Origin: Fulvia fulva
Taxonomy: Eukaryota; Ascomycota; Dothideomycetes; Mycosphaerellales; Mycosphaerellaceae
DNA: 64,000 nucleotides
Direction of reading: 5' to 3'
Assembly: GCF_020509005.1 (NCBI RefSeq)
Contig: NC_063014.1
Span: 2,976,001-3,040,000, forward strand
Every line of letters begins with the position of its first letter. Position 1 is the first letter of the stretch. Below the pieces are notes generated by a model. The model worked only from the letters and a program-made list of their open reading frames with translations. It did no database searches and had not been told where the DNA came from. A program made the translations under genes and the position numbers. Shown piece by piece: positions 1-64,000 of this stretch.

Positions 1-1555
1 AAGCGTAATATTAGCTAACGACCTTAATTAGTTCCTAAATAAGCAATTTAACCACAACCCGAAGGAGAAGCTTCCGCCCGAGTACTATTATATTACGGAC
101 GCGTTCTTAGCTAAAGACTATAAAGGGCTCCCGCCTTATAGGCCGGGCATTAACTATAAAATCTATATTAAGCCCGACGGCCTATAAGAGCCCCCTTACC
201 GCAAACCCTATAGGCTTGTACCGTAAGAGAATAAAGTAGTTAAGAAATAGGTTACTAAGTAGGAGAGCGAAGGGAAAGTCTGTAAGACTAGTTAGAAGAT
301 AAGCTAGTCCCTAGCTCCTATTCTAGTAGTACGTAAGCTAGGAGGAGGACCCCGAGTATATATTAACTATCGAGGGCTAAATATAATAACTATTAAGAAT
401 AGGTACGCTATACCTTTGATCTAGGAAACCCTTAACAGGATGTATAGTAAGAAGTACTTTACGAAGCTAGATATCGTCGTAGCCTTTAATAAGCTTCGTA
501 TTACCGAGGGGCATAAATAGCTAATAGCGTTCGCTACGCGGTACGGAGTATACGAATGTCTAGTCTTGCCGTTTAGTCTATATAACGGCCCGGTATCGTT
601 TCAGTTATATATTAATAGTGTGCTATAGGAACACCTTAACGACTTCGTATTAGTATACCTAGATAATGTACTAATTTTTAGCGACATACTCGAAGAGTAT
701 ATCGAGTACGTAACGAAGGTTTTAATAAAACTACGCGATACCGGGTTAACCGTAGATATTGACAAATACGAATTCTATTAGTAGAGAGTCAAATACCTAG
801 GCCTAATTATTACGCTAGAAGGCATTGAAATGGACCCCGATAAGCTAGAATGTATCTAAAGCTAGGAGGCTCTAACTAACCTAAAGGATATATAAGCGTT
901 CTTAGGCTTTACTAACTTCTATAGACGGTTTATCGAAGCGTTCTCGCGACTTATATCGCCGCTAACCAACTTGACTAAGTCCGATAGCCCTAGTAACTAT
1001 AAGAACAGAAGAATCGATTAGATACTAGAGTACTAGAAGGCGTTTAACGTATTAAAGGCAGCATTTAGCAAAGCGGGTATATTAGTATATTACGTACCGG
1101 GGAGGTAGATAGTCGTTAAGACGGACTCCTCGGATTTCGTTAATACCGGCGTCCTCTCCTAATATAACGAAGAAGGCGTCCTATACCCGGTAGCGTTTTA
1201 CTCTAAGAAGTTAAGTCTATAAGAGTATAACTATAAGATCTACGATAAGGAGCTATTAGCTATTATTAAGGCGTTTAAAGAGTAGAGGCCTAAATTAGCC
1301 TACGAAGTAGATAATAATACTATCGAACCGGTCAAAGTGTTTATAGATCATAAGAACCTAGAGTACTTTATAACGACGAAGTAGCTCAATCGACGTTAGG
1401 GGAGGTAGGCTAAGTTCCTCTCTTAGTTCAACTTCCGTATCGTCTATAGGCCCGGTATTTAAGGCATAAAGCTAGATAGTCTAACGAGACGTAGCTAGGA
1501 CCTTCCGTAGGGGGTAGACGATCCGCGTAATTAGTATTAGTACTAGACGTTACGC
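1..1555 (+). pseudogene. RIP-degraded gypsy-1 pol fragment (RT/RNase H), duplicate copy
   Basis: Read on the plus strand, this matches the intact gypsy-1 pol from just before the RT through RNase H, with stops (mostly TAG) replacing Gln and Trp codons. The finger region, the YLDD box (decayed to YLDN, near 660) and the RNase H block near 1110-1450 are recognisable. It stops in the linker after RNase H, where copia-1 sequence begins near 1555. The stretch repeats 22246-23800 with no difference seen by eye. Because both copies carry the same mutations, the duplication came after RIP. The left edge is set by the window, not by the element. Confidence 0.9.
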
Positions 1556-3253
1556 ACATTACTCATTATATACACTACTTATAGAGAATGCCTTTGTGAC
1601 TACTTAATTAGAGACCGACCTAAAGTAGTAGGAGCTTTAGTATAGAAGATTTGTACACTTTGGGAAGAATTTGCTCTAGAATCTTTATAAGATAATAGAC
1701 TTAAAAGAACCTATTCCTATCCCTAAGGATAGCTTTCACTAGTATATAGTATGTTCAATAGTAAAGATAAAGAAGTATAAAGGCAAAGTTATAGAGAGAA
1801 GACCTGAAAGACTTACCCTTATATCTATTGATATATATAGCCTACTACTAATCTTAAGACTAGGATTCAAATACTAGCTTAAGATTGTTAACAACTTCTC
1901 TAGGAAGAAGTGGACCTTTCCTCTTAGGAAAAGAGAAGATGCTCTAGTTACTCTCTAGAACTAGAAGATCAAAGTAGAGAGGAAGTCATTAGCGTAGCTA
2001 AAAGGAGTAAGACTTGATAATACAAAAGAACTTATTGCATTAGTAAAGTAGTAGGAGAAGGATTTAGGGATTGGGCTCGAGCCGACTAAGGCATACAACT
2101 CTCTATAGAATGGACTAGTTAAGAGGTCAATACAAACCTTAGAGGACTCTATAAGGGCAATGCTTAAAGAGGCTAAAATGTCGGTTGAATTTTGGCCTAA
2201 AGTACTAGAGGCCTAGACCTATATAAGGAATAAACTACTAAATGGCCTAGATTACGATAGGTTTAAGGTTTTACTAGATAGGCTTTTAATAGTATCAAAC
2301 CGACTATCAACTATTTAAGAGTTTAGGGATACAAAGCTATTGTCTATATAGACATAAGATCCTAATCTTAATAGGTAAGAAGTAACAAGCTAATAAATAG
2401 GGGTAAAGAAGCAGTGTTTATTATATAACTATATTAAAAACATAGCTAAAGCCTAGCTCTTTTAGGAACTAGACATAAGAGCTATTAAACAACATATATA
2501 TATAGACTTCCTTAAGGACTAGCCTAGAGGTGATATAGGTCTTAATGTTCTAACATTAAATCTACTAAGTAGCGTACTAGCTAGGAAGCCCTTAGGAAGG
2601 CCGAGGAAGAACGTATCTTTAGGACAATCTACCTACTATTTAGGCGTCTATTAGAGCACCCCCGGAATAGATTAGCTAATTAAGAGCCCTAAAGTCGCTC
2701 AGCCGAGAAAGCTGTTTATATAACTTCCCTAACCTCCGGAGAACGTAGGCGAATTTCAGAAAATCGATTGGCTAATTAAGAGAAGCTCCCTAGATCCCTA
2801 GAAAATAGACGTTACTAGGTTATAAGTAACGGTCCCTAAATTATCCCTTGGAAAGAGAAAGGCTGACTATGATGTTAAGGGCTATAACATGAAATAGAAA
2901 GCCCTAAAATCTATAGTCCCTAAGCCTGAACTAACTACTAAAGTAGGAGAAGCAATAGACCTCTTAGAGAACCTTACTACTTTTTACTAAGCTTTCTTTA
3001 TAGCTATACAATTAGTGGACAGTTCAATACTATAGGATAGTGAATTCCTAGAAGAAGTTAAGGAAATGGCCTTTATAGCAACTATAGAAGCCATTATATA
3101 TAAGTAAGAGGTCCTAATTCTAAAATCCTATAAGGATGCTATAAATGACAAGAAATAGGGACATCTTTAGAAGGAAGCAATCCAAAAGGAACTAGATGCT
3201 CTATAGAGTAACAACACCTAGGAAAATTCTGTTCTACTAAAAGGAGCAAATCT
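1556..3253 (+). pseudogene. copia-1 pol fragment (integrase to start of RT), duplicate copy
   Basis: This is a Ty1/copia polyprotein relic. The GAG-pre-integrase region, integrase core (about 1790-2250) and the start of the RT (about 2990-3253) can be followed in alignment with copia-1 copy B at 46460-48150. Many in-frame TAG codons rule out function. The left boundary abuts the gypsy-1 relic with no LTR. The right boundary is the gypsy-1 insertion point, and the last five bases are aatct. It is the same as 23801-25498. Confidence 0.88.
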
Positions 3254-3437
3254 TGTAAGGGCGCGCGTACCATAGGGTCCGAATGAGATAGTTGTTGTTC
3301 TACGAAGCTACGAAAGAGGAGCGCGAGGCGCGGCGAAGTTATAAAGTAAAGCCAAGCCGCGCTAACCCGATGCAGAAGGTCCGCGGTTCAGCCGGGCCGA
3401 CGCAGCTACAGTGAGGGGTCGCGGGCTGCCCGTGACA
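3254..3437 (-). repeat. gypsy-1 copy 1, 3' LTR (184 bp)
   Basis: On the plus strand it begins TGTAAGG and ends CGTGACA, so it has the usual TG...CA ends. It is repeated at 10292-10475 with no difference seen. The pol reading frame continues across the polypurine tract and stops at 3362-3364, inside this LTR. Confidence 0.97.
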
Positions 3438-6400
3438 GTACCCCCCCTCCCAAAACACGCCTCAGTCCTCTGAGCGTTATTCACCTTGTGAGGCCACTTG
3501 CCTGTCGAGCTCCATAATCGCGCGAACGCCGAATCATCCTCTAGTGCCCTGTCGTCATCCGATAACATCGCATTCGCTCTATCAAGACTATCCTCGACCG
3601 GCTTCCTTCGAGAAACATGTTGCCTAGTTAGCTGGCTTGCCCCAGATCTAAGTCTGTCTTCGGCTCGCACTCGCGTATGATCCTTATGACCAAAGTTGGG
3701 TATCATTGCAGGCTCTGTAGGCTCCACTCGAGTATCGAATATGTGCGGAGCAGATTCTATTAGAGGCAAGGCTCGAGGCGACTCATTCGTGACGGTGTCT
3801 TTCGGAATGACCCTGATCGAGTTGAGCCCGAGTATCTCAGTGGCTGGTAGGGACCAGTCAGATGGAGCTGCGAAGCCTACAGGCGTAGACAACTCCGGCC
3901 GGTTATGGTGAAAGTCTGCAACAGCGGCGGCTGCGTGTTCAAGCATGTCCTCTGCAGGTTGCCAGGTCTCACCATCCTCTTCGTTCTGATATCCAGCCCA
4001 TTTCACCTTGTACCATGTATCTACTTTGCGCTTGTGCCCCTTCTTCACCTTGCCTGCCCGCTTACGGGTGTACATGTCAAGGATCTTTTCCACCTCGTAC
4101 ATGTGCGTAGGTGCTGCCACTACATCGGCTGCTGCATCAGCCTCGGTGGTGTCAGGTTCGATAGTTATCGGTGGTGGCGGCGCCAGATGCTGCCCTTCAA
4201 GTGGTGGGAAATCGGGGTGGTCGGCTCGTTGTAGTAGTGAGGTGTGGAAGCAGTTATCAAGTCCTACTAGAGCGTCTGATAGTTTCAGTCGATAAGAGAG
4301 TCTGGCCGGCATAACTTCCGTGATCTGGTAAGGGCCGGCATATCTCCTGTCCAGCTTCTTAGATGGTCGAGTCGTGCGGATGTTCTTGGTGCTAAGATAC
4401 ACCCAATCACCCACCTTGTAGTCTGGAGGAATGCTTCGGTGGCGGTTTGCTGCCTCTGCTTGGAGAGCTTGTGACATTCGCATATTCTCTTGAAGGTGTT
4501 TGTGAAGCTCGCAAATTCGACGCACAAAGGTTTCTGCTGATCGCGCGTCCAGTCGCTGGAGAGTGGTCAGTCCTCCCTCCTTTCCAGCGTTCAGGTCAAC
4601 TCGCTCTATGAACTCAGGGTTGTATCCTAAGGTGGCGTAGAACGGCGACACACCAGTAGTCTCAGACAGGTGATTGTTGATCGCGAACTGAGCAAGGCAC
4701 AGCCATTCTGCCCAGTCATCCTGTGCCTCGTTGGTGAACATGCGGAGATACTGTTCCATCGCCTGGTTAGTGCGTTCTGACTGTCCATCAGTTTCTGGGT
4801 GATACGAAGAACTCAGCTTGCGATTTGTGCGGAGCATCTTGCAGAGTTTCTTCCAGAAGGTAGCAACCCACTGCTTGCCACGGTCTGATGTAATGGTGTC
4901 AGGAAACCCGCGCCGACAGAACACATGTTTGAGGAAAAGCCTTGCCGTATTCTGTGCTGTCATTGCGCCAATAGGGATCAGCTCGACTTCCTTAGTGAGC
5001 CTGTCAGTGACGGTCATAATGTTGTTGTAGACCATGCCGTCAAGAGTGCTGTCTGGGAGTCCGACAACGAAGTCGACTGCAATGTGTTTCCAAGGCCGAT
5101 CTGGAACAGGAAGTGGCTGTAGTAATCCTAGTGGCTGGGAGTGCAGAGATTTTGTTGTACGGCAGGTGCGGCAATTCGCGGTGTATCTGCGCACGGATCT
5201 CGCTAATCCAGGCCAGTAGAATTCACGTGCTACGAGTTCATAAGTGCGAGCTCGTCCTGGATGGCCTGCTGCTGGAGCGTCATGGTTTATCTTGATTATC
5301 CTGGTCTGTAAAGCTTGGTCATTTGGTACCCATAAGCTCCAGCCGTCGTATTGGTTTCGAACATATAGCAGGTCGCCATCCACTTTGCAGTGTGCTGGGT
5401 GAATCTTCGCTCTCTGTAGCAGTGTAGGAGTGCGGTCTTTCTGCAGGTCCTTAATCGCGGTCTTGAGCTCGTTATCGGTTACGTACGCCGTCGACATTCG
5501 ATACTCGAGTTCGGCTTCCCGCTGACTTTCACGCGTCGCCGGTTGTTCAGTAGGCGCATCTCGTTCTGTAGGCATAAACTCTTCAGCTTCAGGGTTTAGC
5601 GGTACTGGTTCCTCTTCTTCCGGCGCATCTTCTACTGTTGCCTGTAGTGAGGCGATCTTAAGGAATCGCTTAGGAGGCAGCAATGTCTGATGCTGATGCT
5701 GGTTCCGAGGGTCGTCCACCCCCTGCGGAAGGTCCTGGCTGCGTCTCGTCAGGCTGTCTGGCTTTGTACCTTGAAGTCCTGGACGGTATATTATCTTGAA
5801 GTTGAACTGTGACAAGAACTCAGCCCAACGCGCTTGTCGCCGATTTAGCTGCTTTGTCGTCATGAAGTATTCCAGGTTCTTGTGGTCGGTGTAAATCTTG
5901 ACTGGCTGTGAGTCCTCATCATCTGCCTCGCAGGCGAGCTCGGGTCTCCATTCCTCAAAAGCCTTGATGATGGCTAACAGTTCCTTATCATAGATTTCAT
6001 AATTGCACTCCTGTGGACTCAACTTCTTCGAGTAGAAGGCCACAGGATGTAGCACACCATTCTCGTCATACTGCGAAAGCACGCCGGCGTTCACAAAATC
6101 TGAAGAATCTGTCTCTATTACTGTTTCCCTGCCTGGCACGTAATGTGCGAGCATGCCGGCTTTGCTGAACGCAGCTTTCAAATTGTCAAAGGCTCGTTGG
6201 CAATCTAGTGACCATTGAATCCTTCTGTTCTTGTGATTGCTTGGTCCGTCCGACTTGGTCAGGTTTGTGAGAGGAGCAGCTATGCGCGAAAATGCTTCGA
6301 TGAATCGCCTGTAGAAGTTGGCAAATCCAAGGAAGGCCTGGACATCCTTCAGGTTCTCAGGAGCTTCCCATGTCTGAATACATTCGAGTTTCTCGGGGTC

Positions 6401-8158
6401 CATCTCGATGCCGTCAGGGGTTATGATTAGCCCAAGATACTTCACCTTCTGTTGGTGGAATTCGCTTTTGTCGATGTCCACTGTAAGTCCTGCATCGCGT
6501 AGCTTGGTGAGAACCTTCCGCACGTGTTCAATGTGCTCCTCCAAGGTGTCACTGAAGATAAGTACGTCATCCAGGTAGGCCGACACAAAGTCGTCTAGGT
6601 GTTCTTGCAAGACCTTGTTGATGTATGATTGGAACGATGCTGGTCCGTTGCACAAGCCGAATGGCAACACTAGACACTCGTAGATGCCGTATCGTGTCGC
6701 AAACGCTGTCAACCACTCGTGCCCTTCAGCTATCCGTAACTTGTTGAAGGCTGCTACAATGTCCAGCTTTGTGAAGTACTTCTTGCCGTGCATGCGGTTG
6801 AGCGTCTCTTGTATCAAGGGAATCGGATACCGGTTCTTGATAGTGATCGCATTCAATCCTCTGTAGTCGATACAAACACGCAGCCCACCTCCAGGCTTAC
6901 GTACCACTAGCACTGGTGCAGGAGACTGGTTCGTCTTTTGCCCTGCTTTCCGCACCTTCCCTTCAGATGTTTGCTCGTCTAGCCATTTTTTAACTGCCTC
7001 GTTCTCCTTCTCAGCTAGGCCGTAGGGCTTGCGGTATGGTGGCTCTTGTGGACCATCAGGCTTAATGTGAATCTCATGATCTACGCCTAGTCGGTGAGGT
7101 GGGAGTCCTTCATGATCCTTAGCTGAGAAAGCGTCCGCAATATCGTGGTACATTGGCGGCAACTTCTCCTTCGGGTTGTGATTGAACTGCTTGTTCAAGA
7201 ATTGGTCCAGATCATCAGCAGCCATTGCACTCAGCTTAAGCTCTCCGCCGTCGCTCTCACGCCTAGTGGGCATGATGTAGAAGCACTCAGCCCCAGGCCG
7301 GTGCGCGTACATCCCCCACGCGCGTTGAGAAACGCCCTGGCAGTCCACTTCTTCATCGTCTATGTCTTCCAGGTCATATGATGAGGCATTCAGCTCTGCT
7401 CCTCCTGCTGTGAAGCTCGCTACATCTCCAGTGAAGGGCTCTGGTCCGTACCGTACTGGTGCCTGCTTCTTCTTCTCGCGGTGGTTCAGGGATTGCACTG
7501 TTGTCGGTGTCTTATTCTGTAGACAGTGACCAAAGCAGTAATCCGACCTGAATGCCACCTCGCCTGTCTCCCAGAAGATGTTTGGGTTGTGCGCTGTAAG
7601 CCACGGCAGGCCAAAGACGATGTCGTATTCGAGGTCGGTGACGTAGCATAACATTTGCTCGTGATGATCGCCTATGACTACGTCTACAGGGGCCGCGTGT
7701 GTAATCTGCCGCGCAGTGGCCGTTCCATCTCCCAGTGTTAGTCGTCGGCTTTGCGTCAAAGGGATCAGGGGTATTGTGTATTTGCGTGTGAATTTCCAGT
7801 CAAGAAAGAGAGAGGTGGAAGCAGAATCTACAAGGCCTCGAGCCTTTCTCTGTTGTATCATTACGGGTAACACTATGTGAGGGTACACAGCTGGCTGTTG
7901 CTTATCCAGTGCGCATGCCGATATCTTAAGCTCCTCACTATAGTCTGTTACCGTCTCTTGCGTTCCGTGTCTCTCAATCTCATGCTCTTTCTGTCCTAGG
8001 AAGTTCGGGTGACCGCTGTCTACCACGCTTAGGCAGCGGTCGTGCCATTTCCCTGCCGCGGATCGGCGGCTAGGGAACTGAGGTTCGCGTTCGGATTCGG
8101 CGTGGTATTGCGTGGACGCGGTGGGCGATAGTCGCCATCGTACCCATACATTGGGCAT
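3362..8158 (-). CDS. pol: gypsy-1 Pol: protease, RT, RNase H, integrase, chromodomain (copy 1)
   Basis: An open frame of 1,598 codons from the first ATG. The real protein is probably made as Gag-Pol, entering this frame near 8047 by -1 frameshifting, so the ATG at 8158 is unlikely to be the true start. Aspartic protease: D111 in LVDSAST, where the usual D-S/T-G is D-S-A. RT: about residues 370-620, with YLDD at about 528 (bases 6566-6577). RNase H: about 675-800. Integrase: HHCC zinc finger about 960-1000, then a catalytic D (about 1026), D (TSDRG) and E (GQSER) with 35 residues between the last two. Chromodomain: M1353 to about 1420, with its aromatic residues present. A tail of roughly 170 residues follows and ends inside the 3' LTR. 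The chromodomain suggests targeting to methylated-histone chromatin (family knowledge). Confidence 0.95.
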   Translation of the reverse strand: MPNVWVRWRLSPTASTQYHAESEREPQFPSRRSAAGKWHDRCLSVVDSGHPNFLGQKEHEIERHGTQETVTDYSEELKISACALDKQQPAVYPHIVLPVMIQQRKARGLVDSASTSLFLDWKFTRKYTIPLIPLTQSRRLTLGDGTATARQITHAAPVDVVIGDHHEQMLCYVTDLEYDIVFGLPWLTAHNPNIFWETGEVAFRSDYCFGHCLQNKTPTTVQSLNHREKKKQAPVRYGPEPFTGDVASFTAGGAELNASSYDLEDIDDEEVDCQGVSQRAWGMYAHRPGAECFYIMPTRRESDGGELKLSAMAADDLDQFLNKQFNHNPKEKLPPMYHDIADAFSAKDHEGLPPHRLGVDHEIHIKPDGPQEPPYRKPYGLAEKENEAVKKWLDEQTSEGKVRKAGQKTNQSPAPVLVVRKPGGGLRVCIDYRGLNAITIKNRYPIPLIQETLNRMHGKKYFTKLDIVAAFNKLRIAEGHEWLTAFATRYGIYECLVLPFGLCNGPASFQSYINKVLQEHLDDFVSAYLDDVLIFSDTLEEHIEHVRKVLTKLRDAGLTVDIDKSEFHQQKVKYLGLIITPDGIEMDPEKLECIQTWEAPENLKDVQAFLGFANFYRRFIEAFSRIAAPLTNLTKSDGPSNHKNRRIQWSLDCQRAFDNLKAAFSKAGMLAHYVPGRETVIETDSSDFVNAGVLSQYDENGVLHPVAFYSKKLSPQECNYEIYDKELLAIIKAFEEWRPELACEADDEDSQPVKIYTDHKNLEYFMTTKQLNRRQARWAEFLSQFNFKIIYRPGLQGTKPDSLTRRSQDLPQGVDDPRNQHQHQTLLPPKRFLKIASLQATVEDAPEEEEPVPLNPEAEEFMPTERDAPTEQPATRESQREAELEYRMSTAYVTDNELKTAIKDLQKDRTPTLLQRAKIHPAHCKVDGDLLYVRNQYDGWSLWVPNDQALQTRIIKINHDAPAAGHPGRARTYELVAREFYWPGLARSVRRYTANCRTCRTTKSLHSQPLGLLQPLPVPDRPWKHIAVDFVVGLPDSTLDGMVYNNIMTVTDRLTKEVELIPIGAMTAQNTARLFLKHVFCRRGFPDTITSDRGKQWVATFWKKLCKMLRTNRKLSSSYHPETDGQSERTNQAMEQYLRMFTNEAQDDWAEWLCLAQFAINNHLSETTGVSPFYATLGYNPEFIERVDLNAGKEGGLTTLQRLDARSAETFVRRICELHKHLQENMRMSQALQAEAANRHRSIPPDYKVGDWVYLSTKNIRTTRPSKKLDRRYAGPYQITEVMPARLSYRLKLSDALVGLDNCFHTSLLQRADHPDFPPLEGQHLAPPPPITIEPDTTEADAAADVVAAPTHMYEVEKILDMYTRKRAGKVKKGHKRKVDTWYKVKWAGYQNEEDGETWQPAEDMLEHAAAAVADFHHNRPELSTPVGFAAPSDWSLPATEILGLNSIRVIPKDTVTNESPRALPLIESAPHIFDTRVEPTEPAMIPNFGHKDHTRVRAEDRLRSGASQLTRQHVSRRKPVEDSLDRANAMLSDDDRALEDDSAFARLWSSTGKWPHKVNNAQRTEACFGRGGTVTGSPRPLTVAASARLNRGPSASG
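3438..3451 (-). other. gypsy-1 copy 1 polypurine tract
   Basis: Immediately next to the 3' LTR, the minus strand reads GGGAGGGGGGTAC. A purine run at this place is the expected primer site for second-strand DNA synthesis. It lies inside the pol reading frame. Confidence 0.85.
8011..8053 (-). promoter_or_regulatory. Candidate -1 ribosomal frameshift signal joining gag to pol (copy 1)
   Basis: The pol frame lies -1 relative to gag. Inside the overlap the minus strand has the heptamer GGGAAAT (8053-8047), split in the gag frame as G GGA AAT, which fits X XXY YYZ. A 5-nt spacer follows (8046-8042), then a perfect 8-bp stem: GACCGCTG (8041-8034) pairs with CAGCGGTC (8018-8011) around a 15-nt loop. 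The gag stop codon (8031-8029) is in the loop. After a -1 slip the ribosome reads GGG AAA TGG and continues into pol. A weak pseudoknot (CCTA in the loop with TAGG downstream) is possible. Confidence 0.85.
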
Positions 8159-10155
8159 TCAGGGTTGGTCGACACGTGAGAACCTGTACGGCAGCGGTAG
8201 CACTTACCCTGCTTCTTAAGGTCTTCGCGCTGCTCACGGTTGAGCGTAGGCAGGTTCTGTAGATGTGTCGGCAGATCCTCCTTCTTCTTGGTACCAGCGT
8301 ACTGTAGTGGGCGCTGTACCAAGGCACCTGCTACACCGGCAGCGGCACTAGCAACTGCGTTGCCGTTGTTCTGGTTGTTCTGGCCGCCATTGCTGTTCGA
8401 GTTGCCATTGCCCCGGGGGCGCTCCTTCTGCGGGTATAGTCGATCTGTCTCGTAGAAACTCTCGTCCAGTGCGGTGCACTCCTCGATAACGTCTTGCATG
8501 CTGTCTAGGCGGCGGTCGACTTCGCGGTCGCCGAAGGTCTTGATGAAGTACTTGCGGTTCAGTCGGTTACGGAACAGCATGAGCTCGGTCTCATCGGTCC
8601 ATGACATCCAGGCGCGCAACTTCGAGTAGCGGGCATGGAAGGCTACAAAGGTTTCGCCTTGTTCTTGCTTGCAGGTAGCAATGTCAACCATAGCCTTGGT
8701 TCCCTCATTGCGTGTGCCATATTGGCGTGTCATCCAGTCTAATAACTCTTCTCCAGTCTTGAACTCGTTGAAGGACTGCTGTCCAGGCACAGGGATCCTC
8801 GGCTTGATGCTTCGCTGAGGATCACCTTGTGTCCACCCATACACGAAGCGCAGACCATCTGCCTCAGTGCGGAAGGTTGCTACAGTCAGCTTTAGGAGAA
8901 CACTGCTGTACCAGCTGTCGAAATTGGGGTCGTCATCGTTCTTGAAGTGCTTAGGGTCGGGCACACCCTTGCCGATCTCCATGCCGCGAGTGAGGGTGCG
9001 GTCAATGGTGAAGAGACGTTCTGGAAGGTCAACCAGTGGTGTCTGGGTGCGGGTGTTGCGCATTCTCGAGTCACGACTGTTGTTGGGTCCTGGTCGCGGA
9101 CGGTCGTTGTCACGTCCTCGGCCATTGTCGCCACGGTCATCGTCGTCTCCATCGTTATCGTTATCACCACCACCGCCACCGCCCCCTCCACCAGCAGCTT
9201 CGCGATACCTACGCAATAGCTGCTCGAGTGAGGTCTCGCGTGGGCGGGAACGAGAGGGTCGGCGGCCTGAGCGGCCCCTACCTCCGTTCTGTGTGGTGTC
9301 TCCTGCCTCAAGCCGAGCCTTCAGGTCATCGACTTCTTGTTGTAGGGCCTGGTTCTTCGCCTCAGCATCTTGTGCCTTCTTCTTCTCCTTCTCGCAGATC
9401 TCGCTGAACTGCTTGCACAGGTTGTTGGCTTCCTTGTATTTCTTCCCCAGCTCTTGCAACTTAGCTGGGTCGCAATCCTTCTTGCTCTTGAGATCTGCTG
9501 CCATTTTCTGTGTGACAAGCTCTTCACTTCGCAGCATCTTGTAGATGCGGTCGTATTCGGTGTACAGCGTGGTGTACTGGGTGTTCTGGAGGTCGTTGGC
9601 TCGCTCCATTACATCGAGTTGTCTGCCCTTAGTAATTGCCGTGTTGACTGCTTGTAGCACGAAGTCGTGGGTGGTCTTCGGGTGTTGGGATGCAAGGGTC
9701 GTGAGGTTGTCTGGGGTGACATTCTGGTATTCGGATGCGAGAATGTGTTCTGCCTCGTCGAGTGATAGATACACCTCGTCTGGGTCGCCGCCTGGGTTCT
9801 CTTCGAGCTTGAACTCGAACAGTTCTGTAAAGTCAATCTCACCACCTTCTTCTCGCTCGAAGGCCTTCTGGTAAGCTTTATCAATCTCTTGTTGTAGCGC
9901 GACACCGGTGTCTACTGTGACCCGCCGGTTGTCGTCCTGTGTCTGACTCTGAGGAAAAGAGGAGAGGTCGGGGAAAAGAGATGTGCGCTGCTTGCTTTTG
10001 CCCTTAGGCTTAGGTGGCGGTCGCATGCCGCCGTTCGCTGTTTGTGAAGTCATGTTGTCTGGGTTCGGGGGAGGCGTGACGGTGCCTGTATCCTGACTGT
10101 CTACGAGCGCGCGACCACCTGCTGATGGTGTCGCCGCGTTGCGTTCTCTAGGCAT
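8029..10155 (-). CDS. gag: gypsy-1 Gag (copy 1)
   Basis: A 708-codon frame starting at ATG 10155, after a 136-nt leader from the 5' LTR. It would form the virus-like particle in the cytoplasm. The N-terminal part is polar and disordered. A charged, heptad-like segment at about residues 210-295 looks like a coiled coil. It is followed by Arg/Ser-rich sequence, a nine-Gly run and an Asp-rich patch near 325-345, then the conserved retrotransposon capsid-type domain (about 370-560). A Cys-His zinc knuckle near the C terminus (about 651-666) has spacing C-X2-C-X4-H-X6-C, two residues longer than the usual last interval. The last 130 nt overlap pol. Confidence 0.93.
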   Translation of the reverse strand: MPRERNAATPSAGGRALVDSQDTGTVTPPPNPDNMTSQTANGGMRPPPKPKGKSKQRTSLFPDLSSFPQSQTQDDNRRVTVDTGVALQQEIDKAYQKAFEREEGGEIDFTELFEFKLEENPGGDPDEVYLSLDEAEHILASEYQNVTPDNLTTLASQHPKTTHDFVLQAVNTAITKGRQLDVMERANDLQNTQYTTLYTEYDRIYKMLRSEELVTQKMAADLKSKKDCDPAKLQELGKKYKEANNLCKQFSEICEKEKKKAQDAEAKNQALQQEVDDLKARLEAGDTTQNGGRGRSGRRPSRSRPRETSLEQLLRRYREAAGGGGGGGGGDNDNDGDDDDRGDNGRGRDNDRPRPGPNNSRDSRMRNTRTQTPLVDLPERLFTIDRTLTRGMEIGKGVPDPKHFKNDDDPNFDSWYSSVLLKLTVATFRTEADGLRFVYGWTQGDPQRSIKPRIPVPGQQSFNEFKTGEELLDWMTRQYGTRNEGTKAMVDIATCKQEQGETFVAFHARYSKLRAWMSWTDETELMLFRNRLNRKYFIKTFGDREVDRRLDSMQDVIEECTALDESFYETDRLYPQKERPRGNGNSNSNGGQNNQNNGNAVASAAAGVAGALVQRPLQYAGTKKKEDLPTHLQNLPTLNREQREDLKKQGKCYRCRTGSHVSTNPECPMYGYDGDYRPPRPRNTTPNPNANLSSLAADPRQGNGTTAA

Positions 10156-10280
10156 CTGCGCGCTGTGCGCCTTACCGTGTTCTGTGTTCTGATGCGGCTC
10201 TGCGCGTTCTCGAGTTCTGCGGTTCTGTCTGTTCCTGTTGTTACGCGTCCCTTACCTAGATCCGCGATCTGGGTAGTAAG

Positions 10281-10291
10281 GTAGAACAAAC
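10281..10291 (-). other. gypsy-1 primer-binding site, probably self-primed (copy 1)
   Basis: The internal region starts on the minus strand with GTTTGTTCTAC, directly next to the 5' LTR. It lacks the TGG expected opposite a tRNA 3'-CCA end. Its last nine bases, TTGTTCTAC, are the exact complement of GTAGAACAA within the LTR (plus 10333-10341), 36 nt downstream of a TATA box. This is the arrangement of Tf1/sushi-type self-priming, where the mRNA 5' end primes reverse transcription. Confidence 0.7.
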
Positions 10292-10475
10292 TGTAAGGGC
10301 GCGCGTACCATAGGGTCCGAATGAGATAGTTGTTGTTCTACGAAGCTACGAAAGAGGAGCGCGAGGCGCGGCGAAGTTATAAAGTAAAGCCAAGCCGCGC
10401 TAACCCGATGCAGAAGGTCCGCGGTTCAGCCGGGCCGACGCAGCTACAGTGAGGGGTCGCGGGCTGCCCGTGACA
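10292..10475 (-). repeat. gypsy-1 copy 1, 5' LTR with promoter
   Basis: The upstream LTR of the element. On the minus strand, TTTATAA (10383-10377) is a likely TATA box. About 36 nt further on, near 10341, lies the proposed mRNA 5' end. That would make U3 about 134 nt and R-U5 about 50 nt. It joins copia-1 sequence at 10476 without a matching target duplication. Confidence 0.95.
10377..10383 (-). promoter_or_regulatory. TATA box in gypsy-1 5' LTR (copy 1)
   Basis: TTTATAA on the minus strand in GC-rich surroundings, 36 nt before the start of the motif complementary to the primer-binding site. The spacing suits an RNA polymerase II promoter. The transcript start is inferred, not seen. Confidence 0.6.
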
Positions 10476-13400
10476 CCCTATTTCTTATTATTTATAGCAT
10501 CCTTATAGGATTTTAGAATTAGGACCTCTTGCTTATATATAATGGCTTCTATAGTTGCTATAAAGGCCATTTCCTTAACTTCTTCTAGGAATTCGCTATC
10601 CTATAGTATTGAACTGTCCACTAATTGTATAGCTATAAAGAAAGCTTAGTAAAAAGTAGTAAGGTTCTCTAAGAGGTCTATTGCTTCTCCTACTTTAGTA
10701 GTTAGTTCAGGCTTAGGGACTATAGATTTTAGGGCTTTCTATTTCATGTTATAGCCCTTAACATCATAGTCAGCCTTTCTCTTTCTAAGGGATAATTTAG
10801 GGACCGTTACTTATAACCTAGTAACGTCTATTTTCTAGGGATCTAGGGAGCTTCTCTTAATTAGCCAATCGATTTTCTGAAATTCGCCTACGTTCTCCGG
10901 AGGTTAGGGAAGTTATATAAACAGCTTTCTCGGCTGAGCGACTTTAGGGCTCTTAATTAGCTAATCTATTCCGGGGGTGCTCTAATAGACGCCTAAATAG
11001 TAGGTAGATTGTCCTAAAGATACGTTCTTCCTCGGCCTTCCTAAGGGCTTCCTAGCTAGTACGCTACTTAGTAGATTTAATGTTAGAACATTAAGACCTA
11101 TATCACCTCTAGGCTAGTCCTTAAGGAAGTCTATATATATATGTTGTTTAATAGCTCTTATGTCTAGTTCCTAAAAGAGCTAGGCTTTAGCTATGTTTTT
11201 AATATAGTTACATAATAAACACTGCTTCTTTACCCCTATTTATTAGCTTGTTACTTCTTGCCTATTGAGGTTAGGATCTTATGTCTATATAGATAATAGC
11301 TTTGTATCCCTAAACTTTCAAATAGTTAATAGTCGGTTTGATACTATCAAAAGCCTTATCTAGTAAAACCTTGAACCTATCGTAATCTAGGCCATTTAGT
11401 AGTTTGTTCCTTATATAAGTTTAGGCCTCTAGTGCTTTAGGCCAAAATTCAACCGGCATTTTAGCCTCTTTAAGCATTGCCCTTATAGAGTCCTCTAAGG
11501 TTTGTATTGACCTCTTAACTAGTCCATTTTGTAGAGAGTTGTATGCCTTAGTCGGCTCGAGCCTAATCCCTAAATCCTTCTCCTACTGCTTTACTAATAT
11601 AATAAGTTCTTTTGTATTGTCAAGTCTTACTACTTTTAGCTACGCTAATAATTTCCTCTCTACTTTGATCTTCTAGTTCTAGAGAGCAACTGGAGCATCT
11701 TCTCTTTTCCTAAGAGGAAAGGTCTACTTCTTCCTAGAGAAGTTGTTAATAATCTTAAGCTAGTATTTAAATCCTAGTCTTAAGATTAGTAGTAGGCTAT
11801 ATGTTAATAGATATAAGAGCAAGTCTTTCAGGTCTTCTCTCTATAACTTTACCTTTGTACTTCTTCATCTTTGCTATTGAACATACTCTATACTAGTGAA
11901 AGCGATCCTTAGGGATAGGAATGAATTCTTTTAAGTCTGTTACCTTATAAAGATTCTAGAGCAAATTCTTCCTAAAGTGTACAAATCTTCTATACTTAAG
12001 CTCCTACTACTTCAGGTCGGTCTCTGATTAAGTAGTCATAAAGGCATTCTCTATTAGTGGTGTATATAATGAGTAATATGCCCGTTCTTATAGGAGAGGA
12101 GAAATCTTATCAATGAATAGGGCCCCCCTAAGGAGCTTTGTCTAGACAATAGTCTTACTAGAGGGGGAAACAAGAGAAAATGATAGAGGTTGCACACCAA
12201 ACTACTTACTAAACTGGTTCTATAAAACTAGGTTTACTCCTAGCTTAGGTATAAGCAGGACATCTTCTAAAACAACTTTTCTACTAGCTCTCCTACTCAT
12301 CTCTACATTCCTAATATAAGTGGCTAATAAAAACCTACCTCCTACTTTAATCTATTTCTTCCTTGTTAAGAGAGTCATAGATCTAAAGAGGTAGCTTTAG
12401 TCAGTTATATAGGATGAAGTATAGGAGTTAAGTAACTACTCTAACGAGGGGAACTTACCTTAGACTTCTGTAGTTAAGTAAGCCACTTTATCATACTCAT
12501 TATCATTAGACATTGTCTCTAGGGATGAGCTGTATAAGTCACGTGACCCTTAGGCGGAAAAACCTTTTCTAGTCTTCTTTGCTTTAGAGGTATAAGACTA
12601 GGCCTAGTTCTTCTAGAGTGACAGCATGTTAGAGCTGAGTTTCTTTACTATTTTCTTAAGTTCTTCTATAGAGGACTTCTCTCTTAGTGTCCTCCTTAAA
12701 GTAGGTGGTAGAGTTCTCTTCTTCTTGATATATATTATATTCTAGGAAGATAGTGGTTAGGAATGAGATCTAAGGACCTTTCTTGCCTTAGGTAGACTAG
12801 GGCAGTCCTTAATCAGATGATCCTTCTTATAGAGAAGGTAGGAGAGTAGTCTTGCTAGACCTAAGGGCTTGACCTAGGTAGCTACTATACTATACTTAGC
12901 CTTAGAGGGATCTAACCTAGCTTCTTAAGCTTTAAGGATCTTTAAGGTCCTTTTATAATCTATCTTTAGCTGAGCTATAATAGTATCCCTAGCTATATAG
13001 TAGTTAGGTAGTAGTGAGCTTAAGAGCTAGGTTATCCTTATATTAGCTTTCCTGTAATGCTAACCCTCTAGGTCAATATTAGTAATCCTTTTTCTAAGAG
13101 AAACTAGGTGTGTCTATACAGATCTAATAGTAAACTCTTTACTTATCTTAAAGGTCACAAATTGCTTTATAAGCTTATGTACATAGGTTAGTAGCACCTG
13201 GCTATACTTGTTCTAGAGATACACCCACTTCTTAGTAGCTCTTCTAGATTTATATAAGCCCTTAAGCTCAAATTCATCTTCTTCTATAATCCTACTAAGG
13301 ATACTAAAGTTGTATACTATATTGTGTCTTATCTATATTAGCGTATTAAGGATCTCTTTAGTTGTAGCCTCTTCTTAGAGTTTTAGCGTCTTGCCCTTAA

Positions 13401-13977
13401 TGTCGTCAAAAGACACTTCTATTAGGTCATCAATTGTAAAGAATGCTAATTAGCTCTCTATCTTATATCTCTAAAGGTTAAACTATCTCTTCTAATTGTC
13501 CCTCCTAAGAATTGGGATTTTGCCTCCCTTCTCCTCTATCTTCTCTTAGTATAAATCTATAATAAATTAGATATAATGAAACAAGGTGTGTATGTTCCAA
13601 AGTAGTAGCTTAGATCCTACTAAGGCTTCTAGTATAGAATAGGAAAGTTCGTAGGTATAGATTAAAGTAAAGAAGGAGCGGTATAAGGTTTCGGGGCTAG
13701 GACATAGGTCTGTCTCTCCTAGCAGAGCTTTAAATAACTTACTTAAAGTCCTTCTTAATAGTATCTCGATATAGTTCTACCTATAGAGTATCTTTAAGGT
13801 ATTAGCTTTAAGTAAGCCGTATAGAGTCCTTGTCTAGGTTACCTATTACTTAGTATCGAACTAAGCTCCTTAATAGGATAGACGGGGTAGACTTCTAATT
13901 CCCAGATGTTTTCTACTACGATAGTAAGGGATATAAGTAACCTATACTGATATAGGTTGCTCTTATTCCTATATAAA

Positions 13978-13992
13978 CCCGGGCTTAAAACC
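13978..13992 (-). other. copia-1 primer-binding site relic
   Basis: Right after the 5' LTR the minus strand reads GGTTTTAAGCCCGGG. It differs at two positions from the copia-2 site GGTTATGAGCCCGGG, which matches the anticodon stem-loop of initiator tRNA-Met. It is therefore probably a mutated half-tRNA primer site. Confidence 0.6.
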
Positions 13993-14227
13993 TGTTAAAT
14001 AGGTACGGGTAGATAGTAGGGGAGTAGAGTAAGAGATCAATCTTTAACTAACTAATAGCACGAGTATATAGCAATATATTAGGAACTAATATATTGATTA
14101 TGTTAGATGTCTATCTAAGCTAAAGGGGAGAGAAGGTATCTCCCTATAAGCTAAGTTATTATAGATGCCTTAGGCTACTAGATTACTTCCTAATTATTAA
14201 CTCCCTTTAAGATGCTATATCTTAACA
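13993..14227 (-). repeat. copia-1 LTR (5' LTR of copy A', 235 bp)
   Basis: Read on the minus strand it starts TGTTAAGATATAGC and ends TATTTAACA. The same 235-bp LTR occurs at 20953-21187, 33476-33710 and 49684-49918. Most differences among copies are C/T or G/A transitions, as expected from RIP. Confidence 0.93.
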
Positions 14228-17200
14228 GTTCTTACTAATATTCGCTATAAAAGGACTTACGCTAGTCGTTTCGGAGACGTAGTTGTTTATAGTAAACTCT
14301 ATAAGTAGGAGCTAATCTAGCTAGTTATCCTAAGCGTAACTAGTAAACGTACGAAGGTACTGTTCTATTATCTTGTTAGTATTCTCGCTTTAACTATTAG
14401 TCTTAGGGTGATAGCCGGTTAAGATCTTGCGCTTGATTTATAGTAACTCGTAGAGGCCTCCCTAGAAGGCTAATACCTATTAAGGACTACGATCCGACGT
14501 AATTGTCTTTAGTAGACTATGTCGGGGGAAGATATACTTTACGTAGATATATATAATATACTCCGCTATTATTTCTAATACTAGAATATAATACCGCTCC
14601 TTACCTAAACGGTCTATAACTATAAGTACGGTCTTATAGTACTGACTATCTACCGTATACTTGGCCCTTAGTAGTTCGATAACGAAGTCTAAGGCAACGT
14701 CGTCCTACGTGTCGAATAGGACTAGTAATAGAGTAAGTAGTCTTTATTAAGGTTCGTTAATACTACGGCTATTACGGTATATACGGTATACTCGTACGAA
14801 AGATCTAATAAACCGTATTATTCGTAGCTATATATAGTAACGTAATACTGACCGGCTCGTAGTTATCTTACCGGGGTGTTATATAGTAGGTATATCGTAG
14901 AAGGCCTTAACAAAACGTATACGTATAGTGTTTCCCTTATCTTTGGTAGGTAGGATAAAGAGACTATAACCGCTATATCTATTCTTAATATAGATCATCC
15001 TATCGACTAGTATCGCGTACTTATCGTCAATCTTGTTCTTTCGTAGTAGTTTAATAGGTTCGCCTACTACTAACTAGGTCGTAGCTTCGATTATATTGTC
15101 CTGTTCGTATAGCTTACTAATGTCGGCTAATAGCGCTTCGTCTATTACTACTCCTTCGACTTTGGATACGCTTAGCCGTAGGATTTAGCTAGCGCTAATA
15201 GATAAGAAGTGTTCTAGTTTAAGTAGTATACGATCCTACTATACGTACCGCGGATCTGATTTGTTATATAGAATCGCGTCCTATAAACGTCTAGTAAGGC
15301 TGTCTAGTTTAGCTCCTTAAATACCTAGACGATATATAATCTTAAAGAAGAATTATAAGAGGAACTCGGCCTATCTTACTTGTCGTCTATTTAGTTACTT
15401 AGAAGTTGTAAAGTATTCGAGGTTCTTATAGTCGCTATATACTAGTACTAGGTAGCCGCTTAGATTAGTAAAGTTCTTAAAGTCTAGTTCGTCGATATCG
15501 CTAGCTATAAGTTCGGGCTTCTACTCTTTAAATGCTTTAACGATAGTAAGTAGTTCCTTATTATAAATGTCGTAATTATACTCCTACGGGCTTATCTTCT
15601 TAGACAGGCATACAATTAGCCTTAGGATATTGTCCTTATCGTATTACGACAGAACCGTAGCCGTAATAAAGTTACTCGTATCCGTTTTAAGTACTATTCT
15701 ACGTCCTAGGACAAACATCGCTAATATAGTGCCTTTAGTATCAGTAAAAGCTTACTTTAGTCCGTCGAATGCCTTCTAACATTCCTCTATCTATTACTAA
15801 GGGCAGTCCTTCTTAGTTAGCTTTACTATAGGTAATACTATCTTGCTATAGTCCTTAATAAAGCGCCGATAGAACCCGGAGAACCTACTAAACGTAAGGA
15901 CATCTTTTACGTTTACTAGTATTCCCTATTCTCTTATAGCTTATACCTTAGCTAGGTCTATTAAGACTCCGTCCTTACCGATAATAAGGCCAAGGTATTT
16001 AGTAGATTAGGTATAAAACTTATATTTAGTGATGTCGAGTTATAGGCCGGCTTCACTATATTTACGAAGTACCTTCTTAATATACTCTATATACTCCTTA
16101 AGAGTATCGCTAAAGATAAGTATATTATCTAGGTATACCGACGTAAAGTCGTTAAGGAACTCTCGTAGTATGTCGTTAATATAAGACTAGAAAGTACTAG
16201 GGGCATTATTTAACCCGAAAAGTATTACTAGGTATTCAAACTGTCTATATCGTGTTATATATACGGTTAGCCATTCGGAGCCCTCTACTATTCTAATACA
16301 ATTGAAAGCGGCAATAACATCTAGCTTAGTAAAGTACTTCTTACTAGTAATACGATTAAGTATGTCTTATATCAAGGGTATAGGATACCTAGACTTGATC
16401 GTACGTTCGTTGACTTGTCTATAGTTAATATAGACTCTTAATCTACCTCCTAGTTTCTTAATAATAAGCACGGGTAATAAAGCATCTACTCTACCTTCGT
16501 ATCTACGAATGCCCTTCTAGGCCAACTACTCTTAGACCTAGTACGCGATGACTTCGTCCTCCTAGTTTAATATCCGGTAGGGCCTACTAAAAGGCGGTAT
16601 AGTTCCTAGCTTTAGCTTAATCTCGTAGTTAATACTAGGCCTATATAGTAGAAGCTCCTTCGTATCTTATTTAGAGAAGTAATATACGAATTCGTAATAT
16701 ATAGGGAGAAGGTGGTCCTTTAGATCGATAGTCTCCTCCTTCTTATATATAAATTTGTCTATATCGGCTTATATATATATCTTATAGGTAGAGAGAGTCG
16801 GACTAACGCGTTACGCTACTAGTACGAACGCCGCTATACGTACATTAAGTCGCTCAATAGTCTTGTTATTAAAAAGCATCCTATAGCCGGTATTAGGTAA
16901 GTATATCGCTACATTACGTATATTACGGGCGCTTATAGCGTAGGTAGTAAGTAGGTCTATAGTACGTATATCGCTAGGTTACTATAGCTCGTTCTTATTA
17001 AAGATAAACATTATATATACCTCTACTCCTTTCCGCCTTACTATCTTCTTAATTGCCTCCGCGCTAACTTCCTAGATATCGACATCCGGTAGTATCGGCG
17101 TAGCTAGTTTCTTTTCGAATAGTAGTTTAGCGGTTCGCGGGCGTTCCTTTATAATTGTGTTAGAGGTTATAGTCTAGACAAAATCTCTATCGTCGTCTTC

Positions 17201-17850
17201 TTCGACAGTAGCTTAATACGCTAGTCGGGTCTTTAGGGTAGGTTCGAAGGTCTACTTAGTAATTACCGGTTCCTACTTATTGTTAATACTCTATACCTAG
17301 ACTCGCTCGCTATCCTATAGGTAATACTCCTTATAGTACTCCGAGTCGAGGGTTATAGTGCCTAACGTAAAGTAGATACCTAGCTAGTGTTTATTATACT
17401 AGGGCCTACCTAGTACGATGTTATACTCTAGATATATGACCTAGAAGGCTCTAGTCTCCTTATAACTATTGCCGAGTGTAAGTTCTAGGCTAATACGGTA
17501 TTCTATTATTTCCGCGGCTATCGAGCCGTTTGCTAACCTAAGGGCTAGTAGGTTATTAAGCTTAATTAAGGGCAGATTATATTTTTGCGTATAGGAGAAG
17601 TCGACATACTTAGAATTAGCAACGTTATTAAGGAAAGAAAATGCATTTTGCCTATTCGCTATCCCTAGTATTACGAGGTATAAGCCGATAATAGGGTTAT
17701 GTTCTATCTCTACTATTCTAAGAATATATAATAATAGCTTAAGCCCTTCGGGTGGCTTTACTAGTAGTGCCTCTTCGTTATATCTTATATTCTCCTTTTT
17801 ATATCTACTAGTTGTTACGCTTAAGTAGTAGACTAGGCATTTTCCGCTAG
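14228..17850 (-). pseudogene. gypsy relic E, pol (integrase core to protease), RIP-saturated
   Basis: Degenerate minus-strand Ty3/gypsy pol. Reading from high to low coordinates: protease (about 17640-17350), RT (about 16460-15900), RNase H (about 15750-15350), then integrase with the zinc finger and catalytic core down to 14228. There copia-1 copy A' cuts it off before the integrase C-terminus. Stops are mostly TAG and TAA at former Gln and Trp codons. It is related to gypsy-1 in domain order but differs enough to be a separate family. Confidence 0.85.
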
Positions 17851-20052
17851 TAGTATAACGGTAGTACCGCTAGCGTTAGTACCTAGACGTACTAGTATCT
17901 CGTACTCGAATAGCTCGTAAGTACGCTACTATAGGCGGTGACCGGGCTTACGACACTTCTTATAGAGGCTCTTACGTATATAGCGAGTGTTCTTAGCTTC
18001 GCCTATAGTCTTACTAAGGCTACTCTTAAATAGTTTAGGTCGGGTAGACTAAGTCTCACGGGTCGGCTTATTAGAGCCTAAACCTACTAGCTTGTCGTCC
18101 TTATTGTCCTTATTGCCGTCCTTCTTATCGTTCTTTAGCTTCTCGGAGCGTAGGTAGAGAGCGTTAAGGATTCTAAAGTCCTTATCTACCTAATAGAGAT
18201 TGTCGATCATTTCTTATAACGATTCGGGACGGAAGTTAAGATACTTATTAAGATAGCGGACAGTTAGCTTACGTTATAGGTTATCTATCGTATCTTTACC
18301 CTTAAGGCCTAGGATATTAGTATTCTAGCGCTACTTAGGAAAGAAGGTCTAGAAGCTGTCCTTATTATCTATCTTGAGGTTACTTAGGCGATAACGAGCC
18401 CTACTAATTAGGTTACGGTCTCCGTATCGCTTAGCGAGTTCCTTAATAAGGTCGTTAATACCCTTATACGTCTTCTTACTACTAGTTAGGCTGCCCGAGA
18501 TAGTAGGGATCTTTAGTCTAACTAGTTCCTAAGTATTACCTAGTAAGGCTAGTAAGTCGTATACGAACTTAAGTACTACCTTCTTATCGCGAAAGACCGT
18601 ATAGTCGATAATAGTCTCTAACTCGGAGAAGAACTTCTCGAGGGAGGGTCTAGATAGCTTACTATCGATAGTACCGACAAACTTCTCTAGCTTATCTATA
18701 CTACGCTAAGTCTTAAAGGGCTGGCTAAGATCTAGATCGTACTTAACTAGAGACTCGAAGTCGTAGACTAGCTTCTTCTTCTTAGAAGAGCGGCGATAAG
18801 CACGAGTATCGCTATCCGACTCCGAGTCCTTCTCTAACTCCTTAGATAATAGATCGGAGTCGTCACTATTATCCTTACGTATAGACTTCTTAGCCTTCTT
18901 TCTAGTAGTACGGCGAGCTGCCTTGTCCTCCTCGTCCTTGTTACTAGCTCTATTATTATCCTTATTATTATCCTTAGATAGGGTTCGGCCGTTCTATAGG
19001 GCACGACGCTATAATATAGCGCGAGATAGTAAGGATCGTACTCGAGAGCGGCCTCGGCGGTCTTCGAGTTACTCCTTAAGATCATCTACCTAAGTCTACT
19101 ACGACTTATTAAGATACTTAATGTCGTTCTAGTAGGTTAGAGCTTCTATCTTATACGTATCGAGATCGAATTCGAGGGTCTTAATCTTCGAGTCATTATT
19201 AGATAACTACTAAAGTGCCTCCTTAGCTTACTTCTTTAGGGTGTCGTTCTTCGCGGTAAGTGTACTAATCTCTACGGACATTACTACATTCGATAATACC
19301 TTAGGTCGGGCCTTAAGGTTATCGAGTTCCTTAACTAGGGTGTCGTATTTATTACGTATCTATTAGTCGTAACTCTTCTATCTCCTAAGCTCTTACCCTA
19401 CTTTACCTAACTACTCGTAGAGGATAGTCGCTATCTATGTTACGTTCCTATACTCTTACTCGGCGCGTCGTAGGATAAAGTAGATAGCCGCGGTAGTCTC
19501 GGGCTCTACTAGGAGCTTAACGAGCTAGTCGATATCGAGTTAAAGGAGGTCGTTCGCGGGAATTCGGAGGGTTTTCGCGACTTATTATCTATCCTCGCCC
19601 TTACCTTCCTCGGTCGCGCCGTCGTCGTCGTAGTCGACTACCGCTATAGTAACGCCGTTCTCGTCTTAGATCTCGTCGTCGTTTAGAAGGTCGTATAAGT
19701 TAAACTTACTAAGTAGATTAGTGACTAGGCGCTATAAGTTCTCGAGTTTCTATTATATAGCGTCGTTAGTAGTCTACTACTACTCTTACGTTTGTCCTTA
19801 AGTCTATATATTAAATATAGACTCGCGCTATACTACTAGCCGTATAGCTAGTAGCGAGCCTCGCTATCCTTAGGGTCGTACTATATTAGGTACTACTTAG
19901 CCTATAGTAGTCTCTTATACCGAGTCGCGCGGTTTTTATCGTACGCCGTAATCTCTTATTACGGTTATTATTAATAATCTACGCTCTTATAGATCCCGTC
20001 GTAGCTCTTCTACGGATATAGAGACCTAGCTAAGTATAACGGTTTATAGTCG
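17851..20052 (-). pseudogene. gypsy relic E, gag
   Basis: Upstream of the E pol on the same strand. A zinc-knuckle relic with a K-C-R-K-P-G-H core lies near 17925-17970. The longest open piece, 83 codons at 18834-19085, is part of this degraded gag and not a gene. Acidic and coiled-coil-like patches are visible further upstream. The start codon can no longer be identified. Confidence 0.7.
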
Positions 20053-20171
20053 TGTTAATATAAAGTAGCTAGGTACGTAGAAAAGAGGAGCGCTAGGTAC
20101 GCCGAGGCTATATATAAGCCGAGGTACTACGCTAGTACGCGCGGTCACGTGACCTACGTACTAGCTAGACA
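20053..20171 (-). repeat. Probable 5' LTR of gypsy relic E
   Basis: Starts TGTTAATAT and ends CTAGACA. Its middle resembles the gypsy-1 LTR around the AGAGGAGCG block and the TATA region, and it has TATATATA near 20110. It contains the 12-bp palindrome GGTCACGTGACC (20143-20154). With only one copy seen, both ends are estimates. Confidence 0.6.
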
Positions 20172-20535
20172 TTTGCTAGGCCTAGGGCCGTAATAGTACC
20201 GACGACTACGTATACGGATAGACCGTAGCCTATAGCGACCCCGAGTATAGGAGGAATAGCGATAGGGGTACTAATAGAGTATAGGAGCCCGGAAGGGTCG
20301 ACTCGTCGTCTACTCGACGGCTAGCTCGTTCTCTACTCGACGGTCGACCTATCTCCTACTCAATAGGCAACCCGCCTCTACTAATAGTCGACCTATTGTC
20401 TACTCGATAGTCGGCTAGCTACTAATACTCGTTCCTAGGCACCGGGTAGATTAGTACTCCGGGGCGGCTAGCTACCTAGTACTTACCGCTTCTAGTACGA
20501 TAGATTGACCGATAAGTAATAGAGAGAACTTACTA
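20172..20535. other. Unassigned RIP-affected sequence with a minisatellite
   Basis: No coding similarity recognised on either strand. It is rich in CG and TA and poor in CA and TG, so it has been through RIP. It holds the 22-23 bp tandem repeat at 20309-20420, and could be the 5' part of the LINE-like fragment that follows. Confidence 0.4.
20309..20420. repeat. 22-23 bp minisatellite, five degenerate units
   Basis: Units start at 20309, 20332, 20355, 20377 and 20399 (spacing 23, 23, 22, 22). Each opens with a variant of TCTACTCGA followed by a variable tail. The differences between units are largely transitions. Confidence 0.75.
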
Positions 20536-20655
20536 ATACCTAAAGAGGGGTTTTCCCCGTACGCCGGTTTTCCCCTCTCTCTTTCTTAATAGCCCCCGGC
20601 CTCGTAGACCTTTTAGGAGCTAGATAGGTATTATAAATATATTTATTTATTTATA
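20536..20655 (+). mobile_element. 3' end of a Tad-like LINE (or LINE-tailed SINE), plus strand
   Basis: A hairpin with arms AGAGGGG (20544-20550) and CCCCTCT (20572-20578) is followed about 60 nt later by a TTTA-repeat tail (about 20632-20654). The same hairpin-then-tetranucleotide-tail layout ends LINE 1 and LINE 2 of this window on the opposite strand. No RT can be seen upstream, so it is a 5'-truncated copy or a SINE that borrowed the LINE tail. Confidence 0.5.
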
Positions 20656-20952
20656 CTAGGCTAGAAGAGGTTTTGCCTCTATAGTAGGTTAAAAGTCCTT
20701 ACTATACCTTAGTGGCTAGCTACTCTACTATTATTGTATTTACGTACTATCCGGGTACGGAGGTTCTAAAAGGCTAGGATATATAAGGCTTTGTCGATAT
20801 ATAGTCGATCTACGATAATTTCGTAATCTAATACGGCGATCTTCTATTATTATAGCTATACGTTAGCGATCCCTTACTAGAGATCGGACTTTAGTTTAAG
20901 TATACGTGTCGTTATAGACCGGCTATTATATACTTCTATATATAGTTCTTCT

Positions 20953-21187
20953 TGTTAAGATATAGCATCTTAAAGGGAGTTAATAATTAGGAAGTAATCT
21001 AGTAGCCTAAGGTATCTACGATAACTTAGCTTATAGGGAGATACCTTCTCTCCCCTTTAGCTTAGATAGACATCCAATACAATTAACACATTGGTTCCTA
21101 ATATATTGCTACATACTCGTACTATTAGTTAGTTAAAGATTGATCTCTTACTCTACTCCGCTACTATCTATCCGTACCTATTTAATA
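20953..21187 (+). repeat. copia-1 LTR (5' LTR of composite element A)
   Basis: A full 235-bp LTR starting TGTTAAGATATAGC. The last bases are TTTAATA, where other copies have TTTAACA. Compared with 33476-33710 I count roughly 17 differences, all transitions. No primer-binding site follows: gypsy gag sequence starts directly. Confidence 0.92.
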
Positions 21188-23800
21188 CTAATAATCTATA
21201 TAAGTAATTTTACGATCTTAGTAAAAAGGAGAAGAAGAAGGCATAAGAGGCTAAGAAGAAGGCACAAGATACTAAGAGTATAAACTAGGCGTTATAGAAG
21301 GAGATCGATAACTTAAAGACTCGACTCTAAGCTATTAAGGACAACACTACTAACGGTAATAGGCGTCTAGGCCGTAGTCTATTACGCTCGCGCTCTTACC
21401 CGCGAGAGACCTCCCTCGAGAAGCTTTAGCGTATATATCGTAAAGCCGCGACCGGGGGCGGTAGAGGTAGTAGTAGAGATGACGATAATAATGACGGCCT
21501 AGGCCGTAGTGATAAGGACAAGGATCGAGGCCGTAATAAGCGGAGAACTTAAGATATCGGCCTATATATTAGAACTATAGTTACCGGATATATACCCTTA
21601 TATAGTACTGCCTATAATAATATAAAATAGAAAGGCACGAGGCCTACTAGATTCTGCTTCAACCTCTCTCTTTCTCGATTAGAAATATATACGCAAATAT
21701 AATATCCCTCTAATACCCCTAGTTTAGAGTAAGAACTTAATACTAGGCGATAGGAAGGCGAGTACTAGGCGTATTATATACGTAGCCTTAGTCGACGTTA
21801 TTATCGGCGGTCATTATTACGAGCAAATAATATACTACGTGACCGACCTCGAATACGAGATCGTCCTCGGCCTACCTTAGTTAAGCTAGTATAACCCTAA
21901 CATCTTCTAGGAAACCGGCGAAGTAGCCCTTAGATCAGACTACTACTTTAGTTACTATCTTCGTAGGAAGACTTCGACAATAGTTTAGTCCCTAAACTAC
22001 TAATACCGGTAACGTACGAAATACGGACTAGAGCCCTTTACCGGGGAGTCGCCGGGATTTACGGTAGGAGGGGCGGAGTTGAACGTCTCGTCCTTATATA
22101 TAGACGACGATAAGAAAGTAGACTATTAAGGCGTTAGTCGTTACGCTTAGGAGATGTATACGTACCGGCCTAGGGCCGAGTGCTTCTATATTCTACCTAC
22201 TAGTAACGAGTCTAGCGAAACGGATAGTAATAGCGAGTTAAAGCTAAGCGTAATATTAGCTAACGACCTTAATTAGTTCCTAAATAAGCAATTTAACCAC
22301 AACCCGAAGGAGAAGCTTCCGCCCGAGTACTATTATATTACGGACGCGTTCTTAGCTAAAGACTATAAAGGGCTCCCGCCTTATAGGCCGGGCATTAACT
22401 ATAAAATCTATATTAAGCCCGACGGCCTATAAGAGCCCCCTTACCGCAAACCCTATAGGCTTGTACCGTAAGAGAATAAAGTAGTTAAGAAATAGGTTAC
22501 TAAGTAGGAGAGCGAAGGGAAAGTCTGTAAGACTAGTTAGAAGATAAGCTAGTCCCTAGCTCCTATTCTAGTAGTACGTAAGCTAGGAGGAGGACCCCGA
22601 GTATATATTAACTATCGAGGGCTAAATATAATAACTATTAAGAATAGGTACGCTATACCTTTGATCTAGGAAACCCTTAACAGGATGTATAGTAAGAAGT
22701 ACTTTACGAAGCTAGATATCGTCGTAGCCTTTAATAAGCTTCGTATTACCGAGGGGCATAAATAGCTAATAGCGTTCGCTACGCGGTACGGAGTATACGA
22801 ATGTCTAGTCTTGCCGTTTAGTCTATATAACGGCCCGGTATCGTTTCAGTTATATATTAATAGTGTGCTATAGGAACACCTTAACGACTTCGTATTAGTA
22901 TACCTAGATAATGTACTAATTTTTAGCGACATACTCGAAGAGTATATCGAGTACGTAACGAAGGTTTTAATAAAACTACGCGATACCGGGTTAACCGTAG
23001 ATATTGACAAATACGAATTCTATTAGTAGAGAGTCAAATACCTAGGCCTAATTATTACGCTAGAAGGCATTGAAATGGACCCCGATAAGCTAGAATGTAT
23101 CTAAAGCTAGGAGGCTCTAACTAACCTAAAGGATATATAAGCGTTCTTAGGCTTTACTAACTTCTATAGACGGTTTATCGAAGCGTTCTCGCGACTTATA
23201 TCGCCGCTAACCAACTTGACTAAGTCCGATAGCCCTAGTAACTATAAGAACAGAAGAATCGATTAGATACTAGAGTACTAGAAGGCGTTTAACGTATTAA
23301 AGGCAGCATTTAGCAAAGCGGGTATATTAGTATATTACGTACCGGGGAGGTAGATAGTCGTTAAGACGGACTCCTCGGATTTCGTTAATACCGGCGTCCT
23401 CTCCTAATATAACGAAGAAGGCGTCCTATACCCGGTAGCGTTTTACTCTAAGAAGTTAAGTCTATAAGAGTATAACTATAAGATCTACGATAAGGAGCTA
23501 TTAGCTATTATTAAGGCGTTTAAAGAGTAGAGGCCTAAATTAGCCTACGAAGTAGATAATAATACTATCGAACCGGTCAAAGTGTTTATAGATCATAAGA
23601 ACCTAGAGTACTTTATAACGACGAAGTAGCTCAATCGACGTTAGGGGAGGTAGGCTAAGTTCCTCTCTTAGTTCAACTTCCGTATCGTCTATAGGCCCGG
23701 TATTTAAGGCATAAAGCTAGATAGTCTAACGAGACGTAGCTAGGACCTTCCGTAGGGGGTAGACGATCCGCGTAATTAGTATTAGTACTAGACGTTACGC
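21188..23800 (+). pseudogene. gypsy-1 relic fragment: gag coiled coil, then protease to RNase H
   Basis: A RIP-mutated copy of gypsy-1, sense on the plus strand. It begins within the gag coding sequence at a position equal to about residue 243 of intact Gag. It runs through the coiled coil and Gly/Asp-rich part, has lost the capsid and zinc-knuckle portion (junction near 21600), and resumes before the protease. It continues through RT and RNase H to the linker after RNase H. Nearly every lost codon is explained by C-to-T or G-to-A. Bases from 22246 onward repeat window positions 1-1555. Confidence 0.88.
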
Positions 23801-25498
23801 ACATTACTCATTATATACACTACTTATAGAGAATGCCTTTGTGACTACTTAATTAGAGACCGACCTAAAGTAGTAGGAGCTTTAGTATAGAAGATTTGTA
23901 CACTTTGGGAAGAATTTGCTCTAGAATCTTTATAAGATAATAGACTTAAAAGAACCTATTCCTATCCCTAAGGATAGCTTTCACTAGTATATAGTATGTT
24001 CAATAGTAAAGATAAAGAAGTATAAAGGCAAAGTTATAGAGAGAAGACCTGAAAGACTTACCCTTATATCTATTGATATATATAGCCTACTACTAATCTT
24101 AAGACTAGGATTCAAATACTAGCTTAAGATTGTTAACAACTTCTCTAGGAAGAAGTGGACCTTTCCTCTTAGGAAAAGAGAAGATGCTCTAGTTACTCTC
24201 TAGAACTAGAAGATCAAAGTAGAGAGGAAGTCATTAGCGTAGCTAAAAGGAGTAAGACTTGATAATACAAAAGAACTTATTGCATTAGTAAAGTAGTAGG
24301 AGAAGGATTTAGGGATTGGGCTCGAGCCGACTAAGGCATACAACTCTCTATAGAATGGACTAGTTAAGAGGTCAATACAAACCTTAGAGGACTCTATAAG
24401 GGCAATGCTTAAAGAGGCTAAAATGTCGGTTGAATTTTGGCCTAAAGTACTAGAGGCCTAGACCTATATAAGGAATAAACTACTAAATGGCCTAGATTAC
24501 GATAGGTTTAAGGTTTTACTAGATAGGCTTTTAATAGTATCAAACCGACTATCAACTATTTAAGAGTTTAGGGATACAAAGCTATTGTCTATATAGACAT
24601 AAGATCCTAATCTTAATAGGTAAGAAGTAACAAGCTAATAAATAGGGGTAAAGAAGCAGTGTTTATTATATAACTATATTAAAAACATAGCTAAAGCCTA
24701 GCTCTTTTAGGAACTAGACATAAGAGCTATTAAACAACATATATATATAGACTTCCTTAAGGACTAGCCTAGAGGTGATATAGGTCTTAATGTTCTAACA
24801 TTAAATCTACTAAGTAGCGTACTAGCTAGGAAGCCCTTAGGAAGGCCGAGGAAGAACGTATCTTTAGGACAATCTACCTACTATTTAGGCGTCTATTAGA
24901 GCACCCCCGGAATAGATTAGCTAATTAAGAGCCCTAAAGTCGCTCAGCCGAGAAAGCTGTTTATATAACTTCCCTAACCTCCGGAGAACGTAGGCGAATT
25001 TCAGAAAATCGATTGGCTAATTAAGAGAAGCTCCCTAGATCCCTAGAAAATAGACGTTACTAGGTTATAAGTAACGGTCCCTAAATTATCCCTTGGAAAG
25101 AGAAAGGCTGACTATGATGTTAAGGGCTATAACATGAAATAGAAAGCCCTAAAATCTATAGTCCCTAAGCCTGAACTAACTACTAAAGTAGGAGAAGCAA
25201 TAGACCTCTTAGAGAACCTTACTACTTTTTACTAAGCTTTCTTTATAGCTATACAATTAGTGGACAGTTCAATACTATAGGATAGTGAATTCCTAGAAGA
25301 AGTTAAGGAAATGGCCTTTATAGCAACTATAGAAGCCATTATATATAAGTAAGAGGTCCTAATTCTAAAATCCTATAAGGATGCTATAAATGACAAGAAA
25401 TAGGGACATCTTTAGAAGGAAGCAATCCAAAAGGAACTAGATGCTCTATAGAGTAACAACACCTAGGAAAATTCTGTTCTACTAAAAGGAGCAAATCT
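23801..25498 (+). pseudogene. copia-1 pol in element A, 5' part (integrase to start of RT)
   Basis: The same reading and features as the block at 1556-3253, but here it is linked to its own 3' part across the gypsy-1 insertion. The GAG-pre-integrase segment, the integrase core and the linker with the start of RT can be aligned to copy B. The last five bases, AATCT (25494-25498), are the left target duplication of gypsy-1 copy 2. Confidence 0.88.
25494..25498. other. Target-site duplication of gypsy-1 copy 2, left
   Basis: AATCT directly before the LTR at 25499. It matches AATCT at 32721-32725 after the other LTR, which shows copy 2 is an undisturbed insertion. Confidence 0.9.
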
Positions 25499-25682
25499 TG
25501 TAAGGGCGCGCGTACCATAGGGTCCGAATGAGATAGTTGTTGTTCTACGAAGCTACGAAAGAGGAGCGCGAGGCGCGGCGAAGTTATAAAGTAAAGCCAA
25601 GCCGCGCTAACCCGATGCAGAAGGTCCGCGGTTCAGCCGGGCCGACGCAGCTACAGTGAGGGGTCGCGGGCTGCCCGTGACA
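25499..25682 (-). repeat. gypsy-1 copy 2, 3' LTR
   Basis: 184 bp, TGTAAGG to CGTGACA on the plus strand, matching the other three gypsy-1 LTRs in the window. It contains the pol stop codon at 25607-25609. Confidence 0.97.
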
Positions 25683-28600
25683 GTACCCCCCCTCCCAAAA
25701 CACGCCTCAGTCCTCTGAGCGTTATTCACCTTGTGAGGCCACTTGCCTGTCGAGCTCCATAATCGCGCGAACGCCGAATCATCCTCTAGTGCCCTGTCGT
25801 CATCCGATAACATCGCATTCGCTCTATCAAGACTATCCTCGACCGGCTTCCTTCGAGAAACATGTTGCCTAGTTAGCTGGCTTGCCCCAGATCTAAGTCT
25901 GTCTTCGGCTCGCACTCGCGTATGATCCTTATGACCAAAGTTGGGTATCATTGCAGGCTCTGTAGGCTCCACTCGAGTATCGAATATGTGCGGAGCAGAT
26001 TCTATTAGAGGCAAGGCTCGAGGCGACTCATTCGTGACGGTGTCTTTCGGAATGACCCTGATCGAGTTGAGCCCGAGTATCTCAGTGGCTGGTAGGGACC
26101 AGTCAGATGGAGCTGCGAAGCCTACAGGCGTAGACAACTCCGGCCGGTTATGGTGAAAGTCTGCAACAGCGGCGGCTGCGTGTTCAAGCATGTCCTCTGC
26201 AGGTTGCCAGGTCTCACCATCCTCTTCGTTCTGATATCCAGCCCATTTCACCTTGTACCATGTATCTACTTTGCGCTTGTGCCCCTTCTTCACCTTGCCT
26301 GCCCGCTTACGGGTGTACATGTCAAGGATCTTTTCCACCTCGTACATGTGCGTAGGTGCTGCCACTACATCGGCTGCTGCATCAGCCTCGGTGGTGTCAG
26401 GTTCGATAGTTATCGGTGGTGGCGGCGCCAGATGCTGCCCTTCAAGTGGTGGGAAATCGGGGTGGTCGGCTCGTTGTAGTAGTGAGGTGTGGAAGCAGTT
26501 ATCAAGTCCTACTAGAGCGTCTGATAGTTTCAGTCGATAAGAGAGTCTGGCCGGCATAACTTCCGTGATCTGGTAAGGGCCGGCATATCTCCTGTCCAGC
26601 TTCTTAGATGGTCGAGTCGTGCGGATGTTCTTGGTGCTAAGATACACCCAATCACCCACCTTGTAGTCTGGAGGAATGCTTCGGTGGCGGTTTGCTGCCT
26701 CTGCTTGGAGAGCTTGTGACATTCGCATATTCTCTTGAAGGTGTTTGTGAAGCTCGCAAATTCGACGCACAAAGGTTTCTGCTGATCGCGCGTCCAGTCG
26801 CTGGAGAGTGGTCAGTCCTCCCTCCTTTCCAGCGTTCAGGTCAACTCGCTCTATGAACTCAGGGTTGTATCCTAAGGTGGCGTAGAACGGCGACACACCA
26901 GTAGTCTCAGACAGGTGATTGTTGATCGCGAACTGAGCAAGGCACAGCCATTCTGCCCAGTCATCCTGTGCCTCGTTGGTGAACATGCGGAGATACTGTT
27001 CCATCGCCTGGTTAGTGCGTTCTGACTGTCCATCAGTTTCTGGGTGATACGAAGAACTCAGCTTGCGATTTGTGCGGAGCATCTTGCAGAGTTTCTTCCA
27101 GAAGGTAGCAACCCACTGCTTGCCACGGTCTGATGTAATGGTGTCAGGAAACCCGCGCCGACAGAACACATGTTTGAGGAAAAGCCTTGCCGTATTCTGT
27201 GCTGTCATTGCGCCAATAGGGATCAGCTCGACTTCCTTAGTGAGCCTGTCAGTGACGGTCATAATGTTGTTGTAGACCATGCCGTCAAGAGTGCTGTCTG
27301 GGAGTCCGACAACGAAGTCGACTGCAATGTGTTTCCAAGGCCGATCTGGAACAGGAAGTGGCTGTAGTAATCCTAGTGGCTGGGAGTGCAGAGATTTTGT
27401 TGTACGGCAGGTGCGGCAATTCGCGGTGTATCTGCGCACGGATCTCGCTAATCCAGGCCAGTAGAATTCACGTGCTACGAGTTCATAAGTGCGAGCTCGT
27501 CCTGGATGGCCTGCTGCTGGAGCGTCATGGTTTATCTTGATTATCCTGGTCTGTAAAGCTTGGTCATTTGGTACCCATAAGCTCCAGCCGTCGTATTGGT
27601 TTCGAACATATAGCAGGTCGCCATCCACTTTGCAGTGTGCTGGGTGAATCTTCGCTCTCTGTAGCAGTGTAGGAGTGCGGTCTTTCTGCAGGTCCTTAAT
27701 CGCGGTCTTGAGCTCGTTATCGGTTACGTACGCCGTCGACATTCGATACTCGAGTTCGGCTTCCCGCTGACTTTCACGCGTCGCCGGTTGTTCAGTAGGC
27801 GCATCTCGTTCTGTAGGCATAAACTCTTCAGCTTCAGGGTTTAGCGGTACTGGTTCCTCTTCTTCCGGCGCATCTTCTACTGTTGCCTGTAGTGAGGCGA
27901 TCTTAAGGAATCGCTTAGGAGGCAGCAATGTCTGATGCTGATGCTGGTTCCGAGGGTCGTCCACCCCCTGCGGAAGGTCCTGGCTGCGTCTCGTCAGGCT
28001 GTCTGGCTTTGTACCTTGAAGTCCTGGACGGTATATTATCTTGAAGTTGAACTGTGACAAGAACTCAGCCCAACGCGCTTGTCGCCGATTTAGCTGCTTT
28101 GTCGTCATGAAGTATTCCAGGTTCTTGTGGTCGGTGTAAATCTTGACTGGCTGTGAGTCCTCATCATCTGCCTCGCAGGCGAGCTCGGGTCTCCATTCCT
28201 CAAAAGCCTTGATGATGGCTAACAGTTCCTTATCATAGATTTCATAATTGCACTCCTGTGGACTCAACTTCTTCGAGTAGAAGGCCACAGGATGTAGCAC
28301 ACCATTCTCGTCATACTGCGAAAGCACGCCGGCGTTCACAAAATCTGAAGAATCTGTCTCTATTACTGTTTCCCTGCCTGGCACGTAATGTGCGAGCATG
28401 CCGGCTTTGCTGAACGCAGCTTTCAAATTGTCAAAGGCTCGTTGGCAATCTAGTGACCATTGAATCCTTCTGTTCTTGTGATTGCTTGGTCCGTCCGACT
28501 TGGTCAGGTTTGTGAGAGGAGCAGCTATGCGCGAAAATGCTTCGATGAATCGCCTGTAGAAGTTGGCAAATCCAAGGAAGGCCTGGACATCCTTCAGGTT

Positions 28601-30403
28601 CTCAGGAGCTTCCCATGTCTGAATACATTCGAGTTTCTCGGGGTCCATCTCGATGCCGTCAGGGGTTATGATTAGCCCAAGATACTTCACCTTCTGTTGG
28701 TGGAATTCGCTTTTGTCGATGTCCACTGTAAGTCCTGCATCGCGTAGCTTGGTGAGAACCTTCCGCACGTGTTCAATGTGCTCCTCCAAGGTGTCACTGA
28801 AGATAAGTACGTCATCCAGGTAGGCCGACACAAAGTCGTCTAGGTGTTCTTGCAAGACCTTGTTGATGTATGATTGGAACGATGCTGGTCCGTTGCACAA
28901 GCCGAATGGCAACACTAGACACTCGTAGATGCCGTATCGTGTCGCAAACGCTGTCAACCACTCGTGCCCTTCAGCTATCCGTAACTTGTTGAAGGCTGCT
29001 ACAATGTCCAGCTTTGTGAAGTACTTCTTGCCGTGCATGCGGTTGAGCGTCTCTTGTATCAAGGGAATCGGATACCGGTTCTTGATAGTGATCGCATTCA
29101 ATCCTCTGTAGTCGATACAAACACGCAGCCCACCTCCAGGCTTACGTACCACTAGCACTGGTGCAGGAGACTGGTTCGTCTTTTGCCCTGCTTTCCGCAC
29201 CTTCCCTTCAGATGTTTGCTCGTCTAGCCATTTTTTAACTGCCTCGTTCTCCTTCTCAGCTAGGCCGTAGGGCTTGCGGTATGGTGGCTCTTGTGGACCA
29301 TCAGGCTTAATGTGAATCTCATGATCTACGCCTAGTCGGTGAGGTGGGAGTCCTTCATGATCCTTAGCTGAGAAAGCGTCCGCAATATCGTGGTACATTG
29401 GCGGCAACTTCTCCTTCGGGTTGTGATTGAACTGCTTGTTCAAGAATTGGTCCAGATCATCAGCAGCCATTGCACTCAGCTTAAGCTCTCCGCCGTCGCT
29501 CTCACGCCTAGTGGGCATGATGTAGAAGCACTCAGCCCCAGGCCGGTGCGCGTACATCCCCCACGCGCGTTGAGAAACGCCCTGGCAGTCCACTTCTTCA
29601 TCGTCTATGTCTTCCAGGTCATATGATGAGGCATTCAGCTCTGCTCCTCCTGCTGTGAAGCTCGCTACATCTCCAGTGAAGGGCTCTGGTCCGTACCGTA
29701 CTGGTGCCTGCTTCTTCTTCTCGCGGTGGTTCAGGGATTGCACTGTTGTCGGTGTCTTATTCTGTAGACAGTGACCAAAGCAGTAATCCGACCTGAATGC
29801 CACCTCGCCTGTCTCCCAGAAGATGTTTGGGTTGTGCGCTGTAAGCCACGGCAGGCCAAAGACGATGTCGTATTCGAGGTCGGTGACGTAGCATAACATT
29901 TGCTCGTGATGATCGCCTATGACTACGTCTACAGGGGCCGCGTGTGTAATCTGCCGCGCAGTGGCCGTTCCATCTCCCAGTGTTAGTCGTCGGCTTTGCG
30001 TCAAAGGGATCAGGGGTATTGTGTATTTGCGTGTGAATTTCCAGTCAAGAAAGAGAGAGGTGGAAGCAGAATCTACAAGGCCTCGAGCCTTTCTCTGTTG
30101 TATCATTACGGGTAACACTATGTGAGGGTACACAGCTGGCTGTTGCTTATCCAGTGCGCATGCCGATATCTTAAGCTCCTCACTATAGTCTGTTACCGTC
30201 TCTTGCGTTCCGTGTCTCTCAATCTCATGCTCTTTCTGTCCTAGGAAGTTCGGGTGACCGCTGTCTACCACGCTTAGGCAGCGGTCGTGCCATTTCCCTG
30301 CCGCGGATCGGCGGCTAGGGAACTGAGGTTCGCGTTCGGATTCGGCGTGGTATTGCGTGGACGCGGTGGGCGATAGTCGCCATCGTACCCATACATTGGG
30401 CAT
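25607..30403 (-). CDS. pol: gypsy-1 Pol (copy 2)
   Basis: The product is identical to copy 1 Pol: a 1,598-codon frame carrying aspartic protease (variant DSAS active site), RT with YLDD at bases 28811-28822, RNase H, a D,D35E integrase with HHCC finger, and a C-terminal chromodomain. It overlaps gag by 130 nt in the -1 frame and is presumably expressed as Gag-Pol. This copy sits in its original insertion site. If the family is active, this copy and copy 1 could both supply protein. Confidence 0.95.
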   Translation of the reverse strand: MPNVWVRWRLSPTASTQYHAESEREPQFPSRRSAAGKWHDRCLSVVDSGHPNFLGQKEHEIERHGTQETVTDYSEELKISACALDKQQPAVYPHIVLPVMIQQRKARGLVDSASTSLFLDWKFTRKYTIPLIPLTQSRRLTLGDGTATARQITHAAPVDVVIGDHHEQMLCYVTDLEYDIVFGLPWLTAHNPNIFWETGEVAFRSDYCFGHCLQNKTPTTVQSLNHREKKKQAPVRYGPEPFTGDVASFTAGGAELNASSYDLEDIDDEEVDCQGVSQRAWGMYAHRPGAECFYIMPTRRESDGGELKLSAMAADDLDQFLNKQFNHNPKEKLPPMYHDIADAFSAKDHEGLPPHRLGVDHEIHIKPDGPQEPPYRKPYGLAEKENEAVKKWLDEQTSEGKVRKAGQKTNQSPAPVLVVRKPGGGLRVCIDYRGLNAITIKNRYPIPLIQETLNRMHGKKYFTKLDIVAAFNKLRIAEGHEWLTAFATRYGIYECLVLPFGLCNGPASFQSYINKVLQEHLDDFVSAYLDDVLIFSDTLEEHIEHVRKVLTKLRDAGLTVDIDKSEFHQQKVKYLGLIITPDGIEMDPEKLECIQTWEAPENLKDVQAFLGFANFYRRFIEAFSRIAAPLTNLTKSDGPSNHKNRRIQWSLDCQRAFDNLKAAFSKAGMLAHYVPGRETVIETDSSDFVNAGVLSQYDENGVLHPVAFYSKKLSPQECNYEIYDKELLAIIKAFEEWRPELACEADDEDSQPVKIYTDHKNLEYFMTTKQLNRRQARWAEFLSQFNFKIIYRPGLQGTKPDSLTRRSQDLPQGVDDPRNQHQHQTLLPPKRFLKIASLQATVEDAPEEEEPVPLNPEAEEFMPTERDAPTEQPATRESQREAELEYRMSTAYVTDNELKTAIKDLQKDRTPTLLQRAKIHPAHCKVDGDLLYVRNQYDGWSLWVPNDQALQTRIIKINHDAPAAGHPGRARTYELVAREFYWPGLARSVRRYTANCRTCRTTKSLHSQPLGLLQPLPVPDRPWKHIAVDFVVGLPDSTLDGMVYNNIMTVTDRLTKEVELIPIGAMTAQNTARLFLKHVFCRRGFPDTITSDRGKQWVATFWKKLCKMLRTNRKLSSSYHPETDGQSERTNQAMEQYLRMFTNEAQDDWAEWLCLAQFAINNHLSETTGVSPFYATLGYNPEFIERVDLNAGKEGGLTTLQRLDARSAETFVRRICELHKHLQENMRMSQALQAEAANRHRSIPPDYKVGDWVYLSTKNIRTTRPSKKLDRRYAGPYQITEVMPARLSYRLKLSDALVGLDNCFHTSLLQRADHPDFPPLEGQHLAPPPPITIEPDTTEADAAADVVAAPTHMYEVEKILDMYTRKRAGKVKKGHKRKVDTWYKVKWAGYQNEEDGETWQPAEDMLEHAAAAVADFHHNRPELSTPVGFAAPSDWSLPATEILGLNSIRVIPKDTVTNESPRALPLIESAPHIFDTRVEPTEPAMIPNFGHKDHTRVRAEDRLRSGASQLTRQHVSRRKPVEDSLDRANAMLSDDDRALEDDSAFARLWSSTGKWPHKVNNAQRTEACFGRGGTVTGSPRPLTVAASARLNRGPSASG
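25683..25696 (-). other. gypsy-1 copy 2 polypurine tract
   Basis: Minus-strand purine run ending directly at the 3' LTR, in the same position as in copy 1. Confidence 0.85.
30256..30298 (-). promoter_or_regulatory. Candidate -1 frameshift signal (copy 2)
   Basis: The same elements as in copy 1: slippery heptamer at 30298-30292, 5-nt spacer, stem arms at 30286-30279 and 30263-30256, with the gag stop in the loop. Confidence 0.85.
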
Positions 30404-32400
30404 TCAGGGTTGGTCGACACGTGAGAACCTGTACGGCAGCGGTAGCACTTACCCTGCTTCTTAAGGTCTTCGCGCTGCTCACGGTTGAGCGTAGGCAGGT
30501 TCTGTAGATGTGTCGGCAGATCCTCCTTCTTCTTGGTACCAGCGTACTGTAGTGGGCGCTGTACCAAGGCACCTGCTACACCGGCAGCGGCACTAGCAAC
30601 TGCGTTGCCGTTGTTCTGGTTGTTCTGGCCGCCATTGCTGTTCGAGTTGCCATTGCCCCGGGGGCGCTCCTTCTGCGGGTATAGTCGATCTGTCTCGTAG
30701 AAACTCTCGTCCAGTGCGGTGCACTCCTCGATAACGTCTTGCATGCTGTCTAGGCGGCGGTCGACTTCGCGGTCGCCGAAGGTCTTGATGAAGTACTTGC
30801 GGTTCAGTCGGTTACGGAACAGCATGAGCTCGGTCTCATCGGTCCATGACATCCAGGCGCGCAACTTCGAGTAGCGGGCATGGAAGGCTACAAAGGTTTC
30901 GCCTTGTTCTTGCTTGCAGGTAGCAATGTCAACCATAGCCTTGGTTCCCTCATTGCGTGTGCCATATTGGCGTGTCATCCAGTCTAATAACTCTTCTCCA
31001 GTCTTGAACTCGTTGAAGGACTGCTGTCCAGGCACAGGGATCCTCGGCTTGATGCTTCGCTGAGGATCACCTTGTGTCCACCCATACACGAAGCGCAGAC
31101 CATCTGCCTCAGTGCGGAAGGTTGCTACAGTCAGCTTTAGGAGAACACTGCTGTACCAGCTGTCGAAATTGGGGTCGTCATCGTTCTTGAAGTGCTTAGG
31201 GTCGGGCACACCCTTGCCGATCTCCATGCCGCGAGTGAGGGTGCGGTCAATGGTGAAGAGACGTTCTGGAAGGTCAACCAGTGGTGTCTGGGTGCGGGTG
31301 TTGCGCATTCTCGAGTCACGACTGTTGTTGGGTCCTGGTCGCGGACGGTCGTTGTCACGTCCTCGGCCATTGTCGCCACGGTCATCGTCGTCTCCATCGT
31401 TATCGTTATCACCACCACCGCCACCGCCCCCTCCACCAGCAGCTTCGCGATACCTACGCAATAGCTGCTCGAGTGAGGTCTCGCGTGGGCGGGAACGAGA
31501 GGGTCGGCGGCCTGAGCGGCCCCTACCTCCGTTCTGTGTGGTGTCTCCTGCCTCAAGCCGAGCCTTCAGGTCATCGACTTCTTGTTGTAGGGCCTGGTTC
31601 TTCGCCTCAGCATCTTGTGCCTTCTTCTTCTCCTTCTCGCAGATCTCGCTGAACTGCTTGCACAGGTTGTTGGCTTCCTTGTATTTCTTCCCCAGCTCTT
31701 GCAACTTAGCTGGGTCGCAATCCTTCTTGCTCTTGAGATCTGCTGCCATTTTCTGTGTGACAAGCTCTTCACTTCGCAGCATCTTGTAGATGCGGTCGTA
31801 TTCGGTGTACAGCGTGGTGTACTGGGTGTTCTGGAGGTCGTTGGCTCGCTCCATTACATCGAGTTGTCTGCCCTTAGTAATTGCCGTGTTGACTGCTTGT
31901 AGCACGAAGTCGTGGGTGGTCTTCGGGTGTTGGGATGCAAGGGTCGTGAGGTTGTCTGGGGTGACATTCTGGTATTCGGATGCGAGAATGTGTTCTGCCT
32001 CGTCGAGTGATAGATACACCTCGTCTGGGTCGCCGCCTGGGTTCTCTTCGAGCTTGAACTCGAACAGTTCTGTAAAGTCAATCTCACCACCTTCTTCTCG
32101 CTCGAAGGCCTTCTGGTAAGCTTTATCAATCTCTTGTTGTAGCGCGACACCGGTGTCTACTGTGACCCGCCGGTTGTCGTCCTGTGTCTGACTCTGAGGA
32201 AAAGAGGAGAGGTCGGGGAAAAGAGATGTGCGCTGCTTGCTTTTGCCCTTAGGCTTAGGTGGCGGTCGCATGCCGCCGTTCGCTGTTTGTGAAGTCATGT
32301 TGTCTGGGTTCGGGGGAGGCGTGACGGTGCCTGTATCCTGACTGTCTACGAGCGCGCGACCACCTGCTGATGGTGTCGCCGCGTTGCGTTCTCTAGGCAT
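30274..32400 (-). CDS. gag: gypsy-1 Gag (copy 2)
   Basis: A 708-codon product identical to copy 1 Gag, from ATG 32400. It shows the coiled coil, the Gly-run and Asp-rich linker, the capsid-type domain and a C-terminal zinc knuckle with a long last interval. It is transcribed from the LTR at 32537-32720. The antisense frame across the Gly-rich part is open only because of base composition. Confidence 0.93.
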   Translation of the reverse strand: MPRERNAATPSAGGRALVDSQDTGTVTPPPNPDNMTSQTANGGMRPPPKPKGKSKQRTSLFPDLSSFPQSQTQDDNRRVTVDTGVALQQEIDKAYQKAFEREEGGEIDFTELFEFKLEENPGGDPDEVYLSLDEAEHILASEYQNVTPDNLTTLASQHPKTTHDFVLQAVNTAITKGRQLDVMERANDLQNTQYTTLYTEYDRIYKMLRSEELVTQKMAADLKSKKDCDPAKLQELGKKYKEANNLCKQFSEICEKEKKKAQDAEAKNQALQQEVDDLKARLEAGDTTQNGGRGRSGRRPSRSRPRETSLEQLLRRYREAAGGGGGGGGGDNDNDGDDDDRGDNGRGRDNDRPRPGPNNSRDSRMRNTRTQTPLVDLPERLFTIDRTLTRGMEIGKGVPDPKHFKNDDDPNFDSWYSSVLLKLTVATFRTEADGLRFVYGWTQGDPQRSIKPRIPVPGQQSFNEFKTGEELLDWMTRQYGTRNEGTKAMVDIATCKQEQGETFVAFHARYSKLRAWMSWTDETELMLFRNRLNRKYFIKTFGDREVDRRLDSMQDVIEECTALDESFYETDRLYPQKERPRGNGNSNSNGGQNNQNNGNAVASAAAGVAGALVQRPLQYAGTKKKEDLPTHLQNLPTLNREQREDLKKQGKCYRCRTGSHVSTNPECPMYGYDGDYRPPRPRNTTPNPNANLSSLAADPRQGNGTTAA

Positions 32401-32525
32401 CTGCGCGCTGTGCGCCTTACCGTGTTCTGTGTTCTGATGCGGCTCTGCGCGTTCTCGAGTTCTGCGGTTCTGTCTGTTCCTGTTGTTACGCGTCCCTTAC
32501 CTAGATCCGCGATCTGGGTAGTAAG

Positions 32526-32536
32526 GTAGAACAAAC
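32526..32536 (-). other. gypsy-1 primer-binding site (copy 2)
   Basis: The same 11-nt site next to the 5' LTR. Its nine-base complement is at 32578-32586 in the LTR, supporting self-priming. Confidence 0.7.
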
Positions 32537-32720
32537 TGTAAGGGCGCGCGTACCATAGGGTCCGAATGAGATAGTTGTTGTTCTACGAAGCTACGAAAGA
32601 GGAGCGCGAGGCGCGGCGAAGTTATAAAGTAAAGCCAAGCCGCGCTAACCCGATGCAGAAGGTCCGCGGTTCAGCCGGGCCGACGCAGCTACAGTGAGGG
32701 GTCGCGGGCTGCCCGTGACA
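32537..32720 (-). repeat. gypsy-1 copy 2, 5' LTR with promoter
   Basis: Carries the TATA box at 32628-32622 (minus strand). It is followed on the plus side by AATCT (32721-32725), the right target duplication. Confidence 0.96.
32622..32628 (-). promoter_or_regulatory. TATA box in gypsy-1 5' LTR (copy 2)
   Basis: TTTATAA on the minus strand, in the same place relative to the LTR ends as in copy 1. Confidence 0.6.
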
Positions 32721-32725
32721 AATCT
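32721..32725. other. Target-site duplication of gypsy-1 copy 2, right
   Basis: AATCT, the partner of 25494-25498. Confidence 0.9.
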
Positions 32726-33475
32726 GGTTACATTAAGATAGGTCTTTGATATTAAGAGAAGCCTTAGTGGAGCTATTGAAAAGTTCAAGGCTAGACTCTA
32801 CTACATAAAGGCTTTAAAGAAGATTACTAGGTACCTAAGATCATACCCTGATCTAGGACTTTAGTTCTTAAAGTCTAGAAAAGGACACCTTATTAGATAC
32901 TATGATTCTGATTATATAATAGACAAAGTAGACAGAGTCTCAATCCTTAGGTATGTCTTCCTCCTCTATAGGGCACTAGTTTCTTAGATGAGCAAGAAGT
33001 AAAAGTCTGTAGCAACATCTATAATAGAGGCTGAATATATAGCTATAAATATATATACGAAGTAGTCTTAATTCCTAGCTTTACTACTAAGAGAAATAGA
33101 TTGTCTAGAGTTAGTAGGAGACTGTTCCTATTAACTAAGAATCACTAGAAACTAGGAGACTGTATCAAATTTAAGACTAGTCTAATTAAGAGGTAATAAT
33201 CAAGCTGCCCTTACCCTAGTAAAAGATGTACATGTTTATAACAAGTCGAAGCACATTAACATTGCCTATAACGCTATTAGGAAACTTTAGTAGAGGAGGC
33301 TTATTGCTATTAAGTACACCCTAACCTCTAAGATAGTTATAGACGGGTTTATAAAACTAGAGACTAGTCTACACTTCTAGAGGTTTATAAGCTAGCTTAA
33401 CCTATTATAAAAAGGCCTAAGTACTATTGACATGAAGTGAGTAGACTATAACCTCCTATACGAGATAAGTAGGAG
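32726..33475 (+). pseudogene. copia-1 pol in element A, 3' part (RT start and RNase H)
   Basis: Continues the copia-1 frame after the gypsy-1 insertion. Near 32797 it jumps from the start of RT to the end of RT. By alignment to copy B, 777 bp (48229-49005 there) are missing, including the YVDD active site. The RNase H region follows (about 32990-33400), then the 3' LTR. TAG stops are frequent. Confidence 0.87.
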
Positions 33476-33710
33476 TGTTAAGATGTAGCATCTTAAAGGG
33501 AGTCAATAATCAGGAAGTGATCTAGTAGCCTAAGGTATCTACAATAACTCAGCTTATAGGGAGATACCTTCTCTCCCCTTTAGCTTAGATAGATATCTAA
33601 CACAATCAACACATTGGTTCCTAATATATTGCTGTATGCTCGTGCTATTAGTTAGTTGAAGATTGATCTCTTACTCTACTCCGCTACTATCTACCCGTAC
33701 CTATTTAACA
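33476..33710 (+). repeat. copia-1 LTR (3' LTR of composite element A)
   Basis: 235 bp, TGTTAAGATG to TATTTAACA. It is the least mutated of the copia-1 LTRs here, keeping several CA and TG steps lost in the others. CTTCT follows at 33711-33715. Confidence 0.93.
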
Positions 33711-33715
33711 CTTCT

Positions 33716-34950
33716 TTATATAACTCCGTTTACTCCCGTTCCTCTAGTAGCGTAGGTTCGTCTAACGGCCCTATACTTCCTTCGACAGGTTACTCGTTAC
33801 TAGGCGTATCTTCGACTAGGACTCTACTATCTAGTTCCGAGTCGACGTTACTATCTACCTCGGCGTTGTTTAGTTCGAGTAACGGCTATATTACGTCTCG
33901 CTAGGCGAGACGGGTTAATCGCCGCGGGTAGCGATATCGCTAGTATAGTAGTCTTCTTCTTTATCGTTCGATTCGTAAATTAATAGTGCTTAATAGTATA
34001 GACGACTAATCACCCTAGTAAGTAAGAGCGCGCTTAGTAACCTTAAGATAGCTCGCGCGTAGGTATATATACTTATCGGTCCGCGGGCCGTAAAGTATAT
34101 ATAGTACTCTTAAACAAAAGATAATAAATCTGAAATTTTTAGATTCCCGTATCTTCGCCTTATAGAGAGATTCCTCGCAAATCCTAGCTTCCTACTAAGG
34201 TCGCCTCCTAACTATATATATCTTAGTAGTACCCCTATATACCCCTACTACGTAATTAACCGTTAAAGGTTAACAAGATTCGACGCGCAAATTTTAGGGT
34301 CTTAAGGGGGCCCTTAGCTCGCTAATATATCCTCCTCTATTACGAAACTGTCCCTAGTTTCACCTCCGCTACGCTAATATGAACTAAGAAACTATACCTA
34401 TAGGTTGACGTAAGGAAGGCGGATCCGGCGTCTAGTTAAGTAGTTAGTCTAGAGATATTAAGGAGATCGTAAGTTCATTCTATAAGGGACTAAGGAGACT
34501 AAATTAAAGTCTAGTCTTCGTAGTACGCCTACTCTTAAATTAAGGATATAGCCTAGAAATTAGTTAAGCACGCTAGAAACTAGGTACTAGAACTAGAAGC
34601 TAGTTAAACTAAGGTCAGAAACCTGTTATAGTCTCCCTATAGAGTATATAGAAGGTAGGGACAGAAGAGCCTTAGAGTACTTAGAAGTCGTTAAGAAGTG
34701 AAAGTCTAGCTTAGTATATAAGCGCTAAGAATTATATACCCCGTAACATTTACTACGGGACCTAGCCCTCCAAATTCACTACTCTACTAAACCTTAACAG
34801 ATTTACTTCGGCTCGTAGCTATATAACTTACGGTACTCCCGCGAGCACCCGCGACTACGCTAGACCCTAGAAGAAGTACGTAGAAGACTCGGAACGTAGT
34901 GCAGGTTAGAATAAGGTTTTAAGTAAAGCTACTAAGCGCGGCTTCGTATA
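33716..34950. other. Unassigned flank of element A
   Basis: This continues the sequence that ended at 20952 before element A inserted. Minus-strand translation of about 34000-33740 gives a fairly clean acidic, Ser/Leu-rich stretch that could be part of a retroelement gag, but I cannot assign it. About 34100-34900 has no coding character. I see no host gene. Confidence 0.4.
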
Positions 34951-34953
34951 GGT

Positions 34954-35029
34954 TAGCCCTATTAATACAGGGACACGTACTCGCGAGGGTCTAGCCCTAT
35001 TAATACGAGGATACGTACTCGCGAGGGTC
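34954..35029. repeat. 38-bp tandem repeat, two units
   Basis: 34954-34991 and 34992-35029 both open TAGCCCTATTAATAC and end CGCGAGGGTC, with only a few internal differences. A TATA-like GTATAAG follows on the plus strand. Such pairs are common in LTR promoters, but I could not define LTR ends here. Confidence 0.8.
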
Positions 35030-35183
35030 GCGTATAAGTATCCGGCCTTCCCTAGGCCTCTCTTACTTTCTTCGTCTTTCGTTTTATATAGCAATTATAC
35101 TATACCCTTTATATCTATACTTCGTACCTATATTCTCGCTTTTATTCTTTTATCTTATAGGCTAGGCTCTCGCCCTAACAGAA
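35030..35183. other. Possible LTR end region
   Basis: A/T-rich sequence with TATATAG near 35090, ending CCCTAACA at 35183. Together with the 38-bp repeats it might be an LTR of gypsy relic C or of an older element. No second copy is in the window, so neither ends nor orientation can be set. Confidence 0.3.
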
Positions 35184-35199
35184 ACCAAAACTACTAAGT

Positions 35200-38100
35200 A
35201 AACTCCTTACCCCTAAGAAAAAAAAGAAATAATAGAGTCCTATCCCTCCTTTAACCTAAATCCTAGTAAATCTAGCTATCTCCTCCGTAGTAAGGTTATA
35301 AGGCCGTACCTATAGTCTCGTCGGCTTAGATTCTAGTTCCGGAAGTATAGTAGCTCTATTAATACCTATTAGAAGTATATCGTCATCCTCTTCGTCGTTA
35401 GATATAGACGTAGTAGGTCTATTCTTATTCGGAAGATCGCCTTTTTCGACATTTGCGATATTAACCCTATTCTCTAGCGCTATAATGTCTTTAGCTTTAG
35501 GAAGATTAAGCTCCGGGTCCGGTCTTAACTATAAGATTAGCTTTAGGTTCTCTCGGGCTTATATACCCTTTAACCTCGTACTATTAAGCTCTTCGAGGAC
35601 GTATATACTAAACTACGAGTACACCTTAGCTATACAATACGGCCTAAGCTAGCGGTAACTAATCTTTCTAGATAGGTCATCCTTATATAGCTTGTCGAAC
35701 TTAACTATAGGATCTCCGACCTAGAACCCCTAGAAGTTAATACTACGTTTAGTATCGAAGTATTCCTTACTTAGGGCACGAAGCCTTACTCTTCGTAACT
35801 ATAACTCCTAAAGACTTATGTCCCGTACCTATAACTAATACGCCCGAATAGCTAACAGCTCCTCTATTAATCTTATAGATCCCTATTTATAGTTCGCTTA
35901 TATCGGGTATTCTACCTCGATCGGGAGAATAGTACGATAGCTATATAGGACCTCCGCCGGCGTTATACCCGTGATTCTAGATACCGTAGTTCTATTAGCC
36001 TAAAGTACCGTAGCAATCTATCGTTCCTAGGACTTATAGGTGTTCTTAGTAAGCTTAGCTAATATAGCTAGAACAGGTCGATATCCTACTTCTATAGTTA
36101 TATTTAACTACGGATAGTAGGGTAAGATCCGGATATACTTAATACCTATACTAATAAGTATCCTCTCTACCTCACCTTCGTTAATACTAGCGTTATTAAG
36201 CATAATCTTATAGTAGTATCTATGCCGGCTAAATACTATCTCGTATAAGAACTTAGTAATCGCCCGCAAATTTAGAGGCTTCTATACGACCTTCGCCTTA
36301 ATCTACCTACTTAGAGCTTCTCGGGCAATAAGTAAGTACCCGTTTCTATATACGTAGACGGGATCGTAGTACTACCTCTCTCCTATAACCTACTAAGTCG
36401 ATAAGTGCATTTCTCCTACTCTCTAGTTACCTTCGCGAAAGTTATAAGGAGTATAAGTCCTTACCTAATTCGATACGTCGGAGAAGTAGCCCTCCTAGTA
36501 ATACCGGCTAGTAATAAGATTATATACTAGCTCTACACTCCGGTGACTATACTTTTCGTAATAGTATATCACGATTTCTTTCTAAGTATTATTATCGTCT
36601 ACTACTAGCTATATCGGTACACCCCTTCGCTACTAATAAAACAAGAGCTTGTCTCTTAAGTAGTAGCGAGGACTCTTCTTAACGAGGTTTCGATACTTAG
36701 CCCGGGTAACCCCTTCCGGTCGTATTCGATATACTAGAATATAAGCTATAAGTTCGGAATTGTTACTATACTAGGGTTCGAGGAGTCGTTTACGCTCTAG
36801 AATAACGGGGAAAGTATTAAGTAGCTCGGCGTAACGGAAGAGTTTGTCGTTAATTATCTTATTAATATTATCGTTAGGTTCCGTAAGCTCCTTAGCTATA
36901 GGTAGTTTACGAGATAGTATTTCCGGTCCGGAGTACTTCTTCCTATCGACATGCCTTACTTTAAAGGTAAATAGCCGGATCTAAGTAACCTACCTTACTA
37001 TTATAGAGTTTCGAATGTCGGATACTAGCCGATTTAAGTACTATACTAGCGTTTTAGTATCAACTTCGAGGATAAAGTCTACTCCTACGAGGTAGCGCTA
37101 TACCTTCTTAAGGCCCTTTAGTACTCCGAGGCACTCCCGCTTTCCTATATCGTACTTAGCCTCGTTTACGTTCTAGGTGCCGCTCTTATACCTCACCGGG
37201 TATCTTCGTCGAGTATTATCTAGTAATTCCTACGATATTATATAACCCTGCCTAATACTACTCGTATTAATAGAAACGAAGATCCTACTAGCTCCTAGGG
37301 CGTAGGAGATAGTTACTAACGCTAGTGCTGTCACTAAGAATCTTACTAGGTTCTCTTTCGGGAACTGCTTATTCTTAGTCTAGACAAACTCGACGTCCTT
37401 CCTCAAAAGCTTATATATTAGCCGAGCGACGATTACGAACTAGGGGACCTAAATCCGGAAGTAAATATAGATCCTAATATAAACTCAAACGTCCTTTATA
37501 TACTTTAGGGTTGGCTAGTTCAAGATCTTAGCTACTACCTTAGGATCTAGATAGCGGCCGCTCGGGCTAGTAATATAGCCTACGATCTTTAGGGTCTTAT
37601 AAAGCTACTACGACTTCTCCCCTACGACTACCGCTCCGGCCCTCTCTAGGTCCGTAAGAACAAGATTAAGGGACATAATATATTCTACGACCTATTATCG
37701 AAGGCTAGGCTCCACCTTAGCGTCACTATAGTCTTTAGTAGGACCTTTTACGCCGATATCGTCAAGAAATAGTTTTGCTCGGTAAGAAATATAGTCTATT
37801 AACACCTTAGTTACTACCCGTTCGAACTGAGCAACTGAGTTCGTTGTACCCTATAGTAACGTTATATACCGTATAAGCCTAAGAGGCGTCATAAAGGCCG
37901 TCAAGTCTCGGCTACTTTCGTCAAGCGTGATCTAGTCGTACCCCAAAAAGAAGTCTACTAAAGAGGCTACTCTATACCTAGTAAAGTCTTCCGAGAACCC
38001 GTCCGTATCTAGGGGAATATTCGCATCCCTTATCGTCACCTCGTTTAAGAGTATAGCGGAGTTAATTAACCTATATAGTATAGCTTTACTGTTTAGCTCG

Positions 38101-38399
38101 ACCTTCTTCGCTACTAAGAACTAAGTATTCGTATAAGCACCTTGACTATACTTAAGAATTCTGTTCTTAATTCGAGCGCGGATTATCTGTTCTATAATTG
38201 CTCGTAAGCTTAGGTATAACCGAATGTTCCGCGCCTACTACGGTTTGTACGTAATCGTTATAATCTTCTAAGGAGGTATAACATTATGTCTAATCTGCCG
38301 TATATAGCTAAAATCCTACGCTAGGACACCTTCTCGGTTAAAGAGTATTTCTTTAAACATTTGTCTTTCCTTAGCCGAGAGAGCGATACTAACCTTAAT
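35200..38399 (-). pseudogene. gypsy relic C, distal pol (RT, RNase H, integrase)
   Basis: RIP-saturated minus-strand Ty3/gypsy pol. The RT is clear at about 38330-37640, from the LSAKER-like start through the region before the YxDD box. RNase H lies around 37300-36800, the integrase zinc finger and core around 36700-35800, and the integrase C-terminal domain (LEELN...GIYA-like) at about 35720-35560. The upstream half of the same element is at 42343-46020. LINE 1 inserted between them. Confidence 0.82.
38389..38399. other. LINE 1 target-site duplication, left
   Basis: CTAACCTTAAT directly before the GATA-repeat tail. The same 11 bases (12 if the next A counts) recur at 42332-42342. Confidence 0.88.
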
Positions 38400-38779
38400 A
38401 GATAGATAGATAGATATTTCATTAAGCTGTTGTAGTGCCCTTTGGCCTATGTAGCTATGCTATCTTGTTTTTGTATATATAGAGGGGAAACCGTGTTAGT
38501 GAAAACCCCTCCTCCTTCCCGCCTGTCTTTTCCTCCTCGTTATCGTCTTAAATTTCCCTTGTTAGGGGTACGCTAGTGTCATAGGCCTGCCCTGATGACT
38601 ACCCTATCTGCAACCCCCCTCGCTTCCGCCTCTTGTCTATCCACTCCTCCGTCTCGCTCGCGAGGCTAAACTGCTAGAGGTATCCCTGCTGTAGTATCCA
38701 CCGAGAGATTCGGCGAATGTTACCTTTGTCCCTAATAATTGACTTGTAGTCTCTCCTTCCCGCTTGGTGCCTCCAATTT

Positions 38780-41340
38780 CCCCTGCCTCTCGCCTACTGC
38801 GGGCATCGTAGTAGCATATGTTCTAGGTTTTACGATAGGTAGCCACACTAGTAGGCTGGGCTATAGATGTCTAGTGCGCGTCTCCTGAACAGGTAGGCCC
38901 TTAATCCAATGTGTTCGGACCTGATTTGGATCGCTATGCTTGCTTCGGCCCTTGTCAGGTCCCTATATAGCTAGTAATTGTGTCTCTAGAAGGCTCGGAG
39001 CGCTATCGGGCCTATTGTCTTAGGGGGCTTCCTTTTCCAGTCCTGCTCCTATAGGCAGCTCGCTATCTGTTCCGCTAGGTTTTGGGTCTTAGCCTTGCTC
39101 CCGCCGGCCTGGCGAGTCCTACGCTCCTCCTCCTTTCGTGCTAGCCATTCGGTGCTTGTCTGTACGGCCGTAAAGGTAGTAAGGTCATCCTCTTTTTGGC
39201 TTGTCCTATATCCTGCCCCTCTCCGGTAGCGGCTTTCTATCTTATTCTTTGCCTCCTAGATCGTGGTTTGTGCTAGGTAACCTGTCGTCTTTGCCGCGTA
39301 TTGAATTCTTATTCCCCGGATGTACTGGCCGATTGGTGGTATTCCTGTCTCCATTTCTACCGTGCTTGTTGACGTTGTCTTGTATGCGCCTAGTACCCTA
39401 CGTAGGTTGCCTGCCTATGTCCTGTTTAGGGGTTGCTCTATCCGTTTCGGGATCGGCTTGCCTGCGCCTCCTGTTCCCTAAATCTGTGCCCCGTACAACA
39501 TAGCTAGTCTGACGATCGCCTTATACATTACTCTTGCCTTGTCGAATGTTGCTCCCTATATAGATGCCGTAAGCCTCTTTATCGAGGCTTTATTGACTTG
39601 CGCTCGACTCTGGGCTTTCTTAATCTGTACATTCTAGCTTAGCTTCGGGTCGAGCCAGATCCCTAGTACTCGTAGCTCCGCTGATAGCTTGGTCTCGTAG
39701 CCTTGGATTCTTACCGCCGCCTTTATATTATAGTGTGTTCTCGCTTTACTAAAGTGTATAAGTTAGTACTTTTTAGGGGCGAACCGGGCACTATGCTTCT
39801 TTGCCCACTCCTCGTATTTCTTGTGCCTATCTTCAAGGAGGCGACAGTTCTCTTCTGTCGAGTCTGACCAGGCTAGGATGTTTGTATCGTCTACGAACCC
39901 CGATGCTAAGGTTTGCGGAGAGGTGAGTAGGGGGATTAGATCCGACATAAATATTAGAAACAGGATAGGGGAGAGAGTAGATCCCTAAGGTATTCCAGTC
40001 TCTGCCTTCACCGGGTCGGACGTATACCTTCCTAGGACTAGGTATGTCGTCCGTTCCTAGAGAAAGGAGAAGACGAACGACGTTGCCTACTAGGGGATGC
40101 CTTTCTGCTGTAGGATATGTATTAGCCTTTAGTGTGAGACGTTATCGAAGGCCCCTACGATGTCGAGGGATAGTAAGGACGCCGCTCGGTTCCTGCCGTA
40201 GTGCCAGAGGGTCTGAATTTGCTCCGTAATTAGCTCTATTGCTGTTAGTGTCGATCGCTAGCTTCTTCCCCCTATCTGTATTGCTAGGAGTACGTGGTTG
40301 TCCTCGGCAAGCTACGTAAGTCTCTAGGCTACTATCTTTTCTAGGACCTTCCCTATCGTATTTAGAAGTGCTATTGGTCTGTACGACTTGGGCTGAGTAT
40401 AGTCTTCCTTCTGTGGCTTGCGTAGCACTACTGTTATAGACTCTCTATACGGCTTCGGGTGATACCCTAGCCGTAGGCACGCGGTAAATAGGTTTATAAG
40501 GCTCGGCGCGATCTCTTCTCTACACTCTTTTAGTAGTACGTTTGGTATCCTGTCTGGGCCTAGGGCTTTTCGTCCCTTTAGCTTACTTATGACTCCTGTT
40601 ACTATGTTAGAGCTAACCGCCCAATCTATGTCTAGGGGTTCCGGGTATGTGCTCGGGTCGATGTCCGTAAGGTCTACCTCTACTTACGTCGAAAAGAAAT
40701 GGTCGGCTAACGCTTTTGCCTTGCCCCGGGGCGTAGCCTAGGCAATCCCTTCGCGGTCTACGATTAGGGGGAAGTGAGGGGCTTGTTGCTCTTTAGGTAG
40801 TCGTGCCTATTTAGCAAGTCTCCACATCTGTTCCGGGTTTTCTATAACGAGCCCGATCGTCGCTCTCTAGTCCTATAGCTTATCGCGTCTTATCTGTGCC
40901 TTCTTCTCTTGTGTCGCGTAGCAGTATTGCTCCTACGTCTCTTAGGCGTGCTCCTTCGTCCACTGTCGCCTTGCCCTTCTAGCCTCCCTTACCTTCGTAG
41001 AGCATTTAGGGGTCTAGAAGGCCTTCTACTACGTTAAGGGCCGGAGTAACGGCGTGTATTGTTCCGCTGCTTACTATATGACCGAGGTAATCTGTTCCGC
41101 TGCTTGATCTAGCTAAGCTGTCGTCTCGAGTTCTCTATGCTGTGGTAGGTTCGCTATTAGGAAGCCTCTTATGTCGTCCTAGCGTGCCTTCTTCTAGTTA
41201 CGGCGTGGTTCGTTTACTGGCTCCTCTATCGCCTTCACCCCTAGCGTCGTTTAGTAAGGAAGGAATCGTATTTAGCAAGCTAGCTACGAGATAAGGTGAC
41301 AAGTCTTAACCGCGCTTTCCTACTCATCTAGCACTACCGT
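38780..41340 (-). pseudogene. LINE 1 ORF2 relic: reverse transcriptase to C-terminal zinc finger
   Basis: Minus-strand reading from about 41340 downwards gives the spacer before RT, then the KALGPDR-type RT motif near 40540, the DIVGAFD-type catalytic block near 40150, and GFVDDTN at 39900-39880 (the catalytic Asp pair). The thumb follows, and a C-terminal Cys/His finger lies at about 38870-38790. Long stretches are open, including 61 codons at 39763-39948, but scattered TAG and TAA codons break the frame. The protein would copy its own RNA at a nicked chromosomal target. Confidence 0.87.
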
Positions 41341-42331
41341 ATAGCCTCGTTTCGAGAGGTTAGCCCGGAGCAAAAGCTTCCCTCTACGCCCTCCCTCCCT
41401 GTTTGCTCCTTAAGCCAATATCCACCTCTATAGGCCTAAGCCCTTTAGTGCTCTCTATTGACCGACATGCGTATCCGTCCTCTCGGGCTATATAGACAGT
41501 GTCAGCCGTCGCTACTAGTGTACACCACGCCCTAGGTTTTGACGCCCTTCGCGTTACCGTAGCCTATCTCTAGAAAGCGGCCGTCTATGCCTCGCAGGTT
41601 TGCTCGGGGCACACACCACGCCGGGCAGCGTACTCCTTGCGTTTCCACCTACTAACTAATATAAAGTTCCTTATCACCCTGCCCTCGATCCTCCCCGATC
41701 ATAGAACTAATCCACTTGTATTGTACGTCTTTTCCCCGTCCTAACAGCCGTCTTTTCCTTGCTTAGGCTATCGTCTTTTCCTCGTCGCAATCTACTATAT
41801 CAGACTAGGTACGTTGTGTAGCGGGATAGGCAGTGCCTTAGGCAAAACCCTCGTTCCTATACCGGGTGTTTAATAGGCCCTTATAGGCTTCGTCGCGTGT
41901 CCACCTACCTACCGCATTGCCCGCTGGCAAACACTAGATTGTTTCGTAGTCCGCTCGACGCCGTTATATAGTCCGCTCAGTTGTTGTTCTATAGTCCGCT
42001 CGTCTAATGTTCGTCGCTTAGCCCGCTCGGTTTACGGTCTCCGGAGGTGAAAATTCTACACTTATACTAGAGGTGTCCTGTCGAGCGTATAGGCCACGGT
42101 TCCGCGCCCTTCTTATACGTAGAAAGAAGAGGGACTCGCTCCCGACACGAGTACACGCTCGTCGGATGGTTTTTATACCCGTTTTGCTAGTAGTCCTCTG
42201 TTCGCCGCGGCTTCGCCTACGCTACGCGCCCGTCGCGCCTACGACGCTCTAGCGTAAGAATACTTGGCTCTCTCGTAGCTAGACGAGAGGTTCGTAGCCG
42301 ACACTACGTATAGGTGATTCTCGTCGTCGAC
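41341..42331 (-). other. LINE 1 5' region
   Basis: No clear coding signal. Weak pieces near 41540-41340 could be the end of an endonuclease domain. The sequence is C/T-rich and includes four copies of a TAGTCCGCTC motif. It may be 5' UTR or a badly decayed ORF. Confidence 0.4.
41947..42028. repeat. Four spaced copies of TAGTCCGCTC in LINE 1
   Basis: Copies start at 41947, 41969, 41992 and 42019 (the last reads TAGCCCGCTC), spaced 22, 23 and 27 bp. The sequence between copies is not conserved, so they resemble degenerate minisatellite or promoter-monomer units. Confidence 0.7.
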
Positions 42332-42342
42332 CTAACCTTAAT
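42332..42342. other. LINE 1 target-site duplication, right
   Basis: CTAACCTTAAT, the same as 38389-38399. Removing LINE 1 and one repeat joins the two parts of gypsy relic C. Confidence 0.88.
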
Positions 42343-45300
42343 ACTAGCGAGCCTTTTAGGTATAATCCTCGAGCCGCGCTCGATACTAGAGAACTTTTTA
42401 ATAAGATACCTCCTATCGAACGGGCCTTACCCTACTAGTATTAGAGATTTCTAGTAAAGGGCCTTCCGCTTCTAATCTATATTACTATCTACTTTCGACT
42501 AAGGCCTCTCGTAAACGCTCGCGTTAATAGGTCTTTTCTTGTTAGCTTTACGCTTGTATATAGTAAATATATATAGCATCCTAATACCGGGTCTATATAA
42601 CCCTACGTCTCGTTTCTAAGCCTACCTATTGATCTGGCCCTATTTCAGGATCTCCGTAAACTAGTCGCCCTATACGGAGTATATATTTGTAATAACCTAC
42701 TCTCCTAGAGCGTTAGTAGTCACCTTAGCGCTTAAGTATTAGCGGTTCCCTAGTAGTCCTAGCAATTTCTTCGAATATAGGCTAAGGTCGAGGACATTTT
42801 CTCTTTATTATAATACGGGGCCGCGGTGATTCTTAAAGTAGTCGAAGACAGTCGTGTCTATAGGCTTGGGTTTTAGCTTCGTTATACCTTCTTATCGATG
42901 TCGACGCGCCGTATTATTAGAACACTCCGCCCTTAATATATTTACTAAGGTCTCCCCGACTAGACTCGAAAAGCGGACTTGTTTCAAAACCGGACTTCTG
43001 ATACTTATAGCGGGTTAACTACCGTGAATTAACCCGCGTTCGTATTTTTCGAGGACTATAGAAGTTCTTAAAGAGTTTTGTACTTGTTAGTACCTATAAT
43101 AGCCGTGAACATTATACTTTTACATTTTCTACTAGCAATTGTTCCCTCCTATAATCTATCGTCGTAGTTACGGCCTATTAGTCGTACCCTCCTATACTAA
43201 GGGCGGCTAAGGATCGTAGGCGAATCTAGATTAGCGGAGACAAACATGTCGATCTAGTAGTATATACTAAACACCTAAGTATTAAGCTTTGAAATTACCC
43301 TCTTAAACTTCGCTCTTCTACCTACTCCTCGAAAGGACAAGTAGGCGCTAGGTACGATAGGCAAGCTAAACTTATATACTATCCTCGGGCTAATAATGTT
43401 AACTTCAGATCCCTCGTTAAGTAGGGCTCGAGTCTGACCTTTACTAGTTCTAAGCTCGGTAACTACCTAAGGGCTAGGTACTATTACAAAATCGTCTAGT
43501 ATACTAGAGAGACCGATTTTTTCAATGTTTTCGTACAACTCGGCGGTAGGGACAGTATCCTTACTACATAACATCGTTAAGAACACACCTATAAAGCGAG
43601 CTTAACAATTATCCCGAAAGACTTCTTTATTAGCGCCTTCTTCCTCGTCTTTATAGGTAGCGACATGACTCGTACGGACTTTAGTCCCTTCTTAGCTAGC
43701 TAACTTACGGACGGTAGTAAGCTTAGACTATAGATTAGGGGTATTTACTACTCTCCTAAACAAGGCAGTGTTAAACTAGCGACTATACCGAAACTAGTCC
43801 CGGGCATTAACGTTCAGAAACGTGGTCTAAAGGATTTGATCAATCTAATAGGTCACTCCCTCCTCCTTAGTAACGGGCATATCTCCTATACCGTACTGTC
43901 GGACGTAGTTGTTAATCCTTATCGTCTTTATATTCTATAACCGTTTACGCTATACGAATAGGGCATTAATAGGCCCTACCGGCTATTCCGAGGGCGTAGG
44001 CCTTAACTTAGCTCGAGGCTTAGGTATCCTTCTAAGAGTCTCCCCTAACGCTACCGTTAACTAGCTTCTACTAGCCCTAGAACCGGGGTCTCTAATCATC
44101 TCTACCTCCTACTAACCGAGTTCTTCCTACCGGATCTCCTCTTCGAGTTCTTATTATATAGCTTTAGCGGCCTCGGCTCGTACCCTTAATGCCTATATAC
44201 TAGACCTAGTTCGAGGATTCGGGTTCTTTATAATTCCTACTAGAGCTTTGCCTCGAGATTTATTACTCTAGATTAGGTAGGCCTTAACCTTAAACTCGTC
44301 GTAGTTTATAATCCTATACCCTTATAGAGCCGGTTCTTCTTCTTCCTTAAACTAGATCTAGTAACTACTAGCGGCCGTTAGTTACTACCTAGATCTAACA
44401 TCTTAAGGGCCGTATTCTATAAGGTGTCGGTTGTTAGGTAGAGGTTTAGAGTAGTTAAGAAGCTTTACGCTTAAGACACTAGTATAATCTCGACCTATCT
44501 ATTGTTTCCGAAGCGTAGGGATTTTTATGTCCTTATTATATAGAATCGGGCTATAGTGTTCCTTAAGCTACGGAAGTATATAAAGGAGCTTAGGTTTGCT
44601 ATAGTCCCGTCGGAAGTTGAACTTAGGGGGATTTAGATCGGTCTTCTTTCCTAGGTACTACTAGTTATTCGTCGCTAAAAAGACATACCCTTATAAGATA
44701 AGGAATAGCATCGCGGGGCACCTATTAGCCTAATGTTCCGTACTACTATAGTTGTAATATTACCTATTAAGCGCTTTAGACTGCTCGCGGTTCTATAATT
44801 ACGGGCGCTATATTAAGTAAACCTATAGTTTAGGCACGCGATCGGGGCTTTCTAGTTATATAGACCTTTGATTTTCACTAGGGTTGAAGGATCTAACCTC
44901 CGCCGCGCGACCTCGTTAGTAAGCCCGAATACTCATTTCTACTATTTTCTAAATAAGGTTATTGTCGATAGTAGCGGAAATAGCTAGTTTGTTAAGTATA
45001 TTAATCTTAGGGATCAAGCGCGGCATCTGCTTTATAACTAACCGATAAAGCTACGGTAAAGTAAGTAGAAAGTCCGTATATACGGCCTTCTATCCTTCTT
45101 TACTATTAGCGATAATTGTCGCCTCGTCTAGTATCTTTTAAAAGCGCCGAAACTTCTTAGGCTACTTTGGATAGAGCCTACATTTCTTATAAACTACCTT
45201 AGTAACTGACTCTAGGAGCCCCTAAAGTAGAAGACGGCTACGGGAGCTATTATCGAGGTCTTCGGGATCAATTAGGTTACTAGAGGCTACGAAGAGACGG

Positions 45301-46020
45301 ATAAACTCCTTTATATCCTGTTCCTTAGGGCTTTTCCCTTACTCGGCCCGGACTATCTCTTCTAGATATTCTCGACTTCCTAATATCGAATAGGCATCGA
45401 ATCTCGAAAATTCAGCTAAGAAGGACCTCCTAAAGGTACTCCGCCTCACTTACTATCCCTCTAACCTTATTACCGAACGTCGGATAGTAGTCTCGTAGTT
45501 ACGCTCGAAACGACCCTAGAAGTTGTCTTTCTTAATTAACAGCCTTAGTAGATACTAGTCTATAAGATTATTAAACCTCTCCTAGAATTTAGTAGCGTTC
45601 CTACTATTAAAGAGGGGGTTTTCCGGACTCCCTAGAGTAGAGAAGCGAGGTCCTACATTTTCTATAGTAATAGTAAGACGGCTAAATAAGGCTACTATCG
45701 CATCCGGACTATAGGGCATTCCTAACGTTATAGTGCCCTTATTTAATTCATCCTCTTCTTAGTCATTTCGTCGTACTCTTTCCTTACCCTTATTAGAGCC
45801 TAAAGCCTCCGGGGTATTATCTTCGTCGCTATCCGAGTCTTCTATCCCTTCTAGGATTATAGCCTCCCTATATAGCCTATATACCTTCGTTAGACTCTCT
45901 AGTAACTCTTAGCTAGCTCTAATACTAGTAAACGACTCGAACCTCAATAAAGATATAACTAAAACTTATGACCTTATTCGTAACCGTAACCTTACTCGTA
46001 ACGTTATACTTACTTTACTT
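42343..46020 (-). pseudogene. gypsy relic C, gag and protease region
   Basis: Minus-strand reading from about 45950. An acidic segment (Ser/Asp/Glu-rich, about 45900-45780) precedes a retrotransposon gag domain (about 45650-45000). This is followed by charged linker and protease-region remnants, ending at 42343 with the segment that leads into RT. CA and TG are nearly absent. The 5' end and 5' LTR are lost where copia-1 copy B begins. The gag assignment comes from the general pattern of fungal gypsy gag and is less certain than the RT assignment. Confidence 0.7.
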
Positions 46021-46029
46021 AATACTACT

Positions 46030-49000
46030 GATAATGATAAGTATAATAAAGTGGCTTACTTAACTATAGAAGTCTAAGGCAAGTTCCCCTCGTTAGAGTA
46101 GTTACTTAACTCCTATACTTTATCCTATATAACTAACTAAAGCTACCTCTTTAGATCTATAACTCCCTTAATAAGGAAGAAATAGATTAAAGTAGGAGGT
46201 AGGTTTTTATTAGCCACTTATATTAGGAATGTAGAGATGAGTAGGAGAGCTAGTAGAAAAGTTGTTTTAGAAGATGTCCTGCTTATACCTAAGCTAGGAG
46301 TAAACCTAGTTTTATAGAACCAGTTTAGTAAGTAGTTTGGTGTGCAACCTCTATCATTTTCTCTTGTTTCCCCCTCTAGTAAGACTATTGTCTAGACAAA
46401 GCTCCTTAGGGGGGCCCTATTCATTGATAAGATTTCTCCTCTCCTATAAGAACGGGCATATTACTCATTATATACACCACTAATAGAGAATGCCTTTATG
46501 ACTACTTAATCAGAGACCGACCTGAAGTAGTAGGAGCTTAAGTATAGAAGATTTGTACACTTTAGGAAGAATTTGCTCTAGAATCTTTATAAGGTAACAG
46601 ACTTAAAAGAATTCATTCCTATCCCTAAGGATCGCTTTCACTAGTATAGAGTATGTTCAATAGCAAAGATGAAGAAGTACAAAGGTAAAGTTATAGAGAG
46701 AAGACCTGAAAGACTTGCTCTTATATCTATTAACATATATAGCCTACTACTAATCTTAAGACTAGGATTTAAATACTAGCTTAAGATTATTAACAACTTC
46801 TCTAGGAAGAAGTAGACCTTTCCTCTTAGGAAAAGAGAAGATGCTCCAGTTGCTCTCTAGAACTAGAAGATCAAAGTAGAGAGGAAATTATTAGCGTAGC
46901 TAAAAGTAGTAAGACTTGACAATACAAAAGAACTTATTATATTAGTAAAGCAGTAGGAGAAGGATTTAGGGATTAGGCTCGAGCCGACTAAGGCATACAA
47001 CTCTCTACAAAATGGACTAGTTAAGAGGTCAATACAAACCTTAGAGGACTCTATAAGGGCAATGCTTAAAGAGGCTAAAATGCCGGTTGAATTTTGGCCT
47101 AAAGCACTAGAGGCCTAAACTTATATAAGGAACAAACTACTAAATGGCCTAGATTACGATAGGTTCAAGGTTTTACTAGATAAGGCTTTTGATAGTATCA
47201 AACCGACTATTAACTATTTGAAAGTTTAGGGATACAAAGCTATTATCTATATAGACATAAGATCCTAACCTCAATAGGCAAGAAGTAACAAGCTAATAAA
47301 TAGGGGTAAAGAAGCAGTGTTTATTATGTAACTATATTAAAAACATAGCTAAAGCCTAGCTCTTTTAGGAACTAGACATAAGAGCTATTAAACAACATAT
47401 ATATATAGACTTCCTTAAGGACTAGCCTAGAGGTGATATAGGTCTTAATGTTCTAACATTAAATCTACTAAGTAGCGTACTAGCTAGGAAGCCCTTAGGA
47501 AGGCCGAGGAAGAACGTATCTTTAGGACAATCTACCTACTATTTAGGCGTCTATTAGAGCACCCCCGGAATAGATTAGCTAATTAAGAGCCCTAAAGTCG
47601 CTCAGCCGAGAAAGCTGTTTATATAACTTCCCTAACCTCCGGAGAACGTAGGCGAATTTCAGAAAATCGATTGGCTAATTAAGAGAAGCTCCCTAGATCC
47701 CTAGAAAATAGACGTTACTAGGTTATAAGTAACGGTCCCTAAATTATCCCTTGGAAAGAGAAAGGCTGACTATGATGTTAAGGGCTATAACATGAAATAG
47801 AAAGCCCTAAAATCTATAGTCCCTAAGCCTGAACTAACTACTAAAGTGGGAGAAGCAATAGACCTCTTAGAGAACCTTACTACTTTTTACTAAGCTTTCT
47901 TTATAGCTATACAATTAGTGGACAGTTCAATACTATAGGATAGCGAATTCCTAGAAGAAGTTAAGGAAATGGCCTTTATAGCAACTATAGAAGCCATTAT
48001 ATATAAGCAAGAGGTCCTAATTCTAAAATCCTATAAGGATGCTATAAATAATAAGAAATAGGGACATCTTTAGAAGGAAGCAATCAAAAAGGAGTTAGAT
48101 GCTCTATAGAGTAACAACACCTAGGGAAATTCTGCTCTACTAAAAGGAGCCAATCTAGTTACATTAAGATAGGTCTTTAATATTAAGAGAAGCCTTAGTG
48201 GAGCTATTGAAAAGTCTAAGGCTAGACTAGTTACAAGGGGCTTCTTATAGAAGTTTAGTGTTGACTTTATAGAGACATTTACACCTATAGTAAGACAGGA
48301 TACCCTTAGGGTGTTTATAGCTATTATATATAAGAAGGATCTTCATCTTTACTAAGTGGATGTGAATAATACATTTATAGAAAGCACCCTCTATAAAGAC
48401 ATCTTTATGTTACTACTACTAGGAGTTGAGCTTCTACTAAATATAGTGTTCAAAATCCTTAAAAGCTTATATAGACTTAAGCAAGTAGCTAGAGATTAGA
48501 ATCAACTCTGTGTGTTAACGCTTAGAGAGATTAGATTCATATAGTCAGAAGTAGATTTATGCCTACTTATCTATAAGAAGAGGGAGATCATAATCCTTAT
48601 ATATGTAGATGATATTCTAATTGCTATACTAAAGTTAATAGATATTCTCTAGTTCAAAAGAGAACTTAGTAAGATCTTCAAGATCAAAGATCTAGGTAAA
48701 CCTGAAAAGATCCTTAGTATAAGAGTCATAAGGGACAGGAAGAGAGGAATCCTAAAACTTGACTAAGGACACTTTGTTAGGGACAGCCTAGCTAAGATAG
48801 GAATGAACTATTAGAAGGCAGTACCTACACACTCACCTATAGATAGCTATAAGGCCCTTAAACCTTTAAGCTATATAGATAAGAGGTGTGACAAGGCAGA
48901 GTACTAGAGTATCAATAGTACTTAGATGTAGCTAGCAACAATTATAAGGCTAGACATTGCTTTTGCCCTAGGAAGGATGAGCTTATTTGTAAGTGACCCA

Positions 49001-49683
49001 TCTACCTACTACATAAAGGCTTTGAAGAAGATCACTAGGTACCTAAGATCATACCCTAATCTAGGACTTCAGTTCTTAAAGTCTAGAAAAGGACACCTTA
49101 TTAGATACTATGATTCTAATTATATAATAGACAAAGTAGACAGAGTCTCAATCCTTAGGTATGTCTTCTTCCTCTATAGGGCACCAGTTTCTTAGATAAG
49201 TAAGAAGCAAAAGTCTGTAGCAACATCTATAATAGAGGCTGAATACATAGCTATAAATATATATACGAAGTAGTCCTAATTCCTAGCTTTACTACTAAGA
49301 GAAATGGATTGTCTAGAGTTAGTAGGAGACTGTTCCTATCAACTAAGAATCACTAGAAACTAGGAGACTATATTAAATTTGAGACCAGTCTAATTAAGAG
49401 GTGATAATCAAGCTGCCCTTACCCTAGTAAAAGATATATATGTTTATGACAAGTCGAAGCATATTGATATTGCCTATAACGCTATTAGGAAACTTTAGTA
49501 GAGGAGGCTTATTGCTAATAAGTATACCCTAACCTCTAAGATAGTTGTAGACGGGTTTATAAAACCAAAGACTAGTCTATACTTCTAGAGGTTTATAAGC
49601 TAGCTTAACCTGTTATAAAAAGGTCTAAGTACTATTGATAGGAAGTGAGTAGACTGTAACCTCCTATACGAGATAAGTAGGAG
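46030..49683 (+). pseudogene. copia-1 copy B polyprotein, 5'-truncated
   Basis: The most complete copia-1 internal region: end of gag and protease (46030-46450), GAG-pre-integrase and integrase (about 46460-47250), linker, RT (about 48100-48760, with YVDD at about 48602-48613) and RNase H (about 49200-49620). The only long open piece is 72 codons at 48977-49195. It lacks the 5' LTR and gag, and its left edge joins gypsy relic C without a recognisable insertion signature. Intermediate RIP: TAG stops are frequent, yet some CA and TG remain. Confidence 0.88.
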
Positions 49684-49918
49684 TGTTAAGATATAGCATC
49701 TTAAAGGGAGTCAATAATTAGGAAGTAATCTAGTAGCCTAAGGTATCTACAATAACTCAGCTTATAGGGAGATACCTTCTCTCCCCTTTAGCTTAGATAG
49801 ACATCTAACACAATCAACATATTAGTTCCTAATATATTGCTATATACTCGTACTATTAGTTAGTTAAAGATTGATCTCTTACTCTACTCCGCTACTATCT
49901 ACCCGTACCTGTTTAATA
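49684..49918 (+). repeat. copia-1 LTR (3' LTR of copy B)
   Basis: 235 bp, from TGTTAAGATA to GTTTAATA. It abuts gypsy relic D at 49919. Confidence 0.93.
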
Positions 49919-49997
49919 ATATCTATAATAAGGAGATATTAGCGGTAGTGTTCTATTTAAAATTCTAGATACCCGAGTTAAAGATATATAGGCCCTT
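49919..49997 (+). pseudogene. gypsy relic D, short RNase H piece left of copia-2
   Basis: 79 bp that translate on the plus strand as the RNase H segment with the E-I-L-A-V-V core. The frame resumes at 55428 after copia-2, giving the T-D-Y-K-N-L-E-Y-F block. The upstream RT of relic D is not in the window. Confidence 0.8.
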
Positions 49998-50219
49998 TAT
50001 TGAGAATATGTAGGTCATAGGGTCAATATTAGGTGCTTAGGGGGATTAGTAATCAGTGCTTACTAGTCAAGTCCTAAGTATAGCTGTCCCTCCTAAAACA
50101 CCTATACTATTAACTAGCGATACTATATATAGATACACGCTATCCTATTAGGTCCTTCTTTATTCATATAATCTGTAGTTCCTATCTTCTACGGCTACGC
50201 AATCCGTACCTATTTAACA
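49998..50219 (+). repeat. copia-2 5' LTR
   Basis: Begins TATTGAGAAT, where the 3' LTR has TGTTGAGAAT, and ends CCTATTTAACA. It has about a dozen G-to-A and C-to-T changes relative to the 3' LTR. The last 16 bases are shared with the copia-1 LTR end, so the families are related. Confidence 0.93.
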
Positions 50220-50234
50220 GGTTATGAGCCCGGG
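50220..50234 (+). other. copia-2 primer-binding site (initiator tRNA-Met, internal)
   Basis: GGTTATGAGCCCGGG directly after the 5' LTR. Its complement contains GGGCTCATAACC, the anticodon stem-loop sequence of eukaryotic initiator tRNA-Met (from general knowledge). Drosophila copia primes with a half-tRNA at this same region, so the same mechanism is likely. Confidence 0.75.
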
Positions 50235-50771
50235 TTAGCTATTAGGTCTTATAGATTGAAGTCGTAGTAGTTATTCCTCTATAATACCAAAAGGAAGGGC
50301 AGACTAGAGGCCGCCTCCGCATTACATAGGAAGCTACAGCTCGCTATAGATGTATGTTAGTCGTGAAAGAGCCTAGTAAGGCACTGTTAGACTTTGACCA
50401 ACTTAGAGGGTTCGAAGAGAAGCCTGTGCCAATACCTTAGAAAGGTGGGCGAGCCTACTAGGAAGAGTTGCTCTTAGGACATCGCGTTGTCCTTACTAAC
50501 TAGCTGTTCCGTCTGAGAGAGCCGTAGTGTCTCAGAAACACGATCCTTACGACCGACTTTCCTCGCTTTCTAGTGGATAGCCATTCTCTCCACCATTAAC
50601 CTCGCGTTCGGTTCACCTCCTATCGATCCGATCGCGTACGAACGAATACCTTTCTTCGATAGGCAGCCATCCTGTCCTACATATAAAAGCATAGAGGAAA
50701 CTGGACACAGCGCCCTTGGTAGGAGGAGAGCAGCACCTATCCTAACCAAGGACAACTAGAGGATATAGTTC
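50235..50771 (+). other. copia-2 leader and start of gag, degraded
   Basis: No clear reading frame. The gag frame is closed upstream of 50769 by a TAG at 50766-50768. The original gag start is probably in this stretch but cannot be fixed. Confidence 0.5.
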
Positions 50772-51460
50772 TTATTGATACAAGACTATCTTGAAGCTCA
50801 AGATGTGCTTTGGGTTGTAGATAGAAGCCATCTATTATCAAGCATACCTAGCTCCTCAACACTATCTGAGTCATCAGATCCCTTACCTGGACTTGAAGAG
50901 TCAAGATACAGTCTAGTTGGGAGGAAAGCAAATGTCAAGGCAAGATATGAGATCTTCATCTGCCTTTCACAAGATGACCAAGATGAGGTGTTAGAGATAA
51001 GACAAGCTGGAGAGATCTGGCTCAAGATAAGGGCAAAGTACAGCAAGGTTTATACTGTATATATAATGATAGTTGTTCAAGAATTGATCAACTTTAGAAT
51101 GATAGATAGCATGACCATCAGACAGGCCTAGGTCCACCTTAGCAATCTTGTAAGAAGGATTGCTGAAGTTGACCTAGCAGAGGCTCACTACAGAGAGCCT
51201 ACAAGGAAGCTAAAGCATCTGCTTTAAGCCCTGCCTGAGGTGTATCTTGAGTCCAAGAACACTATCCTGGCCTAGCTAGGACTGTTATATGAAGATTGTC
51301 TACAACTGCTTGAGTCATATGAATCTAGGCTGGAAGTTGCATCTAAGGAAACAGCAATGTTTGTAGGAAGAGGTTTCTAGGGCAAGATCACCTGCCATCT
51401 CTATGATGGTGATCATGTGATCAAGGATTGCCCACACCTCTCTGGAGCCAAGCATGCTGT
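50772..51460 (+). pseudogene. copia-2 gag
   Basis: The copia-type Gag frame is broken by TAG at 51129-51131 and more TAG/TAA codons up to about 51380. The first 118 codons after 50775 are open, but begin at TTG rather than ATG. A zinc-knuckle remnant lies at about 51388-51430 (C-H-L-Y-D-G-D-H-V-I-K-D-C). The Tyr sits where the second Cys belongs, as expected from TGT-to-TAT. Gag would form the particle shell and bind RNA. Confidence 0.85.
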
Positions 51461-52910
51461 CAGGAAGGACAAGCTCAACAGAGGAAACACCTCTGTTGCA
51501 AAGAGACAATCATCACCACCAAAAAGGAGGTCCCTATCTCTAAGCCTGAGGGACATCCTAGTGGTGATGAAGGACCTTACAAGGAAGGTGGGTGACAGCC
51601 AGAAGAAGAAAGCCTCATCCACCAAGAAGCCTGCAAGAGCCCATGCAACCCAGGAAGACTCATCAGACCCTGAGACACCATCAGAGGATGATGAAGTTGA
51701 TGAGGTTGCCCATTCAACTGTGGAAGCCAAAAGCAAGTACCCCTCCTTAGAGTGGTTGCTTGACTCTTGTGCTTCATCCTATATGACTGACCAGGATTCA
51801 CTTTTCAGGACCCTGAAACCTCTTCAGAAGAGGAAGTGGATCAAGGTTGGGCGTGGCTACCTACATGCCACATATAAGGGGAGTGCAGTGATAGGTAGTC
51901 CTTCTAGGAAGCAGATTGTCTTGAAGAATGTTTTGTTTATTCCTGGCCTTGGAGTTAGCCTTGTTTCTTAGAATCAGTTCAGCTAACAGTTTGCTGTCTA
52001 ACCACCTAGTTTCACCCTCAAATCCCTTTCTAGAAAACCTGTTATCCAGACAAAGCTGAGAGGGGGTGTTCCATTCGTTCAAAGTGTTTTAGAGCAGCTT
52101 GAAGCTATGCCTTAAGTATATGCCTCTCTACAGGAGCATGACTTGGATCTGTCCAAGTTAGGTACACATTTTGAGTGTGAATTGGAACAGGCTATGACTG
52201 CCACTGAGTCCTAGGACCAGTAGGAGCTATAGCATAGAAGATGTGCACACCTTAGCAAGGGACTGCTAAGAAACCTGCATAGAGTCACTGACAAGAAAGA
52301 TCCTATTCCTGTTCCTTCTGAACACCAGAACTGCAAGGTCTGCTCCCTTGCAAACATGAGGAAGTTCAAAGGACCTGCTACAGAGAGGAAAGGAGAGAGG
52401 CTGGCCCTCATCTCTATCGACATCTATGGGCCTTTTCAAGGTGCAGTCTCAAGACTTGGCTTCAAGTACTGGCTTGAGATTGTAGACAACTTCTTAAGGA
52501 AGAAGTGGGTAATACCTTTGAAGGCTAGGAGTAATGCTCCTACAGCTCTAAAGGAATAGAAGGTTCAGGTAGAGAACAGCTTAAGGTGTTTTCTATCTGT
52601 AATCCGTAGTGATGGTGCAAGGGAAATTCTTTCCTTGCTAAAACAGTGGGAGAAGGAGTTTGGCATTCAGATAGACACAACTGATGCCTACAACTCACTT
52701 CAGAATGGACCTATGGAAAGGTCAATCCAAGCCTCTAAGAATACAGTAAGAGCTATGCTTGAGGACTCAAATATGCCAGTTTAATTCTGGCCAGAGGCCC
52801 TTATTGCTCAAACTGTGGTCAGAAACAGACTTCCAAATAGACTAATAATAGATAGTACTACTCTTTTACCAGAAGAAGCCTTCACTAGCCAGGTACCATC
52901 ATTTGACTAT
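51461..52910 (+). pseudogene. copia-2 protease and integrase
   Basis: The frame is open for most of 51417-51971. The protease motif is at about 51762-51776 and reads D-S-C-A-S, where D-S-G-A is usual. A TAG at 51969 ends this piece. The integrase follows: an H/C zinc finger (about 52230-52360), then catalytic Asp 52419-52421, Asp 52611-52613 and Glu 52716-52718. The last two are exactly 35 codons apart (D,D35E). TAG codons at 52557 and near 52780 and 52920 interrupt it. Confidence 0.9.
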
Positions 52911-55171
52911 TTAAGAGTCTAGGGATGTAAAGCAGTGGTCTATATAGACCCGAGATCCTAACCTCAAGGCTTGAGAAGTGACAAGCTCATAAATAGGGGT
53001 AAAGAAGTTGTCTTTGTTGGCTATATAGAGAACACCACAAAGCAATGGCTCTTCTGGGAGCCTGACATGAAAGCCATCAAAACACACGGGCAAGTTGACT
53101 GGTTTGAGAATGAGAAGGGGGGTGATATAGATCTTGGCATCACCTTCACAAACCAGTCAAGCAGAGCCCTAAAGAGAAACCCCGTTAGAAGACCTCCTGC
53201 TCAGGTCTCCAGTTCATCAATGCAGCCACAGCAGCTCCAGGCAAAGCCTCTGTTTGTGCAACTTCCCCAACCTCCAAAAGACATTAGAGAGTACCAGAAG
53301 ATCGGAGTAGAGGGGACTTCAAGAAAAGAAAAGGAAGAGGAACTTGTTCAGGAGGATCAACCTCAACAGCCACCTCAGCTTGTAGGCAACAAGAGGTCAA
53401 GGGGGATGAAGATGATGGCTCTGCTGAGTATGAAGCCAAGCATCATAGGGCATTGATTGCTCAGATGTTTCATCTTGATCTAACTATGAGCTGGGTTGAG
53501 GAAATCCTGAATGATGTGGAGGGATATGCATTTGCTACTGTTGGGCAGGCCATAGCCTACTAGCAGGAAGTGCCAATCCTAAAGTCCTATAAGGAGGCAG
53601 TAGGAGACCCCAATTGGGGACATATGTGGAAAGAGGCAATCTAGAAAGAACTTATTGCCTTAGGAAGCAACAACACCTTAGATCCAGTTGTACTACCAAG
53701 GGGTGCAAACCTGGTTACATCTAAGTAGGTTTTTGATATGAAAAGAATGATCAGTGGAGCTATTGAAAAGTTCAAGGCAAGACTGGTTGCAAGAGGGTTT
53801 TCACAGAAATATAGTGTTGACTTTGAAGAGACCTTTGCACCTACTGTTAGGCATGTTACCCTTAAGGTCTTCATGGCTGTAGTATGTGAGAGAGATCTTA
53901 AGATGTACCAGGTAGATGTGAACAATGCTTTCACCGAAAGCAGCCTTCTTGAAGACATCTACATAATCCTACCCCCAGGTGTTGAAATTCCACCAAATAT
54001 GGTCTTCAAGGTCCTTAGAAGCCTATATAGACTGAAGCAAGCAGCTAGAGATTGGAACAAGCTCTGTGTTGCTAAGCTAGAACAGATTGGATCCACCTAG
54101 TCCCAGGTGGATCCATGCCTACTCATCTATAGAGGAAGAGACATTATGGTCCTCACCTATATGGATGACATCCCCATTGCAGCTCTAAAGCTGTCAGATG
54201 TTCAGTGGTTCAAGGCTGAATTTAGAAGAGTGTTCAAGATCAAAGATCTTGGGGAACCTGAGAAGATCCTTAGAATGAGGATTACAAGAAATAGGTCCCA
54301 AGGTACTGTAAAGCTTGATCAAGGACACTATATCTAAACTAACCTTGCCAAGATGGGCATCTCTCCAGAGAAGGCCACACCCACACTCTCACCTATGGAC
54401 AGCTGTGAGGATCTGAGACCTTCAGCTACTATAGATGAGAGGTGCAACAAACAGGAGTACTAGAGTTGCAGTGGTACCTAGATGTGGCTAATGACAATGA
54501 CAAGGCCAGACCTTGCTTTCCCCCTTTAGAAGAATCAGCTCATATGTTGCTGACCCTTCAAAGCAACATCTTAGAGCTTTGAAGAAACTCTCCAGATATC
54601 TGAGATCATACCCAGACCTAGGCTTGATGTACAGAAGAGGAGGAGGTATTCTCCAGGGATACTCAGATTCTGATTATGCCATGGACAAGCAGACAGAGTC
54701 TCAATCCTTAGACATATGTGGTTCCTTTGTGGATCACCTATGTCCTAGATGAGTAGGAAGCAGAAGTCTGTTGCCATATCAACAATAGAGGCTGAGTTCA
54801 TAGCCATGAATGCAGCAGCTAAGCAGTCATAGTTTCTTGCTACAGTCCTTAGAGAGATGAGGTGTCCTGACCTGGTTAGAGAGTGTTCATTCTAACCTAG
54901 GATCAAGGCAAGCAAAAGTACTGTTGATGAGCTGAGACCCGTGAAGCTTATAGGTGACAACCAAGCAGCTTTGACCTTTGTCAAAGATGCCTATGTCCAT
55001 GACAGGTCAAAGCATATTGATGTGGCATACCACTATGTCAGGAATCTCTAGTAGCAAAGGAAGATTGCAGTGGATTACTGCTACATAAAGGACATAGTTG
55101 CTAATAGGCTGACTAAGCCCCTTAATGGCCAGCAGTTTCAAAACTTTGTAAGGCAGCTCCAGCTTGTATAA
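52911..55171 (+). pseudogene. copia-2 reverse transcriptase and RNase H
   Basis: A linker rich in Pro, Gln and charged residues (52970-53400) is followed by a frame change at the five-G run 53401-53405, where one base appears to be missing. The RT is at about 53690-54340, with the finger motif, K-A-R-L-V-A-R-G and Y-M-D-D (54158-54169). RNase H with conserved acidic residues is at about 54750-55150, ending at TAA 55169-55171. TAG codons at 54098 and a few other sites break it. The domain order PR-IN-RT-RH is diagnostic of Ty1/copia. Confidence 0.92.
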
Positions 55172-55196
55172 GGGATTGTTTGAGACCTTCTGACCT

Positions 55197-55205
55197 GAGT
55201 GGGAG
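55197..55205 (+). other. copia-2 polypurine tract
   Basis: GAGTGGGAG directly before the 3' LTR, with one interrupting T. Confidence 0.75.
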
Positions 55206-55427
55206 TGTTGAGAATATGCAGGTCATAGGGTCAACATTAGGTGCTTAGGGGGATTAGTAATCAGGGCTTGCTAGTCAAGTCCTGAGTACAGCTGTCCCTC
55301 CTGAAACACCTACACCATCAACTGACGATACTGTATATAGATACACGCTATCCTATTAGGTCCTTCTTCATTCACATAATCTGTAATTCCTATCTTCTAC
55401 GGCTACGCAATCCGTACCTATTTAACA
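55206..55427 (+). repeat. copia-2 3' LTR
   Basis: 222 bp, TGTTGAGAATATG to CCTATTTAACA. It keeps more CA and TG steps than the 5' LTR. Confidence 0.95.
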
Positions 55428-57320
55428 ACCTTTACTATTTAGACGGACTATAAAAATTTAGAGTACTTTATAATAAAAAGGTAGTTATCTAAGAGATAGA
55501 CTCGATAGGTCGAGTTCCTAGTAATATTCTAGTTTGCCTTAGTATATCGGCCGGGGGCCGAGGTAATTATACCGGACGCCCTATTATAAAGAGAGTAAGA
55601 TATCTTAAGATAGAGGAATAAGGACTTAAGATGTCGTTATTATTTATAGCTAAAGACCGTAAAGTTTTAGCCGGATCGAGCGGAAGAAAGGATCGTAGTA
55701 GCTAATATAAAAGCTTCTACTATAATAATCTCGTTAATAGAGATTATAGCTACCTATCTCGATTCGTAGAATACCGATATAAAAGGGGCGGAGACTAGTA
55801 GTCCTTTTTAAGATAATAAACTTAATGCCCTCTAAGATAAGACTATCGAAGAGGATAGCATATTTTAGACCGTTCTCTATACTATAAAGAGTAAGGCCCG
55901 AGTCTTTCCTAGTAATATAAAATTAAAGGTCTAAGTAGGAGACTATACGAGCGATACTAAGGGGTACCTTAGGTACCGCGGTAAGGTTTAGGTACCCGGA
56001 GTACCTATTACTATAAACGCCGAGTATAAAGAGGCGGACTCTATACTACTTTAGAACGATATCCTCCGAACGAAATTAATTTGGTCCGTCTACGATTTAC
56101 CGCTTTACGGATACCTAGGTAGAGACTCTACCGCCTTAATACTAGGACGTAATTTCTACTAGCCCTTATAGTCTAAGTAAGTAAGGTAATTCCTACGTAG
56201 TTATAACTATTACGGGAGGAATAAGGTCTAGAGAGAATATAAATACGGGCTCCTACGCCTACTACCGGTATCTAATTGTTTCTTCTAGAAGATCTCGATA
56301 GACTTTATAACCGACCTCTCTAATTCTAAAGGTAATATATACCTATAGGTAATTAAGGACCGTCTAAGTAAGACCGTAGTATTAGAGGCGATACCTACTA
56401 TAAAAGCTAAGGAGTACGCCGAAAAGTTTATAGACTACTAAGTAAGATATTATAGGCTACTACGTACGATTATAAGTAACTATAGTACTAATTAGACGAG
56501 TACGTTCTAGAAAACCTTCTATAATTAGATTAGCGTAATATAGCGATTAAGTACTACTTACTACCTATAAACTAACGGAGGCCCTAAGAGACTTAACTAG
56601 GAGGTATAGGCCTATCTTCGAAACTGTATTAACTAGGAATAGTCCGACTAGAAAAGGTAGCTCTCTACCGTATAGCTAGCGCTAAACGGTAGATAATATT
56701 TAGGCCTAGAGATAAGTCTATTCTTCGCGGTCTATAGCTACGAAGTACTATTACCCGTATAATTAAAGCCGGAAGATAATAAGACGTCGAGGCTAAACGT
56801 AGCCTAGAGAGCTACGGCGTTCGTAGAAAGAATAAAGAAGATTACGGACCTATACTAGGCGAGTATAGCGGAGGTCGCCTAAAAATAGGAGGATGACGCT
56901 AATAAAGGTAGGACCTTAGTACCTATCTATTAGGTAGAAGATAAGGTTTAGCTTAACCTTTATAACTACGTAACGACGAGATCTAAGAAAAGCCTAGACT
57001 ATAGGTACGTAAAATATACGGTAGATAAGGTTTTATTACCGGTCTCTATAAGACTATTAGGTATCTCTAAGGGTATATATCCGGTATTCTACCTAGATTT
57101 AGTACGACCTATAAGCTAGGACCTTCTACTAGGATAGGTCTATAATAATAAATAGCCGGACCCCGTACTTATTAAGTCGTATAGCGAGTAGTAAGTAGAG
57201 GAGATCCTCTATATAGGTCGTATATTTAGAGGAGAGGATAGGTACGAGAAGTACTAGTAAAGTAGGTAGGATACTATAAACTAATGTAGAAACCCTTAGA
57301 AAACTTAGTAGATACCGTAG
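55428..57320 (+). pseudogene. gypsy relic D: RNase H end, integrase, chromodomain-like end
   Basis: Plus-strand Ty3/gypsy pol with almost no CA or TG. It holds the end of RNase H (to about 55600), a spacer, the integrase core (about 56280-56700), and the integrase C-terminal domain (about 56920-57110). Near 57190-57240 a motif of the E-V-E-E-I-L type is the usual start of a chromodomain. Numerous TAG and TAA codons interrupt it. It is separate from gypsy-1 in sequence. Confidence 0.82.
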
Positions 57321-57615
57321 CTATAGATCGGTTTGAGGAGAACTTTAGAAGGGTAGAAACGAACGACGGACCTAGAGAGAAATAGGAGAAGAAGAAAAAG
57401 AAGAGAGATTAGGGGCGGGACCCCTATAAGAAGGATATAGAGCGTAGTTAATTTAATATAGAATATAGTATAAGGGAGCTTTTACTTAAGACTTAAGATA
57501 TAGAAGGGAGAAGGGTTTTTTAAACATTTCTATTTATATATACCGCCCGAAGGTAGTAGGGCCCTACTAAAGAGTATACGGGAGCCGGCTCTCCCCGTTT
57601 AGAGATAGTAAAATA
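57321..57615. other. End of gypsy relic D or older sequence
   Basis: Basic, A/G-rich sequence that first continues the relic D tail and then loses all coding character. No LTR is recognisable before the LINE 2 tail. Confidence 0.4.
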
Positions 57616-57849
57616 TAGATAGATAGATTTGTTATTCCCCTATTCTAGAACCCTATTCGGCCTATATAGGTATATATCTATTATTATATACAAAGGGAAA
57701 CCCGAATAGGTGAAACCCCTTCCCGCCCCCGACTTCTCCTTATCTAGATTGACTTTCCCTCTAAATATACGTAGTCTATATTACTACCCTATTAGCCCCC
57801 GCTCCTAGCCGGTCTCGTCGCGCTACGCCGTATCCTCTCTTCCTATACT

Positions 57850-60800
57850 ACTCCTACTAGGCGGTACTGTTCTAGCTAGCCCTTCTCTAGTATCTAGTTC
57901 GTAATACGCCGTAGGTCCTTAACGTTATTAAGAAGTACCCTAATCGTCCGGTTCCTCGCCTTTACTATCTACTCTACCCTTCCTAGCGACTACCTCGGAT
58001 AGACGAGGAGTACGTACCGTACATTCTAGGAGTAATAGCCGTAGGGGTAGCTAGTATTTGTATGCTCTAGAACCTTCCTCTATAATAGGTACCCCTAGAG
58101 GCCGATATGTTTGCTTCGTAGTTAGGTTACTATACTACTCTATACCCTTATAAGGCGGTAGTAGATAAGCTTCGGGGGGTACTTAACCGCGGATTTCGTA
58201 GCTAACTATTCCTTAGGTTACCCCGCTAGCTAAGGGCGTCTACTATACCCTATAACCTAGTTATTCTACCTCTTTTTCTATAGTTACTCTATAAACGATT
58301 TCTTATCCTCCTATTATATTACTAGCTATTCGTCCCTTACCTAGTAGTTCGGCTCGTTTCCGGGTCGAATACCCTTATACGCTAGTACTAATTCGCGGGC
58401 CCTTACGACTATACTAGCGATAACCTTCTATACTAGGTACTATACCGACTTACCTAAGTAGGAGGTCTATAGTCCCTAGATATATAGGTCGATCGGCGGT
58501 ATAGCGGTCTCCTACTTAAGTATCCTTATTAGTATCGACTTATATACCCCGGTGACCTTCCTTAGGCATTAGTTTTGGATCTTCGCTAGCGGCGCGACGA
58601 GTCCCTTCGATAGGTAGGCCCTCTCGCCTAAGGACCACACTTGGCTGCTATAGGTAAGGACTGGCCGTACAATAGCCGTATATAGAAGTCGTGACTACCG
58701 GAAGTCCGCCCCCTATATAGACGTAGTAAGCCTCTAGTATAATGCTATATTCTGTTTAGCTTTCCGTAATATTGCCTATACGTACTTCCTCTACCGTAGC
58801 GCCGGGTCTACCTATAGTCCGAGGATCCTAAGCTAATTTGCCGGGTTACTCGTGTACCCCTATATCTAGATAGAAGCTTATATATTATAGAACCGTAGCC
58901 GGCGCGTAAAGGGTATTAAATTGTACTTTTCTAGGGTAAACCGAGCCCTATACCTCCTAGGCTAGCCCTCGTAGATCTTATACTTCTCTTCTAGTAGCCT
59001 ATAGTTCTCCTTAGTCGAGGACGACTACTCTAGGATATTCGTGTCGTCTACGAAGCCGCTCGTAGCGGTGTTCTAGGATTCTAGGGCTAGGAGTAGCGTC
59101 GCTATAAAGAAGAGGAATAGAATAGGTACTAGCGTTAAGCCTTACGGGATTCTAGTATAGACTACTTAAAATAGGCTTTTATATTAACCGACTAGGATCG
59201 ACGTGCTACGGTTTTAGAGGTAGGACCGTACGAAGTTAATAAGCTACTTATAACTCCTTTCGACCTTAGGAAATAGAGTAGCCGCGGGTATAACACGTAG
59301 TCGAAGGCTCCCGATATGTCTAGACTAAGTAAGGGTACTATCTTGTCCCTATTCCTATACTAGATAGCCTTTACCTAAGAGGTAATAAGATCTATCGCGG
59401 ATAGCGTCGATCGCTATAGGCGCGTACCTATCTAGGTATCTAGGAGTAGGGAGTACTCCTCTACCGCCTCGGAGAGTCTTATTATAACTAGCTTCTTAAG
59501 TACCTTCCTAAGAGTATTAAGGAGCGTAATTAGGCGGTACGACTTTACCTACGTATAGTCTTCCTTTTACGGCTTACGTAGGACTACTATCGTCGATTAT
59601 TTGAATGCCGTTAGGTAGTATCCGGTCTATAGTTAGGCGTTAAAGATCGCTACGACTACTAGGGCTAGTTAATCTCTACACTTCTTTAGTAGTTCGTTTA
59701 GGATCCTATCCGGCCCCGGGGCTTTCTTCGCCGGTAACTTCCTAAGTATAGCGGTAACATCTCCCTCGGACACATTCTATTAGACCGCTATACTAGGGGC
59801 TAGGGGAGTAGAGCTGTTTATGTTGCTTAGATTAGCCTCGACTAGGGGCGGGAAGAACTTACTAGCTAGTAGACGCGCCTTAGCCTCGGGGTCGCTAACC
59901 GGGCTACTAGGCGATTATAGCGCTAGGATAGAGAAGGAGGGGCCCTATATAGGGTCCTATCGGGCCCATTTTGCTAGCTTCTATATCCTCGCTAGCTTGT
60001 CGGCGATTTCTTCTACTATAGCTCTCTAGCCGACTACTTTCTCCCTCCGTATCGTAGCTTTCTTCTATTAGTATACCTCCCTATATCCGTTCTAGGCCTC
60101 CTCGCTATAGCTACTCGTCTATACCCGGCGGGCTCTCTTTACTTCTCTTACTATCGTAGTATACTTTAGCGTCTAGTATAGTTTAGACTATATTGTTAGT
60201 TAGGTAAGCGGAACGTAGAGTAAGGTCACTTTTCTTATTTCGTCTATTAACCCTTAGACTGCCTCGTCTATCTCGTCTTTACTATTATATTACTACTACG
60301 CGATCTAGACTAGCCTCTCGGAGTCGTCGAGGTATACCTAGATATTAGCCTAGTAGGCTTTTCCCTAGTTTAGCTTAGGGGTTCTCGCTAGTATATATTG
60401 TATCTATATTAGAATAGAGGTCCTAACTAGTATATAGTCTAACGACGCCTCGAGTTTATATTCGATCCTATAGTAGGTTACTATATAGTAGTAGCTATCT
60501 AAGATCTAGGAGAGGTCGATCGTGCCTTAGAGTCCCCCTCTCTTCTAGGTACCTAGGTCCTTCGGGGTATTAAGGGCAATTACGTTGCTCGCTATCAAGT
60601 CGATTACTTCGTCGGCTATAGGGTGCGGCTATATAAGGCTTTCCTAGGAAGGGTAGTATATATTGAAGTCTCCTACTACAATATAGTAGCCTTGTCTCTT
60701 AAGCGTACTATCTAGGTGTCTATAGACCCTAAGGTCGCGGCTAGACCTCGAGGCTAGCGGTTATATATATAGGTTGTGTATCTAGGTACTACCTACGTAG

Positions 60801-61140
60801 AGGGAGGTAATATCTCCTACGCCTTCTTCGTCTACGTAGTATACTACCTCCTAGTCGGATTCTAGTATATCCTTAGTAATATAGAAGTACGTACGGGGTC
60901 TACCGTCGCTTCGTAGGTATATTATATAGCCTAGTAACTTATAGGTCGTTAGTCTCTTATAGTACGGGTTACTCTATAGCTCCTAGATTACTAGGACGTA
61001 GTAGACGTATAGGTCCGCCTCGTATAGGAAATAGTTCTAGACTATATCCTTACTATAGTTAACGTTATACTAGATAATACTAAGCGTATCGAGGCTAGTT
61101 ATTATTATCGACAATCATTTCCTCTACTATATCCTATGTC
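57850..61140 (-). pseudogene. LINE 2 ORF2 relic: APE endonuclease and reverse transcriptase
   Basis: Minus-strand reading from about 61130. The apurinic-type endonuclease starts with an I-I-Q-Y-N-V-N motif and continues through the D-F-N-I-Y box near 60640, with a decayed S-D-H-like motif near 60450. RT follows: A-K-K-A-P-G-P-D-R near 59720 and G-F-V-D-D-T-N at 59058-59036. The C-terminal region runs to about 57850. It retains the endonuclease that LINE 1 lacks. Stops are abundant and the sequence is not functional. Confidence 0.85.
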
Positions 61141-61149
61141 CTACTACCT

Positions 61150-62440
61150 AGCGCGTCCTAGTCTACGCCTATCGGCTATATACTAAAGGGGAGCCGGGCC
61201 TAGTTAGATTTCCTCGCTATAGCTAGTAGAGTACGTAGCCTCCCGTACGCCCTAGGTTACGTATCCTTTATATTATTCTCGGCCCTAGGGCGCTTATATC
61301 CGACCGCCGCTAGCTAGTTCTAGTATAGACTAGCCTTACGGTCGCCGTAGAATCTTAGGGCGACGGTTCTGTTTATAATTGCCTTATTGTTTGCTAGTTT
61401 CCGCTATAGGCATTCCGCGCTATACGATAGATAGTACCCCGGACAGTTCGCGTACCGCCTCGTAGCCGATATATAGTCCCTAGATATATAGTCTCCTATA
61501 TAGTTCGAGTAGGCCTACTTGTTTATATACGTATAGGTTTAGTGTCTACACTATTAGTATTTAAAGTATTAGAGGACACGAAAGGATAAGGAGTACTTTC
61601 GACTATCTTAACGCTATATTACTAGATTAGGCCTTGTTCTATTACTAGATCCGCCGCTTTCGCGTCTTATAGCTATACGATTAGCGCCGAGGCCTTCTTA
61701 CCTTCTAGCTATTTCCTATAGAGCTAAGTTACCTTCTAGATTAGAGAGTTAAGAGTAACCGGGTTGTCCTCTTAGAGAGTACGTAGGTAACCTTAGTTAG
61801 TTAGGTCGAACTCTTTAGGTATATTATAGACTAGGATCGTAAATTGCTTCGTTAAGACCTTCGCTAATACCGTAACCTTAGATACCTATTATAGCTATAC
61901 CTCTAGGTGCCTCCTAGTAGTAGTAGAGCTAGTATAGATCTATAGAGTGCCGTTAGACTATTAGTTCACTACGACCACCCCTAGTTAATTGATTCGTTAG
62001 GCGAGCTCCTTATTCGATAGCTTCGTACCTTCGGCCTAGTCTTCCTTTACTATAATACGGATCGTAACTATATCGTACGTTAGGCGGGGGCCTAGTATCG
62101 ATACCGCGACCGATACCTAGCTATAGGGGTATTAATTCCGGGTAGCCTTATTAATCGCCTAAGACGTCGTCCTTATTTCTTATTACCCTTAGTAATACGA
62201 TAGTACTAGCGCCGTACGTAGCTAAGTAATTATTACCTATAGAGACCGGTATAGGAGCTAATCGTTAGTTTCTATACTTTTTACGTCCTCTATAAGTTAC
62301 TACTAGTTGTCTTAGGGGAGCTTCGCCTATATAGCCGTAGGCGCCGGTAGTACCGTAGCCTAGACTACTATTACCTAGGAGTTATCTAATATAGCTAGAT
62401 ACCTCCGCGGCGATTAGAGCTAAAGAAATAGGGTAAAGAG
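61150..62440 (-). pseudogene. LINE 2 ORF1 relic
   Basis: Upstream of ORF2 on the same strand. A degraded frame can be followed from about 62430, but no motif is secure enough to name. Position and size fit the RNA-binding ORF1 of Tad elements. Confidence 0.5.
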
Positions 62441-62471
62441 AACTTTAAGCTATCTAAATTCAATAAGGTAG

Positions 62472-62676
62472 TGTTACGAGACTATAGTACGAGAGTATAA
62501 GGGTATAGTATTAACGAAGTCGATAGCTAAAGAGAGAAGAGAGTCTAAGAACGAGGCCTATACTTAAAGGCCGAGGTGTCGGGCGTCGGCATCGGGCCGA
62601 GCTTAGTCATCCGGGTCACGTGACCGAGAGTCACGTGATCAGATTCGAATCCTTCACTTACGGAGCGGCCGTGACA
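62472..62676 (-). repeat. Probable 3' LTR of chromovirus relic G (205 bp)
   Basis: Plus-strand ends TGTTACG and CGTGACA form a near-perfect inverted pair. The purine-rich tract of an element on the minus strand lies next to it. It contains GGTCACGTGACC (62614-62625) and a second TCACGTGA (62631-62638). The partner LTR would be outside the window. Confidence 0.78.
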
Positions 62677-62690
62677 CTACTACCCCTCTA
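62677..62690 (-). other. Polypurine tract of chromovirus relic G
   Basis: On the minus strand it reads AGAGGGGTAGTAG, directly at the LTR. Confidence 0.65.
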
Positions 62691-64000
62691 AAACACCTTC
62701 GTCTCGAAGCGTATATCCTTAAATCTCCCTTAGCGTAAGCGCAAAAGCTTTATTATTCTCTATATCGTTCATTTCGTCTATTAGCTCTAATAACTTACTA
62801 GAAGTAGGTACTAAAACCCTTTTAATATAGCTATCGTTAGTATTAGGCGTATAGTTATCCTTAGCTAGAGCTATAGGGCTATTACCTTTACGTAGAGGCT
62901 ATACCGTTACGGTTAACTAAGGTACTAGATCTATTACGTTTACGTCCGGCCTTATATCGACTAAGGTCTTATTCGGAATCTAATATTCTAGCGGATAAAA
63001 GTTGATCGGTATAGACTTAGTTAGGTTGTTATACTTAAAGTCTACGACTACCTTCGGTATATCCTTATATACTACGCTCGCGGGCTTCTAGGTAGACTAA
63101 CTATCTAGATAGCCCTTCTATTTCACTAGTATAGTAATGCCTCTACCCTTCGGCTTAGAATCTAGGACGCGTTTAACCTCCTAGGTCTTGAACGTGTTAC
63201 TAGTTTTATTAGTAACCTCGATCGGCGGCGGTTATACGTTATCTTCTAGATCTACCGGTCGGAGAAGATTTAAATAGAAGGAGTTATATACGCGGATCGT
63301 CTCTAGTAGGGCAATACTATACGCATTCTTACCGAGCGCGGTAGTAATTATTATCGGTCTAAACTATTTGATATTAAGCTTCTTAGCTAGGCGTAATAAC
63401 TTCTAGTTCTTAGTATTAATATAGATACGGTCGCCTAGGCTATACCGCGGTAGTATAGTACGGTATAGATTAGCGTTATCTACTTATAGGGCTTAATCGT
63501 AACGTAAGTATTCGTATAGGTACGTATAGAAGTCCTTTATCTATTAAGTAAAACGCTCTCTCTTTTCGGCGGATAGGCGTTACTTAGTAGGTATTAGACG
63601 CTTAGGGAGGCTATCTCTATTAAAGTTACTAGTACGAGGATTGCGACCTCGTTCGGTAAAGAATAGCGACATACCTATTACTTCTATAATGTAGTTATTC
63701 TTTACGAGTTCCGCTAGCGGAAGCCACTATACCTAATCTCCTTATACGTAGTCGATAAAGACACGGAGGTACTTCTCTATCTCCTTATTCGTATTCTTAG
63801 ACTGTCTATCGGTCCTAGGATAGAAGGCTATAGACAACTTATAGACTATCCCTACTAGTTCGTAGAAGCGTTACTAAAAAGCTAATAGCTACTAACTACC
63901 TCGATCTATAACGATAGATAGAGGGGTACTATATAAGCGGTAGTAGTCCCGGATAAAGACCTCGGCGATATATTCGGCCGTTATCTCCTTTACTAGGATT
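62691..64000 (-). pseudogene. Chromovirus relic G, pol 3' end (integrase and chromodomain)
   Basis: Minus-strand reading from the window edge gives the integrase core with the P-R-T-D-R-Q-S-K-N-T-N block near 63810. The integrase C-terminal domain is at about 63500-63250. A chromodomain (E-V-K-R-V-L-D start, L-V-K-W/*-K-G-Y core, S-T-W-K-P end) is at about 63190-63020. A tail of about 110 codons reaches the polypurine tract. Stops are few for a RIP relic, and long runs translate cleanly. The rest of the element continues beyond 64000. Confidence 0.85.

Follow-up and report, generated by a model that had tools for sequence, protein, structure and literature searches.

Outer copia-1 insertion and its empty sites

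The window analysed here, a stretch of 64 kb, belongs to chromosome 3 of Race 5 of Cladosporium (Fulvia) fulvum, the agent of tomato leaf mould, and the locus under study sits in RIP-mutated repeats. It is bounded by two copia-1 LTRs in direct orientation with ends of the TG...CA type. The 5' LTR (LTR A, 20953–21187, + strand), which is related to three more LTRs in the window, terminates in TA by a RIP-type change, and the 3' LTR (LTR B, 33476–33710, +) ends in CA. They are identical at 218 of 235 bp and differ by 17 transitions and no transversion, more transitions than in four other LTR pairs compared (11, 11, 14 and 15; pair C–D left out), a comparison that RIP blurs. LTR A adjoins the left part of a host repeat, repeat X (20652–20952, +), which ends in CTTCT (20948–20952), and LTR B adjoins its right part (33711–34000, +), which begins with CTTCT (33711–33715). 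The preliminary description had placed both LTRs and the flanking 5-mer correctly.

It had also proposed to look for an empty site joining both flanks, and many were found. The two parts of repeat X are contiguous at 36 other places, which amount to 35 distinct sequences since two places are alike across the 405 bp compared. There, the two halves have exactly 5 bp in common, present as a single 5-mer that reads CTTCT in 30 distinct sequences, TTTCT in three, CTTTT in one and ATTCT in one. The repeat is uninterrupted in all 28 loci fetched by the left flank and in 28 of the 29 fetched by the right flank, the sole exception (L079) being devoid of the left half. The CTTCT on both sides is the 5-bp target-site duplication (TSD) of a copia-1 insertion, and these empty sites show that both outer ends belong to one insertion, which rejects two independent copia insertions matching by chance. 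They also render moot the odds of a chance 5-bp match, which had been put at 1 in 1000 and are rather about 1 in 400 in nearby RIP-mutated DNA.

Interior of the composite element

From left to right, the element consists of an LTR, a gypsy gag piece, a gypsy RT/RNase H piece, copia pol, an intact gypsy, copia pol and an LTR. The gag piece (21188–21538, +) is bluntly joined to the last base of LTR A (junction J1, 21187/21188), and its homology to two other loci (L083 and L003) begins exactly at 21188. It is followed by a protease/RT/RNase H piece (21539–23798, +) matched by another locus (L086) at its start and by five copies at its end; about 1.1 kb of the gypsy element is missing between the two pieces (J2, 21538/21539). 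At J3 (23798/23799), the sequence switches bluntly to copia-1 pol (23799–25498, +; 96.1% identity to 46456–48159), which ends in AATCT. Beyond the intact gypsy, copia-1 pol resumes (32721–32797, +; matching from 48152 onward) and, after the loss of 777 bp at J5 (32797/32798; 48229–49005 of copy C, described below), continues with the 3' pol region (32798–33475, +; 94.4% identity to 49006–49931, LTR included). At each of the four internal breakpoints, the joined sequences overlap by 0–1 bp. No further copia LTR occurs from 21188 to 33475, and the copia and gypsy cores of the composite are both truncated.

In the interior, as had been noticed, gypsy sequence follows the 5' LTR immediately, a primer-binding site being absent, and copia later returns; it begins at 23799, in what would be the pre-integrase region. 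The attribution of the patch to gypsy-1 has to be revised: it belongs to another family, named here gypsy-R, and is not simply a RIP-mutated copy of the intact gypsy-1 nested in the element (1511 of 2267 columns identical, with 499 transitions and 227 transversions). The gypsy-R pol piece shows 68% identity to gypsy-1, and one of the two stop-free fragments tested gives a weak RVT_1 match (E 1.2e-4, below the Pfam cut-off). No copy of this piece above 96% was found outside the tandem duplicate described below, among the matches listed. Gypsy-R and copia-1 share the same orientation, and neither a gypsy-R LTR nor a gypsy-R TSD was noticed inside the copia. At 10 of the 16 other gypsy-R loci examined, the element is also broken within the 3.1-kb stretch compared. 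The possibility that gypsy-R carries LTR A as a solo LTR was rejected, as the left flank of this LTR is repeat X.

Two other copia-1 copies display the normal arrangement of the regions altered in the composite. In copy B (10476–14227, −), LTR D (13993–14227) is followed by the primer-binding-site-like sequence GGTTTTAAGCCCGGG and then by the 5' half of copia-1; in the related copia-2, GGTTATGAGCCCGGG stands after the LTR. In copy C (46025–49916, +; 3' LTR 49684–49916), the copia runs uninterrupted through the positions of J3 and J5. Copies B and C have in common a 2-kb copia patch with 99.2% identity. A pattern search with GGCTCATAACC, complementary to the core of the primer site, found 324 matches in the genome versus 8 for the reversed control, a count that accords with a common primer site. 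The primer of this copia family is presumably an initiator-Met half-tRNA. A half-tRNA primer is reported for the Drosophila copia (PMC5371799). Three short stop-free fragments of the copia part of the composite gave no Pfam hit; its copia-type pol is shown indirectly, as it matches copy C, itself 69% identical to copia-2, of which a fragment (53729–54097) matches RVT_2 (E 4.1e-24).

The intact gypsy-1 (25499–32720, −) is complete, with identical LTRs (25499–25682 and 32537–32720, 100%) and a TSD, AATCT; it inserted later than copia-1. Of its two open frames, the first (25607–30403, 1598 aa) has Pfam matches to RT, RNase H, integrase and a chromodomain, and the second (30274–32400, 708 aa) has no Pfam hit above the cut-off. 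The element had no match in the plasmid collection against which it was searched.

Other copies of the junctions

The right end of a left tandem unit (1–10475, +) is 100% identical over 10,475 bp to 22246–32720; it includes part of a duplicate composite and a gypsy-1 copy (3254–10475), and the rest of this unit is found beyond the window (L081, L087 and L022). The two units, of 22.2 kb each, differ by one TA over the stretches compared. Three gypsy-1 copies of 7.2 kb are identical where compared, and two gypsy-1 copies have no TSD.

It had been proposed that the same junctions at several loci would prove that the hybrid had moved. In own-genome searches in which 40 candidates were scored for each junction, out of 450–1048, J1, J2 and J3 were each present at two places among the matches listed (J1 and J3 at full length), and J5 was spanned at one. 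Both places belong to the single 22.2-kb tandem duplication, so that the junctions are now present twice and the left-hand copy is not a second insertion. No other copia LTR is joined to gypsy-R at 21188 among the matches listed (40 of 1048); most listed J1 matches stop at the LTR end or up to 25 bp past it. Two loci considered as donors, C5:5155514 (L084), where the match extends 59 bp past the LTR, and C5:1647156 (L085), were rejected because the sequence after the LTR is not gypsy-R. On these sequence data, movement of the hybrid itself is not supported: of the proposed insertion as one unit, the common origin of the outer ends stands and the arrival of the hybrid interior with them is not supported.

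Origin of the composite

The data as a whole suggest, with a probability of about 0.7, that a normal copia-1 inserted and that its interior was then rearranged at the DNA level. The presence of the junctions only here and, for three of the four, in the tandem duplicate, among the matches listed, favours such a post-insertion event, as does the breakage of 10 of 16 other gypsy-R loci. DNA-level rearrangement is also evident nearby from the tandem units, the gypsy-1 copies devoid of TSD and the 99.2% copia patch, and a translocation linked to Ty1/copia has been reported in C. fulvum (PMC10823647). The 96% ceiling of gypsy-R pol among the matches listed is as expected for an element that inserted on its own and was mutated by RIP in place; this argument is weakened because a patch made in cDNA before RIP should show the same ceiling.

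For the exact route, the following model can be drawn tentatively, with slightly less than even confidence. A normal copia-1 inserted once into the old repeat X, creating the CTTCT duplication, as the empty sites show, and its interior would then have been rebuilt at the DNA level. A gypsy-R element would have inserted into this first copia, and a second copia, oriented like the first, into the gag region of gypsy-R at 21188; we infer this nested intermediate. Recombination between the 5' LTR of the first copia and the 3' LTR of the second would have removed the intervening DNA, so that a single LTR now abuts gypsy gag with its natural end. Deletions by end joining would account for the gypsy/copia boundary at 23798/23799 as well as for the sequence lost at 21538/21539 and at 32797/32798. 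The recent gypsy-1 then inserted at 25499, as its TSD AATCT attests, and unequal crossing-over of direct gypsy-1 copies would, judging from the borders, have duplicated 22.2 kb. The position of J1 at the last LTR base fits the 3' LTR end of a nested copia meeting gypsy and is not readily given by reverse transcription. Several points count against this nested route: no intermediate was seen, be it a gypsy-R LTR or TSD in the copia or a second LTR/gypsy-R join; it needs more steps than a single chimeric insertion; nested insertion would give the shared orientation of gypsy-R and copia half the time; and LTRs A and B agree at every non-transition site, as one unaltered insertion also predicts. 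The transition counts between LTRs do not separate the models.

Rearrangement after insertion may also have proceeded without nested elements, and this rather unlikely variant forms part of the probability given above for a post-insertion event. A break in the copia would have been repaired either by copying, directed by the LTR, from a copia-in-gypsy-R locus elsewhere in the genome, or by capture of gypsy-R fragments, followed by end joining. Guided by LTR homology, copying would begin at the LTR, which would account precisely for J1, the blunt J3 and the two gypsy pieces in one patch would be accommodated, and capture of retrotransposon sequences at breaks is reported in mouse zygotes (PMC4516963). 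However, no donor with an LTR/gypsy-R join was found among the matches listed (40 of 1048), no gypsy-R copy exceeds 96% among those listed, in contrast to the copia patch that copies B and C share at 99.2%, and simple fragment capture leaves the exact LTR end unexplained.

An origin at the cDNA level appears equally improbable. A copia/gypsy-R chimera, made by template switching or from end-joined linear cDNAs, would have been inserted by the copia integrase via the outer LTRs, leaving CTTCT; with linear cDNAs, end joining would explain why the junction falls exactly at the LTR end and lacks a primer-binding site. Template switching by reverse transcriptase between co-packaged copia and gypsy RNAs, the origin put forward in the preliminary description, is a little less probable still. 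It requires the fewest separate events, it predicts the shared orientation of the two parts, one TSD surrounds the whole composite, and grass copia complexes with TSDs have been ascribed to it (PMC1950507). Nevertheless, no independent copy was found among the matches listed (40 scored per junction), and the 17 transitions in 235 bp between LTRs A and B exceed those of the other pairs compared, though RIP blurs this. The join exactly at the LTR end with the primer-binding site absent, the 0–1 bp joins and the further deletions in both the gypsy and copia parts are better explained by recombination and end joining after insertion than by template switching.

A false join in the assembly, be it at the junctions of the hybrid or in the tandem duplicate, is very improbable: misassembly is typical of DNA such as this, with three 7.2-kb gypsy-1 copies and a 22.2-kb repeat that is almost perfect, but the outer flanks match the empty site, the DNA around the internal junctions is RIP-mutated and several percent apart between copies, so that long reads could place them, a TA distinguishes the tandem units, and the 14 chromosomes are described as telomere-to-telomere and polished (PMC9453070).

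Comparison with known systems

Judged by its description, the Ty1/copia known from C. fulvum (PMC10823647; consensus of 5.6 kb, direct repeats of 240 bp) resembles the element studied here by its species, its LTR length (235 bp here) and the truncated copies involved in rearrangement; it differs by the gypsy patch inside the composite. Among the papers listed by literature searches for chimeric copia/gypsy elements, the nearest by title and abstract is that of Sabot and Schulman (2007, PMC1950507) on the grass template-switching complexes; this is no claim that fungal ones are unpublished. In these complexes, as in the element studied here, a single 5-bp TSD encloses a composite interior; they possess a third LTR in their interior, two cores that are complete, and outer LTRs that resemble each other. 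Among the features used by these authors, the composite shares the flanking TSD; it has no third LTR, no complete core and no primer-binding site, and the similarity of its outer LTRs (17 transitions and no transversion in 235 bp) is confounded by RIP. It also resembles the LTR-recombination complexes of Devos et al. (2002), in which, as cited in PMC1950507, a recombined LTR links two elements. Those are cited as devoid of flanking TSDs, whereas the TSD survives here, which in the proposed route would result from the nesting of the second element inside the first.

If the cDNA reading were true, a gypsy/copia chimera would have entered a fungal genome in a single piece. More generally, a composite relic with a perfect TSD and proven empty sites can mimic a mobile hybrid. 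From outer TSDs alone it does not follow that ends and interior arrived together, and a junction found twice may reflect tandem duplication and not transposition.

Outer insertion and interior of the hybrid

The DNA around the hybrid is AT-rich and interrupted by stops, the intact gypsy copies excepted, and transitions are the main difference among the copia copies of the region, as is characteristic of repeat-induced point mutation (RIP). The hybrid is bounded by two 235 bp copia LTRs, LTR A (20953–21187) and LTR B (33476–33710), with CTTCT on the outer side of both, and its outer flanks are the halves of one host repeat, X. These halves were searched one at a time (best 40 of 176 and best 40 of 345 candidates scored) in a genome of 67,169,167 bases and 14 contigs, where the window is C3:2976001–3040000; a paper on the C. 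fulvum Race 5 assembly gives 67.17 Mb and 14 contigs (PMC9453070). The preliminary description had suggested looking for an empty site, and uninterrupted X was found in 28/28 loci fetched from the left-half search and 28/29 from the right-half search, the exception (L079) having the right half alone. Over both strands, these loci amount to 36 places (35 distinct sequences) where the halves have exactly 5 bp in common (CTTCT in 30, TTTCT in 3, CTTTT in 1, ATTCT in 1). Therefore, both outer LTR ends (20953 and 33710) belong to a single insertion, as first proposed from CTTCT; the odds of a chance match, then put at about 1 in 1000, become 0.0025 for two random 5-mers in nearby RIP'd DNA.

Inside, LTR A adjoins a gypsy-R gag piece (21188–21538), followed by a gypsy-R RT/RNase H piece (21539–23798), a copia pol piece (23799–25498), a complete gypsy-1 (25499–32720, TSD AATCT) and two copia pieces, one after the nested gypsy-1 (32721–32797) and one before LTR B (32798–33475). 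The order first described (gypsy gag, RT/RNase H, copia) holds, but not the family: gypsy-R and intact gypsy-1 are separate families, with 1511 of 2267 compared columns identical, 499 differing by transitions and 227 by transversions. The relic's gypsy pieces are assigned through their DNA matches to gypsy-1, in whose long frame RT, RNase H, integrase and chromodomain are found, and its copia pieces through DNA matches, by way of copy C, to copia-2, a fragment of which hits RVT_2. For both, domain evidence is thin: among five stop-free hybrid fragments scanned against Pfam, 22874–23023 matches RVT_1 weakly and an unrelated family more weakly, both below Pfam's cut-off, and the other four have no Pfam match. 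Two complete gypsy-1 copies (25499–32720 and 3254–10475) lie amid the RIP'd relics and look recently active: their 184-bp LTRs are identical, and one of their two long open frames carries the domain matches.

Junctions and other copia copies

J1 (21187/21188) is blunt and lies exactly at the LTR end: the match to the gypsy-R loci L083 and L003 begins at 21188, base 21187 being different. Gypsy sequence does directly follow the 5' LTR, where copy B (10476–14227, minus strand) keeps the normal order of LTR, GGTTTTAAGCCCGGG and copia. Copia-2 (50000–55427, LTRs about 50000–50219 and 55208–55427) carries GGTTATGAGCCCGGG at the equivalent position after its 5' LTR; this relative of copia-1 is less RIP'd, its 220-bp LTRs being 93% alike. 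At J2 (21538/21539), about 1141 bp of gypsy-R are missing. The gag and pol match starts are 368 bp apart in the hybrid, versus 1509 bp in six of nine plus-strand gypsy-R copies and 1505, 1508 and 1628 bp in the rest (copies with both listed matches starting at the first query base, <2 kb apart; three further same-contig pairs with truncated or distant pieces, on C11, C4 and C5, were excluded). J3 (23798/23799) is blunt, and at J5 (32797/32798) 777 bp of copia are missing with no overlap. Read by eye, sequence shared at each of the four junctions is ≤1 bp. Copy C (46025–49916) is uninterrupted across the J3 and J5 sites and copy B across that of J3.

A 2-kb patch common to the RIP'd copies B (10476–12509, minus) and C (46025–48063) is 99.2% identical (1327 bp of it given as 100%), more than the 96% that each copy shares with the hybrid; duplication or gene conversion later than RIP is the probable cause.

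Tandem duplication

Among the best 40 of 450–1048 candidates scored per search, a sample that divergent copies could escape, full-length matches to the J1, J2 and J3 queries occur at two places each and to J5 at one place. The remaining listed matches stop at the junction (up to 25 bp beyond it for J1). One at C5:5155514 reaches 59 bp past J1, yet the fetched sequence is not gypsy-R. The second place for J1–J3, 22,245 bp leftward, is ruled out as a second insertion, as both neighbouring stretches repeat with one TA difference: window 1–10475 equals 22246–32720 exactly, and C3:2963500–2976207 (read in L081, L087 and L022) equals 9747–22452 except for one TA. The earlier suggestion that the hybrid moved as one unit is not supported, J1 and J3 being found in this sample only within one tandem duplication.

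This 22.2-kb duplication (1–32720 plus C3:2957007–2976000) is bounded by three direct gypsy-1 copies, in the order gypsy-1, unit, gypsy-1, unit, gypsy-1, and the compared unit stretches are identical save the TA; it arose very recently or else reflects the assembly. The left stretch opens with the end of the third gypsy-1, read at its two ends (start C3:2957007 in L082, end C3:2964228 in L081). The right copy is flanked by AATCT on both sides, the middle one by AATCT and CCCTA, the left one by CTATAG and CCCTA. The middle flanks are those expected after unequal crossing-over between gypsy-1 copies in direct orientation; to explain the left copy, an additional, earlier event is required. Its left flank (L082 1–710, C3:2956300–2957009) is another repeat, 92.5% identical to window 61240–61948, with no TSD shared with the right flank, hinting at older recombination between gypsy-1 copies.

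Origin of the gypsy patch

The observation is real, with stronger support than sequence alone could give the preliminary description. DNA rearrangement after insertion is the favoured explanation (probability about 0.7). Since a matching TSD survives beyond LTR B, either the first copia must once have contained both a second copia and the gypsy-R, or the patch arrived by copying. The preferred route, given slightly less than even odds, can be viewed as follows: after nested insertion, LTR A would recombine with the 3' LTR of another copia inside gypsy-R, this LTR–LTR deletion giving the J1 join directly, and end joining would follow; gypsy-1 inserted later. The sequence directly shows the outer insertion, the four junctions, the later gypsy-1 and the duplication, while the intermediate is inferred. 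However, this route requires several steps, and its intermediate was not seen among the data examined. Agreement of LTR A and LTR B at every non-transition site, which one insertion predicts, also counts against it. As a base rate, 6/16 other gypsy-R loci (including the reference copy L006) are unbroken along practically the full stretch and 10/16 are broken, some perhaps by insertions of other elements; these loci, of ~3.1 kb each, come from 20 cut in the J3 search, after exclusion of the two copies in the window and of two loci that are copia. In C. fulvum, one study links truncated Ty1/copia copies to a nonreciprocal translocation (PMC10823647), which makes recombination of such repeats at the DNA level plausible in this species.

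Break repair, another form of rearrangement after insertion, is unlikely. No present RIP'd donor is evident, since the gypsy-R pol and gag pieces are each at most 96% identical to any listed genomic copy outside the duplicate, in contrast to the copia patch of copies B and C. Template switching, the origin first proposed, is rather improbable: the shared orientation of gypsy-R and copia fits it, but gypsy gag lies at the exact LTR end. A later strand transfer uses the primer-binding site. This same site adjoins the 5' LTR as the start of reverse transcription, according to PMC5371799. As it is needed there, a single template switch does not easily yield a cDNA in which gypsy gag follows the last LTR base. 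Template switching was put forward to explain TSD-flanked complex copia elements of grasses (PMC1950507), where ~7 Mb of Triticeae sequence held 2 such complexes versus 20 recombinant ones (Table 1 therein). Some other rearrangement of the inserted DNA is a little more doubtful, an assembly artefact very improbable and any other joining of cDNAs more improbable still; a small share of the odds is assigned to no explanation. Taken as a whole, the hybrid is an ordinary but instructive relic.
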